Part shown: piece after piece, positions 1 through 64,000 of the stretch | Numbering within the stretch: position 1 is the first letter of the stretch | How the letters are laid out: each line of letters begins with the position of its first letter | Assembly (NCBI RefSeq): GCF_036711975.1 | Contig: NC_091975.1 | Span: 1,738,501 to 1,802,500 of the forward strand | Length of the DNA stretch: 64,000 nt | Direction of reading: 5' to 3' | DNA from: Onthophagus taurus | Taxonomy: Eukaryota; Arthropoda; Insecta; Coleoptera; Scarabaeidae | Program-made: the position numbers and the translations under genes | The notes under the pieces: generated by a model | Seen by the model: only the letters and a program-made list of their open reading frames with translations | Database searches by the model: none | Told to the model about the DNA's origin: nothing

Positions 1-1070
1 TATACGCAAATATTTACGTAAAGTGCAATATTTATTTATTCATCTCTTAAAAATTGATTTTATGTACAGATGTTTTCTCACCACATGTGTCATCGCACAC
101 ATATACGTATGTGCGTGTGTTGATAAACTGTTCCCTCTCGATTAGTTCGCTCTCGTTGAGATCAAATCATTTTTAATAACCCACTTCCTTATTAAATAAG
201 TTTTGACGTCGGAGTTTTACCGAAAACCGCAGGACGATATTAATCTATAAATGTGGTTTTTAAATAATCCAATTTTTTATAAATATTCTTATTAAATATC
301 TTAGTCATAATAAAACGCATTGTTATCGTTTTAATTGAGTCATCACAATTGCTTAATAAATAAAACGCTATGATCGACAAGAAATAAATATTGCTCTATT
401 TGCAAAACACATATTCAACTTATTTCGATAACGATGATATGCTATATCAACAACGAAACAATTATTTCTTTGTATGGTTTATCACTTAATTAGCAATCTT
501 TTAGCGGCGCACTTTTGTTGTTGTGGGTTATGCTAAGAACAAAAAATCTAATCAGAAATAGCAGACAAAATGCCAAAACTACAATAGACTATTACAAGAG
601 AGATTACAAAAAATAGAGGTCATGTTTAAAGACAATATAAACCATAAGAGGACTACAGTTAAACATCTACAAATATGGCAAATCAACATTGGAAATATGG
701 GGATAGAGGAAAGCAAAATACTGGACACCTGAAGCAAATATTACCACGGTAAGCTCAAGGCAGGAAGAATAGGACAAGAAACACAACTCAAGAACCTCTG
801 GAAACGGAGAGTCAACAAGCAATAACCGTGGAAGAAGTAAAGGAAGCGATACATAGTTATTAGCGATACATTCTTTAATGTTTTTTTAATAATAATTTCG
901 GTATCATTTAAACCGGCACCATCGTTTTATAAAATAACTTATTAACATATATTTCTTTGTTGCAGATTATTAATTTTAAGAAAAAGAAACAAGTTTTAAC
1001 AACAAACTATGAAGACTTTTGAAGCAATAATTTAAGCAATAAATTATAAAAGAAAGATTATTTTACAAAA
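1..1070. other. Upstream region of draper
   Basis: No complete gene is visible. A good 3' splice site (pyrimidine tract ending in ttgcag) lies at about 952-965, so 966-1070 is probably the 5' UTR part of the exon carrying the draper start codon. The first non-coding exon would lie further upstream and cannot be placed. A LINE relic sits at about 540-862. Confidence 0.5.
540..862 (+). pseudogene. Non-LTR retrotransposon relic (pre-RT region)
   Basis: One frame near 799-861 reads a short segment with the motif TVEEVKEAI followed by a stop. That motif resembles the linker just before the reverse transcriptase domain in many LINE ORF2 proteins. Upstream frames give basic, lysine-rich fragments broken by stops. 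It is a short, decayed fragment with no visible ends. Confidence 0.4.
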
Positions 1071-4000
1071 ATGTACTCAGCAGTATTTATAATCGCAATT
1101 TTAGTGCCAATTGAAGCTTTATGGGGTCCAAACGTTTGTACAAGACACGAAACGTAACCTTTCCAAATTAAAAGTTTTCTTTTTAATTTCTAACTTTTTA
1201 TTTTTTTAGTTACACACAAAACGTGACGATATCGGAATCTCAACCGTATCAAGTCCGCGAGTACGTTTGGTGTTTAAACGTTCCACCACGATGTTCAAAA
1301 TACAAAATCAAACACAAGGTGATCTATAAAACGCAAACGTTGACCAAAACTCGACCAATTCAAGAATGCTGTCAAGGATATGCCGAAAATAAACTCGAAG
1401 AAAAATGTATTCCCCTTTGCTCGCAAGAATGCAAACATGGAACTTGTGTTGCTCCGAATGAATGTCAATGTGCTGAAGGTTTTGGAGGGCCAAGATGTGA
1501 TATCTGTAATTTTTTAAAAATCAAATTGAGAGAAAAAAAATTAAATTTTTGTATTAAATTTAGCTTGTCCTAATGGATTATGGGGAATCGATTGTCAACA
1601 ACAATGTCTTTGCGAAAACAACGCGAAATGCGATCCTTATAATGGGGAGTGTAAATGTTCGAGGGGATTCACCGGAACTTATTGCGAAGAAGAATGCCCT
1701 GCAGGAACTTACGGCCAAGATTGCGCTGAGGTGTGTAGATGCGATCGAGGAGATTGCGATAACGTTTCTGGGGAATGTTTATGTGAACCAGGATGGACGG
1801 GACCACTGTAAGCGCAAAATTAAATAAATTATTAAATTTAATACGTTTATTTTTAGTTGTGATGATCAATGTCCGCCAGGGAAACATGGTTTAGAATGTA
1901 AATCTGATTGCAAATGTCAAAATGGTGGTCTTTGCGACCCAGAAACCGGACGATGTGAGTGTCAAGACGGTTGGACGGGACAAGCATGTGCTAATCGTTG
2001 TCCGTTTGGGTTTTATGGAAAGAATTGTGCGTTGAAATGCGAGTGTTATAACGGAGCTGGATGTCATCATATAAATGGAACTTGTCAATGTGCTCCTGGG
2101 TATATTGGAAAGAAATGTTTGGATGTTTGCGCGGTTGGAAAATACGGTGAAAATTGTTCCCAAAATTGTTCGTGCAAAAATGAAGCTACTTGTTCGCATA
2201 TCGATGGAAATTGTACGTGTGGAAAAGGTTGGACAGGAAAGGATTGCTCAAAACGAATTTGCCCCGAACAATTTTTCGGGGATAAATGTGAAGGAAGTTG
2301 CAAATGTTCCCAAGAAAACACAGAAAGGTTTAATTAATAATATTATATATTAAAAAAAAAATTATTTATCTTATTTTAGTTGTCATCCATGGAGTGGCAA
2401 ATGCGATTGCAAACCGGGTTGGACCAGCGATGATTGTACAAGACAATGCTCGTTACTTACATTCGGAAAAGGATGTAGGGGAAGTTGTAAATGCAAAAAT
2501 AACGCTTTGTGTTCACCGATAAATGGAACTTGTCTTTGCGCGTCGGGTTTTCGAGGTTCAGATTGCGGAGATATTTGCCCAGAAGGAACTTTCGGGGAGG
2601 ATTGCGCTAACAAATGCAATTGTAAATATAAATAATTCTTATCTATAATCCAGAAATGACATCAGAATTGAATAGAACCAATACAAACCTAGAACAAGAT
2701 ACATTCGGGCCTCTTAAGACAGTGTTTCTCTGTGTGTCTGAAGACGCATGGCTAAACCCGAAATTTTCTAGTTCTAGGTCTAGACTTGTTATTCAATTCA
2801 TTGTATATTTTTATTGAACTAAAAACTAGAACTAGATAGTTTCCTGGATGTGACAGATTCGTTATTGAACAGACCCTAAAATAAATCTAATTTGAATTTA
2901 TTTATTTTAAGGTAAAAATGATGCAACATGCTCAACAGAAACCGGACAATGTATTTGCAAACCCGGTTGGGTGGGACAATATTGCGATCGTCCTTGTAGT
3001 GGTCAGTTTTATGGTGTGAATTGTTTACAAAACTGCACGTGTAAAAATGGGGCTGCTTGTAATCCCCAAAATGGTAGATTTCTATTTTGTTTTGCTTCAC
3101 AAAAATTATGCATGGCTTTTTTCTTAATTAACCAAATTGTTTTAATTTATTTTATTAAAAAATTATGAATTAATTAATAAATTAATCTATAGGTTCTTGT
3201 ACTTGCGGACCTGGTTATCACGGGATAAATTGCGAAGAAAAGTGCCCTCCAGGTCAATATGGTATTAATTGTGCTCAAAGTTGTAATTGTGTTGAATTTA
3301 ATAGTATGGGATGTGATGTTGTTAGTGGAAAATGTATATGTAAACAACCATGGAGAGGTTTGTTCTAAATTTTAATGAAAATTAATTGTTATTTAATCTT
3401 AATTCTTAGGAATAACTTGTGAAACTAAGTGCCCACCAGGAATGTACGGCCACAATTGCGATCAAGAATGTAATTGTGTTAATAACAGTTCGTGTGACGC
3501 CGAAACCGGGAAATGCACTTGTTCGAGAGGTTGGCAAGGTGATAATTGTAGCGAACCTTGCAAAGAAGGATTCTACGGGGTTGGATGTAACGAAATTTGC
3601 CCGGAAAATACCATCTCAAATCGGACTTGTGACCACATCACCGGAGAATATACATGCAGACCTGGTTACATTGGGTTAACATGTGAACATCCTTGTCCGT
3701 TGGGTACATTTGGGAGGAGTTGCAAAGAAAAATGTGCTTGTAAAAACGGAGCAGATTGCCATCACGTAACCGGTTAGTTAGTAACTTATTTGTTAATTGT
3801 TTTTAAAATTAAAATTTATTTAGGTCAGTGCCAATGTTTACCTGGATGGGTGGGAGAAAATTGCGCCACCCCTTGCCCTGTTGGATTTTATGGAATGAAT
3901 TGTACCCAACATTGTAAATGCCGAAACGGAAAATGTCGAGGAAATGATGGAGTGTGTCGGTGTTTATCTGGATGGACTGGGAGTCAATGCACTGAAAGTA

Positions 4001-7000
4001 AAAATAATTAAAATAAATTAATTCAATCTAATAAAATTCTTTATTTTTTAAGTTTGTCCTGAAGGATATTACGGCGATCATTGTATGAACCCCTGTGAAT
4101 GTCCAAGCGATAACTTTATCTGTCACCCAGTGAATGGTTGTACTTGTAGACATGGTTTAACAGGTCCCACTTGCGAAGACACCCTTGCAAAAGCAATTTT
4201 ACACCCAGGAGAAACAAATTACGGAAGCGTTGTAGCTTACGTCCTCGTAATCGTTGTAATCTTCATTTGCACCTTGTTCGCGTTATGGTATTATTATAAA
4301 AAACGCGTACATAACTTGAAAAATGAAATAGCGCACGTTCAATACATAGCGGATCAACAAAGTATCTCAACGGATCGGAATCATTTCGATAACCCCGTTT
4401 ATACATATCAAGGAAACACAAATGCAAAAGGGGACGATCTAAGATTATTAAATAACTCCCCCCAAATTAGAAATAATTTATTCAAAGAGACAAACGCAAC
4501 TTTAGAACGACAACGATTGGGGTTGGCTGGATGTTCATCGGATTCTGGAGAATATAAAAACTCTGAATTGCAATCGCTAAAGAACAAAGATGCGGATGCA
4601 ACAAATCCCAACATTTATTTGAGTATTGATAAATTGGATCACGTTTACGATGAAATTAAACAAAAAGACTGCAAAGATTTAGGTAAAAAAATTATACTTA
4701 AGCAATATACAAAAAAATGCAACATGTCAATATAATTTGAGTAGTAAAATCTCGATATAACAGATTAATACGCGGAATACAGTTCCGTTTAGCTGTGCAT
4801 AAATAGATAGCTAAACCTAAATGTTTCTACTTCTAGGCCTAGTGTTAGTTGTAGTGATAGTGCAAAACTAGAACTGACACAAGACCTAGAACTAGAACCA
4901 TTTGGATTTAGCCGTCTTGAGAGACGTGTGGCTAAAATATTTTAGGTTTGCACTATCACTAGAACTAGAAACATTCGGATTTAGCCGCACGTCTCTTAAG
5001 ACGGCTAAACCCGAATGATTCTAGTTCTTGTGTTAGTTCTGGTTTTGCACTATCACTAGAATTAACACTAGACATAGAAGTAGAAAGGTAGGTAGAGGTA
5101 AGTATAAAGTTATCATAAGGACGTTACCTTTATCCAAGCAAAACTTTTCCTTTGCAAAACTACCCAAAGCCTCTACTATTAAGCTATAGTAGAAACCACG
5201 AGAGCTGGCAGTGACAGATCGCTTAAAAATGGTATGAATCTTTGAATATATATAATATGGATTGAGCCAACGAGAGAGATAGCTTGCGCAAGGTGATCGA
5301 ACCGAGATAGACATAGAAGCGTACTGCCATATAATGGGTGTACTGATAGAAGTGAGATAGATATAGAAGCGTACTGACATATAATATATCTATCTTTGTT
5401 ACACTTTCACATTATCGCTTTCCATCTGCGTCTATTCACCTTGAGCAACATTTTTGTTAGTAGATATTCAGTTAGCTCAATCCATATTATATATAATCAA
5501 AGGTATGAATCAAGATATGGACGTACGACTTAGATTATTTCACCACATACATTTAAATGTAGGTTATGTTAGTAATGGAGGTTATATGTCAAACATTGTC
5601 AAAGATATTATTTAATGATTTTCCTTTCAAAGAAAACATTTTCGGCTTGTGAAAACACTAACAGATTCATGACAACGCTCACAAGACGTTTCGATTTGAG
5701 GTTATAATTATAGAGTTACATCCCTTAGAAGAACAGACGTACTTTTTCGACGTGGCCATTTGAATTGTACAGCAGACATATTAAACTAATGCTATCTCTT
5801 TCTAACATACATTACTCTCTATCGATTTGTGAACTACGTATGGCATTTCTAAGAGCGGAAAACGATGATTTACTGCCAGCTCTCGTGGCGTCTACTATAG
5901 CTTTGTTCGTTGGGACTGCACTACTCTGCACGACATGGCACTCGTATGACGTCATAGTGCAATGAAGTGTAAGTCAGTGCAATGTCATGTCAACTTAGTG
6001 CAGGTCAGAAAAGTGTATAAACCGTGGTCCCAACGAACAGATTTTTATAAAAAAAGTGTATAATATTTGAAATGGACGAACAGGAGATTGTCAGCGAAAT
6101 ACTCGTGGAAAATGAAATCATTGCAGAATGCTTTTTATGGAAGCGTTTTTATAGTATTCATTAATTTTTATTTTTTTCAATTATTAGCGAAATATATTTG
6201 TTACGCCAAACTACTAACCCTTATTATTTATTAGTTATGAAATCACATGCTAAATTGCACCAAAATCGATAAGCAGTACTTGCAACAAAAAAAAATTTGG
6301 GGTGGTGAGGGTAGTTAACCCCAGCCACCCCTAAATGAGAAGAAACACATAATTAATATTTTTAAATGTACTATAAATGTATTTAATGAAGCCAAAATCG
6401 AAAGGGTAGTTTTTAAATTATTCCAAAAAAGTAGGGGTAGTTTTCTACTGCCTCTACTGGGGTTGAATATACTGTGTTCCCTAATACAACAAATATTAAT
6501 TATTATAAGGTTTTATTTCTTAATATTTAATATTAATGTTAATTATTACAAAACACCCTTTCAAATATTCCGCCATTTTAGTTACACTGCATTAAACTGC
6601 ACTTATTGAACTTAATCAAAAGCAGGTGCAACAAAATCTGCACTAAATTGTACTGCACATGGCCGAACGAACAGTATAAGTGCAACTGCACTAAACTGCA
6701 CTATCCCCAACGAACACACAACATCTGCACTAAACTGCTTAGTGCAAGTAGTGCAGTCCCAACGAACAAAGCTTATATGTTGCATTTTATGTGGGACAGT
6801 GCAAGTGCATAATAGTTTCGTAACTATGGTTACTACATTCATATATTGCGAGTTATATGAAATTCCCGGTATAATTATTATATTAATTAATTATATTTTT
6901 AGATTTATATGATCATTTGGATTACACACGACCACAAAGTACATGGAAACCGCATTATCAAAGAATGCCAAATCCGTCGGGTTCGAGAGATTTAGAGAAG

Positions 7001-7033
7001 ACATCGAATAAAAGCGACGGAGATGATCTTTAA
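1071..7033 (+). CDS. drpr: Draper-like engulfment receptor (MEGF10/11 family)
   Basis: Single-pass phagocytic receptor for apoptotic cells and neuronal debris. Coding exons by phase: 1071-1153, 1210-1505, 1564-1807, 1857-2327, 2380-2621, 2912-3073, 3193-3357, 3410-3772, 3824-3997, 4053-4682, 6903-7033 (986 aa; fly Draper-I is about 1,030). In order: signal peptide (residues 1-17), EMI domain, a long run of EGF/laminin-type repeats with C-x-C-x-x-G spacing, one membrane segment (about 793-815), an NPVY phosphotyrosine-adaptor motif (847-850), and an ITAM-like pair YLSI (922-925) and YDEI (932-935). These match Draper, where the ITAM recruits Shark kinase and NPxY recruits Ced-6. The last exon adds a tyrosine-containing tail (LYDHLDYTRP) and joins in phase. 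The ATG is chosen for its signal peptide. The last intron (2.2 kb) is packed with repeats. The family is certain; minor exon ends were set by eye. Confidence 0.93.
2640..2885. repeat. Dispersed foldback repeat copy, draper intron 5
   Basis: Holds the family signature: tracts of 'ctagaactag' type, a pseudo-palindromic core around 'attcgggcctcttaagac' and 'ggctaaacccgaaat', and a trailing 'ttattcaattcattgtatatttttattgaac' type arm (split here as ttattcaattcattg plus tatttttattgaac). It accounts for this intron being about 290 bp while its neighbours are near 50. Confidence 0.7.
4740..5100. repeat. Dispersed foldback repeat copies, draper last intron
   Basis: Two or three copies of the family lie back to back. 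The stretch 4976-5021 is an almost perfect palindrome (attcggatttagccgcacg ... ggctaaacccgaat). It is flanked by degenerate 'ctagaactagaac' and 'gttctagttctagtg' tracts that are complements of each other. Confidence 0.75.
5090..6860. repeat. Composite repeat, interrupted by a second element
   Basis: The left part (about 5110-5200: gttatcataaggacg, ccaagcaaaacttttcc, ctattaagctatag) and right part (about 6775-6860: tgttgcattttatgtggg, gtttcgtaactatggttac, attgcgagttatatgaaattcc) recur together as one unit near 42690-42835 and, reversed, near 48680-48830. Here the unit is interrupted by about 1.6 kb, including the 5899-6773 element. Within 5245-5500 there is also an inverted pair (tataatatggattgagcc and its complement) and a local duplication of 'atagaagcgtactg'. 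Confidence 0.55.
5899..6773. mobile_element. DNA transposon or MITE with 27-bp perfect terminal inverted repeats
   Basis: Positions 5899-5925 and 6747-6773 are perfect inverted complements (agctttgttcgttgggac... to ...gtcccaacgaacaaagct). The outer 'agct' is self-complementary, so the target duplication may be 3-4 bp. The subterminal motif ccaacgaaca or a close variant recurs at about 6030, 6665 and 6706, as transposase-binding repeats often do. A 30-codon ORF at 6072-6164 (starts MDEQEIVSEI) recalls, weakly, the acidic start of PIF/Harbinger transposases; no catalytic domain is present. Probably non-autonomous; superfamily uncertain. Confidence 0.6.
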
Positions 7034-7617
7034 TTAAACAAAGACGTTAAAGCGAACCGATCAAAAAGATTTAATTATCGAATTTTTTTAATTAGTTTTT
7101 AATTAATTAAAATTAATACTAGTTGTACCTTGGGGAAGCACTTTCATGGTCCCAGCAAAAGAATTAGTGTACATATCATATTAAGAATAATTTAATTATC
7201 GGTTTTTAAATCCTTTTTATATCCTATGTAATTATTATTTCTCTGTGATACAGAAATTTTATGTATAATTTAAAAAAATACTGATTTTAAGAATAATAAA
7301 TAAATCATTTTTAAATAATCATTTTTTTTGTGGGGTTTTATTTAATAAACAGATCACATAGAGTATCATATTTTATATGTTGGCACTAAACTAAAAAAAA
7401 ATATAATTGGCGTACTCATAATTATTTGCGATAAACATAGAATCAAAAATACGGACACTTATCAAAAGAAAAAATACATAATAGTTACTAATAATAAAAA
7501 TATATGGTGTGATGTTAAACATTAAATATTAAATGGTAAATATGTTTTATAGAAAAATAATAAACACAAAACAAAATGGCATTAATTAATTAATTAATAA
7601 ATTGTCTTCTTCAGTCA
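7034..7617. other. Convergent 3' UTRs of draper and Mvb12
   Basis: AT-rich and without a gene. A plus-strand AATAAA at 7295-7300 suits draper. The minus-strand equivalent (tttatt) at 7337-7342 suits Mvb12. The two transcripts probably end within about 60 bp of each other or overlap slightly. Confidence 0.5.
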
Positions 7618-8642
7618 TTAAGTTTGTCGTTCAACCGTAAAAGGATAATCATAATCTCTCAATAATTGTTGCATGGTCCGAGCTTTAATAATCGGAATTT
7701 GAACCTAAAAAATTTAGTTTAATTTAAATTTAATTATTTTTTTAATTAAATTAAACCTTACTTGATTATTATTTCCCGTTCCCATTAGTTTTGAATTGAG
7801 CACAAATGGAACACCATCTAAGGCATGAAAACTACTCATCCCCCCATTACCTGAAGTAACCGGCGGTGGTTGAGGTGCAGGTCTTGTTGGAACATAACCT
7901 GGTGGGTTTAAAATTTCATAATCATGATCTCCATCGTTGTTTTGAGCTATTGATGGGTAAATCCCCGGTTGATGATGTCGCGGCGGTCGTGCGGGGGGAG
8001 GTCCAATAGCAGGGGTTACTTCACTCAAGTTACGTTCGGCATCTTGAACGTTTCCCATTTTATAACAAACAATCACCCCGTTAATTTCACCTGCAAATGA
8101 AAACCCGTCCGGTGCTTTTTTTAATCGGCTACAAACAATTATATCGGTTACGGCTTGTTGAGTAAACCGTTTATTCGCTAATTTATAGGTTATCTGTTTT
8201 TTTCGCCAAGCTCTTTGTTCAGAATCAGCTGTACGAGAAATCAAACTAAAACCTTCCGTTGGAATTGATTTCTCGTTTATAACAACCAAGTCTTTTAAGA
8301 CTAAGTTATGAGAACCTAAAAGCAATTTTATTTATATAAAATAAATCAACATAACCTCAAATAAAGTTACCCTCAGTTTTTGAAATACACAAGTATCGCG
8401 TTTTTTTTCTTATAAACGACCCTTCTCTCCACAAATCGGCGTCTTGGTCTTGGTCGTAAGTCCTATGTACGGGGTAAAATCCGTTTGGACACTTATCCAA
8501 AGATTCAATAATCTAAAAATAAACTTTATTGAACTACAACTAATAATAAATGTATATAATTGATTACTTGTAACGCAGTGATAGGTCGATCATCGGGAAA
8601 CGCGCGTGATAATGAATTTAAAAGCTTGCTTTCCTTGGACAT
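7618..8642 (-). CDS. Mvb12: ESCRT-I subunit MVB12
   Basis: Subunit of ESCRT-I, which sorts ubiquitinated membrane proteins into multivesicular bodies. Coding exons in transcript order: 8642-8568, 8512-8371, 8315-7762, 7704-7618 (285 aa, normal for the family). The N-terminal MABP domain spans about residues 15-150: note [20 protein letters not shown] and [11 protein letters not shown] proline-rich linker ([17 protein letters not shown]) follows. The C-terminal UMA domain has [10 protein letters not shown] and ends in [15 protein letters not shown]. All phases join cleanly (0, 1, 0). The start is the first ATG after a 3' splice site (cttttag) at 8653-8654, so there is a 5' UTR intron. That intron's donor at 8880 leads to a UTR exon that a LINE has split. 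Confidence 0.92.
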
Positions 8643-8905
8643 ATTACGCGCCCTAAAAGAACAATAACGGTCCTAAGATAAAGGGATAACCTGAAAAATG
8701 CGATGGATTCTAAAAATAAAGACGAACGAGACCTGTCATTCTCTTCGTGGTGATGTGTAGAGGGGCCACAAATATCCCGTTATTAAACGTTCTTATTTTA
8801 ATTGTTAGTCACGGAATTTACAACATAAAGATTTACAACAAATTTCAAGGTTATGTAAACGTCAATGAAACGTCACTTACCTTCACTTTGATTAACAATT
8901 CTTGG
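8643..8905 (-). other. Mvb12 5' UTR intron and remnant of its first exon
   Basis: On the minus strand a strong donor (gaag|gtaagtgac, at 8881/8880) pairs with an acceptor (ttgttcttttag, at 8653) just before the Mvb12 ATG. The exon left of the donor can be followed for only 25 bases (8881-8905) before the LINE begins. Its continuation resumes at 14755 beyond the target duplication. Confidence 0.55.
8894..8905. repeat. Target site duplication, left copy
   Basis: The 12-mer aacaattcttgg occurs here and at 14743-14754, immediately outside both ends of the LINE. This fixes the insertion point and shows the element arrived by target-primed reverse transcription. Confidence 0.85.
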
Positions 8906-9094
8906 CAATACTTTTCAAGATCATTCGCTCGCTGCATTCCGAAGGTGGTTCTGGTTATTTCTAGTGCGCTGATTAAATACTAGTTAAGTAATCTAAGCCC
9001 CGCGGTAAGTGATAGATTTAATTTCAAACAATAAGAAAGAAATTTAGTCGCTCATAAAAGGTATCTCAAAGAGCCGGGTTTACCGGCTCTTAAA

Positions 9095-10552
9095 ATGAAT
9101 AATCCAATTGTGGATCCGCCATCAGTAACAGATGGCGGATCACAACCATCGGAGCAAATGTTTGGTTCACCAATTCAATTAAGTCCCCCCGATAAAATTA
9201 ATGAAAATTCACACAACAATGATAATAACAGATATTGTTGTATGGATTTACCCCCATATGTAGTATATGTGGAATCCTTGGATAAGAGTATTGGAAACTT
9301 GCATGATATGCAAGTAGGCAAAAAACTGTTTGAAAGCGGTTTAAGAGGAATCTTGAGAGTGGACAAAAGAGGGAGAAACAGGATTGAGGCTGAGTTTAAC
9401 AATTATAACAATGCTAATGAATTTTTATCATGTTTTTTAGTCAAAAAAGAAAACTGGAGGGCATTCATCCCCTCACACAGAGTAACATGCAAAGGAATTA
9501 TTCGGGGTGTCGATACCTCATTATCAGAAGAAACAATTTTAAAATTAATAAAAACGGAAAATAGACGTGAAGTTTTACATATCAGAAGATTAAAAAGAAA
9601 AACAACCAATGAACAAGGAGAAATAATATTTGTAACAACAGGAACTATTGTCGCTACGTTTGCAGGTACTACATTACCTAGACACGTATCAATTTGGTAT
9701 AGCCATCGTATTCCGGAAGTGTACATTTCCCCTGTCATACAATGTTTTAATTGTTTAAGATATGGACATACAAAAACGTTGTGCAAGTCGCAGAAGAGAT
9801 GTTCTAGGTGTTCTGATCATCACGATTTACATATGTGTCAAAGCGACATCATAAAATGTATTCATTGTGGACAACCACACCTTTCTACTGAGGCTGGTAC
9901 TCCGTTAGCAAACAGAGTGTGCCCAGAATACTTACGCCAAAAGAAAATAAAAGAAATTATGGCCACTCATAATTACTCGGCTTATGAAGCTAATCTACTA
10001 ATAAAGAACCCTGAACAAGTGCAGCTAGAGAAAAACATTAGAAATATATACCACACTGATTTTCCTCCTCTAAAGAAAGATGACGTTATACAGAGGACAA
10101 TCAATTTTGCTGCTAGCACAGCGCCTCGAAGACAAGTGGTGGACTACTCTGATATAGTCAAAAAACAAACACAACAAAAAATCACTGGAACTACTCCAAA
10201 AAACTCAACAATGACCTCACCAACGATGGGATATAAAAGTCAAGAGAGCTCTAAACGAAAGTTTCCTGCCTCCCCAGAAGAAAAAACTCACAACAAAATA
10301 AAAAATCCACACAAAAAGCCACCTGGTAATATGTCTACACGAGGTGTAGCATTTACAAAAGAAATCAGAACTCCACTTACCTTTACAAAAGAATCTCAAG
10401 ACCCAATATCAGAGTCAGAAGGTGAAGAAACATTTACAAATTTAAATAATTTAGTAATGCAAGACAGAAGAAGACAAAGAGTATTTCTAGAAGAAGAAAT
10501 TCCTATCGATGAGGACATTACTTTGGAATTCGAGGGGTCTTGCCAAGAATAA
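9095..10552 (+). CDS. LINE ORF1, gag-like nucleic-acid-binding protein
   Basis: 485 aa. Binds the element RNA to form the ribonucleoprotein used for retrotransposition. Three zinc knuckles lie at about residues 210-270: CFNCLRYGHTKTLC, CSRCSDHHDLHMC and CIHCGQPH, followed by NRVCPEY. The N-terminal half has an RRM-like, basic character; the C-terminal quarter is lysine- and serine-rich and low in complexity. This is the usual ORF1 plan in the I and Jockey groups. The ATG is the first in the frame and follows the 189-base 5' UTR. The last 44 bases overlap ORF2 in the +1 frame, suggesting reinitiation or another coupled mode of translation. Confidence 0.88.
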   Translation: MNNPIVDPPSVTDGGSQPSEQMFGSPIQLSPPDKINENSHNNDNNRYCCMDLPPYVVYVESLDKSIGNLHDMQVGKKLFESGLRGILRVDKRGRNRIEAEFNNYNNANEFLSCFLVKKENWRAFIPSHRVTCKGIIRGVDTSLSEETILKLIKTENRREVLHIRRLKRKTTNEQGEIIFVTTGTIVATFAGTTLPRHVSIWYSHRIPEVYISPVIQCFNCLRYGHTKTLCKSQKRCSRCSDHHDLHMCQSDIIKCIHCGQPHLSTEAGTPLANRVCPEYLRQKKIKEIMATHNYSAYEANLLIKNPEQVQLEKNIRNIYHTDFPPLKKDDVIQRTINFAASTAPRRQVVDYSDIVKKQTQQKITGTTPKNSTMTSPTMGYKSQESSKRKFPASPEEKTHNKIKNPHKKPPGNMSTRGVAFTKEIRTPLTFTKESQDPISESEGEETFTNLNNLVMQDRRRQRVFLEEEIPIDEDITLEFEGSCQE

Positions 10553-13500
10553 AGGTAGTATTTTTAACTTTATAAGCATGCATGAACAGGATGTAGTGAT
10601 AATTACTGAAACTTGGATGAAGCAAAAATATATTATATCCACACCTCAATATAGTCATTTATACATATGTAGAGATGACGGATATGGAGGTTTATCTATT
10701 TTAATAAATAAAAAAATAAACTTCACATATTATGATAACGTTTCATGTTCGGTGGATAGAGCACACTTTTTATGCATTTCCATAAATAACATCACTATTC
10801 TCGCCGGATACATCCCCCCAGACGTTCGCTTCGGCTCAGAAGAATGGGAAGACGTGCTTAGAGAGATTCCGCATCATTCAAATTTCGTGCTAATGGGTGA
10901 TTTTAACGCACACTTGCCCGCATGGAGTAGCGCACATTTGATAAACCAAAGGGGTAGAGCTTTACAGGCAATTATAAATAAGTATAATCTGTGCGTCATC
11001 AACGATGGCAAATCCACTTTACTGTCCCCCAACAACAATGTTAGCGTTATTGATCTTATGATATGCTCTCCAGATATTGCAACATCAGCTGTCTGCCTAA
11101 CAACAGACGACACGCTAGGGAGCGATCATTTCCCTGTCACCACACATTTCGCCGTTAATTTAGTAACTAAACGAAGACAAAAATACAATCGCCGTCTCAC
11201 AAGGGAAACACATGATTGGAAAATGTATGGTGGACATGTACAGAGATGTTTAAGCATGGGACTGGGAAATACACTGGAGGATTTGGCAAATGTTATGCAG
11301 GAGGCTAAGCAAGTGTCATCCCCATTAAAATATCAGAACACAGATAATGAACATCTTTGCCCATGGTGGGATATGGAATGCGACAGAGTGGTAAACTTAA
11401 GAAGATTTCTGATAAAGGAATTCTCGAATAACAAAACGGAAGTAAATTATATTATTGCCAAAAGGTATATTGCAAAGGCTAAAAAATTGTTACTAGGCAA
11501 AAAACGTGAACACTTCAGAAGATTCTGCTGTTCTATTAATAGAGATACCCCTCTTAGTCAAATATGGGGAAAAATCAGGTCTCTAACAAATCAGCTGCAA
11601 GGATGTTCAAATGATACGTCTATTCAAACAAACTGGCATACGTTTTTTTTGAATAGCGTGTGTCCAGTGTATGTTCCTCAGAGCAGGGAGATCAATTTGT
11701 CATGGAGTATAAACAAAAATGATAATGTAACCCCCTTTACAGATCACATAGGTATGTCCGAGATGTTAAAGGCTTTATCGTTCGTCAGGAATTCTTCTCC
11801 GGGGAGCGACAAAATTACTTACCCAATGCTAAGATCCTTGCCTGCCACAGCAAAACAGCAGATTTTGCGGGAATTTAACATCATACTAAATGGCGGTGAT
11901 ATCCCTAAAACATGGTACCACATCAATATAGTGCCCATACCCAAGCAGGGGGGAGATAGAAGACTGGCCACGGGTTATAGACCGATATCATTATTATCAT
12001 GTTTCAGAAAATTGTTTGAAAAAATTATCGCAAATAGGTTGGAATGGTTTATCGAGAGGGGTATGCTGTTTGATCATCTTCTATTTGGTTTTAGAAAGGG
12101 AAAGGGAATCGCTCACTGTATATCATATTTCACAACCTCGGTGCAGATGGCAATGACCAGGAGAATACCATTAATAGCTGTATTTCTTGATTTAAAAGCA
12201 GCTTACGATAACGTCTCGATTCCGGTACTAGTAGAAATTTTGTCGCAACACGGAGTGCCATCCAAGATCATAAGTGTTATATTTTCATTATTTCAATGGA
12301 AGAAGATGAAACTTAAAGATGACCCTGATGGAGTAGGATCTAGGATAAGCTACCGTGGACTTCCTCAAGGCAGCCCATTAAGCCCATTATTGTTCAACCT
12401 GTATATTAATGGATTAAATAAAGAAATAATGGGAACTGGATGCACTGCAGTGTCTTATGCAGATGACATCGTAATATTTACGTCGGATAGCACCATAGAG
12501 AGATGCGCGAAGGCGCTCAATGAGGCTTTGGAGACTATTTTTACATTTTTGGAAGGGAGGGTTCTGGAGGTATCAATTCCAAAAACTAAGGCCATAATAT
12601 TTAGCAGGAAGAGGAAATTGAACTACCCAAATATATACATAGGAGGTGAAATGATATCATACACGAACTCTATAAGGTACCTCGGGGTACGGTTTAACAC
12701 AAAACTGAGTTGGAAAGAACAAATTAGAGTATCGACGGGCGCTGCCACGAAGGCAATGGATATCTTAAAGGCAATTTCATCGACCAAGTGGGGTGGAGAC
12801 CCTGTAATTCTGAGAATACTTTACCGCGCACTAGTTAGATCTAGGCTAGAATTTATGTTACACAGCATGATGCCAGTTCCTCAAACATCGTTCGCGCTCT
12901 TGGAAAGAACGGCATACCGGGGTCTTCGGTGCATTTTGGGCTTGCCAATTACTACTCCTACAAATGTGTTAGAAGTGGAAGCTAATGAACGTCCACTCAA
13001 GTTAACAATAAAACTAAGGGCAAAAAAATTTATAATCAAAAACTTACAACAGACAAATAGTCCAATAATAATGCTGCTTAAAAGATTAAATTTAGAAATG
13101 GAAAATCGTCAAATCCCGACGATACGTACACCACTCGCGATACAAATCCTCAGAGAACTTAAGAAAGACAAATTCAATCTTAAACAAGACGTAAGACATA
13201 GCAGCTTTACAGTCCCATATGAAGTATCTTTCGAAGCATTTGGACTGATCTTTGATATTCCGATTTACAGGAACATTATAAGGGGTATCACGATGATGGG
13301 AGCCAATAGCATTTTTATGGAATATGTGAGAGACAGATGGAAGGACTTCGCATTTTTCTTTACAGACGGTTCCCTTGTACACGAACCCAGAGCGGTTGGA
13401 TGTGGTGTTTACTCTCCCACCCATGATACACAGCTATCGATAGGACTACCAGCCTGCATGTCCATTTTTGCAGCTGAAATACTGGCAATTGGCGAAGCTC

Positions 13501-14219
13501 TCAATATAGTAATACGTCAAAAGCTTGAGAAGACTATTGTATTTACTGATTCCTTAAGTACGCTACAGGCACTTAGAAACTTTAGACCAGGAAGATCGGT
13601 GCACTATTTACTCGCATCAGCTATGAGGAAATTGAGTTTAATTGGGAAGGAGAGACAGGAAGTGAAGTTGTGTTGGGTACCATCTCATTGCGGAATTCAT
13701 GGCAATGAGACAGCAGATCATTTGGCCCGTGAAGGTCTAAAATTATCTCCGCGGCAGGTGTGTATTGATGTCATGGACACATATCCTTATTTCACAGATT
13801 CAATTAACAAGGAATGGGCGATAGATTGGCGTGAAACAACATTATTTAAAGGAAGATGGTATGCCAAGTTAAGGCCAAACATTGGAAAACCTGCTTGGTT
13901 TGAGGAAATTCCCTACGTTTCGAGATACTTCTGTACGTTGATTAACAGGATAAGAACCGGACAGGCTGCAACTGAAGCGTACTTGCACAAAATTGGACAA
14001 AGAGATAGTCCAGACTGTGATTGTGGAACTCGGGGGGACATCAACCACTATATACTTGACTGTCCACTTTACGAAGATACAAGATCTGATTTAAGACTCA
14101 AACTACTACAACACAACTTGCAGGAAACCAAAGACATTAGAGATATATTGAAAACCAAAAATGTCGATATTTACAAGAGTATATATTATTTTATTGTTAA
14201 GACTGAAAAGTTTATTTAA
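10509..14219 (+). CDS. LINE ORF2: endonuclease, reverse transcriptase, RNase H
   Basis: 1,236 aa. The N-terminal APE-type endonuclease (about 1-220) has ITETW, MGDFNAHLP and GSDHFPV. The reverse transcriptase (about 430-760) has GYRPISLLSC, FLDLKAAYDN, GLPQGSPLSP and the catalytic YADD at residues 650-653. RNase H (about 948-1075) has FTDGSL, AAEILAI, FTDSLS and HGNETADHLA, so the catalytic acidic residues are all present. A C-terminal cysteine/histidine motif (CDCGTRGDINHYILDC) is typical of the I and Jockey groups. There is no frameshift or stop. The first ATG (10509) overlaps the end of ORF1. RNase H favours the I group over Jockey or R1. Confidence 0.92.
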   Translation: MRTLLWNSRGLAKNKGSIFNFISMHEQDVVIITETWMKQKYIISTPQYSHLYICRDDGYGGLSILINKKINFTYYDNVSCSVDRAHFLCISINNITILAGYIPPDVRFGSEEWEDVLREIPHHSNFVLMGDFNAHLPAWSSAHLINQRGRALQAIINKYNLCVINDGKSTLLSPNNNVSVIDLMICSPDIATSAVCLTTDDTLGSDHFPVTTHFAVNLVTKRRQKYNRRLTRETHDWKMYGGHVQRCLSMGLGNTLEDLANVMQEAKQVSSPLKYQNTDNEHLCPWWDMECDRVVNLRRFLIKEFSNNKTEVNYIIAKRYIAKAKKLLLGKKREHFRRFCCSINRDTPLSQIWGKIRSLTNQLQGCSNDTSIQTNWHTFFLNSVCPVYVPQSREINLSWSINKNDNVTPFTDHIGMSEMLKALSFVRNSSPGSDKITYPMLRSLPATAKQQILREFNIILNGGDIPKTWYHINIVPIPKQGGDRRLATGYRPISLLSCFRKLFEKIIANRLEWFIERGMLFDHLLFGFRKGKGIAHCISYFTTSVQMAMTRRIPLIAVFLDLKAAYDNVSIPVLVEILSQHGVPSKIISVIFSLFQWKKMKLKDDPDGVGSRISYRGLPQGSPLSPLLFNLYINGLNKEIMGTGCTAVSYADDIVIFTSDSTIERCAKALNEALETIFTFLEGRVLEVSIPKTKAIIFSRKRKLNYPNIYIGGEMISYTNSIRYLGVRFNTKLSWKEQIRVSTGAATKAMDILKAISSTKWGGDPVILRILYRALVRSRLEFMLHSMMPVPQTSFALLERTAYRGLRCILGLPITTPTNVLEVEANERPLKLTIKLRAKKFIIKNLQQTNSPIIMLLKRLNLEMENRQIPTIRTPLAIQILRELKKDKFNLKQDVRHSSFTVPYEVSFEAFGLIFDIPIYRNIIRGITMMGANSIFMEYVRDRWKDFAFFFTDGSLVHEPRAVGCGVYSPTHDTQLSIGLPACMSIFAAEILAIGEALNIVIRQKLEKTIVFTDSLSTLQALRNFRPGRSVHYLLASAMRKLSLIGKERQEVKLCWVPSHCGIHGNETADHLAREGLKLSPRQVCIDVMDTYPYFTDSINKEWAIDWRETTLFKGRWYAKLRPNIGKPAWFEEIPYVSRYFCTLINRIRTGQAATEAYLHKIGQRDSPDCDCGTRGDINHYILDCPLYEDTRSDLRLKLLQHNLQETKDIRDILKTKNVDIYKSIYYFIVKTEKFI

Positions 14220-14742
14220 TCAAGGTTCTAGATAGGGAAGTTAAAACGTACTTGCATTTTGAATTTTATTTGATTACTTATCTGATTTTTTGTGTTCATT
14301 CTTTTCTTGTGTTCCAGGAATAATACCTAACATTCCTGTCCGAGGGGCATCCTAAAGACCTATGTGAAATGAGTCTCAGCCCTCAGACTCGAGAAGAGTT
14401 TATGTGTACGTTTCCTTTTTTCCTTTATTTGAATGGCATGAGTTGCATGGCTTTTAATGGCTTTTGTTTTATTTGCACTTTATAATCACTGCTACGGTTA
14501 AATTGCTTTGATTCAATGGCTGCTTGATAGATATGTAGTATATTGCAATCTTTTTTGTATTTATGTATAGAGAGTTCGGACGCGGGGCTTTTGTTTTCTT
14601 TTTTGTTGGCTGCTTTTTGGTGTAGTAAATAGGATCAGCGCACTAGAATAATGATACGAAATCTAAACGCAGTGACTGGGAGATAATAGGGACAAGTATC
14701 CAAATCCCATTGCCAAGCCTTATCATTGTGAAGAAGAAGAAG

Positions 14743-14754
14743 AACAATTCTTGG
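14743..14754. repeat. Target site duplication, right copy
   Basis: The 12-mer aacaattcttgg follows the (AAG)n tail of the LINE and matches 8894-8905. Beyond it the pre-insertion host sequence resumes (ggtaaacaacctgg). Confidence 0.85.
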
Positions 14755-15060
14755 GGTAAACAACCTGGTTTTCCTGCAGTTACTCACGTAATAAGATGGG
14801 TGTTTATTAATTTATAATCCTTAAATTCAACTTGTGTGCTCTTTTTAATAAATAAAAAAAACAAGTTTATCTCGTAAGTTTATCAGTGGAGAGAACAAGA
14901 TGATTAATTAATTAATTTGATGAATCATCAAAATTTTTTTTAATTATTATCTTTTAAATAAATACTACTTATATATTTTAAAAATAATTTAACCTTTAAT
15001 TTATTGTATAAAATTAAAAAAATTAAATTTTAATACATTAAAAAGTCACCCCATCTATGA

Positions 15061-15351
15061 ATGAATCACATTAACTATTATCACCAATATAATAATTTAG
15101 ATAAAGTCCCGAAAGATGTCGTTAAATTAATCGTTACAAAACCAGTAAGTAAGTACAAAACAAGAAAACAATAAACCTTTAGCTAGGTCCGGTAGTAAAA
15201 GTGCTCAAAGTGAGTTTAATTATAATAAAACACGTGTTCACGCTTGAATTTACGACCGTTACGTTTTCGAGTCATTGGTATTTGCGGAGTTCATCACACA
15301 TGGATGGAATCAGATAACCAAGAAGTCTTCGTGCACTGTTGTCTACTAGGT
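15061..15351 (+). other. Weak candidate multi-exon coding region, unrecognised
   Basis: An ATG at 15061 opens a 28-codon frame (contains LDKVPKDVVKLIVTKP) ending at a donor gtaagtaagt. About 38 bases later an acceptor (cctttag) opens a short in-phase stretch LGPVVKVLK ending at gtgagt. Another strong donor (gtaagtacc) lies at 15352. No family is recognised, the introns are very short and the second acceptor is poor. It may be a small lineage-specific gene or chance. Confidence 0.15.
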
Positions 15352-16745
15352 AAGTACCCCCTTGATATATTAATCCCAGAAATCAACTTTATTATGATTT
15401 TTATAAATAAAACAACCTCTTTTTCATTAAATTGTATTCAAATGACCGATTAATGCGGATAAAATTCGTGTCAAAAGGGTTAAAACAACCCCCTGAAATA
15501 ACTCGCTGACCATTCGAATTAGAATAGCCCAAGTTCTATCAGCATACCGCGAATAACCACTTTAACACACACAGTGAATCAATTTCGCCATTGAGACGTC
15601 ACCGAAGTATTCTGGTTACGAGCTCGAGTGGCACTCTGAAGACAATAACCATCGCGATGTGCTTCTAGAAACCGGTGTAATTAATTGTTTCTGGTTTGAC
15701 TGCGGGGTCGAGACCGAATTTGCTTTCAAATTTATCGCCGTTATTACATTCTGGGTATAATTATGTTGATTTTCTATTAAACAATTAAAATATTTTATTT
15801 AAAATTTGTGATTTTAGGTTATATTTTATTTGACATGTGTCAATAGTACCAACATAAATCTGATTTAAATTAGGTTATTGTAATTTGAATGTTTTCTTGT
15901 TAAAAAATAATATTAAAAACGATTTATTCAATCAATATCACACAAAAAGTATTATGCAATGAGTATTGTTTAACGATATATTTGAAAACACAGTTTTGAT
16001 TGATTTCATTGTTAGTTACGGGCTATCAATGTAAACTATAAATTTGATACCAACGTAAAAAAGTTACATTTGAAATAAATAAAACCCCTGAATCTTCATT
16101 ATTTATATTAACATTAATTTGATTATTAATAATTAATTTGTTGAATGAGGTTTATTTTTTATTTAGCCAGCCTTATCATATACAGAGTGGGCCATCTAAC
16201 GTTTGAAATTTGAACTAGCGGTTAATTTGACTTTGACAGATAGAGTGACATTCACTCTATCACACAATAATGGTACAAAAGTGAATCTAAAGGAGAAATA
16301 AAACTAAGTCTAGGTGATATAAATATCAAATGAACGCCCGAGGCAACACACCACCTGCAGCAAAGAGCAATTTTTTAAATATATAGAAAGAATGCTGAAA
16401 CAGACACGATTTGCGGATCTTGCCATTCTCAATAAAGGAGAGTTTTGATAGGCATTGGTTCTAGGAGTTAGTGTTATACATAAATAGAAAGTCAGAGTGA
16501 AGTAATCTTGGAGGACCGTGAACACCTATAGAACCGACAAGCATTGGAGAATCACATTTATTGTTCAAAAGTTTATAAAAACATAACATATCCCCACAAA
16601 GTGACGCTGGCTGAGGGTTAATATATCAAAAAAAGTGTAAGTTGATTCGTAATCAATGTATTGAAAGGAAAATTTCATCAATGTTAGAAAAAGCTACCGT
16701 GGATCCCATAATAAATTCTAATAAACATACTTATCAAATAATAAT

Positions 16746-16937
16746 TTAAATCTCTAATAAATTAGACACGGTGCAACTTCTCACCAGCGACGCTATAATT
16801 GTAGTGGATTTTAATTGGAGTATGTTTACCCTCCTAGAGAAGGATATAATATTACACTTTGATAAGTTTAATGAAAGGCGATTATTTATGCAAAAAGCAC
16901 GAAGATTATCTAAATTTTGCAAAATGTTCTCATACAA
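16746..16937 (-). pseudogene. Non-LTR reverse transcriptase fragment
   Basis: The minus strand reads 63 codons with LQNLDNLRAFCINNRLSLN and KCNIISFSRR. This is the segment just after the YADD box in Jockey/R1-type reverse transcriptases (LQ-DLD-L-WC--N-L-LN--KC--ISFSR). Neither the YADD box nor other domains are present, so this is a relic. Confidence 0.6.
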
Positions 16938-16980
16938 TGTTATTAATTTTTGCCTGTCATTGGTACTAAATTAAATGGAT

Positions 16981-19900
16981 TTATATTAAGAGTGTGTTTG
17001 ATGGTTGAGTTGATTTACAGTTAGAGAAAAGAAAGAAAAAAAAAGTGATGTATTAAATTGTTGAGTTAAGCTTGGTGTTATGATCGAGGATGTCAAAAAC
17101 AAACGTGGAGCACGTTCATGTTTCGTATCGGGTCGAAATTTATGTGCACTCGTCGGTGGGGTTCGCGATTGTCACCGGCAGAACGGTTGCAATTTATTTC
17201 GTTCAGTGCCCCGTGTATGAAAAGATAAATTTGGCGATGCGGTCGTCGGCGTCCGTTTGCGCGCGTAACGTAAGCGCGTTTCACGTAATTAACGCCCGCC
17301 AAAATTAAATTAAATTAGTAACAAAACGAATGTACATACATACGTGTGCCAGTTTACATGTGATATCAACCGCAGAAAAAAAAATCGGTTTTTTAGGAAA
17401 TACATACTTTCGAGTTAAAAATATTTATGATATTTTTGCTCGTTAACGAGACGCGTATCGTCCCGGTTGGTGTTGAATGATTGATGATTTATCACTTGCG
17501 TGTGGCGGTCAAGCGGCACATCTGCGCAGGACACCCATTAATTCAACATCGAAACGTTGCGTTAATTAATTTGAAACGTCGACCTGAATGCTGCGACGAA
17601 CGGGATTAAGGTGTACACACAAAAAAAGCGACAGAAAAGAAAAAAAAACTGTAAACCCCGCGAACTCATTAGTTCACCCGCATATTTTTAAGTGCTCCTG
17701 CAGCAGATGCAGTCCTCTGCACGTATTCATCGTACCCGAACAAAAGACCTCGCACACGATAATAGAGTGTCAGATTGCGGTTGAAACTCGATACCGATAC
17801 ACCACACGTGCACAACATATTTCGTCACATGTATACAGTGTGTTTCAAGCGGATTATTTGCATAAAATAAAAGGAAATTAAGGAAGAATAATAAAATGAT
17901 TAAAATGTTTCTAGTTTTAGACCTAGTACTAGTGTTAGCTCTAGTTTAGTTATTATTCAGCAATTAGAACTAACCCGAAACAAGGTTGGATTACTATTTA
18001 GTTTGATTTTAACTTGCCTTTAGCATAACAATGAATTGATTTTTTGTTTTTAGGGGTAAAATGTCACCAGCAACGCGGTTATTAACGGCTCCCCTAATTG
18101 TCTTATTGAGCGGAAAGCGGCCAGATAAGGTCCCGCAATGGCGCCGCTCATCAATTACATACCTTTTTTTTATTCTCCGCTTTTCACAACCACCCCCGGT
18201 TTATCCCGCGAATTATCGGGACCGGTTAATAGCGTTAATGCCCTGGAAGGGCGATAAGAAACTGCGTTGATATTATTAACAGTTTCGTTTTATGTTTATG
18301 CGAATAACCAAACGACTTTTACCATCGTTTAATCCTTTTTATTTGATCTACTTTGGCTTTATTATTCTGGTTTGGGTTTTTCGAAATCTATAAACTAACT
18401 CTGCGGTATCGCGCAATAACTATTGATCAGATGGTATAACTCTGTTGGTGACATGTATTATATGTCGTCTTGTAACTGCAAACAGAACAAGATACCGTTT
18501 CCTCTCTGGTCGAATGTGCGCCCTAAATACGGCTCTCTGGGGTCGAATTGGATTGGGGGCCCCTGGAAAAGCTGGACTGTAAACACCGAAACGGAATGCT
18601 TTTCGTTAAAATACCCGGTTTGTGTTTTGCCGTTGTATTCGAGATTTTCAATCTCACCGTATTTCTTGTTCCTTTTAAATATTAATAACACCAACGATTG
18701 TGTTAGTAAAATTTTAAGTTTACATCGATAAATAATAATCTTCGCGTAAGAGAAGAGATCTGAAAATAATCTAACCGTGGTTAAATTTAGTCTCGTCTAT
18801 TTCGATCCACTAGAAAATTCTCACCCGGTTGCGCAGTTCTCTATGTCTAGACCTCGGTAATTAATTCTGGCGCGTTTCAGTTCTGTTACTTTGTCTTTGG
18901 CACGGGACCTAAAGCCCCTTTACTTAACGCGAGATCACGCGTTTTACGTTTACCTGCGTTTCGATCGAACAACATCGTTTTCTTGGCTCGGATCGTAATC
19001 TCGGCATTTAATACATTCCGAAACTGCACCACTGCCGCATTATGATTACGAGTTTTACTTCGTGGCTTTGGTTCAAAACCCAAATTTATCATTTTTGATG
19101 TTTTCGTTTAAACCAATTTCAAAGTTTGGTCAAAAGGAACGTTTTGATCTTGAGGGATTATTTAAGGGACCCGGATGGTCACCGCTTATTTATCATTCTA
19201 AATGCGACAGGATTTCTAAGATAAGGGTCATAGGGTAAAAAGTTTTAAAATTAGACTTAAAGTTTTCGTAATTTATCTTTGTTAACATACACATTAAGTC
19301 GATAGTTTAGTTTATTTTTGTAAATAAACCAGGTTTTTTTACGAGTTTAACTCGGAAGTTTAAATAGTTCCGAGTAAAAATTATAGCACGTAACTCATTT
19401 TTAATTACGCCAAGTGTACGACACAATTGGCAGCACGTCTAGGACTTTTACAAATGTACTCGACAGGTGCCTAAAGTTCACGCATTCGTTTCGTTCGCTC
19501 AACACGGCCTATTGCTGCTAATTTTGCTTTTAGTGTTTGCGTTTTGTTCCGTCTCGTTTTATCTCTCTTTGGGGGGAAGAGGGAAAGGGAGGAGGCGAGC
19601 AAACGAGCTCTCCCAAATTGAATTTTCATCAGGGACTTAAACATTCTCCGCCGCAGAAGTGTGCAAGAAGGGAAATTTCCTTGCTCGGCAATCGTGTTTT
19701 TGTCGTTTCGTTGTCAAGCCATCTGGCCGAGAAGTGCTTCTGTGACGTTTGGATGCGACAAAAAAAAGTTTAGTTTTGGGATGAAACAAGACGTCGTTAC
19801 CCCAGATTTTCTTTTTTATTTTCTGTTTTTCTTGAATATTTTAATATTTCGGTATAATTAAATTTATTTTTCAATTAAAATTGCGATTTAAATTTAAATA

Positions 19901-20977
19901 AAAAATTATGGTGGAGGCGCCGGTGAATTATTAAAAAATTCTCGGCAAAAAATCTAGGACTACAAAACCATAGAGACGTCTTTTAGCCGGTTCTAGACAC
20001 TTGGAGAAATTGTAACAAACGTCGACAACAAAAGGATACGAGTCTCAAAAGACGCGCGTCACTCGCACCTATTGTTTTTCGCTTGCTCTACCTACTCTCA
20101 GACAGACAACAGTTCGCTAAAACGAGAGAAGTAGAAACGACGTATAACGGGTAATCCGAGAGTAATTACTCAAGCTTAAGCCAAAACGGCGAAACAATAA
20201 AAGCCACCCTTCATCTCGATCCAAAACCGTTCTACCATTTCGCCGCCCCCCGCGAATAGGCTACGTACCCTCCGCCTACCCGCCGATTCTTGTTTATAGC
20301 AAAAAAAAATCCTTCGGATTTTGACCCGGTGAAGTGCAAAGTCTATAATTCATACGACGAGGCTTTTGACGGGTCAGCTTTTCGTGCTACCGACACAAAA
20401 GGGGACGACCCCACACGCCAAAAGCGGTGAATTTATTAATTCCAAACCCTCGATAGAGGAATTTTTCACAGAGTAATAATAAGTACCAACATTTTTTGTT
20501 TAAAATTAAAAAAAATGTATAATCACCTTTTGTTAATCGTTTTAGCCATAATTTTTTTAGAGGGGTTTTACTAAACCGAAAAAAAATGCTTTATTCAAAA
20601 ATTTGAATTTGAAACTTTAATTACAAGTAATATTATATCATATGGATATGATATAAAGATCAAAAGAGAACTCAAAGAACTTGCTGGAACCAGTAAATGT
20701 AAACACATCAAAGCATTGTACGATAACGATTTCAATGCACTAGAACTACAATTGATTCTAACAAATTTGAGAAATTGACCACTGTGCGTCGCTCGGTACG
20801 ACTACTCACTACCTCATATTACACCAGTTTGATATAAAAACAGCATTTCTATAGAGCGAAATAGAAGAAGAGTTATATATGCTGCAACCCGAAGGATTTG
20901 AGGATGGGATGGATCGCGTTTGCTGGAGTGCACGTTTTAGGAAGTTCCTACTGACACAAGTTTTGCAGATCCTTGCC
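16981..20977. other. Gene-poor region with GC-rich patches and one foldback repeat
   Basis: No convincing gene. GC-richer patches lie near 17090-17300, 17480-17780, 18060-18270, 19540-19760 and 20140-20440; they carry short open frames on both strands without known motifs and may be regulatory or non-coding exons. A partial dispersed foldback repeat (gtttctagttttagaccta...) lies at 17900-17990. Confidence 0.4.
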
Positions 20978-20979
20978 TA

Positions 20980-22323
20980 TACAGGTGTCCCGCAACGATT
21001 GTACAATACTGCATCAGCGTATTCTCTGATCGAAAACAGACAAGAAAAATCTAAAAACATAAAGTCTAATAAACATAGGTCCGAAAATGGACCAATTTCG
21101 AGATATTCAAAGTTTTAGTTTCATAAGCTGACCTATTGTAAACATCATTAATTCTAACGATTTAGATGCAGTAATTATATGATTACCATGGTTACGATGG
21201 TTAAGATAAAGTTTAATAAATAATAAGATAATATTAAGTTAATTAATACAGTTCATTAATAATTTAACAAAACAAGTAACAAAGATTGTCGAAGAAAATC
21301 GTTCAACCAGCATAAAAACAACGAATATTTAACAAATTGGAAAAGATTCATGTCATAATAAATGTTCAATATGCGCACCATTTACTTCTAAACACAAACG
21401 GATACGTTTTCTAAATGAACTTCTAATGCATTCAAAGATACCAGGAATTTGTTTTACTGTGTCAAATGCGTTACTAATTTTATTCTTCAAATCCTGCACA
21501 TTTTGAACGTCTTCAGAATAAACAATTTGTTTTAAATGTCCCCAAAACCAAAAATCTAACGGATTTAAATCTGGTGAACGAGGTGGCCCTCCTCGGCCAA
21601 TCCACTTATTGCCAAATCTGTTATTTAAGTATGCTCGAGTAGCGCGTGCATAATCGTGCATAAAGTAGCAATCTTCTAGAATTTGTTGAGGTAATTCATT
21701 AAATGCCTCTGTAAGGTCATTTTGTAAAAAATGTATGTAGGCATCGGCTGTCAATCTGTTTGGAAGAAAAAATGGACCTAATAACTGATCACCTATAACT
21801 CCAGCCCATACATTAAGACTGAATCGCCACTGATGATGAGTTGCTAGTATTGCATGGGGATTTTCATCGCTCCAAACGTGCGCATTATGAATATTAAAAA
21901 TTCCGCTTTGAGTAAATGTTGCTTCATCCGTAAATACAATGTTTATGGGAAAGTCGACGTTTACTACCTCTTCCTGTATGGCCCACCTACAAAAAATCTC
22001 TCTTTTTTCGCCATCATTTTCTGTTAGAGCTTGAACGGTGTTGTAATGATAAGGATAAAGCAACTGCTCCCTTAAAATGCGGTGAACGGTTGTTTTGTTA
22101 ATGTTTTCTTGTGCAGAAATTCTTCTAATGCTGGTTGAGGCATTTTCATCGACTCTTCTCAAAACTGCTTCTTCTAATTCCACCGACCTTGTGTAATTAA
22201 TTTGAATATCTCGAAAATGGTCCATTTTCGCACCTATGTTTATTAGGCTTTTTTTGTTTATTTTTGATCATAGAATACGCTGATGCAGTTTTGTTTTGTA
22301 CAATCGTTGCGGGACACCCTGTA
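20980..22323. mobile_element. Mariner/Tc1-superfamily element with long terminal inverted repeats
   Basis: The ends read tacaggtgtcccgcaacgat (left, from 20980) and ...atcgttgcgggacaccctgta (right, to 22323), flanked by TA on both sides, the hallmark target site. The inverted repeats extend imperfectly for about 130 bp inward, sharing tgcatcagcgtattct, taataaacataggt and gaaaatggaccattttcgag. One open transposase frame lies between them on the minus strand. It lacks parts of the transposase, so it is probably non-autonomous. Confidence 0.85.
21353..22225 (-). CDS. Mariner-like transposase, internally shortened
   Basis: 290 aa, open throughout. Residues 15-66 form the second helix-turn-helix of a mariner DNA-binding region (ISAQENINKTTVHRILREQ). 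The catalytic domain has FTDEATF (first Asp at 100), FMHDYAR (second Asp at 191) and PPRSPDLNPLDFW (third acid, Asp at 219). The usual N-terminal helix-turn-helix (about 60 residues) is missing. Relatives carry about nine more residues between the second and third acids (GAPPH after the second Asp, and about four before PRSPD); here these are lost in frame. The protein is therefore probably inactive although no stop interrupts it. The start codon lies inside the right inverted repeat. Confidence 0.8.
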   Translation of the reverse strand: MDHFRDIQINYTRSVELEEAVLRRVDENASTSIRRISAQENINKTTVHRILREQLLYPYHYNTVQALTENDGEKREIFCRWAIQEEVVNVDFPINIVFTDEATFTQSGIFNIHNAHVWSDENPHAILATHHQWRFSLNVWAGVIGDQLLGPFFLPNRLTADAYIHFLQNDLTEAFNELPQQILEDCYFMHDYARATRAYLNNRFGNKWIGRGGPPRSPDLNPLDFWFWGHLKQIVYSEDVQNVQDLKNKISNAFDTVKQIPGIFECIRSSFRKRIRLCLEVNGAHIEHLL

Positions 22324-22325
22324 TA

Positions 22326-24090
22326 TTAGAAAACAAGGAGACAACAAATTGTTTCTTGTTGTTTATGAAACATTCGGGTTTAGCCTTATACGCATTAGTT
22401 CTTTATTAAGAAGAGGCATCTCATATATTATTAACGCATATTTGAAGGCAATTCATTAGATTAGCCAAAATGTTGAAATCATGTCTTCAGACGACTAAAC
22501 CTGAAACTTTTTTCAGTATGATTAATTAGGTTAAAGTAAATCCACCAAAATCATTTCATTTCGGTTACATCTTGAGTAATGGTTATAAATTAATCTTATT
22601 CTCTTTGTTTTATTTTAATAAATTATCCCGTTTTAATCACATTAATAAGTGCCAAAAACGAAACGCGTAATTAAAATCAGTTCATTGTAGCTCCGTTGGA
22701 TTTATTAGTAAATCGGTTTGTTTCTATGTGCTTTGGTGCTGGATTTAATGTCAAGTACACCCTCGGGTTTTCATTCTTTTCCCGGAACTCAGCGCGGTGC
22801 ATGGTCCTTTATGAAAGCAATTAAATCGGTATTCAAGCCGCGCGTTTGTAAAAATAATAAAAAAGAAGAAATTTCGTTGTTGAAATTTAAAGCAGAAGGG
22901 AAAAAGCGCCACCAAGGGAAATCGTTTAATGACGTTTATTTTTTGAAGTGTATGAAAAATTGTTGGGACATGCCTAAAAATGTTTTCTATAACCAGATTC
23001 TTTTCACAAACACGTTTTCTCATCACGGTAGCTTATCTTTTCCTCGTTTAAACGTGCGTAATAAGCCGTAGATTTTCCAAAAACCTGTTAGGAACCCATC
23101 GATTCAACGTCCGGAATGATATTCGAAGGAACCCCTTTAAAGCTTACCTGTTCGCGCCGGTTTGTTACGGCTTGTGTCAGCCGGAGCCGAGCGAAAATTA
23201 CGAAGCCGTAAAATCCGTAACGGAGACGGGCGCGACGTGCGAGTTTCCTTATACCGAACTCACTTTATGACCGGATAAATTTCGAAACGGGGAGCTAACA
23301 GCAAATCATTGGCCAAAAACAAGATTCCAAAGTTTATTTTTAAATAATATATTAAATACAACAACAAAAATTGCCTCCTTTTAAGAAATTTCTAAAAGGG
23401 ATTGCAAAAAAGAAGGTGTTTGTGGTAAACAGTAAATCTAGGACAACTATTAAACCCCCTTTTATACAACTTGTGTGTACACAACCCAGCTTTAAAAAAA
23501 TGTTGCTTTATGACCAACTTGGAAGACAAAAAGGCGTTTTTTAAAGATTAAAAAAAAGTTTTCTTTGCGTGGTTGTAGGATTAGACGTACTTTCCGAAGT
23601 TTTCCGCGCACCTGTAAGGAAAATCTTGCCAACACCTGAGCCTTTTGAATCCCCAGACCCGTCTGGTGGGATTAAAACCTTCAGAGTATTATTTATAAAG
23701 TAAACGAAATTGTCCGGGAGATGAGAAGGAGAACGCTCGTAATCGGCGTTGTAACGTGGATAAACGATTTTGATCGTAAACCTGCCGCGAAAACGGCTAG
23801 GTTCATTTTGTAGAAGACGAGACGATTTCGTAAATTTACTACATTTTAGAGTTCACGGCATCTGTCCCTTGGTAAAAGTGATCGGTGCTTTTATTAAATT
23901 CCTAACATCTAGACAAAAGAGTTAATTATATTTTAATTTAATTGGTTCTTATTAAATATTTTAGTAGCTTACATACATTAACTTGAAAGAGGAAACTTTT
24001 TGCTAAAATTTGATTTCATGTTTAACCCTACAAGAAGATATATTATGTTCTCGTTTGCAACCGATTAAAAATAGCCGACTACTTTACACA
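22326..24090. other. Gene-poor region with a foldback repeat and a possible minus-strand exon
   Basis: A degraded foldback repeat copy lies at about 22365-22520 (cattcgggtttagcc ... gactaaacctgaaac). The 22718-23071 open frame matches nothing known. GC-rich 23090-23280 carries, on the minus strand, a strong donor (cgaacag|gtaagc, exon edge at 23148) behind a tataagg box, so it could be a 5' UTR exon of an unseen minus-strand transcript. The remainder shows nothing recognisable. Confidence 0.35.
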
Positions 24091-24099
24091 GTCAGTGAA

Positions 24100-24480
24100 T
24101 CTTAATAAGAATCAAAAATGCTTTAATTTGATACCAATCATGATATAATGGGGTTAAAAAATAAAAAAGTTTGATTAGAAACTGTCAAATGTTTAATGTT
24201 GACATTTTATATGTTGACATATAACGATTTTTTGATAAACATTGAAATGATATTAATAAGAATCAAAAATGCTTTCATTTGATACCAAACATGACATATT
24301 TGGGTTAAAAAATAAAAAAGTTAGGTTATAAACTGTCAAATGTCAAAATTAAATATAACGATTTTTTGATAAATATTAAAATGATCTTAATAAGAATCAA
24401 AAAAGTTTTCATTTGATACCAAACACGATATGTTTACGTTATAAAATAAAAAGGTTAGGTTATAAACTGTCAAATAATCG
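24100..24480. repeat. Three-copy imperfect tandem repeat
   Basis: The block starting taataagaatcaaaaa and running through tttgataccaa, gttaaaaaataaaaaag and aaactgtcaaatg recurs from 24103, 24254 and 24388. Spacings are 151 and 134 bases, so the copies differ by indels. Confidence 0.7.
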
Positions 24481-25907
24481 CCATTTTTTTTTTTGCTAAA
24501 AATGAAGATATTTCGATAACGGTTGTAGGTAAATAGGTCGAGTTTGGGTTCATTTTAAAGGATTTTTAATTTTCTATCCGTTAATGTTAAAAAAGAACAA
24601 CATTTGGTTTTCTTGACTCACAAATGATTTTCTCTCAAGTCAGTTACGCTCAATTGTGTGATGAAATACTTTGAAACACAATACTTTAAATTGTGTTTTA
24701 ATTGTTATTCAACGCTAAATTGATGTATATTTTTGTTGAACTAAAACTGGAACTAACACTAGACCTAGAACTAGAAACATTCAGGTTTAGCCGTTTTAAG
24801 AGACGTTTACCCTAACGTTTTTGATTCTAGGTCTAGTGTTAGTTCTAGTTTAAGTTGTTATTAATTTTTAAATTGCTGTATAGTTTTATTGAACTAAAAG
24901 TAGAGTGCATTTTCTATTTTCGATCGATATAAAGTGTATATGGGAGCTCTCTCCGTATAGTTATAATGTATGCAAATGTATTGTTAGGTTTAGGAGCCCA
25001 AAGTGTAAGCCAGGTGCTAGTAAAATACCTTAATTGATATTTGGGAGAGTCGCATAACTGTAAAACGTGCCCGAGAGTAGCCCTAAGTTTTCCTCGTGAA
25101 TAATTAAAATAGCGATATAAGTTCGAAGATTAACAAAAAAAAATTATCAACTCTATCTTTGCATATAAAAAAAAATTAATTAAAATGTCAAATTATTTTT
25201 TGTGATCATAAAAATAGATCATATTAATTAATATAAATAGAAGTGTAAGTAGAATTAGATTTTTTTGGTATTTTATTAGAATTGTTCCGTTTTGTTTTTG
25301 TATTAGGTGCTTTAGTATTTTTGTACCTTAACATAGAAGAGTATTAGAAATTAGAGGAGTAATGCCTAAACGAACCTACGAGTAAGTAGATTTACGATTA
25401 TTTTTCCTTAGTTTAAATGTATTTTGAAATGTCCGAAGTAGTAACGGCTTGATGATTTTATTTTATTTATACGAAGAGCGAATTTCTTGCCAAGATCTTA
25501 ACGTTTTTTTTAGTTAATTCCCGTAAACATTCCGAATGGTTTTAAAATTTTTTATCTTGCAAATCCACAGTTTTATTATCAGCTTCGTAGTCAGCTTGGT
25601 ATTAGTCGATTTAAAACTGTATAAATCTTGTAATCTATATTTTTTTAGTCTTACTAAAGATAGATAAAAATATATGTTATTTATTTGGTTTTAATTTTTA
25701 TTTCAATATTGAATCAAGATTTAAAGATTTTAATTTAGAAAAAAATGTTCCAATTTATTCGCATAATATAAATTCTCAAGAAATTTTCTTCTAGAAAGAA
25801 ATTTTTGGGCATATTCCCAAAATCTTAAATATCTAAAATCTTCACCAAATTCCAAAAACCGCTTAAAAATGGTTATATACCTGATAATCGTCAGAACATT
25901 TTATAAA
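24481..25907. other. AT-rich region with one foldback repeat
   Basis: A clear copy of the dispersed foldback family lies at about 24690-24900 (acactagacctagaactag, cattcaggtttagccg, gattctaggtctagtg). The rest is AT-rich with no open frame of note. The last few hundred bases lead into the satellite array. Confidence 0.45.
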
Positions 25908-27763
25908 TCAAAAATAACACGAAACCAAGACAAAAAATCATATCGGCTGTATTTTTAAGAATCATGATATGATATGTATGTTAAATTGAAGCTTAAAGGT
26001 TTTAGTTTATGATATGATATAAAAATTATATGATAATATTATTAAAATTTCGAGGAAAAAGTTATTAAACAAGAAATCGTCAAATTTATAAATCAAAAAT
26101 AATACGAAATTTCCAAAAATCATATCGACTGTAATTTTTAGAATCATGATATGATATGTATGTTAAATTGTAGCTTAAAGTTTCTAGTTTATGATATGAT
26201 ATAAAAATTATATGATAATATTATTAAAATTTCGAGGAAAAAGTTATTAAACAAGAAATCGTCAAATTTATAAATCAAAAATTATACGAAATTTCCAAAA
26301 ATCATATCGACTGTAATTTTTAGAATCATGATATGATATGTATGTTAAATTGAAGCTTAAAGGTTCGAGTTTATGATATGATATAAAAATTATATGATAA
26401 TATTATTAAAATTTCGAGGAAAAAGTTATTAAACAAGAAATCGTCAAATTTATAAATCAAAAATAATACGAAATTTCCAAAAATCATATCGACTGTAATT
26501 ATTAGAATCATGATATGATATGTATGTTAAATTGAAGCTTAAAGGTTCTAGTTTATGATATGATATAAAAATTATATGATAATATTATTAAAATTTCGAG
26601 GAAAAAGTTATTAAACAAGAAATCGTCAAATTTATAAATCAAAAATAATACGAAATTTCCAAAAATCATATCAACTGTAATTTTTAGAATCATGATATGA
26701 TATGTATGTTAAATTGAAGCTTAAAGGTTCTAGTTTATGATATGATATAAAAATTATATGATAATATTATTAAAATTTCGAGGAAAAAGTTATTAAACAA
26801 GAAATCGTCAAATTTATAAATCAAAAATAATACGAAATTTCCAAAAATCATATCGACTGTAATTTTTAGAATCATGATATGATATGTATGTTAAATTGAA
26901 GCTTAAAGGTTCTAGTTTATGATATGATATAAAAATTATATGATAATATTATTAAAATTTCGAGGAAAAAGTTATTAAACAAGAAATCGTCAAATTTATA
27001 AATCAAAAATAATACGAAATTTCCAAAAATCATATCGACTGTAATTATTAGAATCATTATATGATATGTATGTTAAATTGAAGCTTAAAGGTTCTAGTTT
27101 ATGATATGATATAAAAATTACATGATAATATTATTAAAATTTCGAGGAAAAAGTTATTAAACAAGAAATCGTCAAATTTATAAATCAAAAATAATACGAA
27201 ATTTCCAAAAATCATATCAACTGTAATTTTTAGAATCATGATATGATATGTATGTTAAATTGTAGCTTAAAGGTTCTAGTTTATGATATGATATAAAAAT
27301 TATATGATAACATTATTAAAATTTCGAGGAAAAAGTTATTAAACAAGAAATCGTCAAATTTATAAATCAAAAATAATACGAAATTTCCAAAAATCATATC
27401 AACTGTAATTTTTAGAATCATGATATGATATGTATGTTAAATTGAAGCTTAAAAATTCTAGTTTATGATATGATATAAAAATTATATGATAACATTATTA
27501 AAATTTCGAGGAAAAAGTTATTAAACAAGAAATCGTCAAATTTATAAATCAAAAATAATACGAAATTTCCAAAAATCATATCAACTGTAATTTTTAGAAT
27601 CATGATATGATATGTATGTTAAATTGTAGCTTAAAGGTTCTAGTTTATGATATGATATAAAAATTATATGATAACATTATTAAAATTTCGAGGAAAAAGT
27701 TATTAAACAAGAAATCGTCAAATTTATAAATCAAAAATAATACGAAATTTCCAAAAATCATAT
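25908..27763. repeat. Satellite array, 182-bp unit, about 10 copies
   Basis: The marker tcgtcaaatttataaatc starts at 26077, 26259, 26441, 26623, 26805, 26987, 27169, 27351, 27533 and 27715: exactly 182 bases apart each time, with only point differences between copies. The unit is very AT-rich and contains the self-complementary string atcatgatatgatat. The period matches a nucleosome repeat, as in many beetle satellites. The first copy (25908-26076) is the most diverged. Confidence 0.95.
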
Positions 27764-28647
27764 TAGTAGATTGTGCTAACCATCTTTGGAATCAAAGAGC
27801 CAAGCCGAGGTTGCCTGCGGCTGAGGCACTATAATTTATATCATATAAATTCAAATCCCTATAATATACGTATAGCAATGCTCCGACTTAATCACAAGAA
27901 ATAATAGAGTCAAGAAATTAAGCCGAGGTCGCTTGCGGCCGAGGCAGTAGATTGTGCTAACCATCTTTGGAATCAAAGGGCCAAGCCGAGGTTGCCTGCG
28001 GCTGAGGCACTACAATTTATATCATATAAATTCAAATCCCTATAATATACATATAGCAATGCTCCGACTTAATTACAAAAAATAATAGAGTCAAGGAACT
28101 AAGCCGAAGTCGCTTGCGGCCGCGTCAGTAGATTGTGCTAACCATCTTTAGAATCAAAAGGCCAAGCCGAGGTTGCCTGCGGCTGAGGCACTACAATTTA
28201 TATCATATAAATTCAAATCCCTATAATATACATATAGCAATGCTCCGACTTAATCACAAGAAATAATAGAGTCAAGAAACTAAGCCGAGGTCGCTTGCGG
28301 CCGAGGCAGTAGATTGTGCTAACCATCTTTGGAATCAAGGAGCCAAACCGAAGTCGCTTGCGGCCGAGGCAGTAGATTGTGCTAACCATCTTTGGAATCA
28401 CAGGGCCAAGCCGAGGTTGCCTGCGGCTGAGGCACTACAATTTATATCATATAAATTCAAATCCCTATCATATACATATAGCAATGCTCCGACTTAATTA
28501 CAAGAAATAATAGAGTCAAGGAACTAAGCCGAGGTCGCTTACGGCCGAGGCAGTAGATTGTGCTAACCATCTTTGGAATCAAAGGGCCAAGCCGAGGTTG
28601 CCTGCGGCTGAGGCACTACAATTTATATCATATAAATTCAAATCTTA
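27764..28647. repeat. Second satellite array, 181-bp unit, embedded in the first
   Basis: The marker agtagattgtgctaacc starts at 27765, 27946, 28127, 28308, 28371 and 28552: spacing 181 except for one 63-base short unit. Each full unit carries two related GC-rich motifs (gccgaggttgcctgcggc and gccgaggtcgcttgcggc) in an otherwise AT-rich sequence with atttatatcatataaat. The sequence is unrelated to the flanking 182-bp unit, yet the period is nearly the same. Confidence 0.93.
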
Positions 28648-28900
28648 TTAAAATTTCGAGGAATAAGTTATTAAACAAGAATACGTCAAATTTATAAATC
28701 AAAAATAATACGAAATTTCCAAAAATCATATCGACTGTAATTTTTAGAATTATGATATGATATGATATGTATGTTAAATTGTAGCTTAAAGTTTCTAGTT
28801 TATGATATAATAAAACAATTATATGATAACATTATTAAAATTTCTAGGAGAAAGTTATTAAAGAAATCGTTAAATTCATAAATCAAAAATAATATGAAAT
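28648..28900. repeat. Resumed, diverged 182-bp satellite
   Basis: About 1.4 copies of the 182-bp unit return here (ttattaaaatttcgagg, catatcgactgtaattttt). They are more diverged, with an extra gatat and small deletions, as expected at an array edge. Confidence 0.85.
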
Positions 28901-31900
28901 TAACACTAGACGTAGAACTAGAATGATCTAGATTTAGCCGTCTTTAGAAAAGTGCGGCTAAACCCGAATGTTTCTAGTTCTAGATCTAGTGTTAGTTTTA
29001 GTGCTAATGTTAGCTCTAGTTTTAGTTGTTATTCAGTTTTAAATTGTTATAGTTTAAAACATAGTTTTCACTGTTATTCAACGCTAGATCATAATTTTAA
29101 TTGAACTAAAAGGAGAACTAACACTACACCTAAAACTGGAAACATTTGGGAAACATTCTTAAATTGAAAACAGTATGGTACAGAAGGTAATAGTCCAGTT
29201 GGTATAGTTAGGTAATAGTAAGCAGTGATGAACTTGAAATATCACTTACTACTTACCACTTACGTTTTCATTAGGCGAGTTCACAAGATAGTACTCTACC
29301 ACTAATTCTATTAATAAGAATTCGGCTTTAGTGTTAGTTCTAGTGCTAGTGTTAGGAATATTATTAATATAACTGATGATAATTGTTGGTAAAACATTTT
29401 TGAATATGAAATTATAAAATTATTACAATTACAAAATATAAATATGACTTTTTTAAAAATCAATTCTTCACGTTTCCATTTGATTTACGTCTTGTCTTTT
29501 CGGTTCTTTGTCGGTTCAATTTTTACATCTATATGGTCGTTTCGGCATCGGCTGCGCGCTACACTTTCTCCCCACCGCGTTCGTTGGGTTCGCGCCGGGC
29601 ACCGTCACCGTCGCCGACACCGGACGACCACACTCCGCGTTGACCCTCCGAAAGAGGCATACCCCGTACCCGCACCTCGCGTTTTGTGCAAACGACACAC
29701 CGCGTTTTCGCCTTCGTATCTCCAACCAAACGGGATTTTTATCACGTGCTTTTCTTCCAACGAACAAAATAGTAACAATCAAAATAAACCAAATTTAATG
29801 ACTTGATACATTTTAATCGAAATATATTAAACGGTGATTTTTTCTTCTTTATAACGAAGAGTTTCGAAGACTTTATGACTTTTGTTGTTGAATAAGGTGG
29901 TGTTTTAAATAAGTGATTAAAAATAAATAAATAAAAAGAAGGAAGGTGATTTTTTTTTCGACTAGGAGGGAAAGTAAACTTTTTTTGAGTTATTATTATT
30001 TTTAACAAGTTTGAATAAGGTAAGATTATAAAAAGAATTAACTTTGATTTTATGATTATTATTAATTAAGTTTTATGCGCGATTTTATGGATTATTCTCC
30101 GTTTGTGTTTATGGTTGTTTTTAGTTTTCATTTCGAGGTGGTTGTTTTCGGAAATGTGGAGTCCCCGGCGGTATCGATTTGCGTCGGTGGCGGTCTGCGA
30201 ATTCGCGGTCGTCTTCTTCTTGAGCTTCTCATCATTTTCGATGGCTTTGTTTGTCATTAAAACGATCTTTTCTTTTATTCACTATTAGAAAGACGTCAAA
30301 TTCTCTTCCTTTTGATGTCGTGATGTTACGTAAATTTCGTTGTTCTTGTTTTATTAGAGGCTAGAATGAGAAAACCGCTCTCTTTACCGTCCCGGAGACC
30401 CCGGATTTATAAAACACGTAACAACCGATTAGAAAGCATTGCTTTCCGGTCAATAGCAACTGGTCCATTGCCAGATTACTCTTAATAATTATAAATAAAA
30501 TCATTTTTATTTTATAATCCCATCATTAACGATTTAAGTAATTTAAACGAAATTCTGTTTACAAATTCGAATTGAATAAACTGAATTCGGTCGATTCACA
30601 ACCGAAGTTTATTTGTTGATTTTACTTTTTTTTCTTGAATGGGTAAAAATGAAAACGTAGAAAGGTTTCACACTAAATAGTTTATTTAACGTTTTTTTTA
30701 TCGTTCCAAGTATCGAAACGTTGAAAGTGGAGTTATGAAATTCGATTTGACCCAGTAAAAAAAATTAGCTCGCCTAAAATTAATCTTCGACGTTAATGAT
30801 TAATATTTTTCAATTCGGCCGACTTTGAGTTGTTTTTAAATAGAGTCTCTAAATTTAACTTGGGTCCATTAAGAAATCATCAAATAAAAACGAATTAAGG
30901 GTATCTTGGAGGCCGTTTAAAAATCCTTTGCGTTTTCATTGTGGTAACGAATTCCTTTAAAAATCGGTCTTGTCCTTTTCCCTCCAGTTCTGTTTTTAAC
31001 CGGCTTTAGTTAAGTGTCCGTCGTCGTCGTCCCCGTCGGGGCCAAAGAAAGCAAAAACCGAAGCAGTGCATCGTCTCTTGGGCGTTTATGGCCGGAGCCG
31101 TCGCAAACCACAAGGCCAACAACTTCCTGGCGCAGACCGCGGAACCAGTTCTGTATTGTTCTTTTCTGCATGAGAACGGCTTCGTGGTCACCACCTCCTC
31201 CTCCTTCACCTCTTCTTCTCTTTAGGGTTACTGGACTCATCATTTTTACTATATCTTCTAAGGGAAAAATTGATGTTTAAAAATTTAATATCTTTTTGAA
31301 ACATCCCTCATTTATACAGAAAGGTATGTACTTCATTATAAAGAAAGTCGTACTTGAAAATTTTAATTCGTTCTTGAGATAATAATTTTTGAACTTGATC
31401 AAAATTTTGATGTTACTTGTAGAAAGAAAAGGTGTCATGAGTATCAAATATGGAGAAGTGAAATGACTTACAAAAGATAATGTAAATAGAAGCCAAATAA
31501 AGAAGTTTTTGGATTTAGCCATTTTTTTAGATGATAACAATTATCAGCGGATATTTCATGGGCAAATGAAGAAGAAAATATTATGATCTTAAGCAAAATA
31601 TTGTGGCAGAAGAAAGCATCAGAAGGAGAAGCAAAAAAAATAGATAGAAATAACATCATTGGCATGACAACCCTTTGTGAGTCTTTGCTTATTCCAAGAT
31701 CCTCTTCCATTCCAACCTATTACGTGTTCTGTTACGATAATTAGTTATGCTTAGGGTTCTGATATCTTTCTCCACCTCGTCCAGATCTTGCGATTATATC
31801 TACGTCGTCTGCAATAGCCAATATTTGTAGACTCTTGCTCATGATTGAGCTCTTGATGTTTATATCTGCTTCTCTTACATCCTTCTCAAAGGTGATGTTG

Positions 31901-32641
31901 AAAAGTATGCATGACAGTGCATCTCCCTGTCGTAGACTTCTTCCTACTGCAATACTCCAGAGAACGAGTATTAGACACTCTATCAGAAAATGGGAACACA
32001 TCAACTTTTTGCCATCAGCTCTTCAAGGTCCCAAAGTTACCTGGTTAAAATACATAAAATCAATCGTTTTTGTAAGGTTATGAATCTTCGCCACATAAAA
32101 AGTGTTCTCCTTGTTATTAACTTTAAATCTTGTGTCGGAATGGCTCTGAATTTGCTTAAAATTTATTTTTGTTGATCATAAAAAGATCTAGATCTAAAAA
32201 AGGTGATTTTTTTCCAAAAATGATTCATCCTCGTTTTAACCCTCTTTCAATTTCTTCAATGAGTTTTTCACCCTCCCAAGGAGGGATACCTTTTCTGCTA
32301 CTAATTTCATTCTCGAAATCAATCCCCACCAATTCGTAGAAAAAGAGTAAGAATCCTATTGTTGGGGACGATTGCCACTTTGATTTGTAACGTTGAGAAG
32401 AGGGTGTTGAAAGAAAATTGGTTTAATCTACGCAAAATTTTAATCAACAATAAATGTACATAGGTGGTAATAAAATAATCTAAGAAAGTTAAATCGTCAC
32501 TCTCTTTCTGTATCTGGGAATTAGTGCGTGACCATTCTTCAAAACTTTCTCCTTTTGTGTTTATTTCCTATCTCGAGTTAAAAAACTGAAATTATTGTTT
32601 AATTTTTGTGAATTTGAATTTAATTTTTCGGGTTTTTTCAG
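28901..32641. other. Region 5' of Rbp6: repeats, GC-rich islands, TE relics
   Basis: Foldback repeat copies lie at 28905-29155 and about 29330-29360. GC-rich islands at about 29520-29760 and 31010-31210 carry overlapping open frames on both strands with no known motifs; they could be promoters or 5' UTR exons of Rbp6. TE relics lie at 31560-32004. A pyrimidine-rich acceptor at 32628-32641 precedes the candidate exon at 32642. Confidence 0.4.
31577..32004 (-). pseudogene. Reverse transcriptase relic
   Basis: A minus-strand frame (32004-31741) has LRQGDALSCILFN and then LQILAIADDVDIIARS. These are the palm motifs of a non-LTR reverse transcriptase, with IADD in place of YADD. The 31577-31646 part (ttctgccacaatattttgct on the minus strand) recurs inverted at about 34621-34692, so both derive from one element family. 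It is fragmentary and non-functional. Confidence 0.6.
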
Positions 32642-32752
32642 GTCATCATCATCACACAACAATATCATCATCATCACCATCAACAACGCAATCCATAAAA
32701 CACACACAGCATCAATGGCCGTTACCGTGTACCCAAACATGGAATTAAAGTG
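32642..32752 (+). other. Rbp6: Candidate alternative first coding exon of Rbp6
   Basis: A 3' splice site (gggttttttcag) precedes a short exon with ATG at 32715 in a good context (catcaATGG), coding MAVTVYPNMELK plus two bases, then a donor gtaaga at 32753. It ends in phase 2, the phase needed by the Rbp6 exon at 43335; joined, codon 13 would be TGT. The upstream acceptor implies at least one more 5' UTR exon. Function inferred from phase and strand only. Confidence 0.4.
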
Positions 32753-35700
32753 GTAAGACAACATTTTTTTGTTTGATATCGAAGGGGATGGCGAAAAAAA
32801 AATGATCGTCTTCTCTTTATTTCATTAACACATCTCTGGCGTCTGCTACTATTTAATACTATTAATAACCACGTACTTAGACTAGATTCTAGACGTTTGA
32901 GGCGTTTTATTTTAATGTCTTTATTACCACTTGAGAGCGTAAATAGACACACGTATACCCGTTTTTTGAGCCGAGCTATACTAACAATATTTTAGCGTCC
33001 GCATGCATAATTTATAAAAATGATATAAAATAACATTTTCAATTCAATCTTTAGGAGTATTATCGTATGTGGGTAGCACACCGCCCTATTTATTTAGTCT
33101 TAGTCGTTTGGTAATAGAATACTACATAGATATATATATCTCCTTCTACTTCGACCTCTGGAACTTATTAGCAGCGCGCGTGTGGGACGTCTATGTTTTC
33201 TATTCTGTGTATGTATGTGAGTGTTTTTTAATCTTTGTGTAAGTTTGCGTGGCGCGTATTAATTTACAAATACACAACGGTATAAGTAATTTTTTTTTGA
33301 TACTGCTGTCTCGATAAACTACCACTTAATCTCATATTTCTTCCCGAAACCTTTCAAAATAAAGCATCATGTAATTGGTGCAAAAAAATAGTAAGTGAAG
33401 TATCGAATGGTTCCGCGAAGCCCGTGAAATCGCCATCGGGGGAATAACAGGATTAGAAGAATCCTTATTAACAATGTTGGGTGTACACCGGTTAACAGTT
33501 GGGGACGCGCTCTCGTTCCAGTTCTACTCAAAACAATGGCTCATTGTTCGCCAGTTTGTGGCGGAGACGCTTCCTGAGATAGAATACAACAAAATCGCGC
33601 ACTCTTCCAACCAGATGATTACGCGGAACTAGAGAATATTATAACCACAAAAGACAACTTTTATGCAAGGTTACTAAAAATGTAAAAAAAGGGTTTAAAC
33701 AAAATTTACACAAAAATGATTGAGTCATTTGAGCAACGAATTAAATTATGTAATTAAAGTAGTCAACAAAAGTTATTTATTTCATTGTAACTTCAAATCA
33801 TGATGTTGTAATGATATAAAATGACGTCTGTATTAAGTTACAAAGATTCTTTTTGCATAACCAAGGTGTTAGTCTAGGATTTGAATAAGTGGCAGCTGAT
33901 CCTCATCTTCATATCTATATAGAACTTCTTCATATCCTCATCATGACTTTCTCGTCTTCATTCACTTTCAACAACTTTTTTCAACAACAAAAAAGCTGTG
34001 GTATATACTTCATGAAATGTAACAGAAAGATTTGATGATGTTTTCGGTATGTGTCGTTAATAATCACCAATTTGTACATAACATGGTGTTGTTGGCTCTT
34101 GAAGTCTTCGTAATGGATAAGTTTTCTTGAAAACAATCAAATAATAGTGGCATAACGCATTCTTCGGCTTCAGGGTATCCTGCGTTAGATTAACCAAGGT
34201 AACATCTGCTACCATAGTTTGAAGCATGGTTACCACAAATAGGAACAGTCTGATGCCTTATTCGTTTTTATCAGAAAAAAAAGATCCTGGGCAATTATCT
34301 TTTTGGTTTGAGTTGGATAACAGTACGGAAGAGATCGGAGAAGTTTGGAATGGGAAAATAATTTTGGATGTAGAACTATGATTCGTACTATTAAATAAAA
34401 ATGAAATTGGAGTTCTTCTTTCTAAAACTTATTACTCAATTACTCAATGATTTGTTTGCTGACAAACATACAGTTGACGAACTAGAGTGGCTCTCTTTAT
34501 CTTGTTGGAGAAATTGTGACTTATTCGTTGCCTTGGATTTACGGGGGATTTACGATTTAACTTCTGGTATCATTTCATTTTCAATACATTTGAACATGAC
34601 ATTTTGTTGTTTTTGTTCTTTATCTGATATGATTTTTTTTGGTTCTCCTTCTGATATTTTCCTCTGCCACAATATTTTGCTTATGATGTAGCAGTGGTTT
34701 CTAATTCTCTTCAAGTAATAATGTAACTAATTCGTGGTGCTTCAAAGATGACTTTTTGCCCATAGTTTCATCAAGTATTACCGTTGTATTTAATTAATAA
34801 TCATAAAGCAAATCCAAGTACCTGTCTCTTATATAAAAATTAATTATAATGGCAAAGAGTACAAAAATTTTCATCTTGATTTTAGACATACAAAAATAAT
34901 TGTTATTCACTTCCCAATATTTGCTATGCGTTATCAGTTTTTTTGACGATTCGTTTAAATGGTTTATCATTTAATCTTGTTAGGATTAAAAAAACGAGAT
35001 GATTTTTTGATGAAGTTTATTACATCGATGTTCACAGGTGGCGTTGCTTATTCCTCTCACGATTTCCTCCTAAAACTTCTACTACCCTATCGTTCAACAG
35101 ATGTCACCCAATCGGCAATTTTGTAAACATACACCCAGTATATTTAGAGGGAAACAATTTATTGATCAATTTGGGCTTTATTAAAATTTATGTCCAAATT
35201 TTTGTTGTTTTAAAAAAAGTAATTTTTGGTGTAAATTATTGATTTCTAAGATGAAACGACGCGTGCGCCCGAATACCTCTCCTAAAACCACTCTCACCAT
35301 TCATAATCTCTCGCATATTCCTGGAGATCGTGGACGCTTTAAGTGCATAGGAATGTTTATTCGCGGAAACTGTTGGCCCTCGACACCGACCCACACAGTG
35401 TACGGTTTTTCCTTTTTGGTAATCAGGATAATGTCGGATCCGTGCAATTACGACCGTAAATCAATGCTTGCTGCCGAGTCGACGACGACGGCAGCAGCAC
35501 GGTCTGGTACGAACTTGTCCGTACCGATGCATTCCTCGGTTGCGGGGGCACGCTAAATATGCTTGAACACGCGACATTACATATTTATAAAATCCCCTCA
35601 TCAAATCTGGATCATTAAAATTATTATTGTCTTTTAAATCGATTTAAATCCATATAATATCATTTCAATTTTTTTTTTGGTCCGGATACGATCCTGTATT

Positions 35701-36379
35701 ACACAGCCACATGTCGCAACGTTTCGTTCTTTCTACCTCTTCTCCATCTCTCTCTCTTTGCCCCAACCTTATTTTCGCTTTTCAACGGTCGGAGTCTTTT
35801 TTTTTCTCGCTTTTGCCTGTCTCCCTGTTCTCCCAGGTAGAGATATAGTTTGGCTAACGTTTCGGTCTGGCACCACACAAAGGCGACTACTACGACAAAG
35901 AATAACCTTCAAGTTTATAAAAATTAAATAATAAGGGATCAAAAAGATGGTGATGGCGGCGTTGTGACGCCGCGACGACAGTAAACATAGCGACGAGACG
36001 ACGTCGACGCTCTCCGACTCGGCCAACTTAACGCCCTCGGTGAAGGTCATTGCCACACACACACTTGGTGTATTTTTGTCCAGCAAAGATCACGCCCACA
36101 CTCTTAAGACTGTTAAGAGAAAAGAGGTGATCTTAATTTAATTTTAGATACTTTTAAGTATTTCATTTTTCTACCTGACATAATAATAAAAATCGTTTTC
36201 AATACGTCCCTGTCTTCTTTCCGACGTGTTCTTGGGTGCCAGCTGAGGGGCAGTCGTTTGTTGGAGTCGAGGCACAGCTGCTGCCCCGCCAGTTGAAGCC
36301 GAATCCTCGAAGGGTGAATTTCGCATTACCAAACCGTTACTAGTTATTCGAAAAAGTGTCGTTTGAGAGTGTTTATGCT
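32753..36379. other. Probable Rbp6 5' intron and promoter region
   Basis: No recognised gene. 33399-33632 is an open frame without an early ATG (see findings). 34621-34692 is the inverted partner of the TE relic at 31577. GC-richer, CpG-containing stretches at about 35240-35560 and 35680-36110, and a segment just before the 36380 ATG, probably hold a promoter and 5' UTR. The rest is AT-rich without signal. Confidence 0.35.
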
Positions 36380-39300
36380 ATGGCCACTATGCTCTTTGAA
36401 CCGAGTGCCCAATTTTTTTCTTGCACAGTCCCACCGCCAAATGTTATTGGGTAAGAATAAGAAATTTAACTTTATTATAAAGATTACGATTTAGATTATT
36501 TAATTTGAAATTGCTGCATGATTTAAATTTAAATTGAGTTACGTTAATATAAGAAAAACAATGCAGAAATTGTGGGGTCGCGTTATGTGCAGACTGTACC
36601 CAACCCGATTTTTACCTGAACCCGAGGGGGCTTTGTTGGGGATCGTTTCCAGAAGGAACTCACTCTATATTTAGAAAAGCTTCCCATTTAACTCTTAAAT
36701 TTAAGGAGAAAACCTTTCTTAAAGAAGATTTCTTCAAAACTCCACAACTTTTATTTTTGGGCGTCAATGTATCTTTATTTATACATTTTTTTGATTCTTA
36801 TACATATTTTGATTTTATTCCCTCTCTAATCCTTGATTCTTTTCCTCTTCATCCATCTCCCTATAAATCCTCGCCAATTCTGGTTGTGGGTTGTAAATTT
36901 CGTGAAACTTTAAAAACTGATATAAAAAAAAATAAAATTATATCGAGACAGATTTAAATAAACCGTTTATGTATGTATATATTTTTGTGAATCGTTAAAA
37001 GAAATCTTAATTGTATATAAAACTTAATAAGAATAAGTTCTTTAGATTTAGTAGATTTTTGATAAGTGTCGTGTGTCTTTTGGGTTGTCTAGAGTCTAGA
37101 TTAACCGTTAATTTGTTTATTTAGTTTGTTTTCTTTCCGAACCCATTCTTATTTTTTGGGTTCTTTGTACAAGGTGTACCATTTTGTTGTAAGCGATGTT
37201 TTTTTTGAATTATTTGAAAACAATTATTATTATTTTATTGAAATTTGGAATTGTACAATTTGTTTAATCATTTTCTAAAAATGATGTCTGGTAGGTGACC
37301 TCCCCCAGCTGTCACCACAAAATTGAGCCCTTTTCCCAAGTGTTTTGGGCGTATGTTGGTCTTAATTTGCTCAACAGTGGAGTGTCTGGCTTGTTGACAT
37401 AAACCTTGCTCTTAAGGTATCCCCACAGGAAAAAGTCAGGAGGCGTCAAATTAGGCGAACGCGTCGGCTAGTCGTAATTGCCATTTTTCGATATAAATCG
37501 ATTTGGAAACATGATACGCAGCAAATCCATTGTTAATCATCGAGCAGTATGGCATGTTGCATCAATTTGCTGGAATTGATTTAAATCGATCATTTTCTTC
37601 AAGTTCAGTTGCCAAACCGTCATCGTAGGTGACCTACAGCAGCTATAGTATCATCACTATACGTGTACGGGGGTCTTAACGTTGGGCTTTGATGTTGCCA
37701 CTGGCATTGAATTTCGCCACCAAACTTCGAATTCTCTTGACTGGGTGTTGAACGACTGCGATATTTAAATTTCACTATTTCTGCACGTTCTTGAGATGTG
37801 TAGTACTGAAATGACGTTATCAAACATGACGCTTTTAAAGCTGGTTGTCAAATTAATCAAAAGAAGCATCGGTTACAACAAAATGGTACACCCTGTATTT
37901 AAAAAAAACTTTAAACGTATTTCTTGTACTTTACATTAGAACAAATCGAGTCTAATTATTTTTTTTAATTCACGTTTATATTAACATTAACGATTAACTA
38001 CTCCGTTTTTATTATTTTTACGTTTGTTGTCGTACGCTGGCCTCCTCTATTAATTTCTTTAATTTAAACAGTATATATCTATATATTTATATATTTACAC
38101 ACACAGTATTTAGTGCGGATTGTGAAGTAGATGATTTTGTTCTCTGTATACCTTTGTCATGTTCGCTACTACCATAGCATTATTATTATCATATTTTGTT
38201 TTTAATTACTCTATTTTAACACATGGTCGTTAATTAACCAACCAAACCAAAAAAAATGTTTTTAAGCGAATCGAGTCTCCGAGAGAATATCCGGGGCTCG
38301 ATCGAACCTCTTTTTACTGATCGTATATTTTAGTTACACAGGAAGTGAAGGTGAGGCACGCGCGATCGGATTGAATCAAAGGACGAACTACACCGATCGT
38401 TGATCGAAAAGTTAACAAGAGTGGCCAAGGTAAAGAAACAAAAGTAAAAAAATAAACAAAAACCAATTAAATAAACCAGCAGATTACTATTTATAATTGG
38501 TAGAAAGAAATGTAGCGTACTAGAAATTGACGTTTTTTGCCTGTACTAAACCAATATTTTTATTATTACATCAAGAATTATACAGGTGTCTCATTGATGT
38601 TCGACAAGGCGTTTCATTCCAAATACTATTATTTTCTTTGCAAAATGTTTCAGTTAATATTTTTGACATAATATTTTAGTAGCCTTGACATATTATGACA
38701 ACTGAGACGTAACCTAAAAGTCAAATATTTGACATAACCTCTAAAATATGAATTGACACATATCAACCATCGAGTGCCGCCAACATAAAAAATGTTCCCT
38801 TATTTTTGACGTTTCTTAACTTTGAAAGCCAAAAATTTTAGCCATTTATGGGTTTACATTATTTTTACTCTAGTATTTGTGATTAAAATTATGCCACGAC
38901 TTACAGAAACACACTATAGATATGGTCAAGGACAGTAGAATCTATCAGGACTGCTACATCCATTGTTGTGACAACCTGCCCGCAAACTACGTCACACCAT
39001 TTTCCACGCCCAGCTGTTGTTATGGTCTATGCGTTTGCTGTGTATTTTTAGAGGTTATATCCTAGACGTATTCATATTATTTTTGAAGTTTTATGTTTTT
39101 AGACGTATTAATGTCTATCATATAACCTCTAAAAACGCAGACAGTTACCAGGCGTGGCAAATAGTGTGACGTAGAGTGCGGGCAACCAATCCCTAGTGGA
39201 CTACAAAAATACAATGGATGTAGCAGTCCTGTTAGATTCTACTGTCCTTGAGATATGGTTATATAAAAATAAAACCAGTTTAGAAGATTATTCAAGTAGC

Positions 39301-42300
39301 TAAAACCATAAAAGTTCAAATTTTGTTTTGAAAATGAGTTTGTTGAAAAATTTAAGTTGCAATTTTGGCAAAAACATTTTTGAAGGTTTCTCTAAAGCTT
39401 CTCATCCACTTATTCAGAGTAGTTTTAGTTGTTAATTACATCATCCATAATTAGATTTCCAGGAGAACTTGCAGTTGCTCGACATAAGCTTTGAATTGGT
39501 ATCATCTTGTTACAGAAAACGTTTTTAGGCTTAAGTTTGAAAGAAGTTAAAAAAAAAACGTTGTATGATAATCAAAAGTTTTCGGATAATGATGAGTAAA
39601 CCTCAAACATGTGTTCTTGGATATATTACGATGCTGAATCGGCAAAACATATCTGTTTACCGATAACGCTATTTAATCAGTTTGAAAATCCTATGTTTTT
39701 CGTTTTGACGGTTTAGTTTTTGTGTCAAAGGATATCTTCAGGAATACGTCAACTTAATATTTTAATATAATTTTTAAATAATGCACTTTCGAACATCTTT
39801 AAGACACCCGATGTATTCAATTAATTAACTATTAATTAGCTAATCTTTAGTGTTTTCGTCTCAATACAAACACAATCATCATCATCATCATTATTTTTTT
39901 TTTTAATTAACTCTTATTTTCATTTGTATTAAACCGTATTTATGTGTAACTTTATTGTAGAAGAAGATATGACGTGCAAAAGACGTTTTACACATCATAC
40001 TTTATTTTTTTACCTTAATAATAATGTATAAAAGGCCTTTTTTCTCCCTTTACCAACATAAAAAAATTAAAAAGAAGAAAAAGATAGTGGTCCTTTTGTC
40101 TCATTACTCGAGTACAATTGAGACCTTTCTTTTTTTCTATACCTTTCTTTCGCTCGCGGGTTTTGGTTCATAGCTGGGAAACGTCCCATTGTTTTGCTTA
40201 TTACCGGGAAGGGGGAAAAAGCAATATCAAGAATGAGGTTTCAATTGTACTGAGAGCACATTACTACAATATTTTATTTTTTGTATTAGTGTAGATGAAG
40301 TTTCGTTTTATGTGATGGGGGGGGCATGATCGAAACGAATAAATCAGTTTTAACGAGAAAGCTGATATATAAATAAGTTTTAAGTTATACTTAAAATTAT
40401 TTATTTAGAATAACTAATTTAATATAGTATTTAATTTAATTAGATTCAAAGGGGGGTCTTCGAAAATCGATACATCTCTTTATCGCCGTCGTCGGTAGAG
40501 GGTGCAACAATCGAGGTCGCCATTTTGAATGGATCGAACGTTAGAGGGCGCGCGCCGTTACCTCTCCCGAAGCCCAAAAACCCTCTTTGGGAGAGCGGGT
40601 GGTTGTTCCAAGGCGGAGGATCAATATTTAGCTCCACCCTACAAAGTCCCCATGTTTCCGTTCGCTTCTCTTCCATTGTTCTCATCTTTTAGACATTTTT
40701 CAAAAGCAAAAAGGGACTAAAAAGTAGCAAAATAGCAGACTTCTTTTTTGCCGTTTCTTTATTTAAATTCTTTTTGTTAAATTTTCTTTGTATTCTTCGT
40801 CGATTTTGCACCGGGATGTAATGTAGGAAATGAAATGTAGGGATTAAGAAAAATCTGTTCGATTTTAAATCACCACTTTTTCAAAAAATTTATATTTATA
40901 AAAATCACAAATTTGTAATAACCACTTTTTGTTGCACTTTCTTTAGTCTTCTTTTGGGGTGTTTTTGAAAACAGGGCTAGGGTCATGTCCCGAAGCAGCA
41001 GTAAAGGATAAAATACCTACTGCTGTGACAGGACAATATCCTAGACCTATTCGGTTTGTTATTCCATTTTATAACAATTTCTTCTTTTAATAATTCTCTT
41101 GTTTATGAGTTAAAGTTGTTTGAATATACAAGGAGAGGACGACCAGAGATTATTTTTAGGGGAGAGTTGCGCGTACGCGAACCCTACGAAGACTGAGCCG
41201 CGGGGGCGACGGGCGCCCTTCGTGTTGCCGCCACCATCGAAAACGAGCCTGCGCCGCCGCCGCCACGTCACCGAGAACCGCGCCCCGCATCACTAATGTA
41301 TACACACGTGCCTGATTCGGCGCTTTGCCACCCTTATTGATCGAATAACGGGGAAAGGGGCGCGCGCGCGATTCACCCCCGGGAACTTCTAACACAAAAA
41401 AAGAACGAAAAAAATAAATAAAATAAAAAATAGGATGACCTTTTTACTACTTCGTTTATAACAAGAAGAAGGTGTGTGTGTTTGTTGTAACAATTCCTCA
41501 TTGAGTATTGTTGGAATCTACTCTTTAATATGTAACAGACTCTTTTGCGCAGAAAATATATAGCAATTGTCTTCGACAAGAAAAAACTGAGTACTCTTTG
41601 TAACCAATCATACATTTAACTTCTATAAGCTCACGTTTATTTGATACAGACCATGGTTCAAAATCTGAAGAGAAGTAAAAATTTGAACAAAATTGTTAAG
41701 AATAACTTATTTGATACACTTGAATTCAGATATCCAACTTATAACCTGCTATTGATTGTTTTTTTAATTTAATATTTGGTATCCAAAACTTTAGCTTCTT
41801 CGAAATATGTTCCTTGTAAATTTAAGCCGACTTACCTGATTTTTTTTATTTATAAAGGGCTTCTTCGCCGAACAGTTTCAGCATTTCAAGACTTTCCTAA
41901 ATCTTCTTGGATTTCGACAGCCAATTCATTTACAAATATTATTCTTAACAATTACGTTCAAATTTTGTCTAAAAAATTCTGTGTTTACAATTCACACCTC
42001 TTTAAATTTTAAACTAGATAGTGTATCAAAGTTGTGAGCACATTTTTTTCATAAACCAACCATAACTTGCTGTGACAGTTTGCTTCTTTTCAGATAAAGA
42101 AGAGGATAAAAGACCGTAACATATTTTCAACATTCAACGTTTTTTAAATGTGTTTTAATCGTAATTTTATTTACTTGAATTATTTATGTATAAATATAAC
42201 ACCAAAAAACGAAATTTCTTTTTAAATAATGACACATTAAATGTCAACGTGACAAATTCATTTCAAAACATGACGTAACAAAATTCCCTGTTTCTCTTGT

Positions 42301-44592
42301 TACCAACTTTGTAAATTTTGACAGGTATAAAAAAAAATCCAAGTATAGTGAATTTTACTTACGATGTAATATACAAAAATATTTCTATAGAAACCTAGTT
42401 ACTTTATCCCACATAAAATGCAAATTATCAATAAAATTTGACATTTCTGACACTAGACCTAGAACTAGAAACATTCGGGTTTATCATCGGTGCGTCTGAA
42501 GACGCCTGAAAATGTACAGCTAAACCCGAAAGTTTCTAGTTCTTGGTCTAGTTTTACACTAGCACTATCACTAGAACTAACATAAGACCTAAAACTAGAA
42601 TCATTCGGGTTTAGCCGTCTTGAGAGACGTGCGGATAAACCTGAATATCTCTTGTTTTAGGTCTAGTGCGTCTCATAAGACGGCCGAAATTTCAGGGTTA
42701 TCATGTCACCTTTTTCCAAGCAAACCTTTTCTTTTGCAAAACTACCTAATGCCAGTACTATTAAGCTATATTACATTTTATGTGGGACAGTGCAAGTGCA
42801 TAGTAGTTTCGTAACTATGGTTACTCTGTATATGTTTTAGGATATCAAAAAATAAAAAAATGATAATTCTTACCTTGCTTACTTTTGGATTTTCCAGGTC
42901 GATTTTCTCATCAACTCTTTTCCCGTTTGGATCGCTAACTCTATAAACAAAAATTAAAATTAAACCTAATTTAAAAAAAAAATGTCCAACTTTAAAGAGT
43001 GAGTAGAAGATACGCTCTAAAAATCATTGTTAAAATAAATTAGTTACGTTTCCTTTTCACGGCGGCAAAATCTCGATTTCGCTTTTAATTTCACTCTTTA
43101 AAATTGTTTCGTTCCGTAAACGAATAAATCCAATTCGATTTTATTCGATTTCTTTATAAATTTAATACTCACAGACAATAGTCCGGTCTTGTCAACCATT
43201 GGTAAGTGACGAACCATGGAACATTGGCGTAAACGAATCCGGCGATGACAAATATCGGAGTAACCTAGAATAAAAAAAATGTTTTTATTTAATTGTGTTT
43301 TATATTTTTTTATGTTTATATTATTTTATTATAGTACTGCCATGAACGATGGCCGAAATGGTATTCTCGAGCAAGATCTTCACAGCTCTATTAAATTAAA
43401 TGGTAGTCATTCGGGATCGTCCGGTAGAAGCACTCCTAATAACAGCTCAGATCCCGCTCCAGGAAAATTATTCGTCGGCGGTCTTAGCTGGCAAACATCG
43501 AGCGAAAAACTCAGGGAATATTTCGGGATGTTTGGAAATGTTACTGATGTGCTCATCATGAAAGATCCAATCACGCAGGTAAAAATAAAAACTATTTCAG
43601 TTTTATTTTATATCTTTTTTGTTAAAAAACCAATAAAGTTTTTTTTTATAAATAGACTTTTATTATTGTCTTAAAAAAAACTTTATTACCTACTCATTAA
43701 ATTGAGTGGACTTGCCAAAATCTAAACGTTCCCTTTTTTATATTTTTAGAGAAGTCGAGGATTTGGATTTATAACCTTCTCAGATCCATCGAGTGTTGAT
43801 AACGTATTAAAAGTTCCGATTCATACCCTAGATGGGAAAAAAATCGATCCAAAACATGCGACGCCTAAAAATCGCCCAAAACAACCGAGTAAAACCAAAA
43901 AAATCTTCGTCGGCGGAGTCAGCCAAGATACATCGGCCGAAGAGGTTAAAGCTTATTTTAATCAATTTGGTAAAGTTGAAGAGACGGTGATGTTGATGGA
44001 TCAACAAACGAAACGTCACCGCGGTTTCGGTTTCGTAACCTTTGAAAGTGAAGAGGTGGTCGATCGCGTCTGCGACATCCATTATCATACGTTAAAAAAT
44101 AAGCGAGTTGAGTGTAAGAAAGCTCAACCGAAAGAGGCGGTTCAAGCGAATGCTCAATTATTGGGTAAACGGTTAATGTTGAGTGGTTTGGGGATGAGAA
44201 TGGCCGCTCCAACAGCGGGGGCGATTGCGGCTGCTGCTGCTGCAAATCCATTGGCTGTCGTTCAAGCTCAAGCTCACGTTCAAGCGGCGGCAGCGGCTGC
44301 AGCAGCGGCTCAAGCTCAAACAGCAGCGGTAACAGGATATGGAAAATTGTTATATCCACCATTAGCCGGTTATCGTTACGCCCCATACCCAATCCCAACA
44401 GTAAGTGCCGGAGTCGGTGCAGCTGCGGGCGGAAATCCAGCTCAAGGACCAGCAACAGCAGCTGCAGCCCCAGCTTTGGCACCTCAGGTTACAGCCAGTC
44501 CGTATCAAGGTTACAATTTAACTAATGTTGATATGTCAAGCTTCCAAGGAGTAGATTGGGGATCAATGTACGGAATGGGAATGTATGTTTGA
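36380..44592 (+). CDS. Rbp6: Musashi-family RNA-binding protein Rbp6
   Basis: Post-transcriptional regulator binding UAG-type motifs in mRNA 3' UTRs. Exons: 36380-36450 ([15 protein letters not shown]...), 43335-43578 and 43750-44592; phases 2 and 0 join in frame to give 385 aa. RRM1 has LFVGGL (69-74) and RGFGFITF (108-115). RRM2 has IFVGGV (157-162) and RGFGFVTF (196-203). The linker has [20 protein letters not shown], diagnostic of Musashi proteins. An alanine/glutamine-rich tail follows, ending [16 protein letters not shown], which fits Rbp6 better than Musashi itself. The RRM exons are certain. The first exon is inferred from phase, strand and a clean gtaaga donor; a second candidate lies at 32642. 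The last two exons sit inside an intron of a minus-strand gene. Confidence 0.85.
37168..37897. mobile_element. Mariner-superfamily relic
   Basis: The ends read tacaaggtgtaccattttgt (37168) and acaaaatggtacaccctgta (to 37897), an inverted pair. Between them the minus strand has broken transposase pieces: an N-terminal [10 protein letters not shown], and later [19 protein letters not shown] followed by a GGHL-like end. Frames are shifted and the core, including the first catalytic acid, is absent. It is about 730 bp against about 1.3 kb for a full element. Confidence 0.7.
38918..39259. mobile_element. MITE with long inverted repeats and 9-bp target duplication
   Basis: Element 38927-39250 lies between two copies of agatatggt (38918-38926 and 39251-39259). 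The termini start caaggacagtagaatcta and are inverted complements for about 150 bases with indels, sharing ggactgctacatccattg, ctacgtcacac and ttttagaggttatat. It has no coding capacity. A 9-bp duplication with long inverted repeats suggests Mutator or Foldback type rather than mariner. Confidence 0.75.
39260..42440. other. Rbp6 intron, no gene recognised
   Basis: Mostly AT-rich. GC-rich patches at about 40470-40680 and 41160-41395 carry overlapping open frames on both strands with no motif; the second is CpG-dense and may be regulatory. The last exon of the minus-strand NDUFA4-like gene should lie somewhere below 42874 but could not be located. Confidence 0.35.
42440..42840. repeat. Dispersed foldback repeat with linked second unit
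   Basis: Signature tracts (gacctagaactagaaacattcg, split as gacctagaactag and aacattcggg; ttagccgtcttgagagacg) are followed by the unit also seen at 5.1-6.86 kb and 48.7 kb: gttatcatgtcacc, ccaagcaaaccttttc, acattttatgtgggacag, gtttcgtaactatggttac. It lies directly downstream of the minus-strand exon at 42874. Confidence 0.7.
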
Positions 44593-47500
44593 ATAATGTA
44601 AGGTAGCGATTTGCTCATAATTAATCGCTTTTTTTCTATTTCTTAATTTTATTATTATTATTACTTTTTTTTGTTGAGAAAAATACTCTTCCCGTTTTAA
44701 TTTGAAGATAAAGACGTTAGTTGTAATAATAATAACGGTTATTATAACGATAATAATAATTATAATAACGACAAACAATAATTATATATGTATTAACAAA
44801 AAACTATTCTCATATGGACTTCCAAGTACATATTACATATACATATTTCTGCAAAAAATAAAAAAACATGGAGTCAATGGCAAAAAGAAAATGGTGTTGT
44901 GCCTGTTTCAACTTAAATAAGGCTTATTGTACATAGAATCTCATTAATGTTGTTATTTACTAAAAGAAGAACTGTTGCTTGGAAAAAAAGATTGATGGAA
45001 AGGAAATAACTGGATCAGTTTTACCAGAAACGTTTGTTATTTCGCCTTAGACTATTTTAAGCATTAAGTAAAAAACTTATTTATATTAAAAATTAAGCTA
45101 AACAATAATAATAATGTATACAGACGCGAAACGAAGCATCAAATTGCTTTTAACTTAACCGATTTCATAAAATAATAATTTTTAGCATTTAGTAGCAATA
45201 ACACGCAATAAGGAGGACAATTTTTCGATAGAAAACGGTATGAAAAACACGATCAGTATTAATTAATAGACGAAAACTAATCGAAATTAACTTTAAAAAA
45301 AATTAAAACTACATAAATCGTATTAGCGTGTACTTAAACTAATATTTAAAGAGAAAAAGAATAATAACTAAACCCCAATCTCAAGATCTCACTTTGCGTA
45401 GAACTGCGTTCATTTAAATCGATTTAAAAAAAAAAAACTTCCTTAAAACTATTTTGTCGACGCTTGCCAAAAGAATAATAGATAAGAAGGGAAAATCCCA
45501 GTTAATCTTCCAAAAAAAATCTTATTTTGTATTACTTAACAGGGTTTGTTTATTATTAATAAGTAATTAACAATTTATTCAGGAAAATGTTGAAATAAAA
45601 CGAAAGTTTGAAGGGTTAAAAAAAAATAAGGTTGATATTTTATTACCTAACTTCAAGTGAATGAAATTGGTACAGTGAAGACGTCAAATATGTAATCTAT
45701 ACTTCGTAAAATAAAAAGTAGTCACCCATGGTTCTTAAACGACAAAACATATTTTTATTACTTTATTTAACAAAAATAGAAGTATGTAATACATACTATT
45801 CAAACTAAAATACTCATCTGGGTCATTATCGGATTTATCGTCTTTATTTACCTCATCCGCTCGTTATAGGCGATACAAAACATGCAACATAATTAGTTCG
45901 TTATAACCGAGATTTTTAAAATTGTAAAGATAGGACTTAAAGGCATGCTCGTCTTCACTGTATTGTTATTATTCTAGGATATTGAAATTTTTTTTGGATC
46001 ATTAGAACAAACCCTAATAAGATTTTTTTGTAACTCCTAATTTTCTTTACAACTCCTCATCTAGTCAATCAAAAAAAAAAAGAAATCGTTTTTTCCCTAA
46101 AAAAGAAAAAGCATCCCTTCAAAGATGACTTTTCTTTCTCTCCTACATTCCTTAATGTTTTTTTTAATCGAACAAAACGGTTTTAATCGTACCATTCTTT
46201 AAATTTTAATTTAAATTTACAAGAAACTAATTAGATATGTGATTTACGGACCAATGTGTCGCTTACGACGGCTGACTGCCGAATAAAAAAAAAATAAGCT
46301 GTTAAAACCCCTTTTTTATCTAAGTAAAAAGATCTCGATTGATTTCCGTTCCTTTTTAAACCTACTGAAATGTATTAATTCAAGTTTATGATATAAAAAA
46401 TCGGTTGGAAAATTAAAAAAAAAATTAATAAATAAATACTCGTATGTTTTTTCTTTAGTGGTGTATTAATACACAAAGTAACTGTGATATTTATCGTAAG
46501 TTTTTAATAGAATAAAAATCATTGAGGTTTTTTGTAATTGGAGAAATTGGGGTTTAAACACTTAAATAGAAACTTCCGTAATTTAAAACATAAATAAACT
46601 CATAAACTCGATAATATTAGTTTAAAGGAAAAAAATGATTTTTAATAATTAATAATTTAATAAAATGTACAAGGCAGTTATTTTCTTTTTTATTATTAAT
46701 TGATTTATTAATTATTTTTTTCAAATACGTTCCGTGACTGTTTTTTTTTTAATTTTAAGTAATTTATTGTAGAACGCCGTTCGAAAAAAAATGGTGTATG
46801 ACTGCTCAAACCTTGTGATAATTGTTAGGTAGCGGCAGGTGCATATACAAAAAAAAATTAGGTCGGGCTCCCGTTTCAAAGTGCCAAAAAACGTTAAAAA
46901 CCTATTAAAATAAAAAGTTTTGGGGGAACGGAGCCCAACCGACGGTGTCAGTGCGTTCGATAAGCAACAACAAAAAGAAATTAAAAAACCATAATAATTA
47001 AAACATTATTAAATGGTGTTTGCTTATTGGGGCGCTTTCTCTAATCCGTTATTAAACAGCAATAAGTGTTGTGAGACAAGAATTAAGCCCTCTATTTTTG
47101 TATTAGACTATTCCTAGTTGGTAGAACTTAAAAAAGAATGAAAATTGTAATAATCAAGTTTTCCTCAAGTTTTAATCCGTTAGTTCCCATCACGCCCCCT
47201 ATATTCAAAACGAACGGTTTTCTCAAACCAATCCCAAATTAAAATAAAAATTAAAATTAAACAACTTCGATAAGACTCTCGAAGCGTTTTGATTGTTGTA
47301 AATATAAGACGTAAACGTTAATAATCGATAACGCTGGGCCTTTTAAAATCGTTGGTACAATTTTGAGTAAATTTTTTTTAAAAAATTGCATCATCGGTTT
47401 TAAGGGGTGTATAACTTTAAGGATTTAAGTATTTAAGGATTTTACTCTCGGTCAATAAATATTATACATAATATATCTTTTATCGAAACGAATATAAACA

Positions 47501-50500
47501 CTGGATCAAAAAAAAAAGGATTAGAAAAGATTTTTGGAACATAATATCTACAAGATAACCATTAAAATGAACGAAAATGAGAAGAAAATAAGTATTATAC
47601 TATTATTATTTTGACGTATTATAGAAAAGTAACGAGAAACTTAAAAAAATAATTAAAAAAAATTAGTGTTAGTTTTTTGTAGTAAGTATGTTTGTGTGTA
47701 GCGTAGTCTACATTGCACTGTAGTAGAGTTGTATTGAATAAAGTAGTCTTATGAACGTAGAGTATTGCTGTGCTTGTTCAAAATACAAAAAAAAAATAAA
47801 TTACCTCGATATTATACATATTTAACTTGCTTGACAAAAAAAACATAACATCATACTTAAAAAAGCAGATAAAAACGCGATTTTTTATTTAAAAAAATCG
47901 TTGCTACCGCTATTTATTATTATTACCTATTTACTTAATACTCACCACTATTTACTACTATTACTACTATTTAGCTGTTGTAACAGTAACAAAAAGTATT
48001 AATTAATAGTTTTAAAAAAATGTTACAAATACATTTTTAATTTTCCCCAAACATCCTTTTAATTTAATTTTAATTTCTTTCTTTTACCCATAATTTCTTT
48101 TTTATCAAATAATTCTAGTCCTTTTTTTTAATTATAAAAAAAAAATAATCACTGCTTACTGTGATAACAGTCTGGTCACTCACTGCACGGTTTGTGTCTG
48201 TGTATAGCTGTTTTTTCCCGTGCCTTACCGCACTGCGGATCGGACAATACTTAAAAAGAAATACCGAGAAAAAATCTTAAAAAAATAATAATGTCGATAT
48301 TAAAAAGAAACAAACATCGAGTGAGACCAAAATGATAAATGGAACTGCGGAAACAAAAAAAACTTTTAAAACGCTGATTAAGAACGAAATAAAGTTTTAA
48401 AAAAGATCCTTTGTAGATATACTACAAAATTAACTAGAGTAAATAACAAAACTTTGTAGAGTGTCGTAGAATACTTGGCCTGTTTGTGTATGCAGTAGAA
48501 GCAATTATTCTCTTCCCCCGACCCCCCTTTTCTTATTAATATGGAGTCATAAAAATTTGTTTAAAAAAAATATTTGAAATGTAAATCATTAATTAATATT
48601 AATCTAACATTACTTTAGAATTATTCCCTTCTCTTCAATAACACCATGATGCTTGCGTATCATGGTTAATCCTAATAAAATTAGGGAATTTCATATAACT
48701 CGCAATATATGAATAGACAGTAACCACAATTACGAAACTACTATGGACTTCCATAAAATGCAACATTGCTTAATAGTACAGGCATTGGAGTTTTGCTTGG
48801 AAAAAGGTGACGTCCTTATGATAACCTGAGTTTTCGGCCGTCTTTAGAGACATGCGGCTGAACCCGAATAATTCTAGTTCTTGGTCTAGTGCTAGTAAAC
48901 TAACACTAGACATAAGAACTAGAAATATTCGGGTTTAGCCGTGCGTCTTCAGACATCAATTATAATCATTTTTAAGATAATCAAATTTCAAGTAGTTTTC
49001 TTTAAAATTTTTATGACTCACTATATTATTTTTTAATTTAATAAATTTGTTATTTCCCATGAAGTAGGATTTTTGATTAAAACAAAAACAAGTACCTCTG
49101 CTTCATCGATGTGTTTTTGATTTTCCTAATTCTTTTCATTTTATTAATTAATCGTATTTTTAAACGTTGCATTTTTTCTTAGGGGCATTTACTTAGAAAC
49201 GAGGCGTAGGTTTTATTATTCTTATTACTATAACTATAAAGAGGTTTCTATCTTTCTTTGATTTATTTTTACTTAGATTTATTTTTAGAAGTTGTTCTTT
49301 GCGTAGATTTTTTTAAAAACAAAATAAATCAAAAAAAAAATCATTTCTCAAGAAAATTAATAAGATAAAATTGGGAACATGTACTCTTCGTTCATCGTTA
49401 GACAAAGACGTGCCTTGTTGTCTTCCTTGGCCTTTGTTGTTTTAAAAAAGAAAAAAAATCAAGACGATGACAACGCTAATTAAATTTAAAATTTTCAAGC
49501 GTTCATACAATAATCAAAAATGATTATTAAAATCAATTAATCAAGACAAGGAAATAAAGTAACGCAAGAGGAAAATGAAACGACTGTTACAGACGAAAAA
49601 ACCCCCTGACATATCGTTTTTTGTAATATAACGAAAATGATTAAGAATTTAAAGCAAAAAAATAATAAAATAACCATAGGTTTAAGACTCTTCTGTTTAA
49701 TAGACTCCTACTACTACATTTTAAAACATTAAACGCAAAAAAATATTCCAAAGATTTAATTTTTTTGGATTTAAAAACGATTTTTTTCTAATCCAAAAAA
49801 AATATATTAATACAGTGTCAACTTACAGGCCTAAAGTACAAATAAATTTCGTTTTGAAATGTGTACAAATTTGTCCTTTCTTTTTATTTTATTTCTAGTA
49901 AATAATCCCTTTTTATATTAATTTCATTATTTTTGTGTGTTTATGGATAATGGTATAATCTCATATTTTTAAGATCAAAATAAGTCCATATTCGGATTCT
50001 AGTTAAAATCTCTACAGTGAAAGCTCTCTAATAAGCGGGACAGTGACGCTTCCATTACTTTTGTCCACTTATCAGAGATGTCCTGAGACATCTCATACAG
50101 AGCTTACGAGAAAAGTCGTATGTTCGAATAATTAATGATTTTAGTTTAGAAATCATATTCAATGTGTCTTTATAAAATGTGATTGGATCCTCTTCCCGTT
50201 TTCCCTCAATTTCAACATTTTCCGAAAAGTTTGTGTCATCTGTATCGACGTTTTGATCAAGAGTTAAATCTTCTGATGTTTTTACATTATCTATTCCCAG
50301 TTCTTTACTACATATATGTAAATCAGCTAGACTCGCAAGTGGCAAATTATGTTCACCATCGTAGTCACTGTCAGTTGAACTTCCTTGCTCCATTTGTTGA
50401 AACAATTTCTAATTGTTAGATTTAATAAAATACAAGCTCTCTGTTGTCACTTCGACGTCTTCGTCTGATTACTCACGCGCCCGCTTAAGGGAAAGAAATT

Positions 50501-51760
50501 TATATATGAAAATATAAGTTTAGGGTTGATTCTAAGATTTTTGTCCGCTTATTAGAGCTGTCCGCAAGGAGAGCTTTCACTATATTATAAACATTTATCG
50601 CCAAACAGTTATATTTTGTTATAAAACTTAATCCATCTATCAAGTAATGAGACAATGAAGATTTGGTGCACACTTCAAAGTTATTATGCAAATTAAATAT
50701 GTACATTTTATTTCAATATTTCTATCGGTCTATATTCCCTGGTTGCTGGAAAATCCATTCTTCTTAATTATTGTACGTGACACAATCTCAAAAAATAATC
50801 CTTATCCCTTATTGAACTATGATGTGTGTAGGATACAGGGAGATCTCCAAGTTGATAAACAAGTATCTTTTGCCAATAATTTAGCATTATTTTCCGCCAA
50901 TCTTGCTTTGCACAATCGAGTTCCTTTTGAGGCAATTCGTGATGAAGCCAGATTTATTTCGCTCTTAATAAAATAATTAGAACAGATAAGTTGGTATCGA
51001 TTAAATCAGTAAAAATCTTACCTTTCTCATTGTAATCCGCTTTCTTGACAACATTTTTTTCACTTCACCAGTCTACATTTTATTGTTATCCGAATCTCCC
51101 GGAGATTCAAATTAAGTATTTAATAAAGTACATAGTTAAGTACATGATATAATCAATCAAATTAACTACGAATGACTTATAATAGAGTTAATTAATTAAA
51201 CAAAGCAATCGACCTATTTTGATCTCAAAAATAAGTTTTATATTAACCCACATTTTTAATAAATACGAAATGTTACCAAGAAAATGTGAAGTTTTAATTA
51301 GTTAAATCGTAAGGTTTGTATAAATTTTATTTAAAATGTCATTTTTTGAAACTTGATGTAGCGCCATCTTTTGGTGTCTTTCCCAAATTTAATAATTAAA
51401 CATTTTTATTGAAAATAAATTAAAAAAATTACTAAAATTCGACTACGATAACATTAAAAATCAGTTTTTGTTTTGGATTTTAAATAAATTTGGTTTGGAT
51501 AACATTTTTTTTAACTGATTTTTAGTTCCAAATTGAGGTTATGTTTGATATTAAAGTTTGATTTCAAAATGATTTTATTTATACGTATCATTTCTTACCT
51601 CGGGATGTTGTCTTATGTAAAAATCGACAGTGTCTTTTCCCCTCCAAAACGGATTATTCTAATAAAAATACAAACAAAATTAAGATGAATTTTTTTAAAT
51701 TTAACAAGATATAAGTTTACTTACAGGATCGGCAAGTTTTTTACTCATTTTGATACCCAT
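42874..51760 (-). CDS. NDUFA4/MLRQ-like small mitochondrial membrane protein (3' end missing)
   Basis: Minus-strand coding exons: 51760-51725 ([12 protein letters not shown]), 51658-51599, 43264-43173 and 42940-42874. Every boundary is GT-AG and every phase fits (0, 0, 2, 0), giving 85 residues ending in an open frame at a gtaaga donor, so a last exon is still unlocated. From [12 protein letters not shown] to RPDYC the protein aligns without gaps to the NDUFA4 pattern HP-x3-P-x-FV-x2-G ... L-x2-PD-x-C, around a single hydrophobic segment (about residues 35-53). NDUFA4 is an inner-membrane subunit associated with cytochrome c oxidase. The similarity is modest and the N-terminus is longer, so an insect paralogue or another small respiratory subunit is possible. 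The 8.3-kb intron contains the RRM exons and 3' UTR of Rbp6 on the other strand. Confidence 0.6.
44593..47765 (+). other. Rbp6: Rbp6 3' UTR
   Basis: AT-rich, no gene on either strand. A canonical AATAAA at 47737-47742 followed by a GU-rich stretch (gctgtgcttgttc, about 47767-47779) is the best end point, giving a 3' UTR near 3.2 kb. Weaker AATAAA signals upstream (for example about 45595) and one at about 48391 could give other ends. A Pumilio-type tgtaaata lies near 47297. Confidence 0.5.
47662..47747 (+). promoter_or_regulatory. Cluster of Musashi-type binding motifs at the Rbp6 poly(A) site
   Basis: Six matches to the Musashi consensus (G/A)U1-3AGU fall in 86 bases: ATTAGT 47662, GTTAGT 47668, and GTAGT at 47679, 47703, 47720 and 47743. 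They surround the AATAAA at 47737. This suggests that Rbp6 binds its own message, an inference from motif density. Confidence 0.45.
47766..50012. other. Intron of the NDUFA4-like gene, downstream of Rbp6
   Basis: No gene seen. 48660-48965 holds a reversed copy of the composite repeat (tttcatataactcgcaatat, acgaaactactatgg, gcttggaaaaaggtgacg) joined to a foldback core (cggctgaacccgaat, atattcgggtttagccg). The rest is AT-rich with homopolymer runs. Confidence 0.45.
50013..50584. mobile_element. Pogo/Tigger-type DNA transposon remnant
   Basis: The ends are inverted: cagtgaaagctctc with ctaataagcggga (from 50015), and tccgcttattagagc with gagagctttcact (to 50582), flanked by TA at 50013-50014 and 50583-50584. 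The terminal sequence and TA target fit pogo/Tigger elements. Only the C-terminal part of a transposase frame remains, so most of the element has been deleted. Confidence 0.65.
50055..50405 (-). pseudogene. Tigger-like transposase C-terminal remnant
   Basis: A 116-codon minus-strand frame starts [19 protein letters not shown] and is acidic, with [10 protein letters not shown] resembling the acidic tail with a LPL/IPLSQL-type box of pogo-group transposases. No helix-turn-helix or DDE catalytic segment is present. The frame lies inside the inverted repeats. Identification rests largely on context. Confidence 0.4.
50585..51590. other. Intron of the NDUFA4-like gene, no gene recognised
   Basis: A 96-codon open frame at 50686-50976 (+) has no known motif and is probably chance. 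A 13-mer agcgccatctttt begins at 51360 and recurs at 53069 and 53237. Otherwise AT-rich. Confidence 0.35.
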
Positions 51761-52016
51761 TTTTTTATTTATTGTATTTTTCGATTTTCACTAAAATTTT
51801 GTAAAAAGTTTATATTTTTAAAGTAAGTTACATTGACATTTTATTCTTGACAAAGTCTTTTTTTGTTTTTTTTTTTTAATACGGTTACTTTGATCGTAAC
51901 ATAAAATAAGTTTTGTGTGTTATTTGGGTTGCCTATTTTACCCGTGATAAAACCGTCGTACGATTTTCTTCATTTTAAACAAGGTCACGTATTTTTAGGT
52001 GATTCCACAGTACAAA
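51761..52016. promoter_or_regulatory. Shared promoter between the NDUFA4-like gene and BPHL
   Basis: Start codons of the two divergent genes are 256 bases apart. The space is AT-rich with no clear TATA box. Both products are predicted mitochondrial, so a common bidirectional promoter is reasonable (inference). Confidence 0.5.
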
Positions 52017-53019
52017 ATGTTATCTTTTAGTTGTAAACTCCTAAAAATTCCTTCTAATAGAAATTTAATTGTAAATTTATGCAAATATTCTACTATAAAG
52101 GTAAGTAACTAATTTTATTGTATTCCATAAATTAAGATCTAACATTTTATTGTTTATAAGGAAACTAAAATTCAAGTAAAAAATCAAACAATAAATTATG
52201 TAAAAGAAGGAAATGGTCCCCATAAAATCCTCTGTTGCCCTGGTGCTCTTGGAACAATTTGGAGTGATTTTAAACCACAAATAGAGAAATTAGATAAGAA
52301 TCAATTTACAATAATCGCATGGGATCCTCCGGGATATGGATTTAGTAGACCACCGAATCGAGTTTTTAACAAAGAATTTTATAGAAACGATGCTGATATG
52401 GCTTTTGAATTTATGAAAACGTTAGGGGAGGATAATTATTCCATTTTAGGGTGGAGTGATGGTGGAATTTCAGCAATGATTTTAGCAGCTAAATACCCCC
52501 AAGTCTTGCGTAAATTAGTCACCTGGGGATCAAATGCTTACATTATCGAATGGGAATATCAACAATATGAAAGTAAAAAAATATGCTGATTATTTAAAAA
52601 TTCTTGGTGGAATTTTTTGTAGAAATTCGCGATGTAAGTAAATGGTCGGAAAGAATGCGTGCACCATTGGTAAAATTGTATGGAAATGATGGCTTGCAAA
52701 AGATGTGGGGAAGTTGGTGTGATGCAGTTGGGGAATTATACAAAAACGGAGGCGATATTTGCAAAGCAGATTTAGTAAAGATAAAGTGCCCTACTTTTAT
52801 ATTACATGGTGATAAAGATCCTTTAGTAGCACCTGAACATCCTGAGTTTTTAACTAAAAACATTAAGAATTCAAGGTAATAATAATATGATATCGTTAAT
52901 TTATGATGTTATTGTGTTCATTTTTTAGGTTATATAAGTTTCCAGATGGTAAACACAACATTCATTTAAAATATTCTGATGAATTTAATGATTTGGTGAC
53001 TAAATTTCTTTTAGAATAA
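52017..53019 (+). CDS. BPHL: Valacyclovir hydrolase-like alpha/beta hydrolase
   Basis: Serine hydrolase of the BPHL family; hydrolyses alpha-amino acid esters in mammals, physiological substrate unclear. Exons 52017-52100, 52161-52572, 52623-52875 and 52929-53019 join in phase (0, 1, 2), giving 279 aa against about 291 in human. The catalytic triad is visible: Ser127 in GWSDGG, Asp231 in HGDKDPL and His259 in DGKHNIH. Other family marks are CCPGALGTIWSDF, WDPPGYGFSRP and IRDVSKWSERMR. The first exon (MLSFSCKLLKIPSNRN...) is basic with hydroxylated residues and no acids, consistent with a mitochondrial targeting peptide. An AATAAA lies at 53063. Confidence 0.93.
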
Positions 53020-53435
53020 GAAATTTGTTGAAATTAATTAATAAAATAATTTGAAATCTTTAAATAAAAGCGCCATCTTTTATTTCAAATAATAATCATA
53101 TTTTAATTCATTTTATTATATTCATTATTATCATTTACAAATAATGCGCACAAAATTAAATTAATTCTTTGAAATATAATAATTTCCCTTTAAATTAATT
53201 AATATTTTTGATTAATTTTAATTAATTTATTAATTCAGCGCCATCTTTTACTGTTATTTAAAACTATTTTGTCATTCAAAAAAAAAAAACGCCAAATATA
53301 AATTCCTGTAAATATCTTTATAAATTAATAGCACAAAGTCCATTTATGTTAAAAATTAATTCACGTCGCATATACAGTAAATTAATAAAAAATTTATTAA
53401 TTTAACTTGTTTGAACCTCGCCAGATGGTGTTACA
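53020..53435. other. BPHL 3' UTR and pyrophosphatase promoter
   Basis: AT-rich spacer. The BPHL poly(A) signal is at 53063-53068. Two of the three copies of agcgccatctttt lie at 53069 and 53237. The pyrophosphatase start follows cgccagatggtg (E-box like) at about 53420. Confidence 0.45.
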
Positions 53436-55050
53436 ATGTTTGCCACCGGTCGTTATTCGCACGTGCTCATTAACGTCAAAAAATTCATCTGTCAAAAACC
53501 TTTTACATCGATTAGAAACGTTCCCGCGTTAGTATCCCGTTTGCAGTCAACCGTTACGCATAAAATGGCTTATTCCATAGTAGAAAGAGGTTCCCCGAAC
53601 ACCCAAGATTATCGGGTTTACATTAGTAAGTTAAATCTAACCTAAAAAATTCTAACCTCAAATGATTAATAAATTTGTAACAGAGGATCAAAATGGTCCG
53701 ATTTCACCGCTTCACGATATCCCTTTGGTAGCAGACGCCGTTAAGAAAACCTACAATATGGTTGTGGAAGTACCAAGGTGGACTAATGCAAAAATGGAAA
53801 TTACAATGAAGGAAACTTTGAATCCAATTAAGCAAGATGTAAAGAAGGGAAAAGTTCGATTCGTAGCTAATTGTTTCCCACATCATGGTTACATATGGAA
53901 TTATGGAGCTTTACCACAAACTTGGGAAAATCCGGAACACTTAGATGATGGAACGGGATGTAAAGGGGATAACGATCCAATTGATGTTATTGAAATCGGG
54001 TACAGGGTGGCTAAAAGAGGCGAAATTCTTCAAGTGAAAGTTTTAGGAACTATTGCTTTGATAGATGAAGGTGAGATTTCTTGAAAAAATGACCAACCCA
54101 TAAAGAGAAAGTCAAAATTAAAGGTTAATATCATTTTTTGTGCATTATCTAATTGAATAATCAATATAATTCTTGACCTTCAACTTACATATTGTAGCAC
54201 TTATCAAGTTATGAGATAAAGTAAGAATTGCATGTTTCAATTACATAATGACTGAATTGATTGGATTTTTAAAATTTTTATATCTTTTGATAAGCTACTT
54301 AGTAATAACCTAATTGTTTTTTTTTACGACTCAAATTCCATTAATCAAAAATACTCAAGATAACTAAAATACTTATAAAATTATTTGTTTTTTTGTTTAA
54401 GGCGAGACTGATTGGAAGGTTTTGGCTATCGACGTAAATGATCCGATTGCTGACCAAGTAAATGATATTCCAGATGTTGAAAAACATTTTCCTGGATTAC
54501 TAAAAGCTTCAGTGGAGTGGTTTAAAATCTATAAAATTCCCGATGGTAAACCAGAAAATCAATTTGCTTTTAACGGTGAAGCAAAACCAGCAGCTTTTGC
54601 TCAAAATGTTGTTGAAGAAGTCCACGGCTTTTGGAAATTGTTGGTGAATAAAGAGGTTGATGGAAATGGAATATCTGTGTAAGTTTATAACTATCTTTTT
54701 AATGTAAAAATCAATTTTCTTACATTTTTTTAGTGTAAATACAACAATTGATGGGAGTCCATTTAAAATATCATCATCTGAGGCGAATGATATCGTAAAT
54801 AAAACACCTCCTTTGGCACAACCACAACCCATAGATCCAATTGGTAATTAAACTCTTATTTATTTTTGCTTTGTTGAGTGTTGAAACTTTCTCTTTCAGT
54901 TGACAAGATATTTTTTGTGAGGAATAACCAATCTTGTTCATGCAAACTGTAGAATTTGTGCCTTTTCTTTTGTTAATATTAATTTTGTAAGTTGTTATAA
55001 TTCATTATTCTGTTTCAGTGGATAAATGGCATTACGTTCATCTCAAGTAG
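53436..55050 (+). CDS. Nurf-38: Inorganic pyrophosphatase (Nurf-38 orthologue)
   Basis: Hydrolyses diphosphate to two phosphates; in flies the same protein is the NURF-38 chromatin-remodelling subunit. Exons 53436-53625, 53684-54070, 54402-54678, 54734-54843 and 55019-55050 join in phase (331 aa). The family I signature [12 protein letters not shown] is at about 158-169, with metal-binding Asp159, Asp161 and Asp164; [29 protein letters not shown] and [15 protein letters not shown] are also typical. The first about 44 residues are basic and Ser/Thr-rich, as in mitochondrial leaders, and a second Met (MAYSIVERG) would start a cytosolic/nuclear form. An alternative last exon (54900-54952) gives a different C-terminus. 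Confidence 0.93.
54900..54952 (+). other. Nurf-38: Alternative terminal exon of the pyrophosphatase
   Basis: A strong acceptor (ctctttcag) starts an in-phase reading [17 protein letters not shown] then stop. The downstream exon at 55019 reads [10 protein letters not shown] then stop. Both complete the same split codon to valine and begin VDK, so either can end the protein. The second resembles the usual K-W family ending better. Confidence 0.45.
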
Positions 55051-55832
55051 AACATGGGATAGATTAATTTTAACCGGAAAGGTTCTTTTTTAATAGAGCA
55101 AAAATGGGCTGCATTTGTGATTAACATTTAGTTATTTATCTGTATTTTTTATTTTCATGGTGGTTTTTTTTTTATCTAAACAATACAATATCTAAGTCGG
55201 TTGTATTTACCAGTGTAAAATTACATTTATAAGTGAAACAACTTGTGAAATAAAGATGTTAGTTATTTATTAGTACCATTTTTTAAGATAGGCAACCAAT
55301 CACACATAGCGTGTATGGGTGTTGCCTTAGAAAATATATTAATTATAATAATAGTATATTATTATAGGAGCATATAATGAGGGCTATTATTCACTAAGGT
55401 TAAGTTTATGTCACGAGCGTAGCGACTGATAAAATTAACCTGAGTGAATTATAGCTCATTATATGTGAGTAGAATACTATACTTTGTCCATGACTACTAC
55501 TGAATTTGATTCCATAAATTTATTTTATAAACAAATAAATAATATAATGTTGTTTTAGCCTGGCAAAATTGTTTATTGCATTTGAAATAAATAAAATATT
55601 CGTTGGCGCCCCTCAGAGACTAACCGACTAAGTGGTAAAGTAGGCTCTTAATGATTTATCTTAATTAAAAAATATTTTAACTTTATTTTCAATTTATTTA
55701 CACTTAGGAATGTCTCACAATTACATCATCTATACATAACAATAAAAGAAAGAAAAAATTTACAACATTACCTTTAATACTATTACGACTAAATTCCTTT
55801 TATATTATAATTATTTGTGTTTAATAATTAAT
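55051..55832. other. Pyrophosphatase and ATP6AP2 3' UTRs, with a hairpin repeat
   Basis: The pyrophosphatase AATAAA lies at 55249-55254. A hairpin at about 55369-55473 has arms cataatgagggctattattc and its near complement gaattatagctcattatatg around a loop with cacgagcgtagcgactg; it looks like a tiny MITE. ATP6AP2 ends on the other strand from about 55680. Confidence 0.5.
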
Positions 55833-56912
55833 TTAATTATCTTTCTTCATACGTGTACTGGTCATACGATAAATAATCGAATCACGACCAGGGTCCATAT
55901 CAGCAATATACATAGAGATGGCGAGTAAAGCAAAAAAGAAAACAACACAAAACCATAAAATTATATTGAAAATAACTGGATAATCATCGCTGTAAGTTTT
56001 TGCTAAATTCAAATCGGATGGGGTGGCATCTCGTTTAAACCTTCTTGTATGACTAGCATCGCTGGTAATAACGGTGATAAGAACTCTTCCAGAAAACATT
56101 TTTTGCAATGATTGATTAATCGTAAGGAAAGTTTCACTTAAAAGTTGTTTAGCTTCTTGAACAACCGTAGAGTTTTTACCATAAACATCAGATAAAGCAT
56201 GTAAAGATCCCAATTTAAGCCAAAGTACTTTTGGTAAAGCTTCTCTTTGAACGGTACCAAGTTCTAAAGCATCAGCAACAGCTTTTAACACTTGGAACTC
56301 CTCAACAAATTTACGATCTTCCTCCAAATCAGTGTTTAAATATTTATATTGAACATTTTGAGTTTTAATTTTATTTTTAAATAATTCATAAACAGAGCTT
56401 GTATCATCTTGAGATAAATCGACTCTTAATAAACGATTACCGTCTTTTGGATTGTGATCTAAAATTCGATTTTGTAAAGTAGAGAAGACTTCGTTTTCAT
56501 CTACATCGGTAATAAGGGGATAAAAATGGCCTTTATTTAAATCAAGTGTTGAAACTCCATCGATGGTAATGGAGAAGATATTTTCAGCTAAATTAAACGG
56601 ATCTGATAAATATAATCCTTGCCAGTTTGACTCCTATAAATAATAATCAGCGACTTAAAACATTTAAATAATTTTTTACCTTCTCTGTTGTTAATCCCAA
56701 AGAAGTAGAAAACACCTCCGGTAAAAGGCTTTGTTTCAATGAATCGTGTCCTTTAAATTCTAAGCTTTTCGGGTGGTGTAAAATGGTAAATTCACCAGAT
56801 GAGTTTACTGTTTATGTAAAATATAGAATATATAAGTAATAATGATATTCAAATTAGTATTATATTTACCCAGAACTATTAATGTACAAACATACACACA
56901 TATTTTATACAT
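55833..56912 (-). CDS. ATP6AP2: V-ATPase accessory protein ATP6AP2 (prorenin receptor)
   Basis: Type I membrane protein assisting V-ATPase assembly in the secretory and endolysosomal system, also linked to planar polarity and Wnt signalling. Exons 56912-56870, 56807-56680 and 56633-55833 join in phase (323 aa; human 350). It has a signal peptide (residues 1-16), a luminal domain, a furin-type site THRRFKR-like as written TRRFKR (253-258), a membrane segment at about 277-300 (IFNIILWFCVVFFF) and a short tail MDPGRDSIIYRMT. The family's conserved YPVIFNIILW and MDPG-DSIIYRMT segments are both present. It diverges from mRpL30 and converges with the pyrophosphatase. Confidence 0.94.
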
Positions 56913-57270
56913 TTTAATCAAAAAGTAGCCCCAACTCTTAAAACTTGTGACTTAGAATGGCAATCATATGACTTTGTGAAATGTGACAGGGAGGGACTGA
57001 CATTCCATGTTTACGCATGCGCAACTTTAAATCATCGATTTCTTTTTTAAGTATATCATTTCGTTAATAGATGTCACTAAATGAAAATTTATAACAATTT
57101 TAATTAAATCATTAAATAATCCGAGTTAATACACTTAAATTAAATAATTATTAATATTTTTGTTATTTTATTTAATTTTACTTTTAATCGACATTTATAA
57201 ACGTGAAATTAGTTCCTAACCTAAAATTCTAAAATCAGCATAACCTAAAAATATTTAATCACGAAAAATC
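56913..57270. promoter_or_regulatory. Shared promoter between ATP6AP2 and mRpL30
   Basis: 358 bases separate the two divergent start codons. It contains a GC-richer segment at about 56985-57020 (gttatgcatgcgcaac type: catgttt, acgcatgcgcaac) with an NRF1-like tgcgcatgcgt palindromic core on an AT-rich background. Inferred bidirectional promoter. Confidence 0.5.
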
Positions 57271-57915
57271 ATGAATATATCATTAAAATATTTAAATAAG
57301 CAAATATTTCCACTTCAATTATATTCTCGATTCGCAAGCAGAAACGCGTATAATTGGAAAAATGAAGGCGTGCAATACTCCGGGTTTAAATATTACCCAA
57401 AGTAACTTAATAATCAATTTCAACTCCTTGGTTGTAATTCAATTTTAACTTTTTATAGAAACAGCGACTTTAAAGATGAAGAATACGCTCCATCTAAATT
57501 ATTCAAGATAAAACGTATCACAACTTTAAAAGGGATACCTCATTTTGAAAAGAAAATTTTAACTGAGTTTAAATTAGATGGAAAGGTTAATGATCTTATT
57601 ATTAACTAATTAATAATACAAATAATTAATTTTTAGCAAAGTGATATAGCAATCGTAAAAAATACCCCAGAAAATAATAGCCGTTTATGGAAAATTAAGC
57701 ATTTAATCCAAATAGTACCTATAACTTTTCCGAATGGTTTTCCAATAGATTCAAAGGGAACGTTTTTAAAAGAAAATGGCGAGTTGATTGTCACCAAGGT
57801 GGTTGGCGAAGAAAACAAACTTATAGCTTGTGAATCTTTTGTGAAAAATGTTAAAAAATTAGATGGGGATACATTACGAAGGGAATTAAGACGACGGTGG
57901 TTAAGTGGGTGGTAA
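57271..57915 (+). CDS. mRpL30: Mitochondrial large-subunit ribosomal protein uL30m
   Basis: Structural protein of the mitochondrial 39S subunit. Exons 57271-57401, 57459-57585 and 57637-57915 join in phase (2, 0), giving 178 aa. The L30 fold is visible from KIKRITTLKGIPHFEKK to AIVKNTPENNSRLWKIKHL (about residues 55-110). An N-terminal basic leader (SLKYLNKQIFPLQLYSR) suits mitochondrial import, and a C-terminal extension ends RRELRRRWLSGW. The stop codon is only 53 bases from the stop of the convergent KANSL3 gene. Confidence 0.9.
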
Positions 57916-57968
57916 CAACACGTCATAAATTTTTTTATTTTATAATTAAACTCGAAACATAAATACAT

Positions 57969-60900
57969 CTACTCTGATTTAAATATTTTAGAAACATTTT
58001 CTTCAATACTATCTCCTAATCTTTTCTTAATTTCTTCACTAAAATCCGTTTTTACAAACTTTGGATTTGGCAAAGAAGTAGCAACCAATTGACTTTCAAT
58101 ATCATGCATCTGATTATCATTCTTTTTTCCATCTTCAGCAGCAACCCTTTTCGACAAAATAATTTTGGCATATTTCACCGAATTTGCATTCGTTCTAATC
58201 GGAACTGGAGGTGCTGCTGGTCGTTTTATTGTCGCCGATGGAAACGACGTCGTTAAAGGAAGCTGCTGTTTGTTAATAAAAACAATTTTCCCGCTATTTC
58301 CCGGTTTTGTAACCGTGTAAGACCCCAAATTTTGAGAGGGATCGTTTGGTTGAATAACGTTATTTGTTAACATTTGGTTGTCATCAGCAAAGATTATTGG
58401 CAAGTTCATTATATCTTGTGAGCTTAAATTTGTTGCAGGTTGAAGTGAATTTGGTTGTTGTTGATTTGGAGTTATATATGGGAGTTTCTTAATCGGTTTT
58501 GGAACTTTGTTGCTTAATAATTGTTTTTTTGAGGTTATGTATTTACCCATTTCTGTGAATTAAAATGTTAATTATTGTTGAAATAATTATATTTTTTTGT
58601 TACCTTTTTGTGGGGGATTAAAGCATTTATTTTTGCAATCCATGATACTCATTGTTGGGGTAATTGTTGAATGAGGATGTACATTTGCTGATGATCCTAA
58701 TAAAGTTATCTTTGAGATGTCAATTTCTCGCCCGGCGTTTATAAATTTTCCAGCCCCAGCATTTAAAACAACATCTTCCAAAACTGAATTGGCAATATAA
58801 TTAATAATATGTTATATAAAATAAAATCTATATTTATTTACCTCGAATTTCCGGCCCAGTTTGTTTATTAATTGAAATCGACGCTGGATTAAGTCTATGT
58901 GAGTGTGGAATCATACCTAAAAATTAATTTAAATTATAAAAATGTTTAATAAGTTTTTTAAAAATAAGGTTAATTTGATTAAAAAAGGATTCTAAAGGAA
59001 TAAATACCTGGATGTAAGGGAAAATGACCCCATTTAGCACGCATTTTAGATTTAGTACCCGGAGGTCTACCTACTAAATTAGGATTTTAATTAGGATATT
59101 TAATTGTTTATTGCGAGGGCACAAAAGGGTCAAAAACATAAAAAGTTTAAATTCAAACCTGGTCGTGTTATTCTCGGCGATGATGGCTCACTATCAATAG
59201 AGCTACAATTCGAGTTATTTCTTCTTCTATCGCTATTCGGGGACTTATTAGTATCGTTAATATGCGAGGGAGATAGACGAATTTGCGGAGGATACGGCGA
59301 AAGCAATAATCCGCTTACAAACTCACCAATTTCATCCTTAAATTTTAAACAATATAAAATAAATAAATTTTAGTCAATTTAAAATAATTTTTTTTAAACC
59401 CATTATCGCAGAATTTTTTTAATAACTTTCAATCTTTCTAATCATTATTTAACCTCAAAAATAATATTTTAACCTAACTTTAAAACGTCAAAATGACATT
59501 TAAAGGAAGCCATTTTGAATATTTATCACAATATTTAGAAAATGCATAAATTTTTATATTAATGGGTTATCACAATAATTTTTACCCCTATACATCTATC
59601 AACAACCCCTTGGGTTATCGATTCTTCCCTTTTCTTCTTTTTATTAACTCTAAGATAATCATCGGCGGAACCCACAACAATCAATCCTGTTTCAACCCTC
59701 ATTCTTTCTCTTAAATCTTCCATATCTTCTTGTCTAAAACATATACTTGTGTAATTTTGTTAACAATTCAATTTTTTATCTTACAAAGAAGTATTTGAGC
59801 ATTGTCCAATAACAAATAAAACGGGGCATTGCAACTCTAATAAATTATCATCAGGATCACCTCTTTTCCCCTCAGCTGTTAACAATGAAAATCCTAAACA
59901 TAAAACGCAAAGAACCGATTCAACCTGAGCAACTTGAAGCGCTAAAGAAGCGCCTGCGTTATATCCTGCTAAAATTAAACTTCTCCCTGGGAATTCATCC
60001 TTAATTTCTTGTATTCTTGCTCGGGTTGTTGCTAACATTTGATCCAAACAATTCGTCATTGTGGTACGATGACCATTTGCCCCAATATTTGTATAAACTG
60101 GGATTACGGTGGCCAAATTTGATAACAACCCAATCCATCTTTGAAGTCTTTTAAATTGGTTATTTGACGATGTTGTGGTAGGCATAGCAGGTATTACAAT
60201 TATTATTGGGTTTCCGGGAAGTTTCTTCGGCTTATCTTGATTTAAATGAAAAGCGACGGGATCCCAAGGCCGTTTCAAAAGGGAGAATAAACTTTCGTTG
60301 CTTGTAGCACCCATTCGACTACTCGTTGCTGTACCAAAGAGGAGTTTATCAACGAATATTGGACATTTTGATTTTAACGTCTTAAAATAAATTTAATTAT
60401 TACAATTATTTATTTTTATCAACACTGTACCTGTAAAATATCTAAATAAATTCCTAAATAAGTCAAAGGTAGATGATCAACTAATAAAATGTGCAACCAT
60501 TGCGTAAGTTTTATATCCCAAGATACAGAACACATTAATTGTCTAAACCGACTAACTGAACGATGAATAGTGTTCCTGCGTACAATTGGCTCATTAAAAA
60601 CTCCTGTAGCGGCTAATCGTGACATGTAATCTGAATTTAAAATGTCAACAGTTGAGTTAAACAGTCGTATATGAGAAGGCAACCAATTTATACTGCAAAA
60701 AATTTCTTCAATTTTTTTATTAATATAAAATTTTTTATTTTACCGAGTAATTTTATCCTCCCAACCTTCAATATCGTCATCTCTAGGTCTTGCAAATAAC
60801 GCATGTCTTTCACATTCTCCCATTAAATATTTAGCCTTTGTAGTATCATAAATAATAGGGGGATCATTCGGTAAACCATCAACATCTATAACATCATCAA

Positions 60901-61066
60901 CATCTTGTTGTGGTGCCAAAGGATTCGTTGATTTTCTGTTAGATTTGTGTGAAATAAAGAGAGTTTTTGTTGGCCTTAAAAATCTACTTTCCAATACATG
61001 GTTGTGAGGCCTCGAGTAGCAATGATCCATATATATGGAATTAAGATCGTATTCTTTATGAGACAT
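57969..61066 (-). CDS. KANSL3: NSL complex subunit 3 (KANSL3 / Rcd1)
   Basis: Subunit of the MOF-containing non-specific lethal histone acetyltransferase complex, which acts at housekeeping promoters. Exons in transcript order: 61066-60744, 60692-60431, 60380-59785, 59733-59586, 59336-59159, 59073-59008, 58916-58842, 58783-58604 and 58552-57969, all in phase (803 aa). The N-terminus has YMDHCYSRPHNH. A central alpha/beta-hydrolase-like domain has LILAGYNAGASLALQVA, where the nucleophile elbow reads G-Y-N-A-G instead of G-x-S-x-G, then CLGFSLLTAEGKRG and CPVLFVIGQ. VDRCIGDEIGEF follows. The C-terminal half is low in complexity (SPRITRP, RPPGTKSKMRAKW). The missing serine is also seen in the human protein, so it is a scaffold rather than an enzyme. 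Head-to-head with CMTR2. Confidence 0.92.
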
Positions 61067-61450
61067 GTTTGAGGTAAACGTTTTCTCTAAAAAAAAAACA
61101 AAGTTATAGGTTATGTTTACAACAGAAAAAAATTATCGAAAAACGTTAAACATTTTCTATACAACATAAAAAAAGATTTAAATTTTTCTTAATACTTACA
61201 GGTTTATTAAAGTTTATTTATTTATTATTATTTATTTAATAAAATTTATAGGATACAAAACGTCAAACGTCACTTCATTAAGTAACTAACTTCATTCATA
61301 TCTTGTTAATTAAAAATAATCATTATTATAATTTAATTTTTAAAGAATCAATTAAATTAAAAAATAAAACATGTTATATAATTAATTTTGATTAAATAAT
61401 ATAATAAACTGCAAAATTATTTCAATTAAATACTACTCGCGCCTAATTTC
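61067..61450. promoter_or_regulatory. Shared promoter between KANSL3 and CMTR2
   Basis: 384 bases separate the divergent start codons. The stretch is very AT-rich, with ttaattaa-like runs and no clear TATA or GC box. Inferred bidirectional promoter. Confidence 0.45.
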
Positions 61451-63414
61451 ATGTTCAAAAGCATGGAAAACGAAAACAGCTCCAACTTTAAAGTTTTAGA
61501 AATGTTTAATAAAAAGTTTAATTTTTGTTCAGATGAATCGTGGTGTATCCCTGTGAAACCTTACGAAGACCCACCGTATGATTTTGCTGAGTTTCAAAAT
61601 AATAAGCGATATTTAAACGCTGTTAAGGAAAAATTGAATGGTTACGATTTACAAGAATGGTCAAAACACACCAAAAGTAGGGATCCTTCAACTATGATAG
61701 TTAGAACGATACGATCGACATATCAACCGGAATTAATTACCCAAGCTTGGTGTAAATTTTATGAGATTCTATGCCAATATAAATTGATGAGTGAAAAAGT
61801 TATTTTGAATAAAAACTTGTACAGTGTACATCTTTGTGAAGCACCAGGAGCGTTTATATGTGCTTTAAATCATTATATACAGTTAAATAATCCTGATTTA
61901 CAAGTAAGTTTTACTTCATTAAATTAAAAAAATAAATTGTTATGAAGTGTATGCAACCAAACATACAAACATATTTTAATTATTTTTAGTGGGATTGGTT
62001 GGGAACTTCTTTAAATCCAAATTATGAAGGAAATTGTAGAGAAAAAATGATTCCAGATGACCGTTTGATCAACCTTTCCCCAAATAATTGGTTTTTTGGT
62101 GTTGATTTTACCGGAGATTTAACAAAATATCACAACCACGAAAGTTTGGTGGCTCAACTTAAAGAAATTGATGTTCAATTAATTACATCTGATGGTAGTA
62201 TTAATTGTATGTCGAATCCTGGTGACCAGGAGAAAATTGTTGAGTTTTTACATTATTGCGAGATAACAACAGCTTTGAAAATATTAGGAAATGGTGGAAA
62301 TTTTGTTATAAAAATGTTTACTATGTACGAAGAGGGAACAATATCAATGTTATATCTTTTAAATTGTAGTTTCGAACAGGTGTGTATTTTTAAACCTTGT
62401 ACCTCTAAAAGTGGTAATTCAGAGGTTTATGTAATTTGTTTAAAATATCGTAAAGATTTAATTAAATCCGAGTTTTTTGAAGAATTATTACAACCATATA
62501 AGACCGGTAAGATTGAAAAATCGCTCTTTAAAAAGGCTGATATAAGTGAAACGTTTATAAAGCAATTATATCATTGTTCTATTTATTTTATGGAGCACCA
62601 AATAAAAACGATTAACGAAAATATTACTCATTTTAACAAAAAGGAATCATACAGTTATTACAAATTTATGAACAAAAAGTGCAAAAGTATTGTAAATTTA
62701 TTTCAAAGCGAAAATAAAATCTGTGGCATTGGTGCCGATAAACGAGTAATTAAAAATGCTAATTTAAATAGACATAGGTTTATTGACATCCTTAATGATA
62801 CCGATAATTTTAACCCAAATTTGTATGCTAAAATATGTACGGAAAACATCGAGGAACACATTGATTTAAAAATAGGCAAGTTCATTACTAATTTGTGTTA
62901 TTCTAAATATCATAGTGTAACTAATTATGATTATCATTTCACTAAAAAGTCTAATTCTCTTTTTAATCTCATCGAATCAAAATTAAAACCATTAAATCTC
63001 ATTATTTCATTAAATACGTTTCATAAAATTTATAGTGTAAGTCAGTTTCATCAAATCTTATTTAAAGTTTGTGTTAATAATCTCGAGTTGTGTTATAAAA
63101 CCAACAAAAATATTATTGTAATTGATTTACCATTATTAACTAATTTTTCCGTTGGTCTTTTGTATTTAATTTCAAGTTGTTTTCAGACCTTTTGGTTCAT
63201 AAAAAATGCTATTATTCTCGAAAAACCAAATCAATCTCGAATTTGTTCAATCCAGAAGCATTTTATTCAAATATCTAATTTGTATTCAACATTAAATGAT
63301 AATACAAGTTTTGTACAAGATATTTTACAGGTAATTGATACTCGAAAATTACAAAATGGGTTTTTTTATAAATGTATATGCCAGTATAATGTAAATGTTT
63401 TAAGAAATAAATAA
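61451..63414 (+). CDS. CMTR2: Cap-specific mRNA 2'-O-methyltransferase 2
   Basis: Methylates the ribose 2'-O of the second transcribed nucleotide of capped mRNA (cap2), using S-adenosylmethionine. Exons 61451-61903 and 61990-63414 join in phase 0 (625 aa). The FtsJ-like Rossmann domain has HLCEAPGAF (127-135, SAM loop), WDWLGTSLNPNYEG, ITSDGSINC (catalytic Asp219) and NFVIKMFT (catalytic Lys259). The C-terminal half is the degenerate, non-catalytic domain of the family. An alternative Met lies at residue 5; the first ATG is used here. Poly(A) signals overlap the stop (aataaataataaat). It is somewhat shorter than human CMTR2 (about 770 aa). Confidence 0.92.
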
Positions 63415-63429
63415 TAAATTAAATTTATC

Positions 63430-63545
63430 TTTCTTTTATAGTTCTAGTGCAAGTGTTAATTCTAGTTTTAATTGTTATTCAGCGCTAAGTTGTATATTTT
63501 TAAGTTTCGGGTTTAGCCCTGTGTCTTCAGACGCGGAATGTTAGG
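63430..63545. repeat. Partial dispersed foldback repeat
   Basis: Contains gttctagtgcaagtgttaattctag, split as gttctagtgcaag and tgttaattctag, then ttattcagcgctaagttg and gggtttagccctgtgtcttc, all signatures of the family. It lies directly after CMTR2. Confidence 0.6.
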
Positions 63546-63845
63546 TAAGGTTAGTTTTGTTTACAAACATTAATTATACCATGAAGTAGTCTTTGGAAAT
63601 TAGTAATGGCAATTATAGCGTGAAGTTTTCTTTTGTAATGTCAATTATAGCGTGAAGGAATGTTCGGTAAGGTTAGTTTTGTTTACAAACATTAATTATA
63701 CCATGAAGTTTTCTTTGGCAATTAGTAATGGCAATTATAGCGTGAAGTTTTCTTTTGTAATGTCAATTATAGCGTGAAGGAATGTGAGGTAAGGTTAGTT
63801 TTGTTTACAAACATTAATTATACCATGAAGTTTTCTTTGAATTTT
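63546..63845. repeat. Tandem repeat, 122-bp unit, about 2.5 copies
   Basis: The marker taaggttagttttgtttac starts at 63546, 63668 and 63790, exactly 122 apart. Each unit itself contains the sub-repeat caattatagcgtgaag twice. From 63846 to 64000 nothing is recognised. Confidence 0.85.
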
Positions 63846-64000
63846 GAATTTGAAGGTTAGGTTATTGACAATTCGACAGTTTCGTGTCATTATTGTAAAT
63901 TTTGTGTTCTTAAACCCTTCTTTATTATATTTTGAAATAAATACACTCATAACTTCAATGTTAATTTGTATGTTTAGTGTTGACGATAACAAACGAAAAT

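Follow-up and report, generated by a model that had tools for sequence, protein, structure and literature searches.

The question raised by this locus of the beetle Onthophagus taurus is whether two genes on opposite strands are truly interleaved, as proposed in the initial annotation, or whether one is simply nested within the other. In the window (the whole stretch of 64,000 nucleotides that was analyzed), the exons of the plus-strand gene, here assigned to msi, and those of the minus-strand NDUFA4-like gene appear from their predicted models to sit in each other's introns (table 1). We consider it probable that msi, mir-1000 and the NDUFA4-like gene form a true interlock of three genes, an estimate that applies to the structure only and not to the steps inferred from it. 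The predicted coding parts of the msi and NDUFA4-like exons have no overlap, and the opposite-strand exon edges at 43264 and 43335, already noticed as close, are separated by 70 bases (43265-43334).

Table 1. Coordinates of the features of the locus (positions within the window).
Feature	Position	Strand	Remarks
NDUFA4-like exon 1, coding part	51725..51760	-	12 residues, donor CCT/GTAAGT
NDUFA4-like exon 2	51599..51658	-	20 residues, donor GAG/GTAAGA, phase 0
NDUFA4-like intron 2, 8334 nt	43265..51598	-	contains msi RRM exons on opposite strand
NDUFA4-like exon 3	43173..43264	-	hydrophobic segment, 31 residues
NDUFA4-like exon 4	42874..42940	-	donor AAG/GTAAGA at end, without stop codon
NDUFA4-like intron 4, 5957 nt	36917..42873	-	mir-1000 inside, sense orientation
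NDUFA4-like exon 5 (predicted, new)	36815..36916	-	33 residues and stop
mir-1000 precursor, full length	40975..41046	-	Rfam RF03299, 5p arm 41039-41019
msi first coding exon (predicted)	36380..36450	+	23 residues (G), donor TGG/GTAAGA, phase 2, moderate confidence
msi exon	43335..43578	+	N-terminal part and start of RRM1
msi exon	43750..44592	+	remaining RRM1, RRM2, C-terminus, stop, then 3' UTR
Alpha/beta hydrolase gene, first coding exon	52017..52100	+	

The four minus-strand exons described before (51760-51725, 51658-51599, 43264-43173 and 42940-42874) are present with GT..AG borders and compatible phases. Each of their splice sites was given a rank among all GT or AG sites found on either strand of the window, with matrices set by hand from the consensus. 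Donors 51599 and 42874 lie in the top 0.3%, donor 51725 in the top 1.2% and donor 43173 in the top 4.7%, while acceptors 43264, 42940 and 51658 lie in the top 0.4%, 1.1% and 2.5%, respectively. Codon usage gives exons 1-4 little or no support (+0.9, -0.5, -2.2 and +2.2), the codon table having been trained on 2354 codons from 15 of 16 chosen stretches, with 3403-3777 dropped because it has no open frame as cut.

The encoded protein matches the B12D profile with an E value of 2.2e-4 in its four-exon form, in a segment spanning the exon 2/3 junction. Its score is 20.9 bits (20.1 for the five-exon protein) against the Pfam cut-off of 21.5, and the gene is absent from the matches listed by a whole-genome B12D search; we therefore use the label NDUFA4-like and do not claim membership of PF06522. 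Blastp against the canonical NDUFA4 of the same genome finds no real similarity (E 1.7), and the segment QHPEVTPIFV...TRPDYC of the window protein aligns with KKHPSLIPLFV...FNPDVC of NDUFA4 at an E value of 0.32. The protein contains an HP-x-x-P motif, one hydrophobic segment and then a P-D-x-C turn, which in our own reading are the features that define the NDUFA4 family. Intron positions point in the same direction. Human NDUFA4 intron 1 (c.42+1, phase 0) follows codon 14 according to PMC3701321; window residue 32 is aligned opposite NDUFA4 residue 14, so that intron 2 of the NDUFA4-like gene (51598-43265) has the same position and phase as the human intron. The canonical gene of this genome is also interrupted at phase 0 at this position (KKHRA/LIPLYF), directly after the codon following HR, as the human gene is after the codon following HP, and the window gene follows the same rule. 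This double correspondence makes the 8.3-kb intron credible. Together, the profile and the conserved intron position and phase uphold the earlier NDUFA4-like identification. The distance of 8.3 kb and the sub-threshold profile score could suggest that the 43-kb and 51.7-kb exons are parts of separate genes whose phases agree only in appearance; yet the B12D match extends across the exon 2/3 junction, as does the alignment with NDUFA4, and this junction falls at the conserved intron position and phase, so that we judge a split into two genes most improbable.

The four exons had been taken to encode the whole protein; they lack a stop codon, and a fifth exon (36916-36815) is predicted to complete the gene with the C-terminus, a stop and a poly(A) signal; the gene would then have at least five coding exons and encode 118 amino acids over 15 kb. 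Acceptor strength alone cannot single out this exon, since acceptor 41664 (10.8) and others near 10 score as high as or above 36916 (9.8), and six of 23 acceptors in the search opened frames of 20-39 residues. Of the 93 acceptors in the window, both strands included, that reach a score of 8 or more, 36916 is the only one followed by an open frame of 20-150 residues with a codon score above 5, and an AATAAA lies 35 bases after its stop; AATAAA motifs start at 36819 (over the stop), 36779 and 36755. When 200 Markov versions of this stretch were screened, with 324 acceptors scoring 9 or more, none yielded a terminal exon with an open frame of 25-150 residues, AATAAA and a codon score no lower than 5. 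Other genomic DNA, in contrast, gave one comparable match for 33 acceptors. Were the last exon located before mir-1000, the microRNA would lie downstream of the gene and not within an intron. Acceptors 41664 (13 codons to the stop) and 41388 (score 8.2, 31 codons) would allow this, but both failed the combined test of open frame and codon score that 36916 passed, and the exon at 36916, besides its AATAAA, begins with the K/F junction at phase 0 as does the last exon of canonical NDUFA4 (QYK/FYSP, compared with VSK/FLKF in the window gene, four residues apart in an ungapped alignment). That the gene ends before mir-1000 is very unlikely. A FYVE-like plus-strand frame at 36553 faces the 3' end of the NDUFA4-like gene on the other strand; with 17.0 bits against a cut-off of 27.8, it is probably a chance match.

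The plus-strand gene had been assigned to Rbp6, an assignment we do not support, since RRM identity and exon layout fit msi. The RRM_1 profile detects two tandem stretches (E 2.5e-32) whose sequence is 61% identical (103/169) to a mammalian Msi-1 sequence; published RRM identities to mouse Msi-1 are 58.7% for dMsi and 78.7% for Rbp6. Rbp6 was rejected on this identity and on the two large RRM exons, because its hallmarks were taken to be RRMs approximately 79% identical to those of mouse Msi-1 and numerous small exons spread across more than 100 kb. These appear to fit better an Rbp6-like gene on contig C1 (9111779-9241263), where short matches of 63%, 73% (crossing two stops) and 81% are spread over 129 kb; over the same three segments the window gene reaches 60%, 57% and 69%, all below the C1 values. 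Judged from its sequence, the plus-strand gene is the msi orthologue, probably within the insect Msi clade.

Whether msi and the NDUFA4-like gene are interleaved depends on an upstream msi exon, which the initial annotation did not show. With the corrections made here, sequence support for true interleaving is good. One plausible candidate was found here, at 36380-36450. It was spotted by eye, and the donor cut-off was lowered afterwards: between 14.3 and 43.25 kb, only donor 36450 scores at least 6, has the right phase and is preceded by at least 15 codons from an ATG, whereas the stricter cut-off of 8, which 13 donors reach, admits a different candidate of 12 codons at 32715-32752 and excludes 36450 (7.6). 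The open reading frame at 35431-35556 (MSDPCNYDR...) was rejected by eye as a first exon, having no donor in the required phase. If the predicted exon is right, the large msi intron contains three NDUFA4-like exons and not the two counted previously. Simple nesting would instead require an msi promoter just before 43342, inside the 8.3-kb intron, with no msi exon leftward. An ATG does lie at 43342, seven bases into the msi exon, acceptor 43335, in the top 5.1% of window AG sites, is of no more than moderate strength, and the exon at 36380 has a codon score of +0.6, hence little or no coding support. Against nesting, the 70 bases before 43335 are T-rich and resemble an intron end, with TATAG, and 36450 is the only donor candidate in the region, albeit at the cut-off lowered post hoc. 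We consider nesting fairly unlikely and retain the interleaved arrangement.

The third gene, mir-1000, was missing from the initial annotation. It is sense to the last NDUFA4-like intron and antisense to msi. Its covariance score is 74.4 bits (cut-off 50; model positions 1-72 of 72) on the minus strand versus 43.2 on the plus strand, the fold z is -6.46, and the 21-nt mature sequence is identical to that of silkworm miR-1000 as given in PMC2824724. Searches of public collections for further insect DNA with mir-1000 returned no stretch in viral_contigs and one in genome_contigs, an exact 21-mer within a bacterial gene of Zophobihabitans entericus; it was rejected as a chance match, there being no Rfam match at 6000-8000 of that locus. 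Targeting of msi by miR-1000 was also set aside: the region 44593-51598 has four seed 7-mers, where 200 Markov sequences average 2.3, and its part 44593-46500 has two against 0.8, too few for a signal.

The chances that mir-1000 derives from the NDUFA4-like transcript or from its own promoter are about even. We would give just under an even chance to an independent unit with a promoter at approximately 41.1-41.5 kb, its position in the NDUFA4-like intron being incidental. A GC-rich patch (57% at 41150-41420, compared with 33% in 36917-40900) lies approximately 100-370 bases upstream on the mir-1000 strand, and TATAAA occurs at 41854, 41460 and 41073, but these motif matches are unweighted, lie in AT-rich DNA and prove nothing. 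According to a review (PMC6906196), fly miR-1000 limits glutamate release, and light alters it in the visual system, whereas we would presume broad activity for a gene driven by a short divergent promoter.

Such a promoter is suggested by the 256 bases separating the divergent ATGs of the NDUFA4-like gene, read leftward, and the alpha/beta hydrolase gene, presumably BPHL-like, read rightward. From it the NDUFA4-like pre-mRNA would run leftward for approximately 15 kb, crossing first the 3' region of msi, next its RRM exons and then its intron, to end near 36.76 kb, approximately 300 bases short of the first coding exon predicted for msi; msi itself would be transcribed rightward over the same DNA. 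Splicing would take out the 8.3-kb intron with the msi RRM exons and the 6-kb intron with mir-1000 in sense, leaving a small mRNA whose protein product has a single hydrophobic segment and is of the NDUFA4 (COX subunit) type. The microRNA may be released from this intron, the two transcripts may interfere in cis, and antisense pairing between them may occur.

Any inversion or translocation that separated interlocked genes would break one of them, and the locus could therefore serve as a direct test of whether interleaving preserves gene order; the interlock may keep these genes linked. In addition, a conserved insect microRNA here lies antisense to musashi and shares its strand with a respiratory-type gene, which changes the promoter to be tested for miR-1000 control. 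We presume that in Drosophila mir-1000 is annotated within an msi intron, and if so, the linkage of msi and mir-1000 is old; the matches listed in our literature search contain no statement to this effect. A joint reading, in which mir-1000 comes from the NDUFA4-like pre-mRNA, the three genes constitute an old insect module held together because any break inside cuts a gene, antisense passage tunes msi in neurons and C15orf48/miR-147b is the counterpart, seems to us distinctly unlikely.

The locus is described in none of the matches listed by a search on interleaved genes, but it can be compared with known systems. In vertebrates, the small NDUFA4-type gene C15orf48 (NMES1/MOCCI/MISTRAV) is likewise combined with a microRNA, miR-147b, according to PMC7793259, PMC8035321 and PMC8654286, the first of which names NDUFA4 as a miR-147b target. 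Here, in contrast, the microRNA is mir-1000, it is predicted to be intronic, and no ACAATA, the match to its seed, occurs in the 430 bases starting 13 bases past the stop of canonical NDUFA4; the likeness is a parallel of layout only. Opposite-strand protein genes sharing DNA, mostly introns, are also found in the overlaps of Aedes and Anopheles, classed as embedded or partially overlapping (PMC3689595), and in ceh-10 within polq-1 of C. elegans (PMC12274878), as far as the available parts of these sources go. The beetle locus would differ from these pairs in that each gene has exons within the introns of the other.

The four minus-strand exons that the initial annotation had joined into a gene for one small membrane protein lie where it placed them, with GT..AG borders and compatible phases (see table), and their translation gives 12, 20, 31 and 22 residues. 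Exon 4 contains no stop codon and ends in AAG/GTAAGA, which ranks in the top 0.25% of the GT sites of the window. The annotated structure is thus correct in its exons but stops short of the end of the gene, for which a predicted fifth exon beginning at 36916 would supply the stop codon. Codon scores do not help in judging exons 1-4, because their values are close to zero. Searching the O. taurus genome (290.8 Mb, 33 contigs, the window being on C10) with the four-exon protein yielded three scored candidates. Each is an exon of this same gene, so that at this sensitivity the gene shows no second copy.

The minus strand from 42820 to 20000 has 23 acceptors with a score of 7 or more, of which six open frames of 20-39 aa. 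That at 36916 (score 9.8) leads to 33 aa followed by a stop, with AATAAA starting at 36819 (over the stop codon), 36779 and 36755. This acceptor was picked for its coding-like appearance before the following tests were made. The two strands of the window together have 93 acceptors scoring at least 8, and no other among them opens an ORF of 20-150 aa with a codon score above 5. Terminal exons were also sought with an acceptor score of 9 or more, an AATAAA close to the stop codon, an ORF of 25-150 aa and a codon score of 5 or more: none occurred in 200 Markov sequences of the stretch, and five other loci of ~10 kb, searched on both strands, gave one among 33 acceptors.

Features of the locus and its surroundings (window positions unless a contig or stretch is named)
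Feature	Position	Strand	Remarks
NDUFA4-like exon 1	51760-51725	-	
NDUFA4-like exon 2	51658-51599	-	
NDUFA4-like intron 2 (8.3 kb)	51598-43265	-	
NDUFA4-like exon 3	43264-43173	-	
NDUFA4-like exon 4	42940-42874	-	
NDUFA4-like intron 4	42873-36917	-	if exon 5 is right
NDUFA4-like exon 5	36916-36815	-	predicted
mir-1000 precursor	40975-41046	-	full
GC-rich patch	41150-41420		57% GC
msi first coding exon	36380-36450	+	predicted
msi RRM exons	43335-43578, 43750-44592	+	
Open frame	36553-36957	+	FYVE-like 14-aa fragment
Repeat copies	42447-42831, 48713-48957		direct and inverted matches
Satellite-like array	25900-27763		~10 copies of 182-bp unit, 97% matches
Non-LTR-like frames	9035-14219	+	two long open frames
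Tc1/mariner-like frame	21353-22267	-	304 aa
miR-1000 21-mer	L025 6803-6823		in a bacterial gene
Canonical NDUFA4 (L023)	C10:4736615-4736725		81 aa, three exons; window's own contig, ~3 Mb off

The Pfam profile B12D matches residues 29-61 of the four-exon protein (E 2.2e-4) with 20.9 bits, slightly below the curated cut-off of 21.5, and the five-exon protein with 20.1 bits; because this cut-off is not reached, we name the gene NDUFA4-like and keep it out of the B12D family. An NDUFA4 chain of the PDB set is matched weakly (E 0.32 and 0.52, an unrelated protein ranking better in both lists), with residue 32 of the window protein opposite chain residue 14. Human NDUFA4 has its first intron after codon 14 (c.42+1, 14 in-frame residues), according to PMC3701321; we took the residue numbering of the PDB chain as equal to the human one, in agreement with an exon-1 primer encoding QAKKHP in the same source. 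The doubtful 8.3-kb intron consequently coincides in both position and phase with intron 1 of human NDUFA4.

Run against the same genome, the B12D profile had a single match above the cut-off, at C10:4736615 with 56.3 bits, and a weaker one of 16.2 bits below it; the window gene was not listed. The strong match is, in our reading, canonical NDUFA4, the sequence of which (MQGMSISSLKKHRA/LIPLYF...) carries an intron at the same place as the 8.3-kb one. In both genes the last intron is in phase 0 and splits a K from an F, although the two sites are four residues apart in an ungapped alignment. Blastp found no similarity between the two proteins (E 1.7). The window gene is thus a far-diverged relative.

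The plus-strand RRM gene had been named Rbp6, a name that we replace. Identity to mouse Msi-1 over the RRMs is reported as 58.7% for dMsi and 78.7% for Rbp6; the fly Rbp6 gene covers 173 kb, and 12 of its 15 exons are shorter than 93 bp (Siddall et al., PMC3507872). The window gene shows 61% identity (103/169) to a mammalian Msi-1 sequence. Contig C1 of the same genome contains three short matches across 129 kb, with identities of 63%, 73% (a match crossing two stop codons, with uncertain exon borders) and 81%; across the same segments the values for the window gene are 60%, 57% and 69%. From these values, lower and near dMsi in the window and higher on C1, the window gene is best called msi, and C1 carries the Rbp6-like gene.

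NDUFA4-like exon 3 and the msi exon at 43335 are just 70 bases apart, which places any upstream msi exon to the left of there. A candidate of 23 aa (donor TGG/GTAAGA, codon score +0.6), initially spotted by eye, gives a single open msi frame reaching the stop. Its donor scores 7.6 and is lost at a cut-off of 8, which 13 donors reach and at which another candidate, of 12 codons, passes; with the cut-off lowered to 6 and at least 15 codons from the ATG, it is the sole candidate in 14.3-43.25 kb. We favour this upstream exon, which would make the arrangement of the two genes one of interleaving as opposed to simple nesting, with moderate confidence. Interleaving would equally hold if msi had a non-coding first exon further left, and would be weakened only by an msi start within 43265-43342 or an exon inside the 232-nt intron 3 of the NDUFA4-like gene. 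The plus-strand open frame with the FYVE-like fragment (17.0 bits, cut-off 27.8) faces the NDUFA4-like 3' end.

The minus strand also carries the mir-1000 precursor (Rfam 74.4 bits, cut-off 50; plus strand 43.2, below cut-off), which folds at -40.3 kcal/mol (z -6.46; none of 200 shuffles equally good). The 5p arm of this hairpin is identical to the published silkworm miR-1000 (PMC2824724). Provided that exon 5 is right, NDUFA4-like intron 4 holds mir-1000 in sense orientation, and the predicted msi intron holds it in antisense. In the fly, mir-1000 presumably lies in an msi intron. For the mir-1000 of this locus, origin from the NDUFA4-like host transcript and from a promoter of its own are nearly evenly balanced explanations. 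The GC-rich patch in the AT-rich intron, ~100-370 bases upstream on the mir-1000 strand, may be a promoter or enhancer, possibly a separate one for mir-1000, which would count against a simple host relation. The exact 21-nt miR-1000 sequence also occurs, probably by chance, within a Zophobihabitans entericus gene in L025, a stretch outside the window, without an Rfam match at that site.

An alpha/beta hydrolase gene that we take to be BPHL-like (first exon, MLSFSCKLLKIPSNRNLIVNLCKYSTIK) has its ATG 256 bases from that of the NDUFA4-like gene, in divergent orientation. This layout suggests that one promoter with broad activity serves both. The NDUFA4-like transcript would enter msi from its 3' side and cross it, bear mir-1000 in its last intron and stop ~300 bases short of where the first coding exon of msi is predicted. 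Polymerases passing the poly(A) site would run into the msi start region, and interference would therefore be strongest there. Each large NDUFA4-like intron contains one set of the related repeat copies, which may be a small mobile element. Elsewhere in the window there are a satellite-like array, a non-LTR retrotransposon-like region (a zinc-knuckle protein followed by an endonuclease and a reverse transcriptase) and a frame resembling a Tc1/mariner-type transposase, the latter two named by the look of their translation alone.

Opposite-strand overlapping or nested gene pairs are common in insects, with up to ~10% of the genes of mosquitoes overlapping (PMC3689595), and in worms a nested gene demonstrably affects its host (PMC12274878). 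Full interleaving that encloses a microRNA seems to us a less usual variant; the matches listed from the open-access literature on interleaved genes and mir-1000 include no description of the msi, mir-1000 and NDUFA4-like layout. The vertebrate C15orf48/miR-147b pair, as described in PMC7793259, resembles the locus in layout but not in sequence.
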